Below are positions 1 through 47,683 of a stretch of 47,683 nucleotides of DNA, piece after piece. The stretch lies in IMG/VR virus record IMGVR_UViG_3300032053_000129, positions 1 through 47,683 of that record; one strand, given 5' to 3'. The position numbers and the translations under genes are program-made. Origin of the DNA: a virus. Numbering within the stretch: position 1 is the first letter of the stretch; each line of letters starts with the position of its first letter. The notes under the pieces were generated by a model, which made no database searches, was not told where the DNA came from, and saw only the letters and a list, made by a program, of their open reading frames with translations.

Positions 1-289
1 TTACTGCCGGACGATACCCGTTCACTTCGTCGGTTTCCTCGCTGGTCAGTTTGCATTCTGCGATGGCGAATTCGAAAGACGCACCGAGATTCCGGCCGGT
101 AATCGCGTATTGCAGAACCTTGTGGACGGCTTGACCGACAAGCAGTGCCTTGCTGACGGGTCTCTCCGTTTTGACTTTATTGATGTAGTTGTAGGTGAAC
201 TTCTTGGGGCACTGTTTTAGCGTATCGATCTTGCTGACTGACCATGGGCCAAACTCAATTAGCAGCGGGTGCGGGGTTTCGAACGGCAT
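1..289 (-). CDS. PD-(D/E)XK nuclease, RecB/Cas4-like (N-terminal part, cut by window edge)
   Basis: The reading frame starts at the ATG at 289-287, behind a GGAGGTTGAA ribosome site, and stays open to the left edge (96 codons seen). The N-terminus has the layout of RecB/Cas4-type PD-(D/E)XK nucleases: a helix ending in Q-C-P-K-K-F (Cys27), then G-Q-A-V-H-K-V (His56, the usual His of RecB motif I). The complete nuclease at 4237-5100 has the same two elements in the same order (Cys46, His73), so the two look like paralogues. The catalytic Asp and D-x-K motifs would lie beyond the edge. The tta at 1-3 is not its stop because it is in another frame. It lies downstream of a terminator. A role in DNA end processing or recombination is inferred from the family. 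Confidence 0.7.
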   Translation of the reverse strand, partial: MPFETPHPLLIEFGPWSVSKIDTLKQCPKKFTYNYINKVKTERPVSKALLVGQAVHKVLQYAITGRNLGASFEFAIAECKLTSEETDEVNGYRPAV

Positions 290-308
290 TTCAACCTCCA
301 AGGCGCTA

Positions 309-354
309 GAAAAAAAAGCCTGGCGAGCGAGGAACTCCCTCGTTCCCCGCTCGC
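309..354 (-). terminator. Rho-independent terminator after the 369-1424 gene
   Basis: On the minus strand a 13-bp stem with one mismatch (arms 342-354 and 323-335, 6-base loop) is followed five bases later by eight T. It sits between the stop of the 351-aa Cys-cluster gene and the start of the nuclease at 289. Confidence 0.85.
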
Positions 355-368
355 ACACCTCAACTCAA

Positions 369-1424
369 TTACACGTTCGGAGGTGTCTCGTTATCGAAGC
401 CGTAGTCCGGCTTGGTGCCGTCTGGTTTTTCGACGCCGACGTTTGCACCAGCGGCTCCCCCAACCTCGGACATGATTCGCGCAGCGCGTTTGTAGGTGAA
501 CGCGATATTCGGAAGAATGAAGTCATGGTCCGTGATGCTGCTCAACGCATTGCACAGGTCGTAGAGCTTCTCATCTGTGTACTCTCCGACCTCGGTCCGC
601 ATCTCGAACCAACGATAACGGTCTTTCTCGTTCTTTTTCTCTTCAGCGGTGATCTTGTAGACCTTCATCCAGGGTAGGCGGGTCTTCCGGACGAGCTTCA
701 TCAACTGCCTGCCCGCCGGTTCCGACGTGCGCGGGAATCTGACGAGCATGAGCTCCTTCAAGTCTTTCGTGAGCATGAAGGCGCCTGCATCATCACTGCA
801 CTGTTGTTTCTGGCCATCGCGCCATGGCTGGTGCGGACAGGATTCGCATTCGGCGTAGTTACTTCCCATCTTCCGGTCCATCGATTGGCACACAGGGATG
901 CGGTTGTTGTCGTCCTTGTCGCCCCACATCGTGCGACCTTGCCAGATGAGAACGACGATGCCCTCGAATACGGCACCGACATTTTCTTTGCTGGTTGTGT
1001 AGAACTGTCCCGGGATGCAATTCGCCGGTCGGCTTGGGTCAGTGCCGGTTCCTTGATAGAGCCGAAGCTCCGTCATGTCGAGCCTTGCGTCTGCCGCGTA
1101 AATGCCTTTTCGAACGGGCGATAGCCGTTCGAAAATACCGTTGATGTTCTCCGCGAGATCTTCAGGAAGCTTGTCGATAACTTCCTGGAGCTGGCGGGGA
1201 GACGGCATGTCTTTTTCTGCCATCTGTATACGGTCTTTGTACTGTGTGATGAACTTGTCGTTTCCCTCCGCGAGCTTTCCGTAATACGACGTGATCTCCG
1301 CGTTAGCGGGTTGCGTCTTCTCGATGGCGGTTTCGGGGGCAGGTTCGGACGCCGCGGTTGTTTCGACAACGGGTGTCTCTTGGGCGTTCTCGGGCGTCTC
1401 AACCGTGTTGTTTTTCTTTGTCAT
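369..1424 (-). CDS. Phage protein with a central Cys cluster, possibly ssDNA-binding
   Basis: This is a 351-aa protein starting behind AGAGAGGAAAAAC-ATG. The first 45 residues are Thr/Glu/Pro-rich and look disordered. The middle carries a run of cysteines and a histidine (V-C-Q-S-M-D-R, then C-E-S-C-P-H and C-S-D-D) that could bind zinc. The part after it is rich in basic and aromatic residues (L-M-L-V-R-F-P-R-T, then P-W-M-K-V-Y-K-I) and resembles a nucleic-acid-binding beta domain. It lies beside parB and the nucleases and has terminators on both sides, so it is its own transcription unit or read-through from parB. A single-stranded DNA-binding role is only a guess from composition and neighbours. 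I do not recognise a named family. Confidence 0.75.
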   Translation of the reverse strand: MTKKNNTVETPENAQETPVVETTAASEPAPETAIEKTQPANAEITSYYGKLAEGNDKFITQYKDRIQMAEKDMPSPRQLQEVIDKLPEDLAENINGIFERLSPVRKGIYAADARLDMTELRLYQGTGTDPSRPANCIPGQFYTTSKENVGAVFEGIVVLIWQGRTMWGDKDDNNRIPVCQSMDRKMGSNYAECESCPHQPWRDGQKQQCSDDAGAFMLTKDLKELMLVRFPRTSEPAGRQLMKLVRKTRLPWMKVYKITAEEKKNEKDRYRWFEMRTEVGEYTDEKLYDLCNALSSITDHDFILPNIAFTYKRAARIMSEVGGAAGANVGVEKPDGTKPDYGFDNETPPNV

Positions 1425-1499
1425 GTTTTTCCTCTCTGGTTTTTAGCGCGTTCAATAAGTCTATTTGGGTGTGCGTGTAGGTGTCCAGCATAAAGAAAT

Positions 1500-1531
1500 C
1501 CGGCAGCCGTAAGTATTCTTTACGGTGCCGG
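1500..1531 (-). terminator. Hairpin terminator downstream of parB
   Basis: CCGGC and CCGTAA pair with TTACGG and GCCGG around a short loop, with one or two unpaired bases in the stem. On the minus strand the hairpin is followed by ATTTCTTTA. It lies between the parB stop (1557) and the next start (1424). Confidence 0.6.
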
Positions 1532-1539
1532 TTCGTTCT

Positions 1540-1550
1540 TTACGCCGTAT
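1540..1550. repeat. TTACGNCGTAA palindrome, one mismatch
   Basis: Copy of the scattered palindrome with N=C and a T at the last position. It is the only intergenic copy and lies seven bases past the parB stop codon. Confidence 0.55.
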
Positions 1551-1556
1551 TTCTTT

Positions 1557-2492
1557 TCAGTCGTCGCGAAGTCCACAGAGGTCTTCCATGCCATCGAGGC
1601 GCCCCTTGATGTACTGGCGGCGGGATTCACTCTTGGTGTTCGGAAGCTTGGCGGACCACTTATCGAGCTTCTCGCGGGCGGAAGTCTTGTTGTCGAGCTT
1701 GATTTCGGCTTCGGAGTAATCGCGTTCTGCGACAGGACGGCCTTGGCCCTTCTCGCTCTCACCCTTTTCGCCCTTCTTGCTCTTCTTCTTTTTCTTGCCC
1801 TTGGAATCTTTTCCCGCTTCTTTTGCGGCCTTCTTGTCGAGGTAGTCGACGATCCGCTCTGCGGCCTCGAAGGTATTGATGTCCTGATCGACCAACTTGT
1901 CGTGAAGCTCCTTGAGCTTCTCAGCATCTTCTTCCGGTTCGAGACGGCACAGCTCCCGCGCTTCCGTCGGGAGCAGCTCCCCCTTCTCCAGGGAGGACAG
2001 GCAGTACGCCGGAAGCTTGAGGAATCCGAGGTGCTGCGAGACCGTTCCTTCGCTGACGCCACACAGCTTTGCGACGCTTTTGTTGTTCATCGTTTCGCTG
2101 AGCGTGGAAAAGACCTTCGCGATTTCGACGGGAGTGTGCGGAAGGCGGTGCATGTTCGCGACGAAGCTCTTCGCATAGGCATCCGTACTGTCGGCGCTTT
2201 CGACGATCGTCACGGTGGCTTCCTTGATTCCTGCCTCTTGCATGGCAAGGATGCGCCGACGGCCGTCCACGAGCTCGTATTCCCCGACCTTTGCACCAGG
2301 GCGCACGGTGAGGGCCACGATTTGGCCATGGGTCTTCAGGGATGCCACGAGCTCATCCAGCTTGCCTGGGCTCTTCCGATTCCACTGCTCCGGAATCTTG
2401 ATGGTCGAGACCGGCAGTTTGCAGTTTTCGATCACACGCTTCGCGGTCTTCGACTTGGCAGCCGTTTCTGGGGTCTGAGTCTCTTCGGTCAT
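1557..2492 (-). CDS. ParB-like partition/nuclease family DNA-binding protein
   Basis: This is a 311-aa protein with the ParB/Spo0J layout. An N-terminal ParB/Srx domain (about residues 24-115) has the G-R-R-R box at 77-80 and the A-N-M-H-R-L-P-H stretch at 112-119 (equivalent to the ENxxR motif). It is followed by a helix-turn-helix at about 138-160 (S-V-A-K-L-C-G-V-S-E-G-T-V). A Lys-rich linker at about 225-250 leads to a C-terminal domain. ParB proteins bind centromere-like palindromes and load onto DNA; in phages they may act in segregation, regulation or as nicking nucleases. No ParA partner is visible here. The start overlaps the stop of the upstream zinc-ribbon gene (ATGA). The recurring TTACGNCGTAA palindrome is a candidate binding site, but this is inference. 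Confidence 0.88.
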   Translation of the reverse strand: MTEETQTPETAAKSKTAKRVIENCKLPVSTIKIPEQWNRKSPGKLDELVASLKTHGQIVALTVRPGAKVGEYELVDGRRRILAMQEAGIKEATVTIVESADSTDAYAKSFVANMHRLPHTPVEIAKVFSTLSETMNNKSVAKLCGVSEGTVSQHLGFLKLPAYCLSSLEKGELLPTEARELCRLEPEEDAEKLKELHDKLVDQDINTFEAAERIVDYLDKKAAKEAGKDSKGKKKKKSKKGEKGESEKGQGRPVAERDYSEAEIKLDNKTSAREKLDKWSAKLPNTKSESRRQYIKGRLDGMEDLCGLRDD

Positions 2493-2662
2493 TTGTCTTT
2501 CTCCTTCTCTGGTTTTTTCTCGAACGGTTTTGAACCGTCATTGGGACAGATGGGGACACCGGTCTTGTTTTGATCTTCGAGGTCTTTACCGCAATCGGGG
2601 CACTTGGATTTGTCCCCCGCAGTCTTGTCGACCTTCTCGGTTTCGACTCCGTACTTCTCCAT
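2489..2662 (-). CDS. Small zinc-ribbon protein
   Basis: This 57-aa protein starts at ATG 2662-2660, overlapping the TAA of the upstream gene (TAATG), and ends in TGA overlapping the parB ATG. It contains C-P-D-C and a later I-C-P-N-D, so three cysteines could form a partial zinc ribbon. The tail is rich in Lys and Glu. The double overlap shows it is co-translated with its neighbours. Function unknown. Confidence 0.75.
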   Translation of the reverse strand: MEKYGVETEKVDKTAGDKSKCPDCGKDLEDQNKTGVPICPNDGSKPFEKKPEKEKDK

Positions 2663-3054
2663 TACTTCTTCCCGCCTTTGCCCTTGTCTCCGTTGGGAGC
2701 GGCTGCCGCCTTGGCGGCCTTCGGCTTGCGGGGGGCGCGCTCTTCCGCAGGAAGGGGGAAGAGGTCGCTAACCAACTCGGCAACGCGTTTGGCGCAGCTG
2801 CGTTTGCCGTCGCCCTTCGGGTTACAGACGCTGATCTGTGCCTTCACCAGGAGCTTCCCATCGGGTGCTTTGTACGCCACGAAGATGGTCGGCAGGAGAA
2901 CGGGGTCTGTCGCACGAACCTGCTCTTCGAGAGCCTTGACGGTTGATTCGATGTTCTTACGCTTCTCGGTCTCGGCAACGAGTTCGTCGTTGCTCATGTG
3001 GACCGGCGTGGCTCTACCACACCGATCGCAGATGTCGGAAACTTGAACTGCCAT
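2662..3054 (-). CDS. Hypothetical protein with N-terminal CxxC
   Basis: This is a 130-aa protein. The start at 3054 is chosen because an AAGGAGGAGA ribosome site lies just before it; an in-frame start further upstream lacks one. It has I-C-D-R-C-G near the N-terminus, a helical middle, a beta-rich segment with two more cysteines (S-V-C-N-P and S-C-A-K-R), and a Lys/Ala-rich tail. It sits between the endolysin and the zinc-ribbon/parB pair in one operon. I do not recognise a family; a small nucleic-acid-binding protein is plausible. Confidence 0.72.
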   Translation of the reverse strand: MAVQVSDICDRCGRATPVHMSNDELVAETEKRKNIESTVKALEEQVRATDPVLLPTIFVAYKAPDGKLLVKAQISVCNPKGDGKRSCAKRVAELVSDLFPLPAEERAPRKPKAAKAAAAPNGDKGKGGKK

Positions 3055-3080
3055 GTTGTCTCCTCCTTCAGGTGACGGGG

Positions 3081-4223
3081 TTAGTTGGCTTGCAGAGCCT
3101 GGCACGTTTTGGGGCCAGGGATCCCATCGACTTCGAGTTTCTTCTCAGCAGGGGCGTTGAAGTTCCACTTGCTTTGGAACACGGTGACGGCTTGTTTTGT
3201 TTGTGAGCCAAAAATACCATCGAGCTTCCCGCGGTAGACGCCCTTTGTCGCCAGTAGCCTTTGTACCGCTAAAACGTCAAGAATTTGAGGCTGAGCATCG
3301 AGGTCCTTGTCTTGCGTTGGCGTGTCGAACCCGTGCTCAGTGTTTTCTGACTCGTCGGCATCGTCACTCGTGGGCGCCGCAGGAAGTGCGCCAGGCGGAA
3401 GGGACGACTGCATCCTACGGATGAAGTCGTACTGCTCAACAGGGATGAATTCGAACGCAGCCCTGTTCACGTCATTAAGTGGGAAGAGGGGGCCCATGTC
3501 GATCTTGGTTTCTCTCCAAACAGAGTGTTGTGTCATGCGCTCCGGAACCAGCCGCGGCTTGACCAGTGTTAAGATAATCCTCTTGAGCTTAATGAGGTTG
3601 ATAACTTGATCCACTGTGAACGGCATGAGAATTTTGGCCCCCCTGTAAGGTGGATTGATGCGCGCGGGCGGTGTCTCAGCGATCATGTCTTTGGGCAAGG
3701 CCCCTTGAGGTCTTGCCCAACCCTCTGCCGTTTGGATGAGCGCTCCAGGGTTCACGAGTTCGATGGACAACGAATCTGCGTTGCGTGCAGGCTCGTGCCA
3801 GGCTCCGTGCCAGATCGGGATGATGTAGAAGGGATACCCATGTCTCCCCAAGACGAAGTGTGTGCTGGCGCCTGGGAGGCCTTGCTTGCCGTTCTTCTTT
3901 GTTACTTTCCGTGAGCTGAACCAGGCCAGAGTCGACATTTCGTTGATGCCGCCCGTGTAGTGGTCCGTCCACCAGAGTTGCTGCACGTCTTGCAAACGGT
4001 TCTTGGTGAACTGCGTTGTCGGGAAGTACTGCTTCGAGGCTTTTGAATACTCAACGATGCGCTGATGCGAGTAGGCCAAGAGCACATCTAGGCCGTTCTC
4101 GGCTTCTTCGACAGTCAGCGCGGCGGTATTCACCTTGTTGAACATGTCTTTGACGGTCTTCTCTGCGACCGGCGCCAGTGTGCCGATCTTGTTCCAGAAG
4201 TTCTTGTCGGTGATATCGATCAT
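3081..4223 (-). CDS. Endolysin: N-acetylmuramoyl-L-alanine amidase with peptidoglycan-binding domain
   Basis: This is a 380-aa lysis enzyme predicted to cut the amide bond between MurNAc and the peptide stem. The start at 4223 follows AGAGGAGAAGAAAG. After an N-terminal helical region, an Amidase_2/PGRP-like domain spans about residues 82-220: T-D-H-Y-T-G-G (His88), T-H-F-V-L-G-R-H-G, W-H-G-A-W-H and N-A-D-S-L-S-I-E-L. These supply the zinc histidines and the conserved N-x-x-S-I-x-E turn. After an acidic, Pro-rich linker (about 270-300) there is a C-terminal PG_binding_1 repeat (V-Q-R-L-L-A-T-K-G-V-Y-R, then G-S-Q-T-K-Q-A-V, and P-G-P-K-T near the end). No signal peptide is seen, so export would need a holin, which I cannot identify here. 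Confidence 0.88.
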   Translation of the reverse strand: MIDITDKNFWNKIGTLAPVAEKTVKDMFNKVNTAALTVEEAENGLDVLLAYSHQRIVEYSKASKQYFPTTQFTKNRLQDVQQLWWTDHYTGGINEMSTLAWFSSRKVTKKNGKQGLPGASTHFVLGRHGYPFYIIPIWHGAWHEPARNADSLSIELVNPGALIQTAEGWARPQGALPKDMIAETPPARINPPYRGAKILMPFTVDQVINLIKLKRIILTLVKPRLVPERMTQHSVWRETKIDMGPLFPLNDVNRAAFEFIPVEQYDFIRRMQSSLPPGALPAAPTSDDADESENTEHGFDTPTQDKDLDAQPQILDVLAVQRLLATKGVYRGKLDGIFGSQTKQAVTVFQSKWNFNAPAEKKLEVDGIPGPKTCQALQAN

Positions 4224-4236
4224 CTTTCTTCTCCTC

Positions 4237-5100
4237 TTACTTCGGCCCTTTACAGCGTTCGTAATAGCCGCAGAATTTCGGTGTGCAGTTCCACCCAGTA
4301 CCGTCACAGCGCGGAAAGATTCCCTTCTTGATCAAGTCGGCCACTTCTTCTACGTCCTCTATCAAAAGCTTAAAATCGTGTGCGGTTCGAACCGAGCGAT
4401 TCAGGTCATACTTTATCCCGCTCTTTTGCTCAAGGATAAAGTCGTACCGCACTCTGAAAGTCTCTTCCACGTAGGCGTAGAACGTGAGCTGCGCCGACTG
4501 ACGTACGCGTTGCTCAGGCCAGCGCATGCCGGTGACCTTGAGATCAGACACGACCTCAACCATCGGCTGCACTCCTTCCACAAAGGCCTCTTCTTTTACG
4601 CTGTCCACGAGGTCAATCACGCCCCTAAACGGCACTGTGCCAATTTTCTTGGCAAACGTGTGTTCTACTTTTACAGGGTGGATATTTGGGACGGCCTCCC
4701 GATAGTAGACGGTGAAAGCTCGGAGAGCCTTGTCTTTGATAAGACCTGGCTTTTCTTCTCCCCAATCCTCGATGTTCGGAGTCTCGTGGTCGAAAGAGTC
4801 GGAAACAGCCTGTGTTGCTTCGACCAACCCCAAGGGTTTCCCCGTCGCGAGAGTCTGCCTATGTGTAACTTCCGCGCCTTTGTGTACAGCGGTACCCTTG
4901 ATCATCGCGACGCCAGGCGGACTGATGAGCTTGTGGATGTGCCGGAATTCGTAACGCCTTGGGCACTTCCGGTATGTATCAAATTGCGACGGCGACATGA
5001 CCCCGGAGGGGAGACCTGGGTCCATGAAGTCTGGGGGGTAGGTGAATTTGCGTTCGTGGCTTTCTACGGGTTCAGGCTTTTCGTCTTCCTCGTCACTCAT
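4237..5100 (-). CDS. PD-(D/E)XK nuclease, RecB/Cas4-like with C-terminal Cys cluster
   Basis: This is a 287-aa nuclease of the PD-(D/E)XK (PDDEXK_1) type. The start at 5100 is preceded by GAAGGAGACAACG. Motifs in order: R-K-C-P-R-R-Y (Cys46), G-T-A-V-H-K-G (His73), F-R-G-V-I-D (Asp163), V-S-D-L-K (Asp186, Lys188) and Q-S-A-Q-L (201-205). A C-terminal cluster follows (Cys265, 272, 277, 283). The N-terminal Cys plus the C-terminal group fits the iron-sulfur staple of Cas4/AddB-type nucleases. It overlaps the upstream gene by eight bases and lies in the helicase operon, which suggests work on DNA ends in replication or recombination. A truncated paralogue starts at 289. Confidence 0.88.
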   Translation of the reverse strand: MSDEEDEKPEPVESHERKFTYPPDFMDPGLPSGVMSPSQFDTYRKCPRRYEFRHIHKLISPPGVAMIKGTAVHKGAEVTHRQTLATGKPLGLVEATQAVSDSFDHETPNIEDWGEEKPGLIKDKALRAFTVYYREAVPNIHPVKVEHTFAKKIGTVPFRGVIDLVDSVKEEAFVEGVQPMVEVVSDLKVTGMRWPEQRVRQSAQLTFYAYVEETFRVRYDFILEQKSGIKYDLNRSVRTAHDFKLLIEDVEEVADLIKKGIFPRCDGTGWNCTPKFCGYYERCKGPK

Positions 5101-5461
5101 CGTTGTCTCCTTCAAGTGGATTACGGGGTGTAAGCGATTCCCCTGGCATCAAGTTTCGTTTTATTTTCTTTCCTGCCTTGCCCACTTTCGGTGGATGGGC
5201 AGCGAGCGCGGCGCTTTCTCGTGCAAGGTCTTCCAGTGTTTTGCCGTCATCCTCTTCGCTGGGGGAGGCCGCCGGCTTGGCTACGCGTACCGTCTCATCG
5301 AATGTTGGCTCCTCGTCGTCTACCCCGAGCGCCCCTGTTGCGTCATGGATAACAACTTCGAAGGGGTCCGCATGAACCTCAACGTTCTCTTCGGTCAACT
5401 TTCGCTTCATGGCTTTACCGAGTAAAGCGATAACGTCTGCTTTTTCCAGTATTACTCTCAT
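5093..5461 (-). CDS. Hypothetical small acidic protein
   Basis: This 122-aa protein's ATG overlaps the helicase stop (ATGA) and its stop overlaps the nuclease start, so all three are translationally coupled. The N-terminus is a helix (A-D-V-I-A-L-L-G-K) followed by a short beta-rich part and a long charged, Pro/Ser/Ala-rich tail. No motif identifies a function. The coupling suggests a partner of the helicase or nuclease. Confidence 0.75.
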   Translation of the reverse strand: MRVILEKADVIALLGKAMKRKLTEENVEVHADPFEVVIHDATGALGVDDEEPTFDETVRVAKPAASPSEEDDGKTLEDLARESAALAAHPPKVGKAGKKIKRNLMPGESLTPRNPLEGDNDE

Positions 5462-7437
5462 TTCTTTATCTCCTTGGGCTTGGTGACCCCCCTAGGTACT
5501 GACGTTTCCATCTTGCAGCCTGCATCCCACGCCTTGATGCTGGCCTTCTGGCAGGCTTCGTATCTTGTGCACGTCAAGCAGTTGGCCTTCTCAGTGAGCA
5601 GCTTGCTGATGTCCTGACGCAGGTTGAGCGCTGACATCTGGTTCTCTTCAACTGTATGTCGCGCGATGAGATTGTATACCACGGTTTTCTCTACTTGCGT
5701 GATCCTGTGACTTCTCTTTGAGGATTGGTCCCAGTCGTCTAACTTCCAAGAGCGGCCGTAGTAGACCATGTAACGAGAGGACGTTAGATCGATCGAAATG
5801 CCGGTGCCTATTTTTCCTAAGTAGACGCGATAATCTTTAGTGCTGAACTCTTCCGCAATTTCTACTGCTTTAGAAGAGTTACTGGCGTCGACTCGCACGT
5901 GCTTGACCTTCCTGCGGGTCAGAAGCGCCTGGACGTCATCTATCTCGACATCGAAGTAAGTCCAGATCACGACCTTGTGCTCAGGATCTTCGAGGATGTC
6001 GTCAAGCAGGTCGTTTAAGGCATCGAGTTTAGCGTTTACGCCGTAACGCATTGTCCGCCTTGGGAGTTCGTCGGCGCGGGAACACCGTGGCGCCCCGGGC
6101 CGGATATTAGTTTCAACGCAGTAAACTTTTGAAGCACAAGTATCGCAGACGGTCGAAGGAGGCGGGCTATAATGAAAGCCACTGCAAATCTCCAAAAGCT
6201 TGCTAATGCGTACTGCACCGTTTGCGAAGGGGAAGTCCTCGTCTGGTAAACCGTTCTCTTTTACGGCGTAGTTATAATCACTGACCTGTTCAGGATAGAG
6301 GTCAAAGTACACGGGAACGAATGTCTGAGTCGGCATGTCCTTGCACTCGGCCAGCTTTTTTACTGAAGACACACTAGATACGATGGCGTTAAGTATGTGC
6401 AAGTTTTTATAGCCCGTAACTATATGTTTATTCCAGGGTGAAAAAGAGACGTATTTCTTTTGGAATCCTTGATAATCTTCTTTGATCAGGTACGGTGCCA
6501 AAAACTTGAGTTGAGAGTAGAGGTCCCGGGGGTCACCTTGACTTAACGTACCCGAGAGGAGGTAGCGTCTCGTAGCTTGTGCCGCCAGGCGCATGCAGAC
6601 TTTCGTTCGGACGCTGCTCAAGTGCTTGATCCGGTGTGATTCGTCCGCAACGATGATCTTGTAGGGTATTTGCGTAAGCCACTGTGGTTCTAGTGTTAAC
6701 GTTGCTACTTCTTCTTTCAACGCTTTTCGTGTCTTCCCTGAGAGAGTTTCTTGGATGAGCCTAACCTGTGTTTTGGGGTCGTTGACCTGTCTGACCAAGT
6801 CTAGGTCGGACTTGGGGAGTGGGAAGCGAGCCCCTACTAACGCCTTACGCGCTGCCAGATGCAGCATGGGCAAGCCGTAGAGACGCGCTGTGTCGAACGG
6901 TACGGTCACGACGTCGAAATCTTTGGCTTCTTTCAGGCCTTCGAGTTTGTCCTGTCTTCCACTGACCAGTGGGAGGCAAGAAAGTGCGCTACCGACGTGC
7001 TTGATAATTTCCTTTTGCCAATTTTTGGCTGCGACGAGAGGGCACAGGATTAGCGTCGGTTGTTTCAGGGCTTGAACTAGCTCGATGATGACAAGACTTT
7101 TGCCTGTGCCCATTTCCCAACTCAGGATGTACCTGAAATTGCGAAGCAAAAGACTGAGGCCTTCGTTCTGATGCGCGAAGTTGCCTGGGATATTCAGCAG
7201 CGTCCAGTTCTTGGTCTTGTCGATCCAAGTCTGTGCGTTTACGGCGTAAACCGCGTCGGGGGCGACGGTCTTGAAGTCCGCCACGACACGTTCGATGAAG
7301 GGGTGGAAGGCGGGGAAGTACCAGCGCTTTTCTGCCTTCTGCAACGTTGCGCCGTAGACACGAGACCAGATGCCGGAGATGGTTTCGACGTAAAAAACAG
7401 GCGTCCCGCCCGCTAGTTGGGATAAACAGATTTCCAA
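5458..7437 (-). CDS. SNF2-like superfamily 2 helicase/ATPase
   Basis: This is a 659-aa protein if translation begins at the TTG at 7437-7435, which has AAGGAGG six bases before it; the in-frame ATG at 7569 lacks such a site. Motifs: Walker A W-E-M-G-T-G-K-S (107-114), motif II D-E-S-H (265-268), motif III L-S-G-T (294-297), and motif VI Q-S-S-K-R-S-H-R-I-T-Q (571-581), which is close to the SNF2 form QxxDRxHRxGQ. Two Cys groups stand out: C431, C434, C440 and C452, and a C-terminal C620, C623, C629 and C641, possible zinc or iron-sulfur sites. It probably translocates on duplex DNA during replication or recombination. Two TTACGNCGTAA palindromes and one near-match lie inside it. Confidence 0.9.
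   Translation of the reverse strand: MEICLSQLAGGTPVFYVETISGIWSRVYGATLQKAEKRWYFPAFHPFIERVVADFKTVAPDAVYAVNAQTWIDKTKNWTLLNIPGNFAHQNEGLSLLLRNFRYILSWEMGTGKSLVIIELVQALKQPTLILCPLVAAKNWQKEIIKHVGSALSCLPLVSGRQDKLEGLKEAKDFDVVTVPFDTARLYGLPMLHLAARKALVGARFPLPKSDLDLVRQVNDPKTQVRLIQETLSGKTRKALKEEVATLTLEPQWLTQIPYKIIVADESHRIKHLSSVRTKVCMRLAAQATRRYLLSGTLSQGDPRDLYSQLKFLAPYLIKEDYQGFQKKYVSFSPWNKHIVTGYKNLHILNAIVSSVSSVKKLAECKDMPTQTFVPVYFDLYPEQVSDYNYAVKENGLPDEDFPFANGAVRISKLLEICSGFHYSPPPSTVCDTCASKVYCVETNIRPGAPRCSRADELPRRTMRYGVNAKLDALNDLLDDILEDPEHKVVIWTYFDVEIDDVQALLTRRKVKHVRVDASNSSKAVEIAEEFSTKDYRVYLGKIGTGISIDLTSSRYMVYYGRSWKLDDWDQSSKRSHRITQVEKTVVYNLIARHTVEENQMSALNLRQDISKLLTEKANCLTCTRYEACQKASIKAWDAGCKMETSVPRGVTKPKEIKK
6036..6046. 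repeat. TTACGNCGTAA palindrome (N=C)
   Basis: Exact copy inside the helicase gene, encoding Y-G-V-N. Confidence 0.8.
6261..6271. repeat. TTACGNCGTAA palindrome, one mismatch
   Basis: Near-copy in the helicase gene (last base G), encoding Y-A-V-K. Confidence 0.55.
7239..7249. repeat. TTACGNCGTAA palindrome (N=G)
   Basis: Exact copy in the helicase gene. The symmetry extends to GTTTACGGCGTAAAC (7237-7251). Confidence 0.8.
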
Positions 7438-7589
7438 AGGAGTCCTCCTTAGTGTAGACTCAGCTTTGTACCGCAGAACCAGGCGCAATTTTAAGCGGAT
7501 AAAGGTAAAAAAGAAGAGGACTGAAAGACGTGATTGGTTTGGGCAAGAGTTTTCGGGGGGTAACGCCACTAGTTAAAGCCTGTGGTGTT

Positions 7590-8195
7590 TCAAGCGGCGG
7601 ATTTTCTTTTGGTACCTTTTGTCTTTTTCGTTTGAGTGGCCTGCCGCAAGTAGTGCACTGCGCGCATAATATTACTAATACTCTCTCCCAGTTGTCCAAG
7701 TCCGAGGTTGCAGCGTTGGCACAACAGCCCCCGGACTATTCCTGTTTTGTGGTCATGGTCTATTACCAAGGGGGGCGGGGCCCCACAGATGCCACAGACA
7801 CCGCCCTGTTCGGCAAGAAGAGTGGCTTCCATTTCAGGTGTAATCCCATACAAACATTTTTTTTGATATGCTCTGAATTTTGCGGGTTCGCGTTGTTGCT
7901 GTTTCTTGTGATATATTGCATCACAAGTCTTACAATAACTACGTCGACCATCCAACATTCTAGGATTAGGACCGAAATCCGTCAGTGGTTTAGGGGTGTG
8001 ACAGCGAACACATTCTTTTTCGAGGGGCATCACGTAAGTTTTGCGTCCATTCGCAAATCTTGTTTTTATTGCACACGATTTAGAACAAAAAAGTTGCTTA
8101 TTAAATTTACGAGCACGATTGATGTCATAAATAGATTTTTCAACCGAAACACCACAGCCAGCACAAACAACAGAGATTACGGGAGCTGTCTTCAT
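7590..8195 (-). CDS. Recombination endonuclease VII-like (HNH/His-Me finger) nuclease
   Basis: This is a 201-aa protein, start behind TGGAGGCGCTGATTC. The C-terminal half matches endonuclease VII: Y-G-I-T-P-E-M near 116, zinc cysteines C134, C137, C159 and C162, the catalytic I-D-H-D-H-K-T-G (145-152), and R-G-L-L-C-Q-R-C-N (Asn163). The N-terminal half adds further Cys pairs (C11/C14, C37/C41, C62/C65, C88/C91), probably extra zinc knuckles. T4 endonuclease VII resolves branched DNA before packaging. Small free-standing members of this fold can also be homing-type genes. The gene is visibly more A/T-rich than its neighbours, which fits recent acquisition. The 152 bases after it hold no gene. 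Confidence 0.87.
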   Translation of the reverse strand: MKTAPVISVVCAGCGVSVEKSIYDINRARKFNKQLFCSKSCAIKTRFANGRKTYVMPLEKECVRCHTPKPLTDFGPNPRMLDGRRSYCKTCDAIYHKKQQQREPAKFRAYQKKCLYGITPEMEATLLAEQGGVCGICGAPPPLVIDHDHKTGIVRGLLCQRCNLGLGQLGESISNIMRAVHYLRQATQTKKTKGTKRKSAA

Positions 8196-8243
8196 GAATC
8201 AGCGCCTCCAGTGCGCTTTCAACGTGATGCCAAGACGGGGCAT

Positions 8244-8378
8244 CTACTTTTTCTTTTTCTTCTTCGGTCGATCCCAGTAGAGCGACCTGCATTTTGCACA
8301 GGTGCGAACGTCGTCCTTACGTGGTACCCATTCGTAGCCGCAGCGCAAACACTTGATCTTTTTGATTGTGACTTTCAT
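8244..8378 (-). CDS. Small zinc-ribbon peptide, likely leaderless
   Basis: This is a 44-aa protein. K-C-L-R-C-G-Y-E-W and T-C-A-K-C-R-S form a four-cysteine zinc ribbon, and the C-terminus is a run of six Lys. Similar tiny zinc ribbons are common in phages, but their role is unknown; nucleic-acid binding is likely. No ribosome site precedes the ATG. Instead a good promoter ends seven bases before it, so the mRNA probably begins at the start codon. Endonuclease VII follows in the same direction 48 bases on. Confidence 0.8.
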   Translation of the reverse strand: MKVTIKKIKCLRCGYEWVPRKDDVRTCAKCRSLYWDRPKKKKKK

Positions 8379-8385
8379 ACAAGTA

Positions 8386-8414
8386 TGTATAACATGAAGA
8401 GAAGTCGAAAACAA
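8386..8414 (-). promoter_or_regulatory. Sigma70-type promoter, leaderless arrangement
   Basis: Minus strand TTGTTT (8414-8409), 17-base spacer, TATACA (8391-8386), then seven bases to the ATG at 8378. It should start the leftward arm. Confidence 0.7.
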
Positions 8415-8480
8415 CAAGAAAGGAGAGCGGCGATTCCGCTGTCAGCTAAAGCAAACAGCCTTCTCGCCGCGTAACATATT

Positions 8481-10229
8481 ATGGGCACATTCGGTGGCGG
8501 GAATACTCTGTTTATGGACCCGTATGCTTATGACGTCAGCAAGGGGGGTTCACATCCGAGCCCCTACTTTACGTACGGTCAGGTTTATAGCCCGAAAAGA
8601 CTTAAAGAATTGTTCAAGTGGTGCGAATTCCTTTTCTACAATAGTGCACAAATCTACGCCGCACTCCGAAAATTTGGGGAATACCCCATCACGGAATTCC
8701 TTTACGAAACCACGAATCAGGCCCTAAAAGGTAAACATAAGTTTCTTATTGAGAACGTTATTAGAGGACGCGAGTTACTCATCAAGGCGACGCTCGATAA
8801 ATACGTGTATGGTAATTGCTTCCTTTCCATGTACCAACCCTTCATACGGTTTTTGAAATGCCCACACTGCGGAGTAAGGACGAATATACAAAATATTCGA
8901 TATAAGTTCGCAGTAAAAAAACTTTCCTTTTCATACAAGTGTGCGGCATGTAATATGAACGTTATTGCTGGAGAGAAGGACGTCGAAGACCGCAAGATTC
9001 TTGTAAGCAAGAAAATAAACTTCATCAGGTGGGACCCCAAACTCATGGACATTGACCACAACCGCATGACGGGTGAAAGTGTTTACTACTATACAATTCC
9101 TAGGGAGGATATTCAGAAAGTCAACAATGGGCATAAAACCCTGATTGACTCGATGCCGTTAGAGTTTTTGAAGGCCATCAAGAATGAGAAGCAGTTCCGG
9201 TTCGCTCCTGACGCAATCTTCCACATGAAAGTCGGCGGGCCTGCGGGTATCAATCCTCAGTGGGGCTTGCCGCCGTTGCTTGCTGCGTTGCAACTCTTCC
9301 ACTATGCGCAGATTCTGAAGAAGGCCAACGAGGCGATCGCCCTCGACTACCTTGTCCCGCTGCGCGTTCTGCATCCCGCGCAGTCGTCGAACAACGCTGA
9401 TCCTCTGACAACCATCTCTCTTGAGCGTTGGATGGCCGAAATGCAGACCCACTTTCGAATGCAGAGGAAGGACCCCCTCCATATCATGTTCGCGCCCGTC
9501 CCCGTAGGTGTGACGCAGATCGGCGGAAACGGTCGCGCTCTCTTAACGCTTGGAGAACAACAAGAGGCGGAGAGAAACATCATCGCCGCTCTTGGTGTGC
9601 CACAAGAGTTCCTCTATGGCGGCATGACGAAGAGCGGCATGGAAGCAACGCTCAGGCTCATCGAGAACCAGCTTCAGACGCACATTAACGATCTTAAAGA
9701 CCTGCTCCAGTGGGTCGACGACAGTTGCGCGAAGTTCTTAGGTTGGGAGCGCATACGAGTAGATATGCAGGACTTTACGATGCTTGATGACAACACTAAA
9801 AAGCAGATGGTGATGAACCTCTTCATGGCCGGACAGCAGCAAGGCGCCCCGATCATCTCGCAGACAACCATGGCCGAGCTCTACGACATCGACCTGAAAA
9901 AAGAAGAGACGCGCATCAAGCAGGAAGCACTTGACGCGATTCGCCGACAAAACGAGATTCAGAAAGAAATCATGAAGATACAGAACAACGTGGCGCAGCA
10001 GGCGCAACAGCAAGCGCAGGTGGGTCCGCAGCAGTACAACCAGCAGCAGGTCATTGCGCAGGCTGATCAGATTGTGCAACAACTTGGAATGATGGATCCT
10101 AGCATGAAGCGCAGTCAGCTGCACGCCTTAGAGACTGAGGATTACGTGCTCTACTCAGTCGTCGTGCAACGGCTCGAACAAGCTAACTTGAGCGGCAAGG
10201 CTCAAGCTACGGCAGGGATGACAGGTTAA
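8481..10229 (+). CDS. Portal protein
   Basis: This 582-aa protein would form the dodecameric DNA gate at the capsid vertex. The region from about residue 280 to 450 has the portal pattern: E-R-N-I-I-A-A-L-G-V-P-Q followed by a Gly-rich turn, and T-L-R-L-I-E-N-Q-L in the long crown/stem helix region. The C-terminus is Gln-rich and helical. Unusual is an insertion with two CxxC pairs (C127/C130 and C154/C157), a zinc ribbon not typical of portals. No clear ribosome site precedes the ATG at 8481; the next in-frame ATG is at 8514. It is followed after four bases by an unknown gene and then the RNA polymerase genes. Terminase is not adjacent. Confidence 0.82.
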   Translation: MGTFGGGNTLFMDPYAYDVSKGGSHPSPYFTYGQVYSPKRLKELFKWCEFLFYNSAQIYAALRKFGEYPITEFLYETTNQALKGKHKFLIENVIRGRELLIKATLDKYVYGNCFLSMYQPFIRFLKCPHCGVRTNIQNIRYKFAVKKLSFSYKCAACNMNVIAGEKDVEDRKILVSKKINFIRWDPKLMDIDHNRMTGESVYYYTIPREDIQKVNNGHKTLIDSMPLEFLKAIKNEKQFRFAPDAIFHMKVGGPAGINPQWGLPPLLAALQLFHYAQILKKANEAIALDYLVPLRVLHPAQSSNNADPLTTISLERWMAEMQTHFRMQRKDPLHIMFAPVPVGVTQIGGNGRALLTLGEQQEAERNIIAALGVPQEFLYGGMTKSGMEATLRLIENQLQTHINDLKDLLQWVDDSCAKFLGWERIRVDMQDFTMLDDNTKKQMVMNLFMAGQQQGAPIISQTTMAELYDIDLKKEETRIKQEALDAIRRQNEIQKEIMKIQNNVAQQAQQQAQVGPQQYNQQQVIAQADQIVQQLGMMDPSMKRSQLHALETEDYVLYSVVVQRLEQANLSGKAQATAGMTG

Positions 10230-10233
10230 AAAG

Positions 10234-10830
10234 ATGCCAGGTGAAGACAGACCGCTTATCGACATTCTGCACGGCGCTCGCGGCGAGGATACTAGCCCAG
10301 AGCTGGTGATGTTCGACTTGCCCGACTTCTTTGGGGCGACAAACCCCCAAGTTGCTCAGTCTCCCCGTAAAACGGGGAAACTGGCAATGGACATCAACTG
10401 CGTGAGCTTCTCTAAAGTATTCGTGTTGTGGCGGCCCTGGGAAAACTGCAAACGCTGCCTGCTTGATTTTTCGAACGATAAAGCCCAGCTCCCTGAAATA
10501 GGCGACTACACCTGTCCCCACGTCCAGGAACAGGAATACAAGGCCATCAAGGACATGTGCCTCTCGGGTGAAGCCGTTCTTCAGAAAGAAGAGTTCTTCA
10601 ATGTCCGCTCCAGCGACGCACGCTGTGTGCACATCCTCTGGTGGCGCCTTGACGATGCGAGTCTCGAAAAGATGCGGCAGCGCAAGAGCCGTGACGCCGT
10701 CTATCCGCCCAATCCTGAAGCTGCTTTTGCTGAAGGCAAAGAAAAGAAAAAGGTCAAAAAAACGGTGAGCTCCGGCGCCGACGACAAGGTCGTCCCGCTT
10801 TCCAAGCCCAAGGGGTCCTCTAAAGAATGA
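10234..10830 (+). CDS. Hypothetical protein with Cys/His pairs
   Basis: This 198-aa protein begins four bases after the portal stop, so it is in the portal transcript. It has C-K-R-C, T-C-P-H and further cysteines (M-C-L, R-C-V-H) that could bind zinc, a tryptophan-rich stretch (L-W-R-P-W-E), and a Lys-rich C-terminal tail. I recognise no family. Its place suggests a head-assembly or portal-associated role, or an accessory to the polymerase that follows. Confidence 0.75.
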   Translation: MPGEDRPLIDILHGARGEDTSPELVMFDLPDFFGATNPQVAQSPRKTGKLAMDINCVSFSKVFVLWRPWENCKRCLLDFSNDKAQLPEIGDYTCPHVQEQEYKAIKDMCLSGEAVLQKEEFFNVRSSDARCVHILWWRLDDASLEKMRQRKSRDAVYPPNPEAAFAEGKEKKKVKKTVSSGADDKVVPLSKPKGSSKE

Positions 10831-10841
10831 GAATTAGGATT

Positions 10842-10864
10842 TCAATGAACGTGATTATCATTGA
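10842..10864. repeat. Inverted repeat upstream of the polymerase promoter
   Basis: TCAATGA and TCATTGA are separated by nine bases, in the 89-base gap before the polymerase gene. There is no T-tract, so an operator or mRNA end structure is more likely than a terminator. Confidence 0.45.
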
Positions 10865-10883
10865 TGACCTCCTTGCTTCTTCC

Positions 10884-10913
10884 TTGTACCGTTAAATCCC
10901 TCAGTGTTATGCT
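10884..10913 (+). promoter_or_regulatory. Promoter for the RNA polymerase cassette, leaderless arrangement
   Basis: TTGTAC (10884-10889), 18-base spacer, TATGCT (10908-10913), then six bases to the ATG at 10920. No ribosome site precedes this start, so transcription probably begins at the start codon. Confidence 0.6.
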
Positions 10914-10919
10914 GTCTCC

Positions 10920-13900
10920 ATGCCTGAACTAACACCAGTCCTCACGCCGATTCTCATGGGTCCGCAGGAGAAGCGGGATCGCATCCGCGCGAAAGTACTC
11001 GAAGGTCTTCAAGAGTCCTTCCCGATCAAGTCTAGGAACAAGAACATAGAGCTTGCAGACCTGCGCTACGACCAGCATGATTTCAGTCCTTCAGAGCAGA
11101 AAGAGGCGATTCTCAAAGGCGATACTCTTTCTGAAGTTGTTAAGGGCACGGTCATTCTCAAAGATGCCGAAGGCAAGGTCATCGACAAGGCGAAGAACTT
11201 CACGCTGGCGCGTATTCCCTGGTTCACTCCAAGGCATACGTTGATTGTTGGCGGCAACGAATACTCTGTCTCAAACATGGTCCGCCCCAAGCCTGGCGTG
11301 TACGCACGCAAGCGCTCGAACGGCATTCTTGAAGCGCAGTTCAACATCGTAGGAGGCAGCAACTTCAACGTGAGCATGGACCCAGAGAAGGGTATTCCGC
11401 ATCTGGAGTACGGCTCGACGAAGATTCCGGTCTACCCAATCCTCAGGAAGGCCGGCGTGTCCCATGAGCAGATTGCGGAGTCATGGGGCAAGAAGATGGC
11501 CGATTATAACCACACAGAGACTTTCAAGAACGCAGACAAGACTGTCGAGAAACTCTACGGGAAGATGGTGCCGGAGTATGCTCGCGTAGGCGGCGCTACC
11601 TCTGACGTCATGATGCAGGAGATTCTTCGGCGTTACGGTGTCGTGAAGATGGACCCTGAAGTGAATGCCCGCACTCTCGGCAAGCCTTATGACACCGTGA
11701 CGCCGCATGGCATCTTAGACGCCTCAGGAAAGATCCTGAGAATCTTCAGACAAGCCGATGAAGTTGACGATAGAGACAACTTAGACTTCAAGAGCTTTCA
11801 CTCCATAGAAGACTTCTTCAAGGAGCGCATCAAGCTTGATGCTCGTGACATCGCGCGTAAGGCCGCAATCAAGGCCGAGGCTACTCCTGAAATCAGGAAG
11901 ATTATCGCAGCAGGCCCATTCACACGCGGTCTTATCCAGTTCATCAATTCGTCACAGCTGGTTGCTGTGCCAACACAGACGAACCCCCTGGAGTTGATTG
12001 ACTCGGCCGTACGTGTCACGTCCCTCGGTGAAGGCGGCATCTCAACCGAGCGCGCCATCCCCATGGAGGCCCGCCAGACGCATGTCACGCAGATCGGGGC
12101 TCTCGACCCGATTCGTACGCCCGAGTCTTTCAGGGCCGGCATCGACATCAGGGCCGCGATGCGGGCTATGACGGATTCTCATGGAAACCTCCACGTCCCC
12201 ATTTACGACGTAAATGCAAAGAAGCATCGGTATATCAGAGCTGGAGAGCTTCAGTCCTCTGTAGTGGCTTTCCCTAATCAAGAGATCAAAGGTACGGTCG
12301 ACGCGCTGGTGAACGGCATAGTCCGGCAAGTTCCCGCATCGAAAGTGCAGTACCAGATCCCGCACCCGTCAGTGCTCTATAGCCCGACGACAAATCTGCT
12401 CCCCTTCCTGGAGTCGTCACAGGGAAACAGAGCAATCATGGGGGCGAAGCACCAGACGCAAGCGCTGTCTCTTATCGAACGAGAAGAGCCGTATGTCCAA
12501 GTGCGGTCACAAACGGGAAAGTCGTTCGAGAAGTTGATGGGTGGCGTCATAAACCCCGTGACGCCGGTGTCAGGAACTGTGGCGAAGATCGACAAGGATT
12601 ATATCTACATCAAGCCGCATAAGATCAAACTCGGTGCTGCGGACAAGGACGCTGGGCTCATAAAGATTCCGTACGAGACCAACTTCCCGCTGGCGGCGAA
12701 GACGTTTTTGCACCATGACGTCACGGTCAAAGAAGGCGACGAAGTAAAAGCAGGGCAACACCTTGGGGAGTCCAACTTCACCCGTAACGGCACGCTCGCT
12801 CTCGGCAAGAACATGAGCGTGGCGTATATGCCGTATCACGGTTACAACTCCAACGACGCTGTGGTCATTAGTGAAGGTGCGGCAAAGAAGCTCACGTCTG
12901 AGAGGATGTACAAGATTGTCATCCCGAGAGACCCAGACTTGACGTTCAACAAGGACAAGCATCAGGTCTACTACGGGAACAGTTACCTGAGAGAGAACTA
13001 CAAGAATGTCGATACAGAGGGTGTGATCAAACCTGGGACGCAGGTTCATCCTGGCGAGCCAGTCATCTTTAGTCTCAGGAAATCTCAGCTGACATCGGAT
13101 GACATCATGCTTGGGCGCCTTCACAAGTCGCTGGCAAGGCCATACCGGGACAGCACTCACACCTGGGAGCATGACCATCCTGGTGAAGTCATCGATGTGG
13201 TAAAGACGCCGAAGAGGATTACCGTAACGGTTCGTACTAAAGAAATAATGGGAGTCGGAGACAAAATTTCAGGGCGCCACGGGAACAAAGGAGTCGTCTC
13301 GTTAATCCTGCCTGATGATCAAATGATCAAAGATGAAGCAGGTAAACCTGTTGACCTTCTTATGACTTCTGCCTCTATTGTCAGCCGCATAAACCCCGCT
13401 CAACTCATTGAAAGTGCCGTTGGCAAAGTTGTCGAAAAAACCGGCAAACCAATCTTAGTCGACAACTTCACTGGAAAGAACAACGTCAAGTGGGCCAAGG
13501 ACCTTCTCAAAGAGCACGGCGTCAAAGACAAAGAGACTGTGACTGACCCCATGACCGGTAAGAAGATTCCTGGGGTCTTCGTGGGCAGGCAGTATATCTT
13601 CAAGCTCTTCAAGTCTACTGACACGAACTACAGCGCTCGCGGCGTAGACACGTACGACGTAAACCAGCAGCCAACCAAGGGTGGAGCTCAAAGTGCAAAA
13701 GCTATCGGCAAAATGGAATTTGATGCACTCATCGGACACAATGCGAGAAATGTTTTACAAGAATCTGCGACGATCAAAAGCCAGAAGAATGATGAATACT
13801 GGCGGGCCCTCCAGCTCGGTTATCCGACTCCTCCGCCGAAAGCCGCATTTGCCAGTGACAAGTTCCTCAACATGCTTGTTGGAGCGGGCGTACGAGTCCA

Positions 13901-15293
13901 TAGAGAAGGTTCTCGCGTTTCTTTGGCTCCCCTGACAGATAAAGACGTGTTAGCCATGTCTTCCGGTGAGATCAAAGAGCCCACGCTGGTTCGTGCCAAG
14001 GACTTGAAGCCTGAAACTGGTGGACTTTTTGACCCCGTGACGACTGGGGGTTTGCAGGGTTCGAAGTGGGCGCATATTTCCCTGAGTGAACCTGTTGTTC
14101 ATCCCGTCTTTAGGGACCCAGTTCGTCGACTCCTCGGGATGAATGGCCCCCAACTTGATAAAGCCATCGCAGAGAAGGGCGGGAAGTGGATACAGGGAGA
14201 GTTGAAGAAGATTGACCTCGACAAGAAAGAGAAAGAACTTCTTGAAACCATGAAGGGCAAACGCGCGGATCAGTTAGACAGCCAACTGAAGCAGGTGAAG
14301 TATATCCGCGCTTTGAAGGCTCAGGGCCTAACACCGGACAAGGCGTATATTATTAACCATGTGCCCGTTATTCCGCCGGTGTTCCGGCCGGTCCTTCCTG
14401 GGCGGGGTGGCTCGGAGTTGATGTACGCCGACGTGAACCCACTCTATAGAGACTTGGTTTATGTGAATAATCAGTTCAAAGAGATCAAAGAATCAGGAAC
14501 TGTTCCTGATGAAGAAAAGAACCTGCGGCCTGTTCTCCATGCTGCTGTAGGCGCCGTCTTTGGCACAAGCGACCCCATTACGACCAAGTCTCAGGCTCGG
14601 GGCCACAAAGGCTTTTTGACGTACATCGCAGGAGTGTCGAGTCCCAAGTATGGGTACTTCCAGTCCAAGCTCATGAAGCGCACGCAGGACGTGGCAGGCC
14701 GCGGGACGATTGTCCCTGACCTGACTCTTGGGATGGACGAGGTGGGCATTCCGGACGATATGCTTTGGACGATGTGGGAGAAGTTCATCATCAAACGCCT
14801 GGTTGGTCAGGGCTATAGCGCTATCGATGCTCAGAAGATGGCCAAGGACCGGCATCCTGCGGCAAAAGCAGCGCTGTTGCGTGAAGCTACAGAACGGCCC
14901 GTGATTCTCAATCGTGCGCCATCCCTACATCGATTTAACATGATTGCGTCATATCCGCAGATGGTTCCGGGGAAAACCATTCGTATTAATCCCTTCATGG
15001 AGAAGGCAATGAACGCGGACTATGACGGCGATACCATGCAGGTTCATTCTCCTGTCGGGTTAGGAGCAGTCGATAATGCTAAAGCTATGACCCTGTCGAA
15101 AATGCTTTTCCACGACAAAGCAAAAAATGAGCTTCTTGTCTTCCCCCAACACGAAGCTATCATGGGTGTGGACCATGCTTCGACTGTGGATGAGGGCAAC
15201 AAACCGATCAAGTTCAATACCACAGCCGAGGCCATGAAGGCGTACCATGGGGGCAAGATCAAGTTGGGAACGCGGGTGACGATTGGCGACTGA
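10920..15293 (+). CDS. RNA polymerase beta subunit fused to the N-terminal half of beta-prime
   Basis: A 1457-aa catalytic subunit. Beta part (to about 1000): Q-G-N-R-A-I-M-G-A-K (501-510), G-Y-N-S-N-D-A-V-V-I-S-E (641-652), G-R-H-G-N-K-G (785-791), and the C-terminal N-Q-Q-P-T-K-G-G (915-922). Beta-prime part: from about 1013, W-A-H-I-S-L-S-E-P-V, V-P-V-I-P-P-V-F-R-P (1148-1157), the clamp region D-V-N-P-L-Y-R-D-L, N-R-A-P-S-L-H-R (1331-1338), and the catalytic N-A-D-Y-D-G-D (1365-1371) with all three metal-binding Asp. The usual N-terminal zinc finger of beta-prime is missing. The protein ends shortly after the catalytic loop; the rest of beta-prime is at 16769-18571. Beta/beta-prime fusions exist in some bacteria, but a fusion that is also split is unusual. 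The clamp helices that contact sigma seem present. Confidence 0.95.
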   Translation: MPELTPVLTPILMGPQEKRDRIRAKVLEGLQESFPIKSRNKNIELADLRYDQHDFSPSEQKEAILKGDTLSEVVKGTVILKDAEGKVIDKAKNFTLARIPWFTPRHTLIVGGNEYSVSNMVRPKPGVYARKRSNGILEAQFNIVGGSNFNVSMDPEKGIPHLEYGSTKIPVYPILRKAGVSHEQIAESWGKKMADYNHTETFKNADKTVEKLYGKMVPEYARVGGATSDVMMQEILRRYGVVKMDPEVNARTLGKPYDTVTPHGILDASGKILRIFRQADEVDDRDNLDFKSFHSIEDFFKERIKLDARDIARKAAIKAEATPEIRKIIAAGPFTRGLIQFINSSQLVAVPTQTNPLELIDSAVRVTSLGEGGISTERAIPMEARQTHVTQIGALDPIRTPESFRAGIDIRAAMRAMTDSHGNLHVPIYDVNAKKHRYIRAGELQSSVVAFPNQEIKGTVDALVNGIVRQVPASKVQYQIPHPSVLYSPTTNLLPFLESSQGNRAIMGAKHQTQALSLIEREEPYVQVRSQTGKSFEKLMGGVINPVTPVSGTVAKIDKDYIYIKPHKIKLGAADKDAGLIKIPYETNFPLAAKTFLHHDVTVKEGDEVKAGQHLGESNFTRNGTLALGKNMSVAYMPYHGYNSNDAVVISEGAAKKLTSERMYKIVIPRDPDLTFNKDKHQVYYGNSYLRENYKNVDTEGVIKPGTQVHPGEPVIFSLRKSQLTSDDIMLGRLHKSLARPYRDSTHTWEHDHPGEVIDVVKTPKRITVTVRTKEIMGVGDKISGRHGNKGVVSLILPDDQMIKDEAGKPVDLLMTSASIVSRINPAQLIESAVGKVVEKTGKPILVDNFTGKNNVKWAKDLLKEHGVKDKETVTDPMTGKKIPGVFVGRQYIFKLFKSTDTNYSARGVDTYDVNQQPTKGGAQSAKAIGKMEFDALIGHNARNVLQESATIKSQKNDEYWRALQLGYPTPPPKAAFASDKFLNMLVGAGVRVHREGSRVSLAPLTDKDVLAMSSGEIKEPTLVRAKDLKPETGGLFDPVTTGGLQGSKWAHISLSEPVVHPVFRDPVRRLLGMNGPQLDKAIAEKGGKWIQGELKKIDLDKKEKELLETMKGKRADQLDSQLKQVKYIRALKAQGLTPDKAYIINHVPVIPPVFRPVLPGRGGSELMYADVNPLYRDLVYVNNQFKEIKESGTVPDEEKNLRPVLHAAVGAVFGTSDPITTKSQARGHKGFLTYIAGVSSPKYGYFQSKLMKRTQDVAGRGTIVPDLTLGMDEVGIPDDMLWTMWEKFIIKRLVGQGYSAIDAQKMAKDRHPAAKAALLREATERPVILNRAPSLHRFNMIASYPQMVPGKTIRINPFMEKAMNADYDGDTMQVHSPVGLGAVDNAKAMTLSKMLFHDKAKNELLVFPQHEAIMGVDHASTVDEGNKPIKFNTTAEAMKAYHGGKIKLGTRVTIGD
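12203..12213. repeat. TTACGNCGTAA palindrome (N=A)
   Basis: Exact copy inside the polymerase gene. The symmetry extends to ATTTACGACGTAAAT (12201-12215), encoding Y-D-V-N. Confidence 0.8.
13652..13662. repeat. TTACGNCGTAA palindrome, one mismatch
   Basis: Near-copy (first base G) in the polymerase gene, encoding Y-D-V-N. Confidence 0.55.
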
Positions 15294-16767
15294 AGGCACA
15301 GCGAAGATTACGTCCGGCCTCGAACTCACTAAAGACGAGGTCAGGCGTTACTATGCCCGCCCTGACGTGCAGAAACAGCTTTTGCCGTATCTCCGCGGAC
15401 AAGACCTTCTTGTCGGACAATCTCCTGCGTTTAACCAGATCATCTACAAGCGCTACGACAAGGGCAATCCCATCCGGATTAGCACTCCGAAAGACTTGGA
15501 GTGGTACGGTGATCGGCGTCACACTGAATTTCACCCGACCATCGGAGCGCAGACAAATAAACTCTGGGTTGACCTTGATTCCGGTTCTTCTCGTGATCTC
15601 TCTTCCCTGAAATTGCTTGTTCCTGAAGTAGAGAACGCTCTCAAGAAGATGCCCCAGGTTAAGAACACGAGCATCACGTTTTCAGGTGGCTGTGGTTTCT
15701 ACGTTAGGGGGGAACTAGATAAGCATTATCCGACAGGGGAAATGCGGGAGAAGCTCAAAGCCGTTGTGCGAGATCTGGCGAAGAAAAGAGATGACTTAGT
15801 CGTTGACCGTCCGCCTAACCTGAACGAGGTTCGTCTCGACATCTCAACGTTCCATGACAAGGGGTCGATTCGTGCACCACATGCTCTCAATAGCGCTACC
15901 GGCTTTATCTCGATGCCGCTGACAAGAGAGCAGCTCAAGGGTTTTGACCCAGTCAACGACGCGAATCCGAGAAAGTTAGCTGCGGCAAAAGAGTTTGCCC
16001 CAGGCATTCCTGCTGCGAGGCTTACGTACGCCCTCCCAGACCTCCAAGACAAGACCTGGACGATGGCGATCCAATTGCACAACGCCGAACGTGCGGGAAA
16101 GCACTGGGACCTGCGTCTCGTGGATCCCAACACGACACATGCCCACTCCTGGGCGGTCCCGAAGGCGAAGCTTCCGAGTCCTCTGGACCCGCCTGTCCTC
16201 GCGGTTCACACCCCAACGCACACGGCGCACTACGCGCTCAATTACGGCGTAAAGGGGCCTAAAGAGATCAGCGAAGGCTATGGCAAGGGCATGGTGGAGA
16301 TGGTCCACAAAGAACCCGTAAACGTGATATCCTCGAAGCCGGATAAGATAAAGTTCGAAAGAAAAGTGAATGGACTGCCCCAACAATTTGTTCTGTTTCA
16401 AACGAAGGGTCAGTCCTGGATGTTGAAGAACGTGACAAAGACAACGAAAGAAGCCAATATGACACCTTTCCAACAGGGTCGCTATTTTGCTCTCCAGAAG
16501 TTGGGCTTAGCCGAAACTTCGACGGATCGACCATCAACGTTAGAGGCGCCGACTCCTCTGGAGACTGGCGACGAGGAAATGCCCGCGGGACAACTTGCCG
16601 CGGCACTTGCCCAGCTTCCGGAGCAGATGACGCAGGCTAAGGCGTTAACCGGCAAAGGTGAGAATGTCGAAGGGCATCTTAATCGGAACACCGTCTGGAG
16701 TGAACCACATCCGATCTCCAACGAAATGGCCACGGGGCCATCGCCTGTAATGCCAGGGCGTTTCTAG
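15283..16767 (+). CDS. LigD-like protein: primase-polymerase-like domain plus 3'-phosphoesterase domain
   Basis: A 494-aa protein starting at TTG 15283, overlapping the polymerase stop by 11 bases; the next gene starts one base after its stop. Residues about 20-215 resemble the archaeo-eukaryotic primase fold used by LigD: D-L-D (Asp97, Asp99), S-G-G-C-G-F-Y-V (134-141), V-R-L-D-I-S (Asp186), then R-A-P-H-A-L-N-S. In motif II the usual His is Tyr140. Residues about 255-385 match the LigD phosphoesterase domain: His266, H-W-D-L-R-L (His274, Asp276, Arg278), S-W-A-V-P-K (289-294), L-A-V-H (His309), and W-M-L-K-N near its end. There is no ligase domain. The roughly 100-residue tail includes G-R-Y-F-A-L-Q-K-L-G-L (399-409), a motif shared with virion-type proteins. 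DNA end repair or priming is inferred. Confidence 0.85.
   Translation: MATEGTAKITSGLELTKDEVRRYYARPDVQKQLLPYLRGQDLLVGQSPAFNQIIYKRYDKGNPIRISTPKDLEWYGDRRHTEFHPTIGAQTNKLWVDLDSGSSRDLSSLKLLVPEVENALKKMPQVKNTSITFSGGCGFYVRGELDKHYPTGEMREKLKAVVRDLAKKRDDLVVDRPPNLNEVRLDISTFHDKGSIRAPHALNSATGFISMPLTREQLKGFDPVNDANPRKLAAAKEFAPGIPAARLTYALPDLQDKTWTMAIQLHNAERAGKHWDLRLVDPNTTHAHSWAVPKAKLPSPLDPPVLAVHTPTHTAHYALNYGVKGPKEISEGYGKGMVEMVHKEPVNVISSKPDKIKFERKVNGLPQQFVLFQTKGQSWMLKNVTKTTKEANMTPFQQGRYFALQKLGLAETSTDRPSTLEAPTPLETGDEEMPAGQLAAALAQLPEQMTQAKALTGKGENVEGHLNRNTVWSEPHPISNEMATGPSPVMPGRF
16242..16252. repeat. TTACGNCGTAA palindrome (N=G)
   Basis: Exact copy inside the LigD-like gene, encoding Y-G-V-K. Confidence 0.8.
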
Positions 16768-16768
16768 G

Positions 16769-18571
16769 ATGTCGACGACGTCCACATTTGGCCGGCACTT
16801 ACTCAACGCCGCTATGCCCGCGGGGTACTCCATCGAGGGTCCCACGGGAAAGAGGGCATTGAACAAGAGCATGGCCGACTTGGCGCACAAAGACGCGCAC
16901 GTCTATGTTCGAACTATCGCAGCTCTCAAGAAAATAGGTGATAGGTTAGCTACTTCTGAGGGCCTGTCAGTTGGACTTGATGACATCGAGCCGGACTACA
17001 AGTCCAGAGATGCCGCACTGAAGCCTCATCTTCAAAGATTCAACGCCGCAACAAATGATGAACGCAAAAGAGAGATCGTCGAAGCGGCTCAAGTCGATGT
17101 CCTGAAGCATGTCTCTAGCCATCCAGGAACGATGACCCAGCAAGTGCGAAGCGGCGCACGCGGAAATCCAATTCAATACATGAAGATAGTTGGCTCTCCT
17201 GTATACGCCAGAAACGCCGCAGGAAAAACAGAGCCCTGGATGATCCACCGGTCGTACAGCGAAGGCCTCAAGCCTTCTGACTATTGGGTAGCTGGGAACG
17301 AGGCAATCTTAGACACCATCAAGTCAACCGTTTCTGTTTCGGAACCAGGCGAGCTCGCGAAGATCCTTGTCAGTAACATGCAGAATATTATTGTCACGGA
17401 GGATGATTGCGGGACTTCGAACGGTATTTTGATGCCCGCAGATAGCTCCGACGTGGTCGACCGTTTTTTGGCGCGGGATACAGGCGGATTCAAGAAGGGC
17501 GCACTGATTACTCCCGCAATCCAGAGCAAGCTCTCCAAACTTCAAGGCAAGATTCTCGTGCGGTCTCCCATGACCTGCGAGGCAGGGGACGGCGTCTGTC
17601 AGAAATGCCAAGGCCTTGATGAAAAAGGTCAGCTTCATGTTCACGGCACGAATGTGGGTGTGCGGGCTGCCCAGGCCATGTCAGAACCTCTAACGCAGTT
17701 CGCTCTCAGCGCGAAGCACGGCGTGATGACTGTCAAAGGCGCCAGGGCACAGGTTCATGGGGTCCAGGGTTTCAGACAAATCATCCAGACTCCGCATCAG
17801 TTTATCAACAAGGCGACCCTTGCCGAAAGAGACGGCAAGGTCTCGAAGATCGAGGTAGCACCCCAAGGCGGACACTACGTCTATGTTGATGATCATCAGC
17901 ATTATATAAACCCCAACCTGGACGTGACGGTTGTACACGGACAGGTCATGGAGCGCGGTGATGCCTTGAGTCAGGGTGTTCCCAAACCGGACGAGGTGGT
18001 CAACCATAAGGGTCTCGCCGCGGGACGCCTTTACGTCGTAAACACTCTGAAGAATCTCTACAAAGATCAGGGACAGGATTTAGATTCTCGGCACTTTGAG
18101 CTGCTGGCTAAGGGCGAGATGAATCACGTGCAGATTCTGAATGACCCGAGTAATACCTTCTTGAAGGGAGATATTGTTAGCTACAACCACCTCAAGTCGG
18201 CCCTGAGGCACGGCGTGAAGACAATGCCTATAGACGACGCCCTTGGGGAAACGCTTGGGAAAGAATACTTCCACTACTCAGCCGGAATGCGAGTTACGCC
18301 GCAGATAGCAAAGTTTCTCAAGACCCAGAAAGTCAACGAAGTGACGGTTGCTCCGAGGGCTCCCGAGGTGCAATTTATCATGAAGCCGGCAACGACATCT
18401 CCTCTTCTTGACCCCGACTGGATGGCGCGTTTGGCGCATAGAGACCTCAAGTCGTCCATCTTGCAGGCGGCGCAGTTCGGTGAAACTTCTGATATACACG
18501 GAACCAGTCCTGTGCCAGCATATGCCTTGAGTAGCACAGAATTCGGGAAGGGTCTGAAAGGGCGCTACTAG
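16769..18571 (+). CDS. RNA polymerase beta-prime subunit, C-terminal half
   Basis: This 600-aa protein supplies the part of beta-prime missing from the fusion at 10920-15293. It contains S-G-A-R-G-N-P (funnel/bridge-helix approach), a divergent bridge-helix region, V-T-E-D-D-C-G-T-S (Cys214), and the second zinc site T-C-E-A-G-D-G-V-C-Q-K-C (Cys270, 277, 280). The 7- and 3-residue spacings are the same as in bacterial beta-prime. It continues with V-G-V-R-A-A-Q-A-M-S-E-P-L-T-Q (296-310) at the base of the trigger loop. The C-terminal region resembles the beta-prime jaw and C-terminal helices. It starts one base after the LigD-like stop and four bases before the next gene, so it belongs to the coupled cassette. 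No alpha, omega or sigma gene is visible in the window. Confidence 0.95.
   Translation: MSTTSTFGRHLLNAAMPAGYSIEGPTGKRALNKSMADLAHKDAHVYVRTIAALKKIGDRLATSEGLSVGLDDIEPDYKSRDAALKPHLQRFNAATNDERKREIVEAAQVDVLKHVSSHPGTMTQQVRSGARGNPIQYMKIVGSPVYARNAAGKTEPWMIHRSYSEGLKPSDYWVAGNEAILDTIKSTVSVSEPGELAKILVSNMQNIIVTEDDCGTSNGILMPADSSDVVDRFLARDTGGFKKGALITPAIQSKLSKLQGKILVRSPMTCEAGDGVCQKCQGLDEKGQLHVHGTNVGVRAAQAMSEPLTQFALSAKHGVMTVKGARAQVHGVQGFRQIIQTPHQFINKATLAERDGKVSKIEVAPQGGHYVYVDDHQHYINPNLDVTVVHGQVMERGDALSQGVPKPDEVVNHKGLAAGRLYVVNTLKNLYKDQGQDLDSRHFELLAKGEMNHVQILNDPSNTFLKGDIVSYNHLKSALRHGVKTMPIDDALGETLGKEYFHYSAGMRVTPQIAKFLKTQKVNEVTVAPRAPEVQFIMKPATTSPLLDPDWMARLAHRDLKSSILQAAQFGETSDIHGTSPVPAYALSSTEFGKGLKGRY
18031..18041. 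repeat. TTACGNCGTAA palindrome (N=T)
   Basis: Exact copy in the beta-prime C-terminal gene. The symmetry extends to TTTACGTCGTAAA, encoding Y-V-V-N. Confidence 0.8.
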
Positions 18572-18574
18572 AAG

Positions 18575-19129
18575 ATGAGTACGTACTATACAGGCTATCG
18601 TGAGGCGCTCGCCTCAATCGGCTTGGAGAAACTTGCGAATCCTGTAGCGCGCTGGCTGGCGCAGAAGGCCCCAGCATTTCTACATAATTTCAGGGTTCAG
18701 ACTTTCGGACAGCCGGTCAAAGCCTTTCAACAGTTGAGAGCAGGTACTCTTATGGGAAAAGGCGGCCTAGTCCGGCAAGGTCTTTCTGCTCCTGGGTTGC
18801 TCAATAAAACTCTGCTTTACGGAATCCCCGCAGGAATGGCCGCTTATACTGCGGCAGGGGATGACCCCGACAAGTACGAGCAGATCGGTGGATTGGCCAC
18901 AGGAGCTCTCATGGGTAATGCGGCTTTCGGGCCACTCGGCATGATGGGGGCCATGGCCGCTATGCCGGTGGGGACTGCCATCGGGCGACATGTGGGTGGT
19001 GCTGTGCGACATCTCGCGACTGGTGAGCCTTCTCAGGCGTCAGGTCAAACATCTCCGCTACACCACCAATATGTACCGATGGCGGGGATAGCCGGAGCGG
19101 GTCTTTTGGGTGCCGGAGTCGGTGGATAA
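18575..19129 (+). CDS. Gly/Ala-rich hydrophobic protein, probably virion-associated
   Basis: This 184-aa protein starts three bases after the beta-prime half. Near its N-terminus is G-Y-R-E-A-L-A-S-I-G-L (residues 7-17), the 11-residue motif also seen in four other proteins here. From about residue 80 it is rich in Gly, Ala and Met, with glycine-zipper-like segments that could insert in or cross a membrane. Such proteins are often carried inside phage heads or ejected with the DNA. Function inferred only from composition and place. Confidence 0.78.
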   Translation: MSTYYTGYREALASIGLEKLANPVARWLAQKAPAFLHNFRVQTFGQPVKAFQQLRAGTLMGKGGLVRQGLSAPGLLNKTLLYGIPAGMAAYTAAGDDPDKYEQIGGLATGALMGNAAFGPLGMMGAMAAMPVGTAIGRHVGGAVRHLATGEPSQASGQTSPLHHQYVPMAGIAGAGLLGAGVGG

Positions 19130-19136
19130 AAAACTG

Positions 19137-19165
19137 TTGTGGATTAGAAAAAGACCGCATACACT
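19137..19165 (+). promoter_or_regulatory. Promoter with inverted repeat around the -10
   Basis: TTGTGG (19137-19142), 17-base spacer, TACACT (19160-19165). The inverted repeat ACCGCA/TGCGGT (19154-19171) flanks the -10 exactly and could be an operator. Confidence 0.6.
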
Positions 19166-19183
19166 TGCGGTTAAGAACGAAAC

Positions 19184-19200
19184 GCGATTGGCAAAATCGC
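19184..19200 (+). repeat. Leader hairpin
   Basis: GCGATT and AATCGC pair around a five-base loop in the 60-base leader before the gene at 19226. There is no T-tract. It may stabilise the transcript. Confidence 0.4.
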
Positions 19201-19225
19201 TAAACCTGTGACGGAGGAAAAAGTC

Positions 19226-19750
19226 ATGAACCGCGTTGAAATGTTGAAGCTGGCGTATGCCCGTGGGGCGTTTCTTGCTCTCCGCGAGGCGGGTTATCAG
19301 GAGAAGGTAGCCGAGGACCTCGCGCTCAAGATCGCGGATCGTGATGCGCTCGATGTCCTAGGGGACGTCGGGATGGGTGCGGGCATCGGCGGTCTGGGTG
19401 GCGCGGCTCTTGGCGCGGGTGCTGGCGCGCTGTACAACCCGATGGCTCGGGCTTTCGGGGGTTCAGAGCGCAACTTGACCAATCTCCTGGAAGGGACGGG
19501 CGGTCTCCCGGGACGCAACCCCCAACTGCAACAGCTGCTCGGTGAGATGACTGGTGGCGTTCCGGGCGCTTCGCTCTCTGGGAAGTTCACTGGTCCGGGC
19601 GTCGGTGCTGCCACTGAAGCTCCGTCCAAGCTGCTCGACCTGATCCACCGCAACGCGACGGCGGGTAACGTTAATCTCGGTGCGCGCGGTGGTTTCGGTG
19701 CTGGCATGAGCGCGGGCGGTCTTGCTGGCGGCCTGATGGGCGGCGAGTAA
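19226..19750 (+). CDS. Gly-rich protein, probably virion-associated
   Basis: This is a 174-aa protein. The ATG at 19226 follows GACGGAGGAAAAAGTC. It has the shared motif G-A-F-L-A-L-R-E-A-G-Y at residues 14-24, then a charged helix, then two Gly/Ala/Leu-rich blocks typical of membrane-active or glycine-zipper proteins. It is the first gene behind the promoter at 19137. It resembles its upstream neighbour in layout (N-terminal motif, then Gly-rich body), so the two may serve the same structure. No known family recognised. Confidence 0.78.
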   Translation: MNRVEMLKLAYARGAFLALREAGYQEKVAEDLALKIADRDALDVLGDVGMGAGIGGLGGAALGAGAGALYNPMARAFGGSERNLTNLLEGTGGLPGRNPQLQQLLGEMTGGVPGASLSGKFTGPGVGAATEAPSKLLDLIHRNATAGNVNLGARGGFGAGMSAGGLAGGLMGGE

Positions 19751-19775
19751 TCGCACGCTGAATGGAGGAATAAAA

Positions 19776-20780
19776 ATGGCACTCTTCAAGCGCGCACATG
19801 TTCGTGGAATGTCGCACCAAATGGCGGCGCTCGGCCTCGTGACCTGGCCCTCGAAGCAGGCGGAGGAAATGGCAGCTGACGCGGTGGCGGATGATTTCAC
19901 GGATCAAGACGTTCGTGAAGTCACAGAACAGGACGGGTTGACACCCAAGGAAGCATCGCTCGTGGTGCGGCGCCTGGCAGCTGTGGCCAATGACCTTTCG
20001 GTCAAGACCGGCGGTGCCCGTGACGTGGGCGTCAACAAGTATGCCTCCGAGGCCAATCCGGTCGAAGCCGCGTACTACGCCGCGGATTGCGTCATGGTCA
20101 AGGCTGCGGCGGAAGCTGAAGCAGGGAACAGCGTGACCGGTGATGGGCGCTTCCAGACCGAGATGGCTGCGGGGACTGGACCGCTTGATGCGTCCCAGAC
20201 TCCGTCCAGCGAGTGGGTAGGCGAGAAAGGCACGACCCGTCTCGACACTACTCCAGGTGCGGTCGGCGCTGAGAAGCCGCAGGAAAAGAAACCAGGCGCG
20301 TCTGACGTGACTCCTGCCGAAGTGGCGAAGCTGTCGTCCTTCTTGAAGAAGCTGTCTGATGAGATGGCTCCTGTCGGGACTCCGAACGAGCCCAAGGACA
20401 ACCTCATCGCAGCAGGTGCTGTCGAGCAGGGCAAGACCGTTCAGCCTAAGGGCCCACAGATGGGTGAGCAGAAGCCCCAGCCGGCCAAGCAACAGATCAC
20501 CGCTGCCACTCCGAACGAACCTTCCAAACTCGCTCGTGCCCTCAATCTCCTGAGCAAGCTCTCCGAGGAGATGGAGGAGAGTGAGAAGAAGGACGAAGAG
20601 AAGAAAGACGAAAAGAAAGACGAGAAGAAGGACGAGAAGTCTGACGAAAAGAAAGACGAAAAGAAGGACGAGAAGAAAGAGCTTCCTGCCTTCTTGCAGC
20701 CGAAGACCGATGAAGTTGAGGCGAAGTCCGCGTCTGACGTTCTCGACACCCTCAAGCGTCTCGCCAACGCCGTCCGGTAA
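19776..20780 (+). CDS. Charged Ala-rich protein with KKDE repeats
   Basis: This 334-aa protein starts behind ATGGAGGAATAAAA. It has the shared motif G-M-S-H-Q-M-A-A-L-G-L at residues 11-21, then a helical Ala-rich region, a Pro/Gly/Thr-rich low-complexity middle and, from about residue 270, tandem K-K-D-E units. The final 30 residues are helical again. Highly charged, disordered proteins of this sort occur as internal head or scaffold-like proteins. Three consecutive genes (18575, 19226, 19776) now carry the same N-terminal motif. Function unknown. Confidence 0.78.
   Translation: MALFKRAHVRGMSHQMAALGLVTWPSKQAEEMAADAVADDFTDQDVREVTEQDGLTPKEASLVVRRLAAVANDLSVKTGGARDVGVNKYASEANPVEAAYYAADCVMVKAAAEAEAGNSVTGDGRFQTEMAAGTGPLDASQTPSSEWVGEKGTTRLDTTPGAVGAEKPQEKKPGASDVTPAEVAKLSSFLKKLSDEMAPVGTPNEPKDNLIAAGAVEQGKTVQPKGPQMGEQKPQPAKQQITAATPNEPSKLARALNLLSKLSEEMEESEKKDEEKKDEKKDEKKDEKSDEKKDEKKDEKKELPAFLQPKTDEVEAKSASDVLDTLKRLANAVR
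20585..20680 (+). repeat. In-frame tandem repeat encoding KKDE units
   Basis: Repeats of a GACGA(A/G)AAGAA(A/G)-type 12-base unit encode Lys-Lys-Asp-Glu about seven times, one copy having Ser for Lys. Copy number may vary between related phages. Confidence 0.75.
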
Positions 20781-20793
20781 TCCTTCTTTCTCC

Positions 20794-20822
20794 TTTCACA
20801 CCCGCCACATAGTTGTTACACT
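20794..20822 (+). promoter_or_regulatory. Promoter before the 889-aa gene
   Basis: TTTCAC (20794-20799), 17-base spacer, TACACT (20817-20822). The -10 is the same as at 19160. The start codon is at 20861 behind GAGGAGGAAC. Confidence 0.5.
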
Positions 20823-20860
20823 CGTTCTCGTAGACGTCCTTTACGAGGAGGAACATCCGT

Positions 20861-23530
20861 ATGCCTGACAACATGTCCATGTCCCCGCAGATTCAAGGCT
20901 TTGGGGATACGCCGCCCGCCGAGCAGGCCGAGCAGATGTTCAAAGACCGCTTTACGCAAATTGCGTATAGCGTCTTGTCGTCTAAATTCTCGGAACTGAT
21001 CCCCGAGGTTGTTACCCTCAAGATCCTGGACGTTGATGCCGAGAAGGGTAATGCGGTCGGCGCGTTCATCCTCCTGAAGGATGACAAGCCCGTCTACATC
21101 CCCGTGATCATGACCGACGGACAACTCAAGCCGTTGGAGATGTTCTATTACAAAGAGATGAATATCTTCTTGCCGCTATCCGCAGGGTGGCTCGAAGAAG
21201 TCAGCAAGATGTCTCTCAAGTCCATGGGAGAGAGCGCGAGTATTCCTGAAGAGGTGCCGCGCGATGTTAATATCCGCGACCTCATCCTCCCGCCCGCAAC
21301 CCTCACGGGGCGTGTGGGTTATGCTGAGGACCTGGACCACGGTGTGAAGAAGATGTTCAAGGCTGCGCTCGACAGGAGCGTCGAAATTCATCCGCACTTC
21401 CTTGACCTCCTGAGTAAGTCCCCGAAGCCTGTACTCGATGGCGTCAAGCTCGCGTTCCAGCGTTATCCTGGGATGCTCGATAAGTTTGTCGCGAATTACG
21501 GCGTAAAGAATCTCGTCGGGGCTTTCACGGCCGGCTATGAGAAGCACGCCCGCGACCGGAAGCCTGCCCCGAAGATCGGCACAGTAGAAATCGTTTATCG
21601 AGACGATAGTCCGGAGACGCTTCGCCGTGTCTTTGGAAAAACGGCCTCGGTCGCTTTTCAGGCGATTCTTCAGAACGGGTTCGCCGTGAAAGATACCCGC
21701 ACGGGAATTCGAAAAGTCGCCATGAAGGTTGAGCACCCTCAGTTCCTCGCTGAACCTGGTGCTTCTCCTGGGTGGTTCAGACTCTACTTCGTGGATGGCC
21801 CGGCGGATATCTATTACGTGATTCCTATCGTCATGAAGAGCGCGTGGAGCTATCCAGACGTTGCCAATGTCCAACACATAGAGAACGACCATAAGCAACC
21901 GTTCCAGTATCTTGTCATCCAACGCGACCTCAAAGAAGCTTGGACCACGCCAACAGTCGTTGGTGAAAAAATCAACGATGAGGATGAGTACCGTGATACC
22001 AAGCTCTATCGATTGCTGCATGGGCAGACTTCCGGCGACACCCCGAAGCCGAAGTCATTTGGTTTCTTCATGCATCTGACAGACCGCGGCGCGGAAGCAA
22101 CCAAGCCGTTTACTCTGGAACGCGTAGTTGATAGCAACGGGACCAAGAAGATCATCACGCACTGCGGCAAGACTTTGGTCATCGACCAGGACCCGTCCCG
22201 CAAGCGAATCAGTCCAAAAGTCTGTGACGATGATTCGCCGCTGACCTTCTTACCCAAAGACGTGAAGTGGGTAGAGCTTGTTAGTGGCGTCGATACTGAC
22301 TCTCCTGGCTCTTATCGAAACAGCCCCGATAATCCCAGCAGTGCTGCCTATCAGCAGCTCCGCAAAACGTCAGTCATCAAAGACCCGAAAGTGCTTCTCA
22401 GGTGGTTGAACTCCATGCTTCAGGGTTCCGGAATTCCGGCCAACGTTAAGAAGGCCGAGTTGGATACCTGGTGGGTCAATGACTATCACACTCCGCTTTC
22501 TCTAACGAAGGCGTTGGTGAAAGTTGCAACTGACTATGACGTGTCAATCGCAGATGCTTCCGGAATCTTGACCGACGCACTTCTCAACGGGCGTTCTTAC
22601 TCTTACGTCTTCGATAAGAAAGCTTGCAACAACCTGTTTGACCGACTCCTGAAAATTGCACAACCTCCGATGCCCCCGGGTCAGGGACAGACCGCGATGC
22701 AGCCCCCGCAGGGTATGCCTCCAGGCGGTGCCCCGATGGGTCCAGGTGGTGCACCTGGCGGTGCTCCAGGTGGAGCGCCAGGCATGGACCCATCCCAGAT
22801 GGGGATGCCCATGGCGCCGCCGCAGTCGCCGATGTCTCCGACAGACTTGGCGATTGCCGAGGTTCTCCAAGGCTTGCAGCACCAGAACGACATGATGTCG
22901 CAACAGATGCAGGCCCAGATGGAGCAGCAGCAGCAAGCCCTGACTATGCAACAGCAAAGCACGCAGCAGCTCATGGGCGTGCTGCAACATATCCAGCAGC
23001 GTTCATCTGAGATTGGTGGCGCAACAGGTGGCATGATTCCAGCGGGCGCAGAGGGTTCTCCTGCTGCTGCTGCCGGAATGCTTGCGCCGCAACCGCCGCC
23101 AGAAGAGCAACCACCGCCGATGCCGGTCATGTCCCAGGAGAGTCAAAATCCTGAGATGATTGCGCAGCAGATCAATCCGCAGATGGTCGACCAAGCTTCC
23201 GACCTTCAGGATAAAGGTGTTTTCGACACTGCGGCAATTGCCATGCTTGCGGCTTCGTCTACTCTCGAAGACCTTGTGGCGTCCTACATTCCGGACATGG
23301 AAAAGTGTCTCGATAAGACCGAGCGTACGGTCCTCACCATGTGGATGAAAGAACCGGAACTGAAAAAGGCGATTGGGGATGCAGCGTTTGTCACCATCGA
23401 AGATAAACTGCGCTCATTGAACAAGACTCTTGGAGAGGTCATTCTCTCTCTCAGCCACACGGCCTTGAACGTGAAGTCGGACGTGGAAAGGATGCAGCAG
23501 GTTTCGGGCGTGAGCTCGAATACCCAGTAA
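20861..23530 (+). CDS. Large unknown protein, probably structural or internal virion protein
   Basis: This 889-aa protein starts behind GAGGAGGAACATCCGT. The first 550 residues are a globular mixed alpha/beta protein with many aromatic residues. Residues about 605-760 are low complexity: a Pro/Gly/Met-rich stretch, a Gln/Met-rich stretch, then Pro-rich again. The last 120 residues are helical. It has no motif I can name. Its own promoter, size and place between the polymerase cassette and the prohead protease suggest a virion protein, perhaps internal. One TTACGNCGTAA palindrome lies inside it. Confidence 0.82.
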   Translation: MPDNMSMSPQIQGFGDTPPAEQAEQMFKDRFTQIAYSVLSSKFSELIPEVVTLKILDVDAEKGNAVGAFILLKDDKPVYIPVIMTDGQLKPLEMFYYKEMNIFLPLSAGWLEEVSKMSLKSMGESASIPEEVPRDVNIRDLILPPATLTGRVGYAEDLDHGVKKMFKAALDRSVEIHPHFLDLLSKSPKPVLDGVKLAFQRYPGMLDKFVANYGVKNLVGAFTAGYEKHARDRKPAPKIGTVEIVYRDDSPETLRRVFGKTASVAFQAILQNGFAVKDTRTGIRKVAMKVEHPQFLAEPGASPGWFRLYFVDGPADIYYVIPIVMKSAWSYPDVANVQHIENDHKQPFQYLVIQRDLKEAWTTPTVVGEKINDEDEYRDTKLYRLLHGQTSGDTPKPKSFGFFMHLTDRGAEATKPFTLERVVDSNGTKKIITHCGKTLVIDQDPSRKRISPKVCDDDSPLTFLPKDVKWVELVSGVDTDSPGSYRNSPDNPSSAAYQQLRKTSVIKDPKVLLRWLNSMLQGSGIPANVKKAELDTWWVNDYHTPLSLTKALVKVATDYDVSIADASGILTDALLNGRSYSYVFDKKACNNLFDRLLKIAQPPMPPGQGQTAMQPPQGMPPGGAPMGPGGAPGGAPGGAPGMDPSQMGMPMAPPQSPMSPTDLAIAEVLQGLQHQNDMMSQQMQAQMEQQQQALTMQQQSTQQLMGVLQHIQQRSSEIGGATGGMIPAGAEGSPAAAAGMLAPQPPPEEQPPPMPVMSQESQNPEMIAQQINPQMVDQASDLQDKGVFDTAAIAMLAASSTLEDLVASYIPDMEKCLDKTERTVLTMWMKEPELKKAIGDAAFVTIEDKLRSLNKTLGEVILSLSHTALNVKSDVERMQQVSGVSSNTQ
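21496..21506. repeat. TTACGNCGTAA palindrome (N=G)
   Basis: Exact copy inside the 889-aa gene, encoding Y-G-V-K. Confidence 0.8.
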
Positions 23531-23531
23531 G

Positions 23532-24239
23532 ATGTTTCACGAGTGCATCCCAGACCGTAAATGGCGCCAGTACTGTCAGCTTGCGGCGAGTAAGAAGGAG
23601 AGCCGTGACCCTTTGTTCCAAAAAATCGACGCGGTTCGCAAAGGAACCAAACGAGATGAAGAGATCGAGTATGTCTTGGACCTCATCGAGAATCCCCACT
23701 ACAGAGACGAGATTACGGCGTTTCTCATGAGTGATGCTGACCTCGATATGGTTTCGACTTGGACACGAGTTCCGATTTCTGTCCTGGAATTATTCTGCGA
23801 ACTTTGTTTTGACCGCGCAGAATTCAGAAACAAGCTGGAATGGCGAGCCTACGCTATCAAGTACGCCAACGACTGTGCTTTACCCGAACACGCTGACCTT
23901 ATCCGTTCGGCCATTCTCTTGGGGCCAACGTATATGATGTATCACTTCCAGCAGGGGAGTGAACAAGTCGTGCTAGACCCCAAGGACTTTGCAAAGAGCT
24001 TAATTCAGCAGGCTTTTCATCTCAGTCGTGTCGCCAAGGGGAATCCTATCAATTCTCCTGCGACCAAAGAGTCTTTGCGTTGGTTGAACGCAGCAGCTAA
24101 GCTGCTGACGGGATATGATAAAGTCCTCGGTGAAGACGTAAACGATGACGACGACGAAGCAATCGTGGCGATTGAAGAAGTGAAGATCAGTCGGACTACT
24201 GAAGAATGCGGCCTCTCCAAAGAGGCCGTCATGCACTAG
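23532..24239 (+). CDS. Hypothetical helical protein
   Basis: This 235-aa protein starts one base after the previous stop, so it is coupled to it. It appears mostly alpha-helical with several Cys and Trp, a helical stretch near the end (L-N-A-A-A-K-L-L-T-G-Y) and a poly-Asp patch (N-D-D-D-D-E) near residue 212. I recognise no domain. Co-translation with the 889-aa protein suggests they act together in head assembly. Confidence 0.75.
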   Translation: MFHECIPDRKWRQYCQLAASKKESRDPLFQKIDAVRKGTKRDEEIEYVLDLIENPHYRDEITAFLMSDADLDMVSTWTRVPISVLELFCELCFDRAEFRNKLEWRAYAIKYANDCALPEHADLIRSAILLGPTYMMYHFQQGSEQVVLDPKDFAKSLIQQAFHLSRVAKGNPINSPATKESLRWLNAAAKLLTGYDKVLGEDVNDDDDEAIVAIEEVKISRTTEECGLSKEAVMH

Positions 24240-24248
24240 GAGACGAAG

Positions 24249-25070
24249 ATGTGGAATCGCAAAGAGTTCGAGACTGCCGCTGAGGAGATCGCCACCAAGT
24301 ACGCGGAGAGTAAAGGTGCTATGAGCATCAACAAACTCGCCGAGGATACATCCAGGACGGCCTCTCTCAATCCTGACGGGATTCGTACGGTGGTCCGCCT
24401 TGCCAATGTCTCTGTTTTCGAGAAACTCTTTGCCGTAAAAACGGGTGAAGACAAGATGATTGAATACGAACCCGGGGACGCCGAGGTTGTTATCAACAAT
24501 ATCTACGCAGCCGAGAAGACAGCGTGTGAGAAGCATCTTACGAAAGATGCCAAATATAGCCGTTTCCAGGATTACTACGGGGACTTAGACCCTGTGAAGA
24601 CGGCCAGTGCTGAAGAGTGCGGGCACTATGTTGGAAAGACCGAGGCAAAGCCGCCAACACGCCAAGAGCTGAAACACGTCGTTCGCCGTGCCCGTGAAAA
24701 GCTGGCCGAAGAGAAAGTGTCTGTTGAACACCGCTGGATTGAGGCGATGGAGAAACTGACATATAACGTCAAGCTTTCTGCGCAAACGCCGCAAGCCCGA
24801 GTCCGCTTCGAGAAGTTGGCCGTTGCGGAGCTGGGAGAGCAGGTCATTCCCGAACTGCGCGCCTTGAATTCAGCCCTAGGTGTCGGCATCAATGCCCAGC
24901 TGTTCGGGGGAGAGAAGCTAGCTGACGTACTTGATATGTTTACTGCTTCCCCCACGGGGCAAGACCGCGCTATGCTTGATTTTATCGAGGGCGCCAAACA
25001 CGCCCGTGTGGAGATCAGGCGAATCGACCATGGGGTTGAAGTACTCGATGAGAAGCTTGCGAGGATTTGA
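24249..25070 (+). CDS. Hypothetical helical protein
   Basis: This 273-aa protein starts behind AGGAGACGAAG. It is almost wholly helical and charged, with several Lys-Leu-Ala and Lys-Thr-Ala stretches (N-K-L-A-E-D, V-K-T-A-S-A, E-K-L-A-D-V) that recur in neighbouring genes. Few cysteines, no catalytic motif. It lies in the run of genes leading to the prohead protease; a scaffold or core-protein role is possible but unproven. Confidence 0.75.
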   Translation: MWNRKEFETAAEEIATKYAESKGAMSINKLAEDTSRTASLNPDGIRTVVRLANVSVFEKLFAVKTGEDKMIEYEPGDAEVVINNIYAAEKTACEKHLTKDAKYSRFQDYYGDLDPVKTASAEECGHYVGKTEAKPPTRQELKHVVRRAREKLAEEKVSVEHRWIEAMEKLTYNVKLSAQTPQARVRFEKLAVAELGEQVIPELRALNSALGVGINAQLFGGEKLADVLDMFTASPTGQDRAMLDFIEGAKHARVEIRRIDHGVEVLDEKLARI

Positions 25071-25073
25071 CGA

Positions 25074-25766
25074 ATGGCTGGGTTGCTCCAAACGCCGTTG
25101 AAAGCTCTTGCGCTTGCACAGAGACACCCCTTGGCTCTGGCCGGCGCAGGTGCCGCGGCGTACGGAACGAACGAGGCATTGAACAAGGCCGAGGATGTCG
25201 AACAAGCGATGCTCAACAACAGACAGGGGTCTCCCATGGGACGGTACGTATATGCCGAGTTGGAGGCGTTCGAAGCCCGTAAGGGCTATCTTGACGAGAA
25301 GCTTGCGTTCGAAAAAGGCGCCAGTGTCGTCTGGAATCAAGATGCGAATAGTGCCGACAAGGGAGGCATTGCCTGGGCTCCTACCGTGGGTTCGGAGATG
25401 GCTGGTGGTTTCGGTAAGGCCATCGGACAGCAGACCATCGGGGGCATTGCGTCTCTCCTCGGCTCCGTCGCAGATCACCTGCGGGACAAGATCGTCCTGG
25501 CCCCCAAGAGAGAGGCCATCTTCTCCCACCTCGTCGAGAACGACCCTGTCATCTCTCAGTACGAAGCGGCGCAGCCAGGTTCTGCGGCACGGGCATACAT
25601 GTCGATGAGCCGTTTTGCACCGGAGCTCAGTACGGACCCGAACGTGGTCACGTCTTTCTTGCGCGAAGCTGCGCAGACAGGTGGAACGTTGAACCACGTC
25701 ATGATCAAGCAGCTCGCCGAAGCCGAGGCCGCCATCCAGGCTGCCAAGGGAGAGTGGAGGAGATAA
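25074..25766 (+). CDS. Hypothetical protein with hydrophobic N-terminus
   Basis: This 230-aa protein starts three bases after the previous stop. Residues about 5-35 are hydrophobic and Ala/Gly-rich (L-A-L-A-G-A-G-A-A-A) and could associate with a membrane. The rest is a mixed helical protein with a Gly-rich turn region near 100-125 and a charged C-terminal helix. No family recognised. Part of the same operon as the protease. Confidence 0.72.
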   Translation: MAGLLQTPLKALALAQRHPLALAGAGAAAYGTNEALNKAEDVEQAMLNNRQGSPMGRYVYAELEAFEARKGYLDEKLAFEKGASVVWNQDANSADKGGIAWAPTVGSEMAGGFGKAIGQQTIGGIASLLGSVADHLRDKIVLAPKREAIFSHLVENDPVISQYEAAQPGSAARAYMSMSRFAPELSTDPNVVTSFLREAAQTGGTLNHVMIKQLAEAEAAIQAAKGEWRR

Positions 25767-25768
25767 AC

Positions 25769-25984
25769 ATGGCTAGTTACGAAGACCTCGCTCAAGTAGT
25801 TCCTGAGAGCGTGAAGATCGCCCTTGAGAATTACCAGTTTCACAAGGTCATGTCTCAGGTGACCGGTATTCCGAAATTCTCGGAAGAGAAGATCGCGGAG
25901 TACATGGGGGGCATGATGGCAGCGAGGAACCAGCGCTGGCGTCCCGTGTTCGAGGGACTCAAGGCGCTTCAGAACTTGAGGTAA
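25769..25984 (+). CDS. Small hypothetical protein
   Basis: This 71-aa protein's ATG at 25769 is chosen for the GGAGGAGATAAAC ribosome site; it starts two bases after the previous stop codon. It is helical and charged with a G-G-M-M near the middle. Function unknown. Confidence 0.7.
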   Translation: MASYEDLAQVVPESVKIALENYQFHKVMSQVTGIPKFSEEKIAEYMGGMMAARNQRWRPVFEGLKALQNLR

Positions 25985-25989
25985 AAAAC

Positions 25990-26394
25990 ATGACACTCTC
26001 GGCGCATGAGGTTTCCAGGCTTGTCCATAACATGGGACGACTGGATGAGTTTGCAGTGAAGACCGCAGACGCGAAGGATGTCGCATTGGCTGGAACGACT
26101 AACGCTCGTGCTGCGTCGGATCTTTACGCCGTAATGGCGAAAGAGGCCGCGTTTGTGCCGGATGGGTCCAATCCCTTCAGGTTGTGCAGGACAGTCTCGA
26201 AGCTGGCGCAGGAGCTTGAGAAGACTGCGCCCGGTGCCATTACACAGTTGAAGATCGCCGCCGCAGTGGCTGTTGACGACACGTTTGAGCGTGTTCTTGC
26301 CTCGAACATCGGCGATACGTCGAAGGCAAAGATAGCTGAGTTGCAGGCTTACGGGCGAGAATACGTCGTAGAGCTGTTGCGCGGAGTAATCTGA
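25990..26394 (+). CDS. Hypothetical helical protein
   Basis: This 134-aa protein starts five bases after the preceding stop. It is helical and Ala-rich, with Lys-Thr-Ala and Lys-Leu-Ala segments like its neighbours. It lies directly before the prohead protease. One TTACGNCGTAA copy is inside it, and a weaker TACGTCGTA lies near its end. Function unknown. Confidence 0.72.
   Translation: MTLSAHEVSRLVHNMGRLDEFAVKTADAKDVALAGTTNARAASDLYAVMAKEAAFVPDGSNPFRLCRTVSKLAQELEKTAPGAITQLKIAAAVAVDDTFERVLASNIGDTSKAKIAELQAYGREYVVELLRGVI
26124..26134. repeat. TTACGNCGTAA palindrome (N=C)
   Basis: Exact copy inside the 134-aa gene, encoding Y-A-V-M. Confidence 0.8.
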
Positions 26395-26397
26395 AAC

Positions 26398-28449
26398 TTG
26401 GACAAGATCATCCATCTTGAGTCGCACTTTCCCACGGGAGAGCTTACCGTTCAGCCCGTGCTGCTTTGGGCGAATGGCCGAGCTTGCTACGAGGAGATCA
26501 CCAAGTACGCTAGCGTAGGCCATGAGTTCTTCAAGACCGTGACGCCGGTTCCTGGGCATTCTTTTGTTTATGTTTTGGCGGTGAGTGGATGGGAGTTCTA
26601 CGGAGAAAACCGGAACGGCGACAGCTTTCCTGAGTTCCCCTACATGGAGACGGCTACTCCTCCCTGGATTGCTGCGGATGAAACTCTCGTACACTACTAC
26701 AAAACATTCGAACAATTCGGGTTCAACTACAGACACCATCAGAATAAAGACCCAAACACTGCGGTAGGAAAAGTCGTCAAAGCGTTCTGGAATGCTCCGA
26801 TGCACCGAGTCGAGCTTTTGATTGACTTGGAAAATGCGAAAGCTCCGGACCTTGCTGATCGAATCGCAGCGGGAGAATATCCGCCGGTCAGTATGGGGAC
26901 GCGTGTGCCCCACGATGTTTGCAGTCATTGCGGGAATCGAGCTCCGACTCGGGCGCAGTACTGCAATCATCTGCGTTTCCAGATGCGCGAAGTCATCAAC
27001 GGCAAGAAGATCAGTGCGTTGAATCCTCGTCCCAAGTTCTTTGATATCAGCTGGGTTTTTCGGCCAGCTGACCCCATCGCCTTCATGATGAAGAAAGTTG
27101 CCGAAGCCCGTCCCTACGAAATCACAGGCGCCGAAGCGGGTGAGTACCTGAATAAGGTCAGCGCGTTCAAAGATGCGGCGCACAAGATCGCCGTCATCGA
27201 CAAGCTCATCCAGGGAATCCCCATGGGCGCCCGCGAAGCAGGAATGGACCCGACCGAGCTTCAGAATATGCAACGCTGCGTTCCGCTCGCCGCGGAGCTT
27301 GGTCGCGCCGCGGTAAACCTGCCAAATGAGATGCTCCAGGGTATGTCGCAGTTCTCCATCCCACAGGTCTTCTCGACTATGGCCGCTCGCGGCATGGCGC
27401 CGACGACACCTGAGGTCGTGAAGATCACAATCATCAAGGTGTATAAACAGCTTCCTTCTCCAGAGCTCCTCGATAAGTCCGTTGCCTTGCAGCACGGAAT
27501 TTTCGAACTGTTGGAAGATCATCCCCAGATCATCCAGCAGCTCATGGACTCTGGAGCCCTCTCTTTGGGTTCGCAACAGGTGCACCCTGGGCTGTTCGAC
27601 GCGCTCGCTCCGCTCATGGAGAAGCGCTCCGGCATAGGAGAGTACTTGAAGCGGCGAATCGTTCCTGAGAGTTGGCGAGATGAATCACCGTATACGTCTC
27701 AGATGACGTTGACCGATCCGGCGACGGGGCAGGGTTATGCCACGACGCGCGGGGCGGCCATCGCCGCACATGACGAAATTGCGAAGCGAAATCTCTACAA
27801 GGTTCTCGGTGGAACAGCCTTGCTCGGTGCCGGCTACAAAGTCGTTGGGCACATGTTGGGTCCTGGACGTGCCTGGATGAAACCGCTGACGGCCGCAGGT
27901 TTGGGGGCGCTTGGGCTCGCGAATCTGCCCAGCATGGGGCCACACTATATGACCGACCAAGGAGTCCCAATTCCGGCCAACACCGAGCTAGCCAAGATGA
28001 GCTCTATCGGTGGGTACGCCCTTCCCGCTGTTGGTACGTTGGGCATCATGGCGCTCCTAGGCCAGGACTACAATTCCAGGATGCAGGACGGCATCCCTCT
28101 TGGACATCCTGGTTTACCTGTTACGCGTCGTGGCTTAGATTGGCTCGAAGAGACAGTGCATGAGCATCCCGTTATCTCCGCTGGCGTGGGTGCTCTCGGA
28201 CTGCACGCGTTAGGGCGAAGTCCATTGGGGCAATGGGGACACAAACGCCTGGTCAATCCTCTCTTGGATATCGGTGGGGATGTTGCCGGAAAAGCCAAGG
28301 GCATGTTCAACCGAGTGGTTCATGGAGAAACCAAACTTTCCGCGTACCTGGGAAGGGACATCCCGATTCCGATGGACACGGTTCTGCTTCCGGAGATAGA
28401 CCTTGACCTCCTGGCTGAGAAAATCGGAGAGTTGATAGTTGAAGGTTAA
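26398..28449 (+). CDS. Prohead protease (HK97-type) with long hydrophobic C-terminal extension
   Basis: A 683-aa protein, apparently starting at TTG 26398 with GGAG upstream. Residues about 60-230 follow the HK97-type (U35) prohead protease pattern: R-H-H-Q (His113/114), a V-G-K-V strand, H-R-V-E-L-L-I-D, and V-S-M-G-T-R-V with Ser165 as the likely nucleophile. The 51-52 residue His-Ser spacing is close to that of HK97 gp4. A cysteine-rich insert follows at once (C-S-H-C-G then C-N-H), suggesting a zinc site. Past residue about 300 there are some 380 residues with Gly/Ala-rich, possibly membrane-spanning blocks, far longer than the usual 200-250 residues. The protease would cleave head proteins during capsid maturation. 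The extension may be a core or internal protein fused to the enzyme. Confidence 0.75.
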   Translation: MDKIIHLESHFPTGELTVQPVLLWANGRACYEEITKYASVGHEFFKTVTPVPGHSFVYVLAVSGWEFYGENRNGDSFPEFPYMETATPPWIAADETLVHYYKTFEQFGFNYRHHQNKDPNTAVGKVVKAFWNAPMHRVELLIDLENAKAPDLADRIAAGEYPPVSMGTRVPHDVCSHCGNRAPTRAQYCNHLRFQMREVINGKKISALNPRPKFFDISWVFRPADPIAFMMKKVAEARPYEITGAEAGEYLNKVSAFKDAAHKIAVIDKLIQGIPMGAREAGMDPTELQNMQRCVPLAAELGRAAVNLPNEMLQGMSQFSIPQVFSTMAARGMAPTTPEVVKITIIKVYKQLPSPELLDKSVALQHGIFELLEDHPQIIQQLMDSGALSLGSQQVHPGLFDALAPLMEKRSGIGEYLKRRIVPESWRDESPYTSQMTLTDPATGQGYATTRGAAIAAHDEIAKRNLYKVLGGTALLGAGYKVVGHMLGPGRAWMKPLTAAGLGALGLANLPSMGPHYMTDQGVPIPANTELAKMSSIGGYALPAVGTLGIMALLGQDYNSRMQDGIPLGHPGLPVTRRGLDWLEETVHEHPVISAGVGALGLHALGRSPLGQWGHKRLVNPLLDIGGDVAGKAKGMFNRVVHGETKLSAYLGRDIPIPMDTVLLPEIDLDLLAEKIGELIVEG

Positions 28450-28452
28450 CTG

Positions 28453-28481
28453 TTGTAGAAAACAAAAAAGCGCACTAAGAT
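28453..28481 (+). promoter_or_regulatory. Promoter before the scaffold-like gene
   Basis: TTGTAG (28453-28458), 17-base spacer, TAAGAT (28476-28481). GCGC blocks flank the -10. It shares CTGTTGT with the promoter at 19137. The gene starts at 28510 behind GAAGGAG. Confidence 0.6.
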
Positions 28482-28509
28482 AGGCGCAGAACCTTGAAGG
28501 AGAAAACCA

Positions 28510-29178
28510 ATGATCGTAGACAAGATTCTGAACGACATCGAAGCCCAAGAGAAGCTGGCGTCGCAGGCGGCTCCGGATCCGGCAAAGGCTGCGGAGGCCC
28601 AATTGTCGACGGCATTGGGAGAGACCATGCAGAAGATTGCGTCCCAGGCGGCTCCGGCAGCGGGAAACCCCGCGCAGGATCTGTTCAAGCTGGCGACGGA
28701 CATGGTCAACTCCGAAATGGAGCGTGAAGTGAAGCAGGCTGCACTCTGCGGTCGTGCATTCGCTCACAGCGCCGTCGAAGAGTTCCGTGCGTACGACGTG
28801 GCGGCCAAGACCGCGGCGGCGCAGGGTCCGGCTCCCACACTGACACCAGTCGTGGAACAGGCAGTGAAGATGGCCGCCTCCGATCCTGAACTCATGAAGG
28901 CCGCGGAACTCGGTTATGCCGATGCCCAGCAACGCATCGCGGTCGAGCAGAACAACGCGGCCGAGACCAAGCTGGCCTCCGTCAACCTCGATGAAGCGAC
29001 TCTGGAGAAGGTGGCGCAGGTTGGCTATGCGCAGACCAACGAAAAGATCGCCGCCGAGCAGTACAGCGAGGGCTACGGTGCGTGCATGACCGAAGTGCGC
29101 GATCGGGCAGCCGAAGAATTCATCAAGGGCGCCATGGAAGTGCAGAAGCTGGTCGAGCTTTCCGCGCAACAGGGCTGA
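28510..29178 (+). CDS. Ala-rich helical protein, scaffold-like
   Basis: This 222-aa protein has a strong ribosome site (TTGAAGGAGAAAACCA). It is Ala/Glu/Lys-rich and nearly all helical, with repeated pieces such as E-K-L-A-S-Q-A-A-P and Q-K-I-A-S-Q-A-A-P near the N-terminus, and two similar later segments (E-L-G-Y-A-D-A-Q and Q-V-G-Y-A-Q-T-N). Such composition, just downstream of the protease and upstream of the capsid gene, is typical of scaffolding or core proteins. The assignment is by position and composition only. Confidence 0.75.
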   Translation: MIVDKILNDIEAQEKLASQAAPDPAKAAEAQLSTALGETMQKIASQAAPAAGNPAQDLFKLATDMVNSEMEREVKQAALCGRAFAHSAVEEFRAYDVAAKTAAAQGPAPTLTPVVEQAVKMAASDPELMKAAELGYADAQQRIAVEQNNAAETKLASVNLDEATLEKVAQVGYAQTNEKIAAEQYSEGYGACMTEVRDRAAEEFIKGAMEVQKLVELSAQQG

Positions 29179-29181
29179 GCG

Positions 29182-29286
29182 ATGTACGGGTCGAACGTCA
29201 GACAGCAGTACGCCGCGCTCTACAAAGAGGCATTAGAGAAACTTGCCTCTCTGTTTGGCATCAAGCTGCCAACCCTGGGGAAGTGA
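29182..29286 (+). CDS. Very small helical protein
   Basis: This 34-aa peptide starts three bases after the scaffold-like stop and ends one base before the next ATG. Its sequence is one amphipathic helix (Y-K-E-A-L-E-K-L-A-S) and a short hydrophobic end. It resembles the helical segments of larger neighbours. The tight fit between two genes supports that it is real. Confidence 0.6.
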   Translation: MYGSNVRQQYAALYKEALEKLASLFGIKLPTLGK

Positions 29287-29287
29287 C

Positions 29288-29509
29288 ATGCGGGCGCTAC
29301 CAACCATAGGGCAAGTCATGAACCTGGTTCGCCAGGGAGAGCAGACCGCTTCCCAGGCGAAACAGGCTTCTGCACCGGAGCCCCAATTCGTATCGGAGAT
29401 CGCTCGGGGACTCCACGAAGTTGCCAACATCATCAAGTCGGCTGAGCTGACAGTTACCTACGAAGATGTTCTCAACTTCGGTCGCGGCCTTCTCAGGGGG
29501 CAGCCATGA
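29288..29509 (+). CDS. Small hypothetical protein
   Basis: This 73-aa protein starts at ATG 29288 with GGGGAAG before it, and its TGA overlaps the next ATG. It is helical, with I-G-Q-V-M-N-L-V-R near the start and a C-terminal L-N-F-G-R-G-L. Function unknown; part of the pre-capsid small-gene run. Confidence 0.7.
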   Translation: MRALPTIGQVMNLVRQGEQTASQAKQASAPEPQFVSEIARGLHEVANIIKSAELTVTYEDVLNFGRGLLRGQP

Positions 29510-29667
29510 CGCCGAAAGAACTCGCCGCCGGTCTCCGGAAGACGGCTGAACTACTCCGTAAAGAAGACGAGAAGGCCGAACAGCAGAAGACGGTCAAGTG
29601 CGCACAGATTCTTACTGCTGCGCGGGGCCTCATTCAACTTCAAAAGAATCTCGGAGGAATCCGATGA
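29506..29667 (+). CDS. Small helical protein
   Basis: This 53-aa protein overlaps the preceding and following genes by four bases each (ATGA). It is a charged helix (R-K-T-A-E-L-L-R-K-E-D-E-K-A-E) followed by a second helix. The two overlaps strongly support translation. Function unknown. Confidence 0.72.
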   Translation: MTPKELAAGLRKTAELLRKEDEKAEQQKTVKCAQILTAARGLIQLQKNLGGIR

Positions 29668-30008
29668 CCACGATTATGTCCTATGCCGCGGATATTCTCG
29701 AAAAGACTGCCGAGTATATTGAGCGAATCGAAGGCGAGAAGATTGCTACGCGGACCGCAGAGAAGAAGAAGGTCGCTTCTGTTTTGGTAGGAAAGCTGAC
29801 AGAAGCGATTGGCGAACCCATGGACGAATCTCTCGCTGAAAAGCTGTCCAATCTGGATCCCGAGATGCAGCAAATCATCTCGAAGTTGGCCGGCACGGAG
29901 AGGGTTGACTCGATGGGCGAACCAGGGGAAAATAACACTCAGAAGGTGGCATCCGCTAATGGACTGTCGCCAGAAGATGACCGACTGTTGACATGGTGTA
30001 ACAGCTAG
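29664..30008 (+). CDS. Small helical protein
   Basis: This 114-aa protein starts at ATG 29664 behind GGAGGAATCCG, overlapping the previous stop. It is helical and charged, with E-K-T-A-E-Y-I-E near the start, and less ordered at the C-terminus. It is the last of four very small genes directly before the decoration-like and capsid genes. Function unknown. Confidence 0.72.
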   Translation: MTTIMSYAADILEKTAEYIERIEGEKIATRTAEKKKVASVLVGKLTEAIGEPMDESLAEKLSNLDPEMQQIISKLAGTERVDSMGEPGENNTQKVASANGLSPEDDRLLTWCNS

Positions 30009-30032
30009 TCAACTTGATACGGAGGAGATGAA

Positions 30033-30578
30033 ATGACGATTCTCACGAGCAAGTTCAACTTCAGGGGCCGCGACCCGCATCCGGCGGCGAAGGCGTCCCT
30101 GGCGACCGTGCTGAAGGTCGCGGGTGCCCTCGGTCCGTACAGCACGCCTGGCGGGTCAGGTACGCCAGTCATCGGTCCGATCTTCCGCGGCGCCATCGTA
30201 TGCATGGACGTCAACGGCGAAGCTATCCTGGCGGACAGCGACGCAACAAACGTCGCATACCAGGCTACCCAACAGAAGACTCCGTTCTTCGTGGCGGTGG
30301 ATGGCGACCAGGACTTTGACGGCGCATTCGTCCACAAAGTCACCGCGCTCCAGGGTGGGATGGAAATCCTCACCGACCAGTTCACGGTAGACCCTGGCCT
30401 CATTCCAGGCGCGCCGGTGTGTCCTGGTGGGAATATCGTCGGTGACGTAGGCATGTTCCGTCTGGCTGTTCCCACCATCGTTCCTGCCACGGATGAGCAG
30501 ATCTACGGGTACGTGGGCAGCGAAGGTTACAACACGGTGACGGGGCTCCTCCACGTCATCATTCCGCAGGGCGTCTAA
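30033..30578 (+). CDS. Capsid decoration-like protein
   Basis: This 181-aa protein starts behind ACGGAGGAGATGAA. It is beta-rich, with many Gly, Pro and Val, and few Lys. It lies 11 bases upstream of the likely major capsid gene in the same transcript. Small beta-rich proteins in this place are usually head decoration or cement proteins. No sequence motif proves it; the role is inferred from position and composition. Confidence 0.65.
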   Translation: MTILTSKFNFRGRDPHPAAKASLATVLKVAGALGPYSTPGGSGTPVIGPIFRGAIVCMDVNGEAILADSDATNVAYQATQQKTPFFVAVDGDQDFDGAFVHKVTALQGGMEILTDQFTVDPGLIPGAPVCPGGNIVGDVGMFRLAVPTIVPATDEQIYGYVGSEGYNTVTGLLHVIIPQGV

Positions 30579-30589
30579 AGGAGGCAGCC

Positions 30590-31507
30590 ATGAGCAACTA
30601 CCAGCAAGAGTCTCCGGAAGTGACTGCCCGCTTCGTCAACTCGAACTTCGTTCGCAAGATCGAGGAAGGGCGCGTCAAGGAAGCCGAGGTTGAGAGCTCG
30701 GCGTTCATCCGTGAAAAGCTCCGTCAAGAGGCGGCGGTCCGTGAGATCATCGTTCCCGTAGGCATCAGCGAGGACGAGATCGACAGGGACGAAAACACCG
30801 ATCAGCCAAAGAAGATCATCGATAAGGAGCCTGACTCCACGGCGACCTTCTGCCAGTTCCAAGGCACCGGCCAGAGGACCTGGTTCTACGGGCCGCGCTA
30901 TTCGATCTTCTTCGGGAAGGTCGAATCGCAGCGGTTCACCAAGAGCAAGTTCGAGCTCATGACCTATACGTCGGACATCCGGAAGATCCTTTCGGACAAC
31001 AGCGTGAAGGACATGGCGGACGAAGAGGACCGCGCGTTCTACAACCTGGTGACGGACATCATCGCCCTGAATCCCGCGGTACAGCGGACCTCAGGCCCGT
31101 TCCAGAGCTCGACCTTCAAGGGTTCCGGTCAGAGCATGCTCCGTCGGCGTCGTCCGATTGGCAAGATGCTCATGACGAAGAGCCGCTTCATGGACGCGAT
31201 TGACCTTCCCGCCACCACGGTGGGCAGCGACGTCGCAAAGCGGCACTTCGATGAGGGCATCGAAGCCACGCAGAAGCTTTGGGGCTATCCCTGCGTGACC
31301 ACGATCAAGGCTGACATCTACGACGACGACCGCGCGTACATGTTTGCGCCGCAGGCGCCGAACAACTTCCTCGGCAACTTCTACCTGCTTCAGGACGCTA
31401 CTTTGTTCATCAAGCAGGAGGCCGACATCATCGAATTCTGGAGCTATGAGGCTCTCGGACTCGGCATCGGCAATGCGCTCTCGATCCAGGAAATCCTGTT
31501 CACCTAG
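30590..31507 (+). CDS. Major capsid protein (probable, HK97 fold)
   Basis: This 305-aa protein starts behind AAAGGAGGCAGCC. The layout fits an HK97-type capsid protein: an N-terminal charged helix, an extended acidic loop region (E-D-E-I-D-R-D-E-N), a central helix (D-R-A-F-Y-N-L-V-T-D-I-I), and a beta-rich end with Y-M-F-A-P-Q-A-P and W-S-Y-E-A-L-G-L-G-I-G-N. The gene is followed by a very strong terminator and preceded by protease, scaffold-like and decoration-like genes, as expected of a highly expressed capsid gene. Some capsid proteins have their N-terminus removed by the prohead protease; that cannot be told here. Confidence 0.75.
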   Translation: MSNYQQESPEVTARFVNSNFVRKIEEGRVKEAEVESSAFIREKLRQEAAVREIIVPVGISEDEIDRDENTDQPKKIIDKEPDSTATFCQFQGTGQRTWFYGPRYSIFFGKVESQRFTKSKFELMTYTSDIRKILSDNSVKDMADEEDRAFYNLVTDIIALNPAVQRTSGPFQSSTFKGSGQSMLRRRRPIGKMLMTKSRFMDAIDLPATTVGSDVAKRHFDEGIEATQKLWGYPCVTTIKADIYDDDRAYMFAPQAPNNFLGNFYLLQDATLFIKQEADIIEFWSYEALGLGIGNALSIQEILFT

Positions 31508-31518
31508 TAGGTGAGAAA

Positions 31519-31550
31519 CCGGGGTCGGGCAACCGGCCCCGGGTCTTTTT
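31519..31550 (+). terminator. Strong terminator after the capsid gene
   Basis: CCGGGGTCGG pairs with CCGGCCCCGG around a GCAA tetraloop (ten pairs, one of them G-U), followed by GTC and five T. Confidence 0.92.
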
Positions 31551-31562
31551 CAGGAGCACCGC

Positions 31563-32087
31563 ATGAAGTTTGTACTGTTGAAGAACATGACACCTACCCT
31601 CATCAGGATACAGAACCTGAGGACGGTAGACGGCAAGGTCCTCATTTTTCAACCATGCGGCGATCTCGGGGATTCACAACAGGTTCCTGACTACATGTTG
31701 AGTAACCCTGCGCTTCTTCCGTATCTCAGGTCTGTTCCGCGAAGACTGACGATTCACCCCGTGGTGGCAACGGGCCCCATCGCAGCGACGGTCCCCCGTA
31801 AGTCCAAGGCGTCTGTTCCGACAGCTCCAATGCCGAAGGTTGAGGCGCCTATCCCTGTCAAGGAACCGGATTCTCCGCCTCCTGCGCCTGTCCCTGAACC
31901 GGAACCAACACCTGAACCTATTCCTGTAGAGCCCGAGCCAGAACCTCTACCTGCGCCTACGGAACCGACGCCTGAGCCGACGCCAGAGCCGACGCCAGAG
32001 CCGACGCCTGAGCCAACGCCTGAGCCAACGCCAGAGCCTGCCTCTGAAGAAGATGCTCCAAAGGCAAAAAAGAGGAAGAAGCATTAA
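31563..32087 (+). CDS. Small globular domain with Pro-Glu repeat tail
   Basis: This 174-aa protein starts behind CAGGAGCACCGC. The first 70 residues form a small beta domain (F-V-L-L-K-N-M-T, then V-D-G-K-V-L-I-F-Q-P). From about residue 95 it is a low-complexity chain of Pro and Glu, including tandem P-T-P-E units, ending in a basic K-K-R-K-K-H. Extended Pro-Glu chains can act as linkers or fibres on virions. It lies between the capsid terminator and a new promoter. Function unknown. Confidence 0.75.
   Translation: MKFVLLKNMTPTLIRIQNLRTVDGKVLIFQPCGDLGDSQQVPDYMLSNPALLPYLRSVPRRLTIHPVVATGPIAATVPRKSKASVPTAPMPKVEAPIPVKEPDSPPPAPVPEPEPTPEPIPVEPEPEPLPAPTEPTPEPTPEPTPEPTPEPTPEPTPEPASEEDAPKAKKRKKH
31960..32040 (+). 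repeat. In-frame tandem repeat encoding PTPE
   Basis: About six copies of a 12-base unit close to CCGACGCCTGAG encode Pro-Thr-Pro-Glu. Near-identity of the copies suggests recent expansion. Confidence 0.8.
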
Positions 32088-32098
32088 ACCCCGTCTTG

Positions 32099-32127
32099 TT
32101 GCTTTCTCTCTGAATCCCGCCTAAAAT
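32099..32127 (+). promoter_or_regulatory. Promoter, leaderless arrangement
   Basis: TTGCTT (32099-32104), 17-base spacer, TAAAAT (32122-32127), then seven bases to the ATG at 32135. No ribosome site precedes that start. Confidence 0.7.
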
Positions 32128-32134
32128 CAGTCCT

Positions 32135-32404
32135 ATGACCACGAAGGTAGATCATAACTACCCCCATGCTGGTGACCTGCGGGTCGTCAACGCTTCGGGT
32201 GACCCTGTAGAGGCTGCGGAAATTCGCATCTTTACGTTGGCGGCTTTCTCCGCAGGACAGACGACCACGTGGGTTGCTGCAACAACGAGCGACATCAACG
32301 GCGAATGGGTAGACCCTGTTTTTTTGGATGATGGGCAGACCTGGGTCGTGCACATGCAGAAGAAAACCATGTACGGTCCGGCGCACGTGGAAATTACGAC
32401 GTAA
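32135..32404 (+). CDS. Small beta-sandwich (Ig-like/carboxypeptidase-regulatory-like) virion protein
   Basis: This 89-aa protein is probably translated from a leaderless mRNA. The sequence fits a single beta-sandwich domain: V-V-N-A-S-G-D-P-V-E-A-A-E-I-R-I-F, T-S-D-I-N-G-E-W, G-Q-T-W-V-V-H. Such domains decorate capsids or tails and can bind surfaces. Its stop codon TAA is formed by the last bases of an exact TTACGNCGTAA palindrome. Confidence 0.75.
   Translation: MTTKVDHNYPHAGDLRVVNASGDPVEAAEIRIFTLAAFSAGQTTTWVAATTSDINGEWVDPVFLDDGQTWVVHMQKKTMYGPAHVEITT
32394..32404. repeat. TTACGNCGTAA palindrome (N=A) forming a stop codon
   Basis: Exact copy whose last three bases are the TAA stop of the 89-aa gene. 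It is in a different reading phase from the other genic copies. Confidence 0.8.
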
Positions 32405-32414
32405 AGGAGAAGTC

Positions 32415-32897
32415 ATGACGGATGTACGTGTTGGATTCGAGCCGGTGGGCGTCCGGCAGATCATCGCGCTGGCAACGAAGATCGGCGGAGTTCTTCCGAA
32501 CATCGGGGGAACTTCCTATTTCATCATCCAGGACTTCTCCAAGAATCGCTATGATTACGGTTCGGATCCTCTGGACCCTGCAATTGTTCCGCCGTCCAAG
32601 ATTGCGGACGATGGTGGTATCTTCCGCTTTCCGGAGGGCGCAGTTGTAACCGAGGTGCGTCTGATCTGCGGTGCCGCCTCTACGGTAAACATGTACGTCG
32701 AAGAGACTGACGGCTCATCCTCTGTTTTGGTTGTTGCAGCTACCGCGGGAGCGGCGCATCGTTACGTCATGTCGCCTGAGGGACTTCCTGTTCTTCCTAG
32801 CCAGCAGCTCCGAATAGAAGAGGCGGTCAAAGGCGTCCCTGTTGCAGTAGACAAGTCGATCATTGTTTACGTCGTAAAGAGGGGGCGGATGCCGTAA
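32415..32897 (+). CDS. Hypothetical structural protein
   Basis: This 160-aa protein starts at ATG 32415 behind AAAGGAGAAGTC. It is beta-rich, with I-I-Q-D-F-S-K-N-R-Y-D-Y-G and a later E-V-R-L-I-C-G-A-A-S-T-V-N-M-Y-V-E-E-T strand pair. It looks like a small head- or tail-surface protein. Its TAA overlaps the next ATG (TAATG). No named family recognised. Confidence 0.72.
   Translation: MTDVRVGFEPVGVRQIIALATKIGGVLPNIGGTSYFIIQDFSKNRYDYGSDPLDPAIVPPSKIADDGGIFRFPEGAVVTEVRLICGAASTVNMYVEETDGSSSVLVVAATAGAAHRYVMSPEGLPVLPSQQLRIEEAVKGVPVAVDKSIIVYVVKRGRMP
32867..32877. repeat. TTACGNCGTAA palindrome (N=T)
   Basis: Exact copy, with symmetry extending to TTTACGTCGTAAA, near the end of the 160-aa gene. It is the last copy in the window. 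Confidence 0.8.
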
Positions 32898-33367
32898 TGA
32901 CTGTCCTTATCCCGACCAACAAGTTCCCCCTAACGGTAGAGGACCTCCGCATGTTCCTGCGGGATCTCCCGTCCAAGAATCCCCTGCTTCTTGGCGAGCT
33001 GGAATTCAGTGACGCTGACTTGAACAGGGCCATGCAGTTCACGCTGGATAAGTATAACGCCATGACGCCGCAGACAAACGTTCCGGCAGTCACTTATATC
33101 AATCGCTGGGTGCTCATGGTCGGGACCTGTTCTATTCTGCTTCGCTCCGAGGGTCTTAGACAACTCAGGAACCAGCTCATCACACAAGACGGCAACATCG
33201 CACCGGTGGGTCTTGACGAGAAGCAGGCGCTCTATCTCCAGTGGGCGGACAACATGCAGGCTGAATTCGACGGCCTTGCGCGTCAGATCAAGACCCAGAA
33301 TAACATGGAGGCTTGCTACGATGGCCTCAGCTCGGGCTATCGTTACATTGGTCGCTGGACGGCGTAA
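32897..33367 (+). CDS. Head-tail connector-like protein
   Basis: This 156-aa protein is coupled to both neighbours by TAATG overlaps. It is helical, with E-L-E-F-S-D-A-D-L-N-R-A-M-Q-F-T-L-D-K-Y-N and a Tyr-rich C-terminus. Its size, helical form and position between the capsid genes and the sheath fit an adaptor or neck protein. The role is inferred from gene order. Confidence 0.6.
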   Translation: MTVLIPTNKFPLTVEDLRMFLRDLPSKNPLLLGELEFSDADLNRAMQFTLDKYNAMTPQTNVPAVTYINRWVLMVGTCSILLRSEGLRQLRNQLITQDGNIAPVGLDEKQALYLQWADNMQAEFDGLARQIKTQNNMEACYDGLSSGYRYIGRWTA

Positions 33368-34236
33368 TGACCGCGCCGAATTCTCAGGTCTATGGCGTTC
33401 AAACTTCACCTGCGAAGGGAAGCGGCGCAAGATTAGAGATAACGCGATGCATACCAGTTTGGCCCCGAAAGGTTTATTTGCAGTGGGTCATCAGAACCCC
33501 TTCGGCGGTCGCACATTACACTTTTCATGTTGCACGAGCTGGTGGTCCAGAAGGTCCATGGGAGATACTTACCCCGATTGCAGGTTTAATAGATGAGTAT
33601 TTCTACGTAGACGATGCTATTCAGTCTCCGCACGATGACTCATCGATGGGGATGATGTCCCTGGAGCGTAAACCCTATTACAGAGTAACAGGTACCCCCG
33701 ATAATTTAGAGGCGGTGGGAGATACTTGGCCCGCTCTGGACCAGCGGAGACAAGGGATTCATTTTAAACTTACTCGGGATGCTCTCCGGTATTTTCAGGT
33801 CGGTGCAGGGACTGAAGTCGCAGTTTTCAAACGACGTAGGTGGGGGGAGAAATGCCCGATTTGTCTATCCTCCACTGGCCAGTCGACGCGTGCTCATTGT
33901 TCGACGTGTTTTGGAACAACATTTGTTGGGGGGTACTGGAACCCAGTATATACCTACGCTCAACGTCGACCGTCCCCAATACAGACTCAAGCCGTGCCAC
34001 AAGGAACAATTGAGAGCAATATTTTACAGATACTTATGCCGAATATCCCGATAGTAGATGTGGAAGACGTACTCGTTTTTATGCGGGATAACTCTCGGTA
34101 TGAAATTAAATCAGCAACATCTACCCTAGTACATTCATTAACCGTTCACCAAGAACTTGTAGTCTCTGAACTTGCCAGGACTGCGAGAGAATACGGGCTC
34201 AAGGCCGATAATTGGCACGCGCCCCCGTGGTTTTGA
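33367..34236 (+). CDS. Neck/connector-region protein with zinc knuckle
   Basis: This 289-aa protein starts in a TAATG overlap. The N-terminal 130 residues look like a fibronectin-type beta domain (V-Y-L-Q-W-V-I-R-T, then G-P-W-E-I-L-T-P). A four-Cys zinc site follows (C163, C166, C178, C181), then a beta-rich C-terminal part. The gene is richer in A/T than its neighbours. In tailed phages this position usually holds neck or tail-completion proteins; a zinc-bearing form is not one I can name. Confidence 0.65.
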   Translation: MTAPNSQVYGVQTSPAKGSGARLEITRCIPVWPRKVYLQWVIRTPSAVAHYTFHVARAGGPEGPWEILTPIAGLIDEYFYVDDAIQSPHDDSSMGMMSLERKPYYRVTGTPDNLEAVGDTWPALDQRRQGIHFKLTRDALRYFQVGAGTEVAVFKRRRWGEKCPICLSSTGQSTRAHCSTCFGTTFVGGYWNPVYTYAQRRPSPIQTQAVPQGTIESNILQILMPNIPIVDVEDVLVFMRDNSRYEIKSATSTLVHSLTVHQELVVSELARTAREYGLKADNWHAPPWF

Positions 34237-34238
34237 AA

Positions 34239-34982
34239 ATGGGCGGAGTTATTTTAACTGACAAGAGTTTCAGGTATCACCTACCCAGGATCAAGGGTGA
34301 GGGCGTAGACGTCGCTCCTGGAACACCCTTGGCTCTGATTGGTCTGTGGGTAGCCGCACTCCGGCACAGGTTCAACAGGAACCCCGCGGAACCCCTTCCC
34401 TGGGTATGGGATTCCAACCTCAGACCGGCCGATGCTGAAGACGGAACTCCTGAAGGCGAGCCTCGAAAACTTCTCATCGAGGCGGCTTTCAACGTTGAGA
34501 AGTCTGCACGAAATTATCGGCCCGCTATTTACGTGGACCGAGGGGATGTGACCGCCGATAAAGTTGTCTTAGACAACATGGCCGGACGGTACATCCCGAC
34601 AGGTATCACGGCGTACTTCTGCCAGGCCAACGTCCCGATCGTCTTCTACTGTGAATCCGAGAACGCTGCGGAGTCTTGTCTCATAGCCGACACTGCCTGG
34701 TTTTATATCTTAGCCACGCGGGATATCTTCAAGAAGGATTTCGGCCTGTATGACATCAGAGAACCCGTCATGGGGAAGACGGTCCCGATTGACGAGGACA
34801 AGCAGGTCTGGCAGACACCCGTCTCTTTCGGAGTTACCCTGGAAATGCGCTGGGCGACCCAACCTATCGCGCCGTTGCTCAGAGATATCTCCCTGAAGAT
34901 TGGGCTTACAGGAGACCCGAATTTGTACTACCATGAACTAGTGCTTCGGGACTCAAGCAGCGGGGACGAATCCGCTGAATGA
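34239..34982 (+). CDS. Tail-completion or connector-region protein
   Basis: This is a 247-aa protein if it starts at the ATG two bases after the previous stop; a TTG at 34212 is an alternative and would overlap the previous gene. Neither has a clear ribosome site. It is mixed alpha/beta with several Trp. It directly precedes the sheath-like gene, where tail-terminator or neck proteins are usually encoded. No motif gives firm identity. Confidence 0.65.
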   Translation: MGGVILTDKSFRYHLPRIKGEGVDVAPGTPLALIGLWVAALRHRFNRNPAEPLPWVWDSNLRPADAEDGTPEGEPRKLLIEAAFNVEKSARNYRPAIYVDRGDVTADKVVLDNMAGRYIPTGITAYFCQANVPIVFYCESENAAESCLIADTAWFYILATRDIFKKDFGLYDIREPVMGKTVPIDEDKQVWQTPVSFGVTLEMRWATQPIAPLLRDISLKIGLTGDPNLYYHELVLRDSSSGDESAE

Positions 34983-34995
34983 AGGAGTAGAGTAA

Positions 34996-37680
34996 ATGGC
35001 TACGCATCGTCCAAACGCGGCTATCTATCAGGAATACAAGACCCTGTCGTTCACGCCTGCGACCCCCACGCTTCATACCGTCATCGTGGGGCCGTGCTAT
35101 CAGATCCTGGACTACTTGGACGACAAGGATGACTGCCTTGTCGATGACGACTACGGTGTGTTGGAAGAAGACTGTCCCGTCACCACGACTCCGGCGCTGG
35201 TCATTGCGGATCCTCCGAATATCCTGCCAGGAGCCATCTTAGATGACGATAGCGTGTCGGTCTTCTTCGACGAGGGTCGAGCAACTGTCTGCGGGTGGTC
35301 TGGCGCAGACCCTGCGACTTTCCTTGCAGGAAACAATCTTTTTAAGGCGGGTACGGACCATTTCGGGGAATTGGGAGTTCAAGCAGGTGACCGCCTGATT
35401 GTGAATCCTCTCGCTCCTGCGACCGAAGACTACAAGAACACGGTCAAAGAGCTGGCCTACACGCTCACCATCGCAGCCTGCACTTTCGTTACGGATGGAG
35501 TCACCAGCGGTGACCTCCTGACCATCTCTGGGGATGTTGCTGCAACGCCGCGTAATGGAACATACGCGGTAAAGCGCGTCGTGGATGAGACTCACCTCGA
35601 AATCGAAGACGATGACACGTTTACCGGTGCTTCGGCAAACGCCAACATCGTTATCACAAACGCTGCGGGTACCACTACGAAAAAATCCCTGATAGCAACG
35701 CTCGTTGTTGACACCTGTTATTTGCGCATCACCGATGACTTCGCTACGGCCAACGATGCCGCAAACAGACAGTGGCGCATTGAGCGTGAGTTCCACGACA
35801 CGGAGCTCCTCAGCACGGACTTTGCCGTAGACAGTACGACCAAGGTCATCACGGTCAAAGCCGGGGTTACTGTGGATTTGGGGGATGCCGCTCCTTTGCT
35901 CGCCAAGGCGGTTACTTATGCCAAGGCGTATGTTGAGTACCGTGCCCTGCGTAGAGACCTCCAGCAAATCAACGAAGTCTCTCAGGACACCGCCGTCATG
36001 GCGGCGCTCCTCGGCAAGCTCGACGCGCGCAATCCGCTGCACGTCGGTGCGTACGTTGCTGCGCTGAATACCCTGACGACCGTGAAGGTCTTTGGTCTGA
36101 AGTCCGACGACGTTTCGGGGTACATGGACTTCGTGTCCAAGATCAGCAACGAACGACTTATCTACGCGGTTGTTCCGCTCACTTACGACACGACGGTCCT
36201 CGGGTTCCTCAACACGATGGCAATGACGCTGGCCGATCCGGACTACGTCCTCACGAATGGCATTCGGCAAAAGTTCCGCGTCGTTCTTGGCGCGATTGAC
36301 TTGCCGATGTTCAAGTACGTGGTGGACCCGACCGACAAAGTTACGACTTCCCATGTGGCGGGGACTAAGCCCCTCTCGAAGGGACGCAGGACTCTGACTT
36401 TTGCAAAAGTGTTGGGTGCGTACGTTGCTCCTCTATTCATAACGGGGAATAACGTAATCCCAGGGGATAAGGTAGTTTTTGTGCATGGAGCAACGACCTA
36501 TTCTTATGTCGTTGCGCACGTCAACGGAGAGCTTATTCTTGAAGTTGACCCTGACGGTATTGAACTCGAAGCGGCGTACGCCTACGGGGCCGGCGATACT
36601 TTCAAGGTTACCGACTCCACGGGATTGGTCAACCGATTTGGTCCGATCACCTACGCTGCCGGCGTTACCACCTTCACGTTAGCCTCCGCAGTCTTAGATG
36701 ACCTCTTCCTGTTCATCACTGTCCCAGGTGCGACCTTCGTCACGGACGGCGTACTCCCTGGCGACCTTCTTCAGATGTCATCCGACCCGATGACCTTCGC
36801 TTTCACGACCTACAACTCGTGGGTGGTCGACGATGTTATCAGCGAGACCCGCATCCAAGTCATGAACGAGGGGACTGATACTCCGACTGTGGAGAACGAG
36901 CTCCCGCACGAGGGTTGGCGCGGTGGCGGAAAAATCGTTACCCAGGGCAGCATGTACGTCCGCGTGATTCGCTACTACACCGCGGCCCAGCAAGTGACCG
37001 AGATGCTGGCAACGGCCCATAGCTTCAGCAGCCGGCGCCTCGTCCTGTGCTATCCATACCAGCTCGAAATAGCCGACCTCAAGGACGGCAGTCTCGACCG
37101 CGGTACGGAGACCGACCCGATTGATGCTCTTCCTGACCAACCTGGTTATTACTTGGCCTGTGCGGTCGGCGGTCAGACCTCCGGACAGCCGTCCCAGCAA
37201 GGCTTCACCTTCATGGGCATCAACGGTGTTCGGCGCATCTACGGCTCGAACGACTACTTCTCGGAAGAGCGGCTCACCGAGCTTTCAAACGGCGGCATCT
37301 ACGTCTTTACGCAGGAAAGTCTGGCGGCCCTGCCGTCGACCATTCATGAAGTCACGACCGACGTATCCACGCTGGAATTCAGCGAATACATGTGTATCAA
37401 GAATTTCGATTATGTCGCATGGACTTTCCTCGATATTATCCTGGAGTTCATCGGCAAGTGGAACGTGACGGAAGAAACGATCCAGTTCCTTGGACAGGCG
37501 GAGCAGTCCGGCATCGAAACATTGAAGAGCCAACGAAAGCCGAAAATCGGGGCACCGCTGATCGACGCGAGCATCGTTTCAAACGAGATCTCGTCTATCA
37601 GTACGGACCGGATTGAGTCCTATATCGATGTCAATATGCCGATGACCTTGAACACCATTGGTTGTCATTTGGTGGCATGA
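34996..37680 (+). CDS. Tail sheath protein
   Basis: An 894-aa protein starting behind GAAGGAGTAGAGTAA. The N-terminus (Y-Q-E-Y-K-T-L-S-F then H-T-V-I-V-G-P-C-Y) and the C-terminal 150 residues fit contractile sheath proteins: a long helix (D-Y-V-A-W-T-F-L-D-I-I-L-E-F-I-G-K-W) and a final beta part (S-Y-I-D-V-N-M-P-M-T-L-N-T-I). The middle is much longer than a minimal sheath protein. It holds at least two copies of a small beta domain with T-F-V-T-D-G-V-x-x-G-D-L-L (starting at about residues 163 and 580), probably surface insertions. The sheath contracts to drive the tube through the host envelope. Confidence 0.75.
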   Translation: MATHRPNAAIYQEYKTLSFTPATPTLHTVIVGPCYQILDYLDDKDDCLVDDDYGVLEEDCPVTTTPALVIADPPNILPGAILDDDSVSVFFDEGRATVCGWSGADPATFLAGNNLFKAGTDHFGELGVQAGDRLIVNPLAPATEDYKNTVKELAYTLTIAACTFVTDGVTSGDLLTISGDVAATPRNGTYAVKRVVDETHLEIEDDDTFTGASANANIVITNAAGTTTKKSLIATLVVDTCYLRITDDFATANDAANRQWRIEREFHDTELLSTDFAVDSTTKVITVKAGVTVDLGDAAPLLAKAVTYAKAYVEYRALRRDLQQINEVSQDTAVMAALLGKLDARNPLHVGAYVAALNTLTTVKVFGLKSDDVSGYMDFVSKISNERLIYAVVPLTYDTTVLGFLNTMAMTLADPDYVLTNGIRQKFRVVLGAIDLPMFKYVVDPTDKVTTSHVAGTKPLSKGRRTLTFAKVLGAYVAPLFITGNNVIPGDKVVFVHGATTYSYVVAHVNGELILEVDPDGIELEAAYAYGAGDTFKVTDSTGLVNRFGPITYAAGVTTFTLASAVLDDLFLFITVPGATFVTDGVLPGDLLQMSSDPMTFAFTTYNSWVVDDVISETRIQVMNEGTDTPTVENELPHEGWRGGGKIVTQGSMYVRVIRYYTAAQQVTEMLATAHSFSSRRLVLCYPYQLEIADLKDGSLDRGTETDPIDALPDQPGYYLACAVGGQTSGQPSQQGFTFMGINGVRRIYGSNDYFSEERLTELSNGGIYVFTQESLAALPSTIHEVTTDVSTLEFSEYMCIKNFDYVAWTFLDIILEFIGKWNVTEETIQFLGQAEQSGIETLKSQRKPKIGAPLIDASIVSNEISSISTDRIESYIDVNMPMTLNTIGCHLVA

Positions 37681-38312
37681 TAAAGACTGGCCACATCGGC
37701 GCCGCGTGCGCATTTCTCGACCTCGGGTTCTCCCCTGAACAGGTGAAGCTTGCCTTCGTCAGACAGGGGATGCCGGAAGTAGAGGCCGAGTATCTCGTGA
37801 AAGAAGCTGCTCCTTGGGGTCTCATCGGAAAAGGCATCGGGATGCTTGGCAACTTGTTCGGGCGAGCAGCCGTGAAAGGCGCTCCTCGAATGCTTCAGGC
37901 AGGTGAAGGTCTCCTAGCGCGGGGTGGGAGCGGAGCAGCACAGATGGCAGCCAAAAACCCAGGGGTAATGACTAACATCATGAAAGCGCCTGGGATGTAT
38001 GGGGCTGAGACTGGATCTCTTACTGGCAAGCTCATGCAGGGCGGCGCAGCTAGTCAGACAGCAGGCAAGGCTCTCCACGGTGTCGGGGCTGCCGCGCAAC
38101 ATGGACTTGCGGGATTCCAGGGTGGAGGACTTCTTGGCGGTTTGAAACACGTCGGCGGTGGAGCCCTGAACTTCGGCAAGGGCATGTTCTTCATGGGAAG
38201 TAAGAATCCTAGTCTGGCCAACATGGCCGGCAAGGGTTACGGTATGTACGGAATGGGTTCGATGTTACTGGGGCCGGGGTCGACACCGATGCCGTCTCCG
38301 CAACAGTACTGA
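37677..38312 (+). CDS. Gly-rich protein, probably virion-associated
   Basis: This 211-aa protein starts at ATG 37677, overlapping the sheath stop (ATGA). It carries the shared motif G-A-A-C-A-F-L-D-L-G-F at residues 8-18, then V-K-L-A-F-V-R-Q-G, a Gly/Ala/Met-rich body with possible membrane-active segments and a Pro-rich end. It resembles the proteins at 18575 and 19226. Placement between sheath and tube genes suggests a tail or ejected protein. Function unknown. Confidence 0.75.
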   Translation: MIKTGHIGAACAFLDLGFSPEQVKLAFVRQGMPEVEAEYLVKEAAPWGLIGKGIGMLGNLFGRAAVKGAPRMLQAGEGLLARGGSGAAQMAAKNPGVMTNIMKAPGMYGAETGSLTGKLMQGGAASQTAGKALHGVGAAAQHGLAGFQGGGLLGGLKHVGGGALNFGKGMFFMGSKNPSLANMAGKGYGMYGMGSMLLGPGSTPMPSPQQY

Positions 38313-38327
38313 AGAAGGAGTAAAACA

Positions 38328-39086
38328 ATGCCTCTCGGGATTACTAAAGGCATCGGAAGCTGGAAGTCACAGCAAAACAATGTTGAGCGGCTCATGGACA
38401 ACGCCGCGTATACGTCGGCCCATCCTGACAATACGCTCGTCTTAGCCGGACCTCCTCGTTTCATGGACGTTGATCAAGGCGCGACTGCCGGCTTTGCAAG
38501 TCTTCTCGCGGTCGGTATGATGCAGACGTTCCAGATCACGAGCCAGAAGCCGACCCAGCCTCTTCAGGCAATCGGCTCGGGGCGCGTGTATTTCGTCTCG
38601 GGAAAGAGCCAAACGACTTGGCGTATCGGCCGGCTCTTCTGCAACGGCCGGAACCTGCTTCGCGTGTGCTACCACAATGCCGTGGCCGGTGGGGTAAGCG
38701 TCCAGCTCTTGGACGACCCGCCCGTGGCGTCGGGTGCAAATCAGTTCTCACCCTACTACATCAACCTCGACTCCGAGCTCTACTATGTCCCGTTCGGCTT
38801 GGGCGTTCTCTTCAAGGACAAGGCGCAGGATCTCATCGGCGCCTTCTATGTGGAGCTCTGCATGATCTCGACGTACACCATCGGTTTCACGGCGGGGCAG
38901 AACATGATCATGGAAGACGTGAGCGGACTCTGCGACCGACTCTATCCATTCCTGCCGTCCCAGGTGGCACAAGCGGCGGTTCCGCGGCCTACCATCGATG
39001 CTGTCATTGGGTTCTCCGCTGCTGACAGTGCGGTGTTGCCGACCGGTAAGACCCCACAGGACTACAGCGTATTCGAAACCCTGTAG
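38328..39086 (+). CDS. Tail tube-like protein
   Basis: This 252-aa protein starts behind GAAGAAGGAGTAAAACA. It is beta-rich, with G-S-G-R-V-Y-F-V-S-G, a central region rich in Tyr and Phe, and a C-terminal S-V-F-E-T-L. In contractile phages the tube gene normally follows the sheath, and here only the small Gly-rich gene comes between. Identity rests on order and composition rather than on a diagnostic motif. Confidence 0.6.
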   Translation: MPLGITKGIGSWKSQQNNVERLMDNAAYTSAHPDNTLVLAGPPRFMDVDQGATAGFASLLAVGMMQTFQITSQKPTQPLQAIGSGRVYFVSGKSQTTWRIGRLFCNGRNLLRVCYHNAVAGGVSVQLLDDPPVASGANQFSPYYINLDSELYYVPFGLGVLFKDKAQDLIGAFYVELCMISTYTIGFTAGQNMIMEDVSGLCDRLYPFLPSQVAQAAVPRPTIDAVIGFSAADSAVLPTGKTPQDYSVFETL

Positions 39087-39099
39087 CATTTAGCTACGC

Positions 39100-40638
39100 A
39101 TGGACCCCCTCACCCGCACTGACCAAAAAGGAAGAAACGCACTTGGCGGACCCATCTATCCGCAGGGTAAGCGCATGGGCACTGTCGTGGCGTATGACAG
39201 TGACAGCCATTCCTACAACGTCATCGTAGAAGGGGACTCAGGGAATCCCAAAGAGCTACGGCGCCGCGAACTAAAGAACATCTGTCGAAAAAAAGAATCA
39301 CCTGGACATGAGGGGGTTCTACCTGGGGGCGCACCAGTTATTGTTGATTTCGGTCTAGGGCATCAGCCGTTCATTTCCGGTGTCCTTCCCGTGAACAACT
39401 CCAGGGCAGTGACAAGCCAGTCCGTGGGTTCTCAGATTGACGCCGGTGGTGGGGTTTTCAACACTGCTACAAAAGCCGCCAACGCGTACTTCAGGGACCC
39501 TAACACCCCCAAGAACATGCTCCAGGGGGATGAATTTCTTACTACCCCTGACGGCAACTACGTTGCAGCTCTCCGCGGCCGTCTCAACAAGATCTACGCG
39601 TCTCAAAGAGCCCAAATCATTGTCTCGGGAATGCACGACGCCGTTCGCGTCGTCTGTGAAAACTACGATCACTTCTCTTCAATAGGAGAACTCAAGATAC
39701 AAACCGTGAATGGTCGCGCATCTCTCTCTTTCAGGGGTCGCGTAGATCAAAAGTCTGAGAGAGATACGGGTAGTGGCTCCGTGGCGTTCGACATAGGCGA
39801 CAAAGGTCAACTCGTCAGTCTGCAAGTGCTTGACCCTCAAGGGCGCGGCTTATCTCGTGTGCAGCTTTCCCCTACCGGCTCGATTCGATTGCTTTCACTC
39901 TCTGAAGACATAGACACGGTCTGTTCACGCATACGCCGTGAGACAGTTGGGATGCAGCGCCTTGTAAGTGTCGGGGGCAACGACGTCCATACCGTGGCCG
40001 GTAAGCGCAGCGCAAATATCCAAGGTGGTTGGTCCGTCTCGGTCGGCGCGTCAGGCAGCTTCACGTATGGTCAATCTCTTGGAGAGATGGTTGGACATGA
40101 TCACATGGTAAGTATTGGGGGGAACGTTCACAGAACCATCACAGGTGGTCCCATTCTGGCAGCCAAGCCCCCAAACATCGCCGTAGCTGAGCGGATTCTC
40201 AATGGCAGTCTCGTTCGCTACATGGGGTTCGAAGCACACGGTGCAAATCCCGCAGCTCTTGCCGGTTATCGGTCCTACGTGAGCAACGGGGCATTCGTTT
40301 TCGGTGCACCTATTCCCACCGACGCACTGAAAGGCGAAATTACGAAAGCAGCTGCTTTCTGTGTCAATACGATGGCTACGCCAGGTTCGATCGGTCTAGG
40401 AGGAATTCCTCCTGCGGCGTCCCTACTCCTAGGTGGGATGTCCCCAACAGCGACTAATCCTGCGGTGAAATATACTGAGATGGCTACTTTCTTGGGGGCG
40501 CTGATCGGTCTCCTAGAGAGCCATATCCACCCCGCCGATGCGGGTCCAACTAAACCGCCGGCAACAGGCACGTTCAGCGGCCCCTTGAGCAGTCAGATTG
40601 CGGGCCTTGCCTCGACCATTGTGATGATGAGCTCGTAG
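39100..40638 (+). CDS. Baseplate spike/hub-like protein (gpV/VgrG-like OB fold)
   Basis: A 512-aa protein. Residues about 25-100 fit the OB-fold of gp5/gpV-type spikes: M-G-T-V-V-A-Y-D-S-D-S-H-S-Y-N-V, followed by a charged segment and G-A-P-V-I-V-D-F. The long middle (about 150-400) is a repetitive beta-rich chain with many Ser, Gly and Val, as expected for a trimeric beta-helix. Near the end H-I-H-P-A-D-A-G-P-T-K-P-P (from residue 475) matches the His/Gly-Pro tip segment found in gpV-type spikes. It would cap the tail tube and pierce the outer layer of the host. No good ribosome site precedes the ATG. Confidence 0.7.
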   Translation: MDPLTRTDQKGRNALGGPIYPQGKRMGTVVAYDSDSHSYNVIVEGDSGNPKELRRRELKNICRKKESPGHEGVLPGGAPVIVDFGLGHQPFISGVLPVNNSRAVTSQSVGSQIDAGGGVFNTATKAANAYFRDPNTPKNMLQGDEFLTTPDGNYVAALRGRLNKIYASQRAQIIVSGMHDAVRVVCENYDHFSSIGELKIQTVNGRASLSFRGRVDQKSERDTGSGSVAFDIGDKGQLVSLQVLDPQGRGLSRVQLSPTGSIRLLSLSEDIDTVCSRIRRETVGMQRLVSVGGNDVHTVAGKRSANIQGGWSVSVGASGSFTYGQSLGEMVGHDHMVSIGGNVHRTITGGPILAAKPPNIAVAERILNGSLVRYMGFEAHGANPAALAGYRSYVSNGAFVFGAPIPTDALKGEITKAAAFCVNTMATPGSIGLGGIPPAASLLLGGMSPTATNPAVKYTEMATFLGALIGLLESHIHPADAGPTKPPATGTFSGPLSSQIAGLASTIVMMSS

Positions 40639-40647
40639 TGATACTAT
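40619..40647 (+). promoter_or_regulatory. Promoter before the 312-aa structural gene
   Basis: TTGTGA (40619-40624), 17-base spacer, TACTAT (40642-40647). The -35 overlaps the end of the spike gene. The start codon is at 40673 behind GAAGGAG. Confidence 0.55.
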
Positions 40648-40672
40648 CGGGCTAATTGAAGGAGAAAAACAA

Positions 40673-41611
40673 ATGCCGAAACTGACCATTACGAACCTCA
40701 CACCGGCCCCTGCGGGGTATCCGGCGTATCAGCTCAGTGCTCTCCAAGTACAAGACCCCTTCCCCGCGGACGGGCGCCTCGTGATTGAGGTCGCTCCGGC
40801 TGATACTGTGGACACCGAGGTCTCTCTGGACCAGCTTCAGAGGATCCGTTCCCAGCTCGTTGACCTGGAAGCTCGCAAAATGATTGCCTGGGCAGTGTCT
40901 TTGCCTGCGGAGGATCGGCGCGGTGAAGAGTCTGACCTCATGGGAGATGCTGCCATCACGCATCTCGACACGAGTATCACACCTATTGTTGCGGGTGCGC
41001 TTACCCCCGCGGCATCTATCATTGGAACAAATCTGCTCATGGGGTTCAACTGGGCACAGTTGAGAATGTCAGACCCCGCAAATCCGATTGACTGGCTTAT
41101 GCTCCGGGCTATTGATACAGGTGCTGAAGCCAACTTGATCGGGGTGCAACTGATCAGCGATGCGGGTGTCGTTGACCCCTCCAACATTGAATATTCAGAA
41201 CCCGCCGTTCTTCCGGACGGATATTCCCGTGTACTGGAGATTCACATTCTACCTGCGACGTTCACTTGGGCGACGCTTGGAGCTATTCTGAGCGACGTTG
41301 TCGACGGTATTCTTCCGCGTACCGCCGCTTTCCCGTTAGGACCCTATCGTCTTTTCTGCATCGCCAATGGTCCGGCCAGCGGTGCTGACCCAATCGCTCA
41401 GGCCTTGGCCCCGATGTTCGGAGGCACAGGAGCAGTACCTCTTCTTGAAATAGGGGATACTGCTGCGACTATCTTCCGCATGACTGACGCGTTGATCATC
41501 TATGACATTGACCTGACTGCCAGCGTACTGGCCCTAGGTGATACTGCCATCCTGCGTCTCCGGTCTTCCGGCGGTGGGCCGTCTGCCTCTGTTTCTGTCG
41601 TCATCGCCTAA
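40673..41611 (+). CDS. Hypothetical structural protein
   Basis: This 312-aa protein starts behind TTGAAGGAGAAAAACAA. It is rich in Ala, Leu, Ile and Pro, with beta-rich halves and no catalytic motif. It follows the spike gene behind its own promoter and ends where the minus-strand genes begin. A tail or decoration protein is likely from position. The 56 bases to the convergent gene contain only a weak inverted repeat. Confidence 0.72.
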   Translation: MPKLTITNLTPAPAGYPAYQLSALQVQDPFPADGRLVIEVAPADTVDTEVSLDQLQRIRSQLVDLEARKMIAWAVSLPAEDRRGEESDLMGDAAITHLDTSITPIVAGALTPAASIIGTNLLMGFNWAQLRMSDPANPIDWLMLRAIDTGAEANLIGVQLISDAGVVDPSNIEYSEPAVLPDGYSRVLEIHILPATFTWATLGAILSDVVDGILPRTAAFPLGPYRLFCIANGPASGADPIAQALAPMFGGTGAVPLLEIGDTAATIFRMTDALIIYDIDLTASVLALGDTAILRLRSSGGGPSASVSVVIA

Positions 41612-41667
41612 GCAAAACAAACGCGCAGGACGCACGTTCGTTCGTCTCTGGAACGAGGCGTAGATTT

Positions 41668-41925
41668 CTACTTGCGGAGGGTCTTGCACGTGGGGCACAT
41701 CCAGCCGAACTCCAGTTTCCCCTGACAAGTCGCGCACACCGAGCTGAGCTCAGAGCAGTCCTTGCACGGGGACATCACGGCAGCCGGAAGCGGACGATCG
41801 AGGATCTCGGCGGATGACAGAATGGCATCCGCCATGGAGACGTCAGTCAAGACTCTCGTGGTCTTGTCTTCGTACGTCATCTGTATGGCCCCGTCTTTCT
41901 TCACGACGATCATTTTCAGTGGCAT
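41668..41925 (-). CDS. Small zinc-ribbon protein
   Basis: This 85-aa protein has a short beta N-terminal part (K-M-I-V-V-K-K-D-G-A-I-Q-M-T-Y) and a Cys-rich C-terminal half: C-K-D-C, C-A-T-C and C-P-T-C pairs, enough for one or two zinc sites. It is preceded by the 18-base promoter motif at 41956-41973, which lies inside the end of the next upstream gene. Likely a small regulatory or nucleic-acid-binding protein; function unknown. Confidence 0.78.
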   Translation of the reverse strand: MPLKMIVVKKDGAIQMTYEDKTTRVLTDVSMADAILSSAEILDRPLPAAVMSPCKDCSELSSVCATCQGKLEFGWMCPTCKTLRK

Positions 41926-41955
41926 GTTGAACTCCTTGGTTTCAATGGTTGGGGT

Positions 41956-41973
41956 ACTAAGTACTTATACCAA
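41956..41973 (-). promoter_or_regulatory. TTGGTATAAG-type promoter motif
   Basis: The 18-mer TTGGTATAAGTACTTAGT on the minus strand is identical to the one at 46632-46649 on the plus strand. It ends 30 bases before the ATG at 41925. Confidence 0.7.
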
Positions 41974-42486
41974 GAAACCCCTCTCCACAGCCACTTCCTG
42001 TAGTTCCTCAAGTTTGGCCAGCGCCCTGTCCTTGCCTATCCTCAAACTGTCCAGGGGGTAGGCATACTTGCAGGGTTTACGGGGTAAATCCTTCATCCAG
42101 TCTATCGTGGACCCTCTCTTTGCGAAGTTGGCCTCTTTGAGTAGGTACATGATATCCAAGAGTTCGTCATCAGAGAGCTCTTTGAGTTTTACGATGCTGC
42201 CCTTGATGTCCCGCCAGCGGTTATAGTCTTCTAGGAACATCCAATCCTCCGGCGCTTTAATGGAATTGACGTGTTTATCCTGAGTACGCCGTGACGCCGG
42301 TGCCTTCTCATCGACATGCCGGATCTCGTAGGTGATTACGTATTCTCGAATCCCCGCACACCGAGGATTCAAACAGCGGTTCTTCCAACCCGCCTCGGTA
42401 TGTTCTGCTTTCAAATCATCCAGAGGTAACTTACAGGTGGGACATCCCGCTTTGGCTGCGGCGATATGTGCACCGAATTCATCCAT
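41965..42486 (-). CDS. Hypothetical protein with N-terminal zinc ribbon
   Basis: This 173-aa protein starts behind TTAGGAGACCGGC. The N-terminus has G-C-P-T-C-K and, 20 residues later, R-C-L-N-P-R-C-A, a four-Cys zinc ribbon. The rest is helical and charged with E-D-W-M-F-L-E-D-Y-N-R-W near the middle. It may be a DNA- or RNA-binding regulator. The promoter of the next gene overlaps its 3' end. Function unknown. Confidence 0.75.
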   Translation of the reverse strand: MDEFGAHIAAAKAGCPTCKLPLDDLKAEHTEAGWKNRCLNPRCAGIREYVITYEIRHVDEKAPASRRTQDKHVNSIKAPEDWMFLEDYNRWRDIKGSIVKLKELSDDELLDIMYLLKEANFAKRGSTIDWMKDLPRKPCKYAYPLDSLRIGKDRALAKLEELQEVAVERGFLV

Positions 42487-42505
42487 GCCGGTCTCCTAAC
42501 TAAAC

Positions 42506-42540
42506 AAAAGGAACGCCTGCGTAGGCGAGCATTCCTTCTT
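42506..42540 (-). terminator. Terminator after the coiled-coil gene
   Basis: On the minus strand AAGGAA and CGCCT pair with AGGCG and TTCCTT (four unpaired bases on one side), followed by TTGTTT. Confidence 0.7.
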
Positions 42541-42571
42541 TGTGATTGTTGAACTTGGTAGGCTGTGGGGG

Positions 42572-42997
42572 TTACGCCGTCTTCTCCCTGGACTTCTTGG
42601 TCTCGCTGGCCTTGGTCTCGGCCTGGAGAGCTTCGGCTTCGGTGGCCTTGGCCTTTTTCTCGATCTCCGCCGCCTCGATGCGGGCCTGCGCCGCCTCGAT
42701 GCGGGCCTGCCCCGCCAGGATGCGCTCGGCGATGGCCTTGTCGGGCGCGTTGGTCTTCTGCCTCTCGACCTTCTTGCTGGTCGTCTCGGCGACCAACTTC
42801 TGGAACACGTCCGGCTTCTCCTTCGCGAGGTAGCAGATCTCGTCCTCGCGGACGATCTCGCCGACCTCTTCCGCCACGAGCCCCGTGGCACCGCCGGAAA
42901 GGGCGACCAGGATGGGGTTGCCCCCGCTGACCGCCGCCACCGCCCCGTTCACCGCCGCACCTGCGAGCGCACACACCACCTTCGCGATTTTGGACAT
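42572..42997 (-). CDS. Small membrane-associated coiled-coil protein
   Basis: This 141-aa protein starts behind AGAGGAGGCTCTC. Residues about 5-45 are hydrophobic and Gly/Ala-rich (V-V-C-A-L-A-G-A-A-V, then L-V-A-L-S-G-G-A-T-G) and could cross the membrane. From about 90 on it is a charged coiled coil with a tandem A-R-I-E-A-A repeat. A role at the host membrane, such as lysis control or superinfection exclusion, is possible but not shown. It lies behind two TTGGTATAAG-like motifs and ends at a terminator, so it is its own unit. Confidence 0.75.
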   Translation of the reverse strand: MSKIAKVVCALAGAAVNGAVAAVSGGNPILVALSGGATGLVAEEVGEIVREDEICYLAKEKPDVFQKLVAETTSKKVERQKTNAPDKAIAERILAGQARIEAAQARIEAAEIEKKAKATEAEALQAETKASETKKSREKTA

Positions 42998-43067
42998 GAG
43001 AGCCTCCTCTTTGACGTTCCCGTAGGGATACGCCGATTGGTTGGGGATCGCAATTCTCAGACATTTT

Positions 43068-43077
43068 CTTATACCAA
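43068..43077 (-). promoter_or_regulatory. TTGGTATAAG motif
   Basis: Exact TTGGTATAAG on the minus strand, preceded by a T-run, 70 bases before the start at 42997. Confidence 0.6.
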
Positions 43078-43141
43078 AAAAGGGGGTTTTCTGACGTTTA
43101 GAGCCCCTTGAGAGAAGCTATACGAAGTCCTCGTACGTATT

Positions 43142-43149
43142 CTTATACC
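43142..43149 (-). promoter_or_regulatory. GGTATAAG motif
   Basis: Minus-strand GGTATAAG preceded by AA rather than TT, just downstream of the terminator at 43185-43205. Second candidate promoter for the coiled-coil gene. Confidence 0.45.
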
Positions 43150-43184
43150 TTCTTTTCGCCTCTTTTTTGACCCTTCAAAGCCAA

Positions 43185-43205
43185 AAAAGGGCTTTTGGCC
43201 CTTTT
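43185..43205 (-). terminator. Terminator after the 83-aa gene
   Basis: AAAAGGGC pairs with GCCCTTTT around a five-base loop, followed on the minus strand by further T. It is nearly symmetrical, so it may also work in the other direction. Confidence 0.75.
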
Positions 43206-43245
43206 GCCTCTTGGATTACACGGGATCACAGATAGAACACTTATT

Positions 43246-43497
43246 TTAGGCTTCTATGACAGAATGCAGAGGAACCATGTTTTTGTGTTCTGGAAGCGGT
43301 GAAAGAGCATTCGCCTTCTGCTCTAACGTGGCTGCCAGTGCCTCTACTCTTTCCGCCAACGCCACCCAGTCGATGTTCTCTTGTTTTTCTTGTTCTCTCT
43401 TGTTTTCACTCGGGAACACACGGTCCAGGATCACCGGCACATAGGGTCCTACGTACCGTTCCAGGGCCTCCAACACACTCATGACCGTCTTTCCCAT
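43246..43497 (-). CDS. Hypothetical small helical protein
   Basis: This 83-aa protein starts behind CTGGAGGTTGTGTC. It has a hydrophobic N-terminal helix (L-E-A-L-E-R-Y-V-G-P-Y-V-P-V-I-L), a charged middle and a second helix (V-E-A-L-A-A-T-L-E-Q-K-A). Its 3' end has a clear terminator. It is divergent from the gene at 43566. Function unknown. Confidence 0.72.
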   Translation of the reverse strand: MGKTVMSVLEALERYVGPYVPVILDRVFPSENKREQEKQENIDWVALAERVEALAATLEQKANALSPLPEHKNMVPLHSVIEA

Positions 43498-43529
43498 GAC
43501 ACAACCTCCAGTTTTCCGCTCAAAAGAGC

Positions 43530-43559
43530 TTCCACGAAGGGTTCTGCGTGCGCTATGAT
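43530..43559 (+). promoter_or_regulatory. Promoter, leaderless arrangement
   Basis: A weak TTCCAC (43530-43535), 18-base spacer, TATGAT (43554-43559), then six bases to the ATG at 43566. No ribosome site is present. Confidence 0.5.
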
Positions 43560-43565
43560 GCCTTT

Positions 43566-43823
43566 ATGAGTATAGACCAGTGGCATCGAGGCTTGGATCC
43601 TACCAGGAATCTAGTGCAGATCGGCGAAATGACGCTGCGCCTGACGCGCATTGCCTTATACCGCAAACTGCAACAAGCCGAGAGTCAACTGAAAGCAATG
43701 GGCCTTGAAAACGACTTGAGCTCCGTCTTCAAGCAGTCATCTGAAGAAATGCTCAGCCAGGCTTTCAAGAAACCGGAATTGCGCTGCACACGTATTAATA
43801 CCACAATGAACAGCACTTTCTGA
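43566..43823 (+). CDS. Hypothetical small helical protein, likely leaderless
   Basis: This 85-aa protein starts at ATG 43566, chosen because a -10 hexamer ends six bases before it; an in-frame ATG at 43548 would place that hexamer inside the gene. It is helical (M-T-L-R-L-T-R-I-A-L-Y-R-K-L-Q-Q) and basic. It is followed three bases on by the next gene, so it heads the baseplate-like operon at the right. Function unknown. Confidence 0.7.
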   Translation: MSIDQWHRGLDPTRNLVQIGEMTLRLTRIALYRKLQQAESQLKAMGLENDLSSVFKQSSEEMLSQAFKKPELRCTRINTTMNSTF

Positions 43824-43825
43824 AA

Positions 43826-44461
43826 ATGACGATTGTTATTACACAGCGTTTGAGAGACCTGTACGCACAGGCAAATCGCGTGTACAGCCATCTGATCGAC
43901 AAATTCAAACAAGGTGTACCCAAGAACCTGGCCCTGGCGCACCTCTGCGACGTGAATCCTGGATTTCTCAACGACCCTTTAACCCAAACAGCCCATCGGG
44001 GTTTCTTGAGCACTTCGGTGGCGGCTGCTCGGCGCTCGAACGTGCCCTGGGGAAAGCTTCCTGACCCTCTCTCCTGCGCCTATGCCTGGTTTACGGACGT
44101 CAATTTGACTGCCTACACACTCTTTACAACGTATTCGACGCTCTTCGTAACTCCAAACGAAGACTTCTGGCGCTGTGCCTACTTGAATGTCGTCTTAGAA
44201 GATGCCGCGTTCAACGCTTTATGGGTTTTAACGAGTCCTGACGCCTTGACGACAGGTGTTTATCCGCAGTTGAAGGCAAAAGTAAGCTCCCTGCGAGGAT
44301 CTTTGCCTGGTTGGCCGATCTTGAAGCTCCAAAAACAGGTTTTAGAGCGCTTAGAAACAGTCTTTGCTCTCGCAAAACAGTATGGACCTCTTACTTCAAC
44401 CTCTCCGGGTCGTCCTCCGTACCTGAAGGGCGATGACGCGAGCCGGATTTTCGTGGAGTAG
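43826..44461 (+). CDS. Hypothetical protein, baseplate region
   Basis: This 211-aa protein starts two bases after the preceding stop. It is mainly helical with many Leu, Phe, Tyr and Trp, and has a Ser/Pro-rich end. There is no diagnostic motif. It is coupled to the large structural protein that follows five bases on. Likely a tail or baseplate component, by position. Confidence 0.7.
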   Translation: MTIVITQRLRDLYAQANRVYSHLIDKFKQGVPKNLALAHLCDVNPGFLNDPLTQTAHRGFLSTSVAAARRSNVPWGKLPDPLSCAYAWFTDVNLTAYTLFTTYSTLFVTPNEDFWRCAYLNVVLEDAAFNALWVLTSPDALTTGVYPQLKAKVSSLRGSLPGWPILKLQKQVLERLETVFALAKQYGPLTSTSPGRPPYLKGDDASRIFVE

Positions 44462-44466
44462 AGGCC

Positions 44467-46293
44467 ATGGCGACCAAAGAACTCGGAAAAACAGGTATGA
44501 CGGTCACCGCGGATCTCGGTGACGGCTCTTCAGACCTCCAAAAGATGACTTCATGGAGCAAGGTGGAGCTTGCTCTTCCGAATTTCGACTGGGCCAGCAA
44601 GTTTGCCAAGTATATCGAGCAGGCTGAGAAGCTCATGAAGGCGTTTGTCGCCATCTTGGAAGGAATTCTCACTCTTCTGTCTGCTTTAGTCGAAGATGCG
44701 TACATTCAAATCATCAAACAAGTCATCGAAGAGCTCAAGAGAATGCTAGAAGGGCTTCTTGATGACCTTGGTTTGTACCTTTTGTTCGTTCCAATCCGCA
44801 AAAGAGTCATGACGAACTTCATGGGACTAGGCGACATCACTCCTGCCAACAAGGCGTTGAGTGCTTTGTTCCAAAATAACACCGCGGCGCTCCAGAACCA
44901 GGCAGGTAATCCGATCAAACAGGAGTTCATAACAGACATTAACCGATACATGGGTGGGAATTACGGATTCTTCACCACGGTCGTGGAGTCGCTCTATGAC
45001 CAAGGGGACATACATAGGCCGCAATTCAACAACGCGGATGATTATGTCGGTGGAATGGTCTGGGTTATGGGTACTTCGCTTGACCCGTTCGGTCTTTTGG
45101 ATGATCTCTGGCGTCTTCTGGGTATGTTTGGAGACCTGTTTCGCATGTCTGCTCCTGGTCTTGCACCTGTACCGACCGGACTGACAGCTCGTGCAATCGC
45201 TTATCCGACCGATACCACCCCGAAAGCAAGCTTCTTGCTCGAATGGGACATCCCCAAGTTTCCTTTAACAACAATTCCGGACCTTGGAAACGTTATTTAT
45301 ACCCCCAAGCGGTATGCCATAATCGCAGTTAAGAACGCTGTTGAAGCTGCGGGAGCTCAAAACGTCGTACAACTCATGGGTACACGGGACTTAAAACAGG
45401 GTTTGACCGCCTATAACGGCAAGGCCGTAGTGCTGAAAGAAGATAAATGGGACTACACCAAGGTTGCGTACATTGCTAAAAACCTCGAAGCCAAGAGAGA
45501 TGATGGTTTCTATTTCTATATAGCCTGGAAGTGCGAGATGACCAAGGGCAAGAAAACTCTCGGAACACTTGATTACTGGGATCTTTCGAACTGTGCTTAT
45601 GTTATTCCCTATCCAACACCTCCTCGAAGCACACCGCCGGATTGGGTGCGTACGCCGTCTATCGCAGAGATTTTCCCTGAGCTAGGTTACTTTCTGCGCT
45701 TGATGATGGCAGAGCTTGAAAAATTGGCCGACAAGCTCATTGCACCTGGAGACTTGCTCAAGCAGTACCTTGATTTTCTCAAGGCAGAGGTTGCACGGTA
45801 TGCTGCGCTGGTCGACGCTATCTTAGAACAGATCAAGAGAATTACCGAACTGCTCAATCTCCCCAAAGTCGTGGGGGGCATTTACTGTCGGTCGTTCTTT
45901 GGAAAAGGCGGAAACCAATTCTTCTTATCCGACCTAGCCAACTCTCTCATGCCGAGTTTTCCCAATGCCCCGCCGTTTACACGCGGGGACGAATACGTAA
46001 CAGGTGTCGTGTGGCTAGCTGGAGGCCCAAGGCCGACCGTGCAAGTCTCTGTAGATGCTCTGAAAGCTCTCTTCCCAACGAAAAGCGACTCAGAGGACAT
46101 GGTTGGGTCTCTTGGGGATGAGATCACAGCCTTAGAAGCGCAATCTTTCGGTGATAATCTTCAAGTTTCACCACCTCCGCCAGTATTTGATGAAGCTTTG
46201 TGTCCTCTTTTCCATGGAAGTGCCATCGATCCGTCTTCAGAGATACCTGAAGTCGTGTTCAACGACAAGTTTGAGCCGGTCTCAACTCGGTAA
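44467..46293 (+). CDS. Large structural protein, baseplate region
   Basis: This 608-aa protein starts behind GAGTAGAGGCC. It contains two similar halves. Each has a long amphipathic helical region (about 45-100 and 415-470), then a beta segment beginning with similar phrases (D-D-Y-V-G-G-M-V-W-V-M-G at about 195 and D-E-Y-V-T-G-V-V-W-L-A-G at about 515). Between them, around 235-375, is a beta domain that resembles fibronectin type III. The internal duplication suggests a structural role in the baseplate or tail. No enzyme motif is seen. Confidence 0.75.
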   Translation: MATKELGKTGMTVTADLGDGSSDLQKMTSWSKVELALPNFDWASKFAKYIEQAEKLMKAFVAILEGILTLLSALVEDAYIQIIKQVIEELKRMLEGLLDDLGLYLLFVPIRKRVMTNFMGLGDITPANKALSALFQNNTAALQNQAGNPIKQEFITDINRYMGGNYGFFTTVVESLYDQGDIHRPQFNNADDYVGGMVWVMGTSLDPFGLLDDLWRLLGMFGDLFRMSAPGLAPVPTGLTARAIAYPTDTTPKASFLLEWDIPKFPLTTIPDLGNVIYTPKRYAIIAVKNAVEAAGAQNVVQLMGTRDLKQGLTAYNGKAVVLKEDKWDYTKVAYIAKNLEAKRDDGFYFYIAWKCEMTKGKKTLGTLDYWDLSNCAYVIPYPTPPRSTPPDWVRTPSIAEIFPELGYFLRLMMAELEKLADKLIAPGDLLKQYLDFLKAEVARYAALVDAILEQIKRITELLNLPKVVGGIYCRSFFGKGGNQFFLSDLANSLMPSFPNAPPFTRGDEYVTGVVWLAGGPRPTVQVSVDALKALFPTKSDSEDMVGSLGDEITALEAQSFGDNLQVSPPPPVFDEALCPLFHGSAIDPSSEIPEVVFNDKFEPVSTR

Positions 46294-46305
46294 GAGGAGT
46301 AGAAC

Positions 46306-46566
46306 ATGCCCATGTACGACTTTCAGTGCTCCAAGGGTCATCGATTCGAGGACGTTTGCGGTGTAAATGAGCTCCCAGTGTGCCCAGAATGCGGTGCGAA
46401 TACTGAAAAGGTCTGGAACAAGACACCCAAGGTCATGGTGAAGGTTATTCCCAGCTATCCTGGGTGTAATCGACAACGCGCGGGCTATATGCACACCAAC
46501 CAGGCTGACCACCCCGCCACCAAGGTCCAGAGTGGTTACGGCGGCTGTGTAAATCCTCCCAACTGA
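46306..46566 (+). CDS. FmdB-like zinc-ribbon protein
   Basis: This 86-aa protein starts behind AAGAGGAGTAGAAC. The N-terminus is typical of the FmdB regulatory zinc-ribbon family: M-P-M-Y-D-F-Q-C-S-K-G-H, then V-C-P-E-C-G-A-N-T-E-K-V-W. The C-terminal half is Gly/Tyr/Asn-rich with two more cysteines. In bacteria the family is linked to gene regulation, but its molecular role is unclear. In phages it is a common small gene near structural operons. Confidence 0.82.
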   Translation: MPMYDFQCSKGHRFEDVCGVNELPVCPECGANTEKVWNKTPKVMVKVIPSYPGCNRQRAGYMHTNQADHPATKVQSGYGGCVNPPN

Positions 46567-46567
46567 T

Positions 46568-46577
46568 TTGGTATAAG
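46568..46577 (+). promoter_or_regulatory. TTGGTATAAG motif (upstream copy)
   Basis: Exact TTGGTATAAG just after the FmdB-like stop, 64 bases before the second copy at 46632. TGTAAA lies 18 bases before its TATAAG. Confidence 0.6.
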
Positions 46578-46631
46578 AGTGCGTGTACGAGGCGTCTTAG
46601 CAGGCGCTCGACACATTTTACCTGCCTGTTT

Positions 46632-46649
46632 TTGGTATAAGTACTTAGT
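46632..46649 (+). promoter_or_regulatory. TTGGTATAAG-type promoter motif (18-base copy)
   Basis: TTGGTATAAGTACTTAGT, identical to the copy at 41956-41973. It ends 28 bases before the ATG at 46678. Confidence 0.7.
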
Positions 46650-46677
46650 GACCCAATAACCCCTCCAGGAGGCACAC

Positions 46678-47148
46678 ATGGACGAGTGGAAGTTGTCCGA
46701 AACGGAACGACGCTTTTACTATGCCACCCGTGCGCGCGTCGCCGGATCTGCCCATCGGTTCATGGTGAAGTACCACGAGGATCCGGAGTCCGGCGGGGGC
46801 ACCGACGAATGGACGATGATGGGTGAGGATGGCGAGGACCTGGCGATGCAGGGCTATGTGAGCGAGCGGTGGCTCCTCCGCTTCCGGCGGAGATTAATGG
46901 GGCATCACCCCAATCGCGCCGCGAATATGGTCCTGAAGTTTGCTGGGTATTCCAAGTGGGCTCCCGCATCCGAAGCAATGCGCCGCTTCGGGAATGCGCC
47001 GCTTCCGGAAATCACCGAAGAAGAACTGGCTAAGTCGATCCAGTTACTCGATGAAGACCGGAAGTACGAAGAACGACTTGATGCCGAACGCGAAGCCAGA
47101 AAGGCTGCATGGCGCGAGGCGTTCTACCTGGCCCACGGGATCCGGTAG
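46678..47148 (+). CDS. Hypothetical charged protein
   Basis: This 156-aa protein starts behind CCAGGAGGCACAC. It is strongly charged, with R-R-F-Y-Y-A-T-R-A-R, R-W-L-L-R-F-R-R-R-L and a C-terminal coiled-coil-like E-E-R-L-D-A-E-R-E-A-R-K-A. It is controlled by the two TTGGTATAAG motifs and followed by a strong terminator, so it is a single-gene unit, perhaps expressed at a different time from the virion genes. Function unknown. Confidence 0.75.
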   Translation: MDEWKLSETERRFYYATRARVAGSAHRFMVKYHEDPESGGGTDEWTMMGEDGEDLAMQGYVSERWLLRFRRRLMGHHPNRAANMVLKFAGYSKWAPASEAMRRFGNAPLPEITEEELAKSIQLLDEDRKYEERLDAEREARKAAWREAFYLAHGIR

Positions 47149-47154
47149 TGCTTA

Positions 47155-47189
47155 AAAACGAAGTTGGAGGGGTCATCACTTCGTTTTTT
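47155..47189 (+). terminator. Strong terminator after the 156-aa gene
   Basis: AAAACGAAGT pairs with ACTTCGTTTT (ten pairs, 13-base loop), ending in six T. Confidence 0.9.
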
Positions 47190-47218
47190 ACTAATCCATC
47201 CAAGAAAGGAGGAAAACA

Positions 47219-47452
47219 GTGACCTGGGTGATTATTCTCTATCTTGCGATCGGTCTCATTCTGGAAAGCATCTACATTTACAAGAACAGGAAACGCCCCA
47301 TGCCGAATACCGCAGGGGTCGCTCTCTTCATGCTCCTCTGGTACATCTTGGAGATCGTGCTGTGGCCTTTGTATCTGCTTCGAGGTATATTGATGCACAC
47401 ATACCCCGATGAAAACGGAGAGGAGAAATGCAAAAAACCGCGGAACAAATAG
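47219..47452 (+). CDS. Small membrane protein
   Basis: This 77-aa protein starts at GTG 47219 behind AAAGGAGGAAAACA. It has two predicted membrane helices: residues about 3-20 (V-I-I-L-Y-L-A-I-G-L-I-L) and 32-56 (V-A-L-F-M-L-L-W-Y-I-L-E-I-V-L-W), joined by a basic loop with R-K-R-P-M-P, and a charged tail. A holin-like role is conceivable from the two-helix layout, but the endolysin is far away on the other strand, so this is only a possibility. Confidence 0.75.
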   Translation: MTWVIILYLAIGLILESIYIYKNRKRPMPNTAGVALFMLLWYILEIVLWPLYLLRGILMHTYPDENGEEKCKKPRNK

Positions 47453-47683
47453 CCACAGAGGTTCTCTTCCTGTCTCAACTTCAAACGCTCGTCAAAGTTG
47501 CAAATGACTTACTGGCTGGAGAAACCGAGAAAGACGCCTGGGGGCCTGGGATAGGAATCCAACTAGCCCATGTCCTCCAGCGTCTTCCTCGCGTAGATTT
47601 AGAACCCGCGCAGAAGGCGCTTAAAGGATTGGAAAATTATTTTGCGCGGCTTGCTCGGGAAGGAAAGATGCATACTGTTCCTC
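47428..47683 (+). CDS. Hypothetical helical protein (3' end outside window)
   Basis: The ATG at 47428 lies behind GGAGAGGAGAA and overlaps the membrane-protein gene by 25 bases in another frame. The 85 codons seen encode a helical protein (Q-L-Q-T-L-V-K-V-A-N-D-L-L-A-G) without a known motif. It runs off the right edge. Its strong ribosome site supports the call. Confidence 0.65.
   Translation, partial: MQKTAEQIATEVLFLSQLQTLVKVANDLLAGETEKDAWGPGIGIQLAHVLQRLPRVDLEPAQKALKGLENYFARLAREGKMHTVP

Follow-up and report, generated by a model that had tools for sequence, protein, structure and literature searches.

An enzyme of the LigD type that lacks the ligase domain is encoded between the two halves of the RNA polymerase subunit β' in a group of large phages, with its gene kept at one position among close relatives. 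Enzymes of this type are known for their part in end joining in bacteria and archaea. A ligase-less form that selection has fixed among the RNA polymerase genes of a phage, and the LigD pieces scattered among phages with related polymerases, point to a so far unrecognised role in the processing of nucleic-acid ends. We propose, with a probability of roughly 40%, that the protein is a companion of the polymerase, probably present in the virion, which would clean 3' ends and fill gaps. It is a concrete candidate for an enzymatic travelling partner of a phage RNA polymerase, and also bears on the role of the hydrolase domains found on other split phage polymerases.

The enzyme gene within a split RNA polymerase operon

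The DNA analysed here (the window) comprises 47,683 nt, and its operon at 10920-18571 was confirmed to consist of three plus-strand open reading frames. The main features of the region are:

8481..10229, + strand: probable portal protein directly upstream (weak PHROG portal match, E = 0.007; position as in phage Arash)
10920..15293, + strand: RNA polymerase β fused to the N-terminal half of β', 1457 aa (Pfam, PHROG and NCBIfam matches)
13257-13292, + strand: GDKISGRHGNKG in the β/β'-N fusion (motif position)
15012-15032, + strand: NADYDGD catalytic motif in the β/β'-N fusion (motif position)
15283..16767, + strand: LigD-like AEP-PE-tail protein, 494 aa, TTG start, without ligase domain (profiles, Foldseek)
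16769..18571, + strand: C-terminal half of β', 600 aa (PF04998; TIGR02386 positions 549-1067; alignment A2)

Pfam searches identified the product of 10920-15293 (P0002) as β plus β'-N (Rpb2_6, E = 1e-52; Rpb1_1; Rpb1_2) and that of 16769-18571 (P0003) as β'-C (Rpb1_5, PF04998, E = 2e-18). Since one β' half spans positions 157-533 of TIGR02386 (rpoC) and the other 549-1067, β' is essentially complete at the split, and the features of a multi-subunit RNA polymerase, a NADFDGD-type motif and full coverage of β and β', are present. The stop codon of β'-N (TGA, 15291-15293) follows the TTG start of the second gene at 15283, which creates an 11-nt overlap, while the stop codon of the second gene (TAG, 16765-16767) is separated by 1 nt from the ATG of β'-C at 16769. 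This gene order and both junctions had been described in an earlier, sequence-only reading, which also took the three genes to be translated together. The layout is confirmed, and joint translation is strongly suggested by the junctions of relatives, which have conserved 11-nt or 4-nt start/stop overlaps and TAATG-type junctions; overlaps are the usual, not the universal, arrangement.

Among cultured phages, Salmonella phage Arash and Vibrio phage D69 are relatives at a greater distance. The Arash gene in the position matching 8481..10229 is annotated as a portal protein, and because of the probable portal gene just upstream we place the operon among structural genes. Promoter and terminator scans performed no better than on shuffled sequences, an Rfam search matched 0 families, and PADLOC returned no defence-system matches.

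Domains and active sites

The protein combines a LigD-type primase-polymerase (AEP) domain with a LigD-type 3'-phosphoesterase (PE) domain:

15325..16002, + strand: AEP domain, residues 15-240 (PF21686; Foldseek 5dmu/3pky/2fao)
15526..15534, + strand: EFH motif (E82, H84); H84 probably corresponds to the His that selects ribonucleotides in LigD Pol
15565..15579, + strand: AEP motif I, WVDLD (metal ligands D97, D99), invariant in alignment A3 (18 sequences)
15682..15702, + strand: AEP motif II, SGGCGFY, with the canonical sxH His replaced by Tyr
15832..15840, + strand: AEP motif III, RLD (D186), invariant in A3
16042..16437, + strand: PE domain, residues 254-385 (PF13298; 3p4h by phmmer; Foldseek TM 0.83)
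16072..16116, + strand: PE active-site motif QLHNAERAGKHWDLR (H266, H274, D276, R278; phage PE comparison)
16213..16233, + strand: PE active-site motif PTHTAHY (H313, Y317; phage PE comparison)

Both domains had been called from motifs, and profiles as well as predicted structures bear the calls out. The second gene matches LigD_Prim-Pol (PF21686) at E = 7.7e-7, exceeding the curated cut-off, the LigD PE family (PF13298) at E = 4.3e-6, slightly under the curated cut-off, and the archaeal PE structure 3p4h at E = 1.5e-6 (phmmer). Relatives match TIGR02778 at E about 1e-11, and the best scores against the NCBIfam LigD equivalogs (44-64 bits) are far below their cut-offs of 144-989. An AlphaFold model built from an 18-sequence alignment (pLDDT 76.5; 9 close sequences alone gave a poor model, pLDDT 52) placed both domains mostly at about 80-95 pLDDT. 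In Foldseek, the AEP model matched the NHEJ/LigD polymerases 5dmu, 3pky, and 2fao (E about 1e-10; target-normalised TM 0.63-0.65) and the PE model matched 3p4h (TM 0.83); a BFVD fold search yielded generic primase-like matches only. The ligase domain, reported missing from the outset, was also absent in a profile search of the 494-aa protein.

Across 54 distinct phage PE domains, H266, H274, D276, and R278 are invariant, H313 occurs in 53 (with one gap), and Y317 in 52. In the AEP domain, E82 and H84 are invariant in A3, and H84 is the probable equivalent of the LigD Pol ribonucleotide-selecting His, as judged by eye from the shared EFH and the description of His111 (PMC8656161). Motif II is more variable: the window shares GFY, without the sxH His, with several relatives; others, L047 among them, have the His in GFH or GYH; and the window alone has Cys where almost every relative retains an Arg. 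Despite the motif II Tyr, the window protein belongs to the AEP superfamily by its fold and by motifs I and III. The protein is presumably enzymatically active; given the Tyr and Cys replacements, however, polymerase activity of the window copy is uncertain.

Conservation of the gene and its tail

The gene is present in 16 of 17 loci with at least 57% β'-C identity, always in the same place and on the same strand; these loci were collected by β'-C alone and not by the enzyme. On the β'-C tree its history needs one gain and one loss, a distribution that does not fit the random insertion named by the sequence-only reading as the outcome that would speak against it. Order, strand, and overlaps are kept across a large divergence (41-44% protein identity), and the gene is under strong purifying selection: dN/dS is 0.041 for the whole gene, 0.043 for PE, and 0.031 for AEP (window vs L001), with values of 0.017 for β'-C and 0.025 for β. 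Locus L014 has lost the AEP-PE part, so this lineage at least can do without the enzyme. Between the β' halves of deeper relatives lies a gap of anything between a few bases (L058) and several kb, in which unrelated genes occur on either strand, including PE-helicase fusions. Position alone is therefore no proof of functional coupling.

The enzyme ends in a conserved tail that carries a short motif, which recurs downstream:

16468..16509, + strand: short motif FQQGRYFALQKLGL, common to the N-termini of neighbouring proteins (regex and profile)
16531..16764, + strand: conserved C-terminal tail; a separate small protein in L043 and L014, always adjoining β'-C
18575..19129, + strand: small protein with N-terminal shared motif MSTYYTGYREALASIGLEKLA (regex)
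19208..19750, + strand: small protein with shared motif LAYARGAFLALREAG near its N-terminus (regex)
19776..20780, + strand: protein with shared motif AHVRGMSHQMAALGL at its N-terminus (regex)

In L014, the tail of about 100 aa persists beside β'-C despite the loss of AEP-PE, and in L043 it forms a standalone small protein (E = 0.0026). The shared-motif regex gave 4 matches in the window against 0.42 expected, a partly circular comparison as the pattern was set after seeing examples, two of them known beforehand. A profile built independently from the AEP-PE tail family alone is the fairer test, and it gave one clear match outside this family, to the N-terminus of a protein in the relative G002 (E = 8e-5). 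In deeper relatives, PE is fused ahead of a different shared tag, MNKYLEKIA, and N[KR]YLxKI-type tags occur on 2-5 proteins per roughly 20-kb locus, mostly N-terminally (chance at most 0.07). A literature search for the tag KYLEKIA returned no match. Such short shared tags may mark packaged proteins in these phages.

A proposed companion enzyme of the polymerase

The position of the enzyme gene, locked between the polymerase halves, suggests joint production and perhaps joint delivery of enzyme and polymerase by the virus. We propose that the AEP-PE-tail protein would be translated together with both parts of the multi-subunit RNA polymerase and would travel with it, probably inside the virion. 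At entry, or early in transcription or replication, it would clean damaged 3' ends by removing 3'-phosphates or ribonucleotides and would fill short gaps in phage DNA, with nicks left for the host ligase; relatives with PE-ligase proteins would supply a ligase of their own. Giant phages are known to package multi-subunit RNA polymerases, and propeptides target proteins to the head (PMC5694885). Likewise, the AR9-type virion polymerase bears an HD phosphohydrolase-type domain (PMC7598289). The protein is probably packaged with the polymerase and its delivery by the virion is plausible; it would also touch the polymerase physically and act in repair. No virion proteomics was found for the source phage or a close relative. 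A bolder version, in which a physical complex of RNA polymerase and LigD-like protein in the virion couples transcription with the repair of 3' ends or with priming on the genome as it enters, and LigD modules are a general accessory of phages with multi-subunit polymerases, seems to us rather unlikely.

LigD pieces (AEP, PE, and PE-ligase) are scattered among phages with related RNA polymerases: 11 of 13 contigs with PE-ligase or AEP/PE proteins encode a related polymerase. In some relatives these domains form part of very large multidomain proteins, in L131 with an InPase domain (PF18823). A tblastn search of 50,697 phage records with the AEP-PE protein gave 0 matches, and no close cellular relative, hence no cellular source, came out of a genome-contig scan; a plasmid LigD shares only 25% identity with a phage AEP.

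The principal competitor of the companion enzyme is a cargo hot spot, which we regard as possible though on the unlikely side. Here, the β' gap gathers tagged cargo genes, and AEP-PE is expressed with the late operon without a functional link to the polymerase. The variable gap of deeper relatives, with its other genes, some on the opposite strand, and its PE-helicase fusions, fits this account, as do the PE-ligase genes that other phages carry at distances above 10 kb from the polymerase. However, a hot spot does not readily explain why strand, order, and translational overlaps are kept in 16 of the 17 clade loci, nor why the tail remains beside β'-C even after the enzyme is lost.

Other roles for the enzyme

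The 179-kb relative G002 separately encodes a DnaG-like primase, for which reason we rejected replicative primase as the main role of AEP-PE; a second polymerase set was not found in G002. The same primase weighs against transcript-primed replication, in which transcripts of the phage polymerase would be trimmed at their 3' ends by PE and extended by AEP, so that the operon would link transcription with the initiation of DNA synthesis. Ribonucleotides are the preferred substrates of LigD Pol, 3' ribonucleotides are resected by PE (PMC8656161), and the operon does unite AEP and PE with an RNA polymerase. Nevertheless, it lies among structural genes and no replication genes adjoin it, and we consider this role improbable.

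True end joining, in which the enzyme would circularise or repair the phage genome together with Ku and ligase from the host, is more doubtful still. Both domains belong to LigD families, and some mycobacteriophages supply Ku and use the host LigD. On the other hand, Ku was found in 0 of 14 related records and is missing from many bacteria, and ATP- or NAD-dependent DNA ligase and RNA ligase (PF01068, PF01653, PF09414) were not found in the AEP-PE-type contigs searched with each profile, most of which are fragments or of unknown completeness. With Ku and ligase not found in these contigs, complete end joining is unsupported. The sequence-only reading, which suggested coupling to end repair or priming, is partly supported: its domain calls stand, end joining lacks support, and replication priming is weakened. 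Finally, it is very unlikely that the protein chiefly serves the structure or assembly of the split polymerase, as a subunit whose enzymatic domains are relics: the tail adjoining β'-C and the motif II His lost in the window and several relatives would suit such a subunit, but the PE active-site residues are invariant or nearly so across the 54 domains, the AEP aspartates D97, D99, and D186 are invariant, and dN/dS is lowest in the AEP domain.

Related systems

Pol followed by PE is a known LigD domain order. Bacterial LigD (Pol-PE-Lig; P. aeruginosa, M. tuberculosis) shares the AEP Pol and PE folds and most catalytic residues with the window protein, which in contrast has a phage tail module instead of a ligase, sits in an RNA polymerase operon, and has no Ku found with it. 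Mycobacterial PrimPolC (6sa0, 6sa1), a LigD-like AEP for short gaps without a ligase domain of its own, is also a strong fold match. To our knowledge, PrimPolC has no PE domain, is not phage-borne, and is unlinked to RNA polymerase genes. The best fold matches are archaeal (5dmu for AEP, 3p4h for PE), from the split NHEJ proteins of Methanocella paludicola and the PE proteins that occur on their own. There too, functions can sit on separate polypeptides: the M. paludicola NHEJ activities are separate co-operonic proteins (PMC4538821), whereas the window protein fuses two of them and has an RNA polymerase as operon partner.

Among phages, AR9/PBS1-type virion polymerases resemble the window in that a nucleic-acid hydrolase-type domain is tied to a split phage RNA polymerase (PMC7598289); there, HD is fused directly to a β fragment, while AEP and PE form a separate open reading frame in the β' split. 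The mReC phages (Weinheimer and Aylward 2020, PMC7481178) are likewise tailed phages of large size, known from IMG/VR metagenomes and equipped with cell-like β and β', a likeness by description; the main text of that paper does not mention ligase, primase, or split β' (PMC7481178), and their capsid family PF07068 had no match among the window proteins scanned. Polyvalent proteins, whose main description discusses the InPase-type domain found in L131 with PE-ligase or AEP/PE and leaves LigD unmentioned in its main text (PMC5512222), differ from the window protein, which consists of two enzymatic domains and a tail only. The relatives L126, L128, L131, and L136 look like members of the polyvalent-protein class.

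A LigD-like gene between the two halves of beta'

In the window, a viral fragment of 47,683 bases from IMG/VR, three co-directional open reading frames were confirmed exactly where the sequence-only reading had placed them, with a gene for a LigD-type primase-polymerase domain (AEP), a 3'-phosphoesterase domain (PE) and a tail between the two halves of beta'.

Features of the window
1557-2492 (-): ParB-like protein (PF02195, E 4e-9), upstream of the operon on the other strand
7590-8195 (-): recombination endonuclease VII (PF02945, E 2e-20), upstream of the operon on the other strand
10920-15293 (+): RNA polymerase beta fused to the N-terminal half of beta', with its stop ~86 residues past NADYDGD
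15283-16767 (+): AEP-PE-tail protein, the middle gene
16769-18571 (+): C-terminal half of beta' (beta'-C), third of the three frames

The beta' halves span positions 157-533 and 549-1067 of the bacterial rpoC model, and almost nothing has therefore been lost at the split. The break lies ~70 positions upstream of that between cyanobacterial rpoC1 and rpoC2 (the fusion protein, P0002, ends at rpoC1 551/619), and Vibrio phage D69 and Salmonella phage Arash split beta' at the same position as the window (alignment A2). Among the related loci, beta and beta' form one single ORF by direct evidence in L073-L076, L086, L087 and L143 and, from ORF length, probably in contigs G017-G019, G021, G025, G026 and G029. 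Other relatives have beta', or both subunits, split; single-ORF and split relatives together make a useful comparison for tracing how polymerase genes come to be divided.

The domains of the middle gene, first read from motifs, are confirmed, and their identity is close to certain. Family matches are to LigD primase-polymerase (residues 59-232) and LigD 3'-phosphoesterase (residues 264-340); a nine-sequence profile, from sequence alone, matches the structures of archaeal PE and of the LigD Pol of P. aeruginosa and M. tuberculosis; and an AlphaFold model from 18 homologues, confident for both domains, has polymerases of the NHEJ/LigD type and PE proteins from archaea as its Foldseek matches. 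Unlike LigD, the protein has no ligase domain and its NCBIfam scores fall far under the LigD equivalog cut-offs, which rules out a true LigD and makes it a LigD-like Pol-PE.

Across 54 distinct phage PE domains, the PE residues H266, H274, D276 and R278 never vary, and H313 and Y317 hardly do. All 18 homologues compared keep the AEP metal aspartates D97, D99 and D186 together with the SGG.G backbone. At AEP motif II, where a histidine has been described as required for nucleotide binding (PMC4538821), the window and several relatives carry tyrosine and others histidine; a neighbouring Arg is kept by nearly all relatives, with Cys only in the window. Between the window and the related locus L001, dN/dS is 0.041 for the middle gene, 0.017 for beta'-C and 0.025 for beta. 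Selection clearly acts on the PE function; the AEP is also under selection, but its activity in the window copy is uncertain.

Conservation and relatives of the AEP-PE gene

Loci gathered by beta'-C alone gave an unbiased sample for gene order. AEP-PE lies between the beta' halves in 16 of 17 loci with at least 57% beta'-C identity (17 of 23 at 46% or more), and on a beta'-C tree of 59 sequences the distribution requires a single gain, at a branch with full support, plus a single loss; this is not the pattern of a random insertion absent from most polymerase loci. Nearly all relatives checked show an overlap of 11 or 4 bases, or direct contact, between the beta'-N stop and the AEP-PE start codon, and likewise an overlap or contact between the AEP-PE stop and the beta'-C start. 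Two small genes are inserted ahead of AEP-PE in L040.

LigD pieces recur in related phages: as PE-ligase fusions (L127, L129-L131, L133-L135, L137-L142), as AEP and PE genes that stand separately with 3.3 kb between them (L132), as AEP or PE within very large multidomain proteins (L126, L128, L131 with InPase and SNF2, L136), and, between the beta' halves but on the opposite strand, as PE-SNF2 helicase proteins (L059, L064). Eleven of the 13 contigs with such pieces also code for a relative of the same polymerase, in seven cases within a single ORF (2059-2564 aa) that is probably a beta-beta' fusion; for fusion of this kind, L073 and L086 give direct evidence. The PE domains of split-polymerase genes form one group (support 82), adjoining those of the polyvalent-like proteins in L126 and L128. 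The L136 protein (5957-11188, 1743 aa) has a LigD-type primase domain in its C-terminal part, and a rubrerythrin domain comes after it. L095 9921-13730 (G004 67921-71730) encodes a protein of 1269 aa in which PE and ATP-dependent ligase are combined with further domains; the polymerase locus of that phage is without AEP-PE.

The tail and shared tags

Behind the PE domain lies a tail of ~100 residues. L014 has lost the AEP and nearly the whole PE, and 5 kb of other genes lie in between, yet its tail remains directly against beta'-C; L043, the sister of the clade, has beside beta'-C a stand-alone protein of 101 aa with homology to the tail (E 0.0026). An enzyme module therefore probably became attached to a small, older protein that was already part of the polymerase locus. 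The tail starts with the motif F..G....AL.KLG, which recurs N-terminally in three proteins immediately downstream (four matches against 0.42 expected, for a pattern chosen after examples were seen), and a profile from the AEP-PE family alone finds the motif at the N-terminus of a small protein of the related contig G002 (E 8e-5). Deeper relatives bear a different tag, M.NKYLEKIA, at the head of many proteins (2-5 matches per ~20-kb locus, where chance would give at most 0.07), and have PE domains fused directly ahead of it. Proteins so headed occur, far above chance, across the whole of loci L059, L063, L064, L067, L083 and L090; the element is an unreported shared tag, possibly a signal for capsid targeting or processing. 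In T4 and giant phages, N-terminal propeptides direct proteins into the head (PMC5694885), and by analogy the shared tags may work likewise.

Possible function

We propose, with a probability of roughly 0.4, that the AEP-PE protein is a companion enzyme of the phage polymerase: made in step with it and probably packaged along with it, it would clean 3' ends and fill short gaps, leaving nicks for a host ligase to seal. The strongest rival treats the beta' gap as a place where cargo genes land, without functional link to transcription. An accessory role in end processing is more likely than complete end joining or replicative priming, since a search of 14 records turned up no Ku, the AEP-PE-type contigs, which reach 170-179 kb, yielded neither DNA nor RNA ligase (contig incompleteness limiting claims of absence), and G002 encodes a DnaG-like primase (PHROG 47, E 4e-10). 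A sigma-70-type factor is also encoded there.

In the open literature searched, we found no report tying LigD domains to phage RNA polymerase, and neither LigD nor ligase comes up in this sense in the papers on polyvalent proteins, jumbo phages and multimeric RNAP-encoding Caudovirales. The individual parts are known; their combination and its conservation are new.

Insertions and other genes in relatives

L008 carries an intein-like in-frame insertion in beta (11114-12097), past GDKL and ahead of SGRYGNKG at a conserved active-site motif, with no Pfam match. The same site is interrupted in L006-L016, and beta of the window has no insertion there. In L001, an intein-like element sits at the catalytic aspartate motif of beta': 540 aa are inserted in frame (5188-6807) directly past N.DYDGD, with a LAGLIDADG domain (E 1.4e-9) among them. 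L014, L021, L029 and L060 have similar insertions. A relative of the window phage encodes a reverse transcriptase (PF00078, E 1.7e-18) at L102 7609-8796 (G002 87609-88796).
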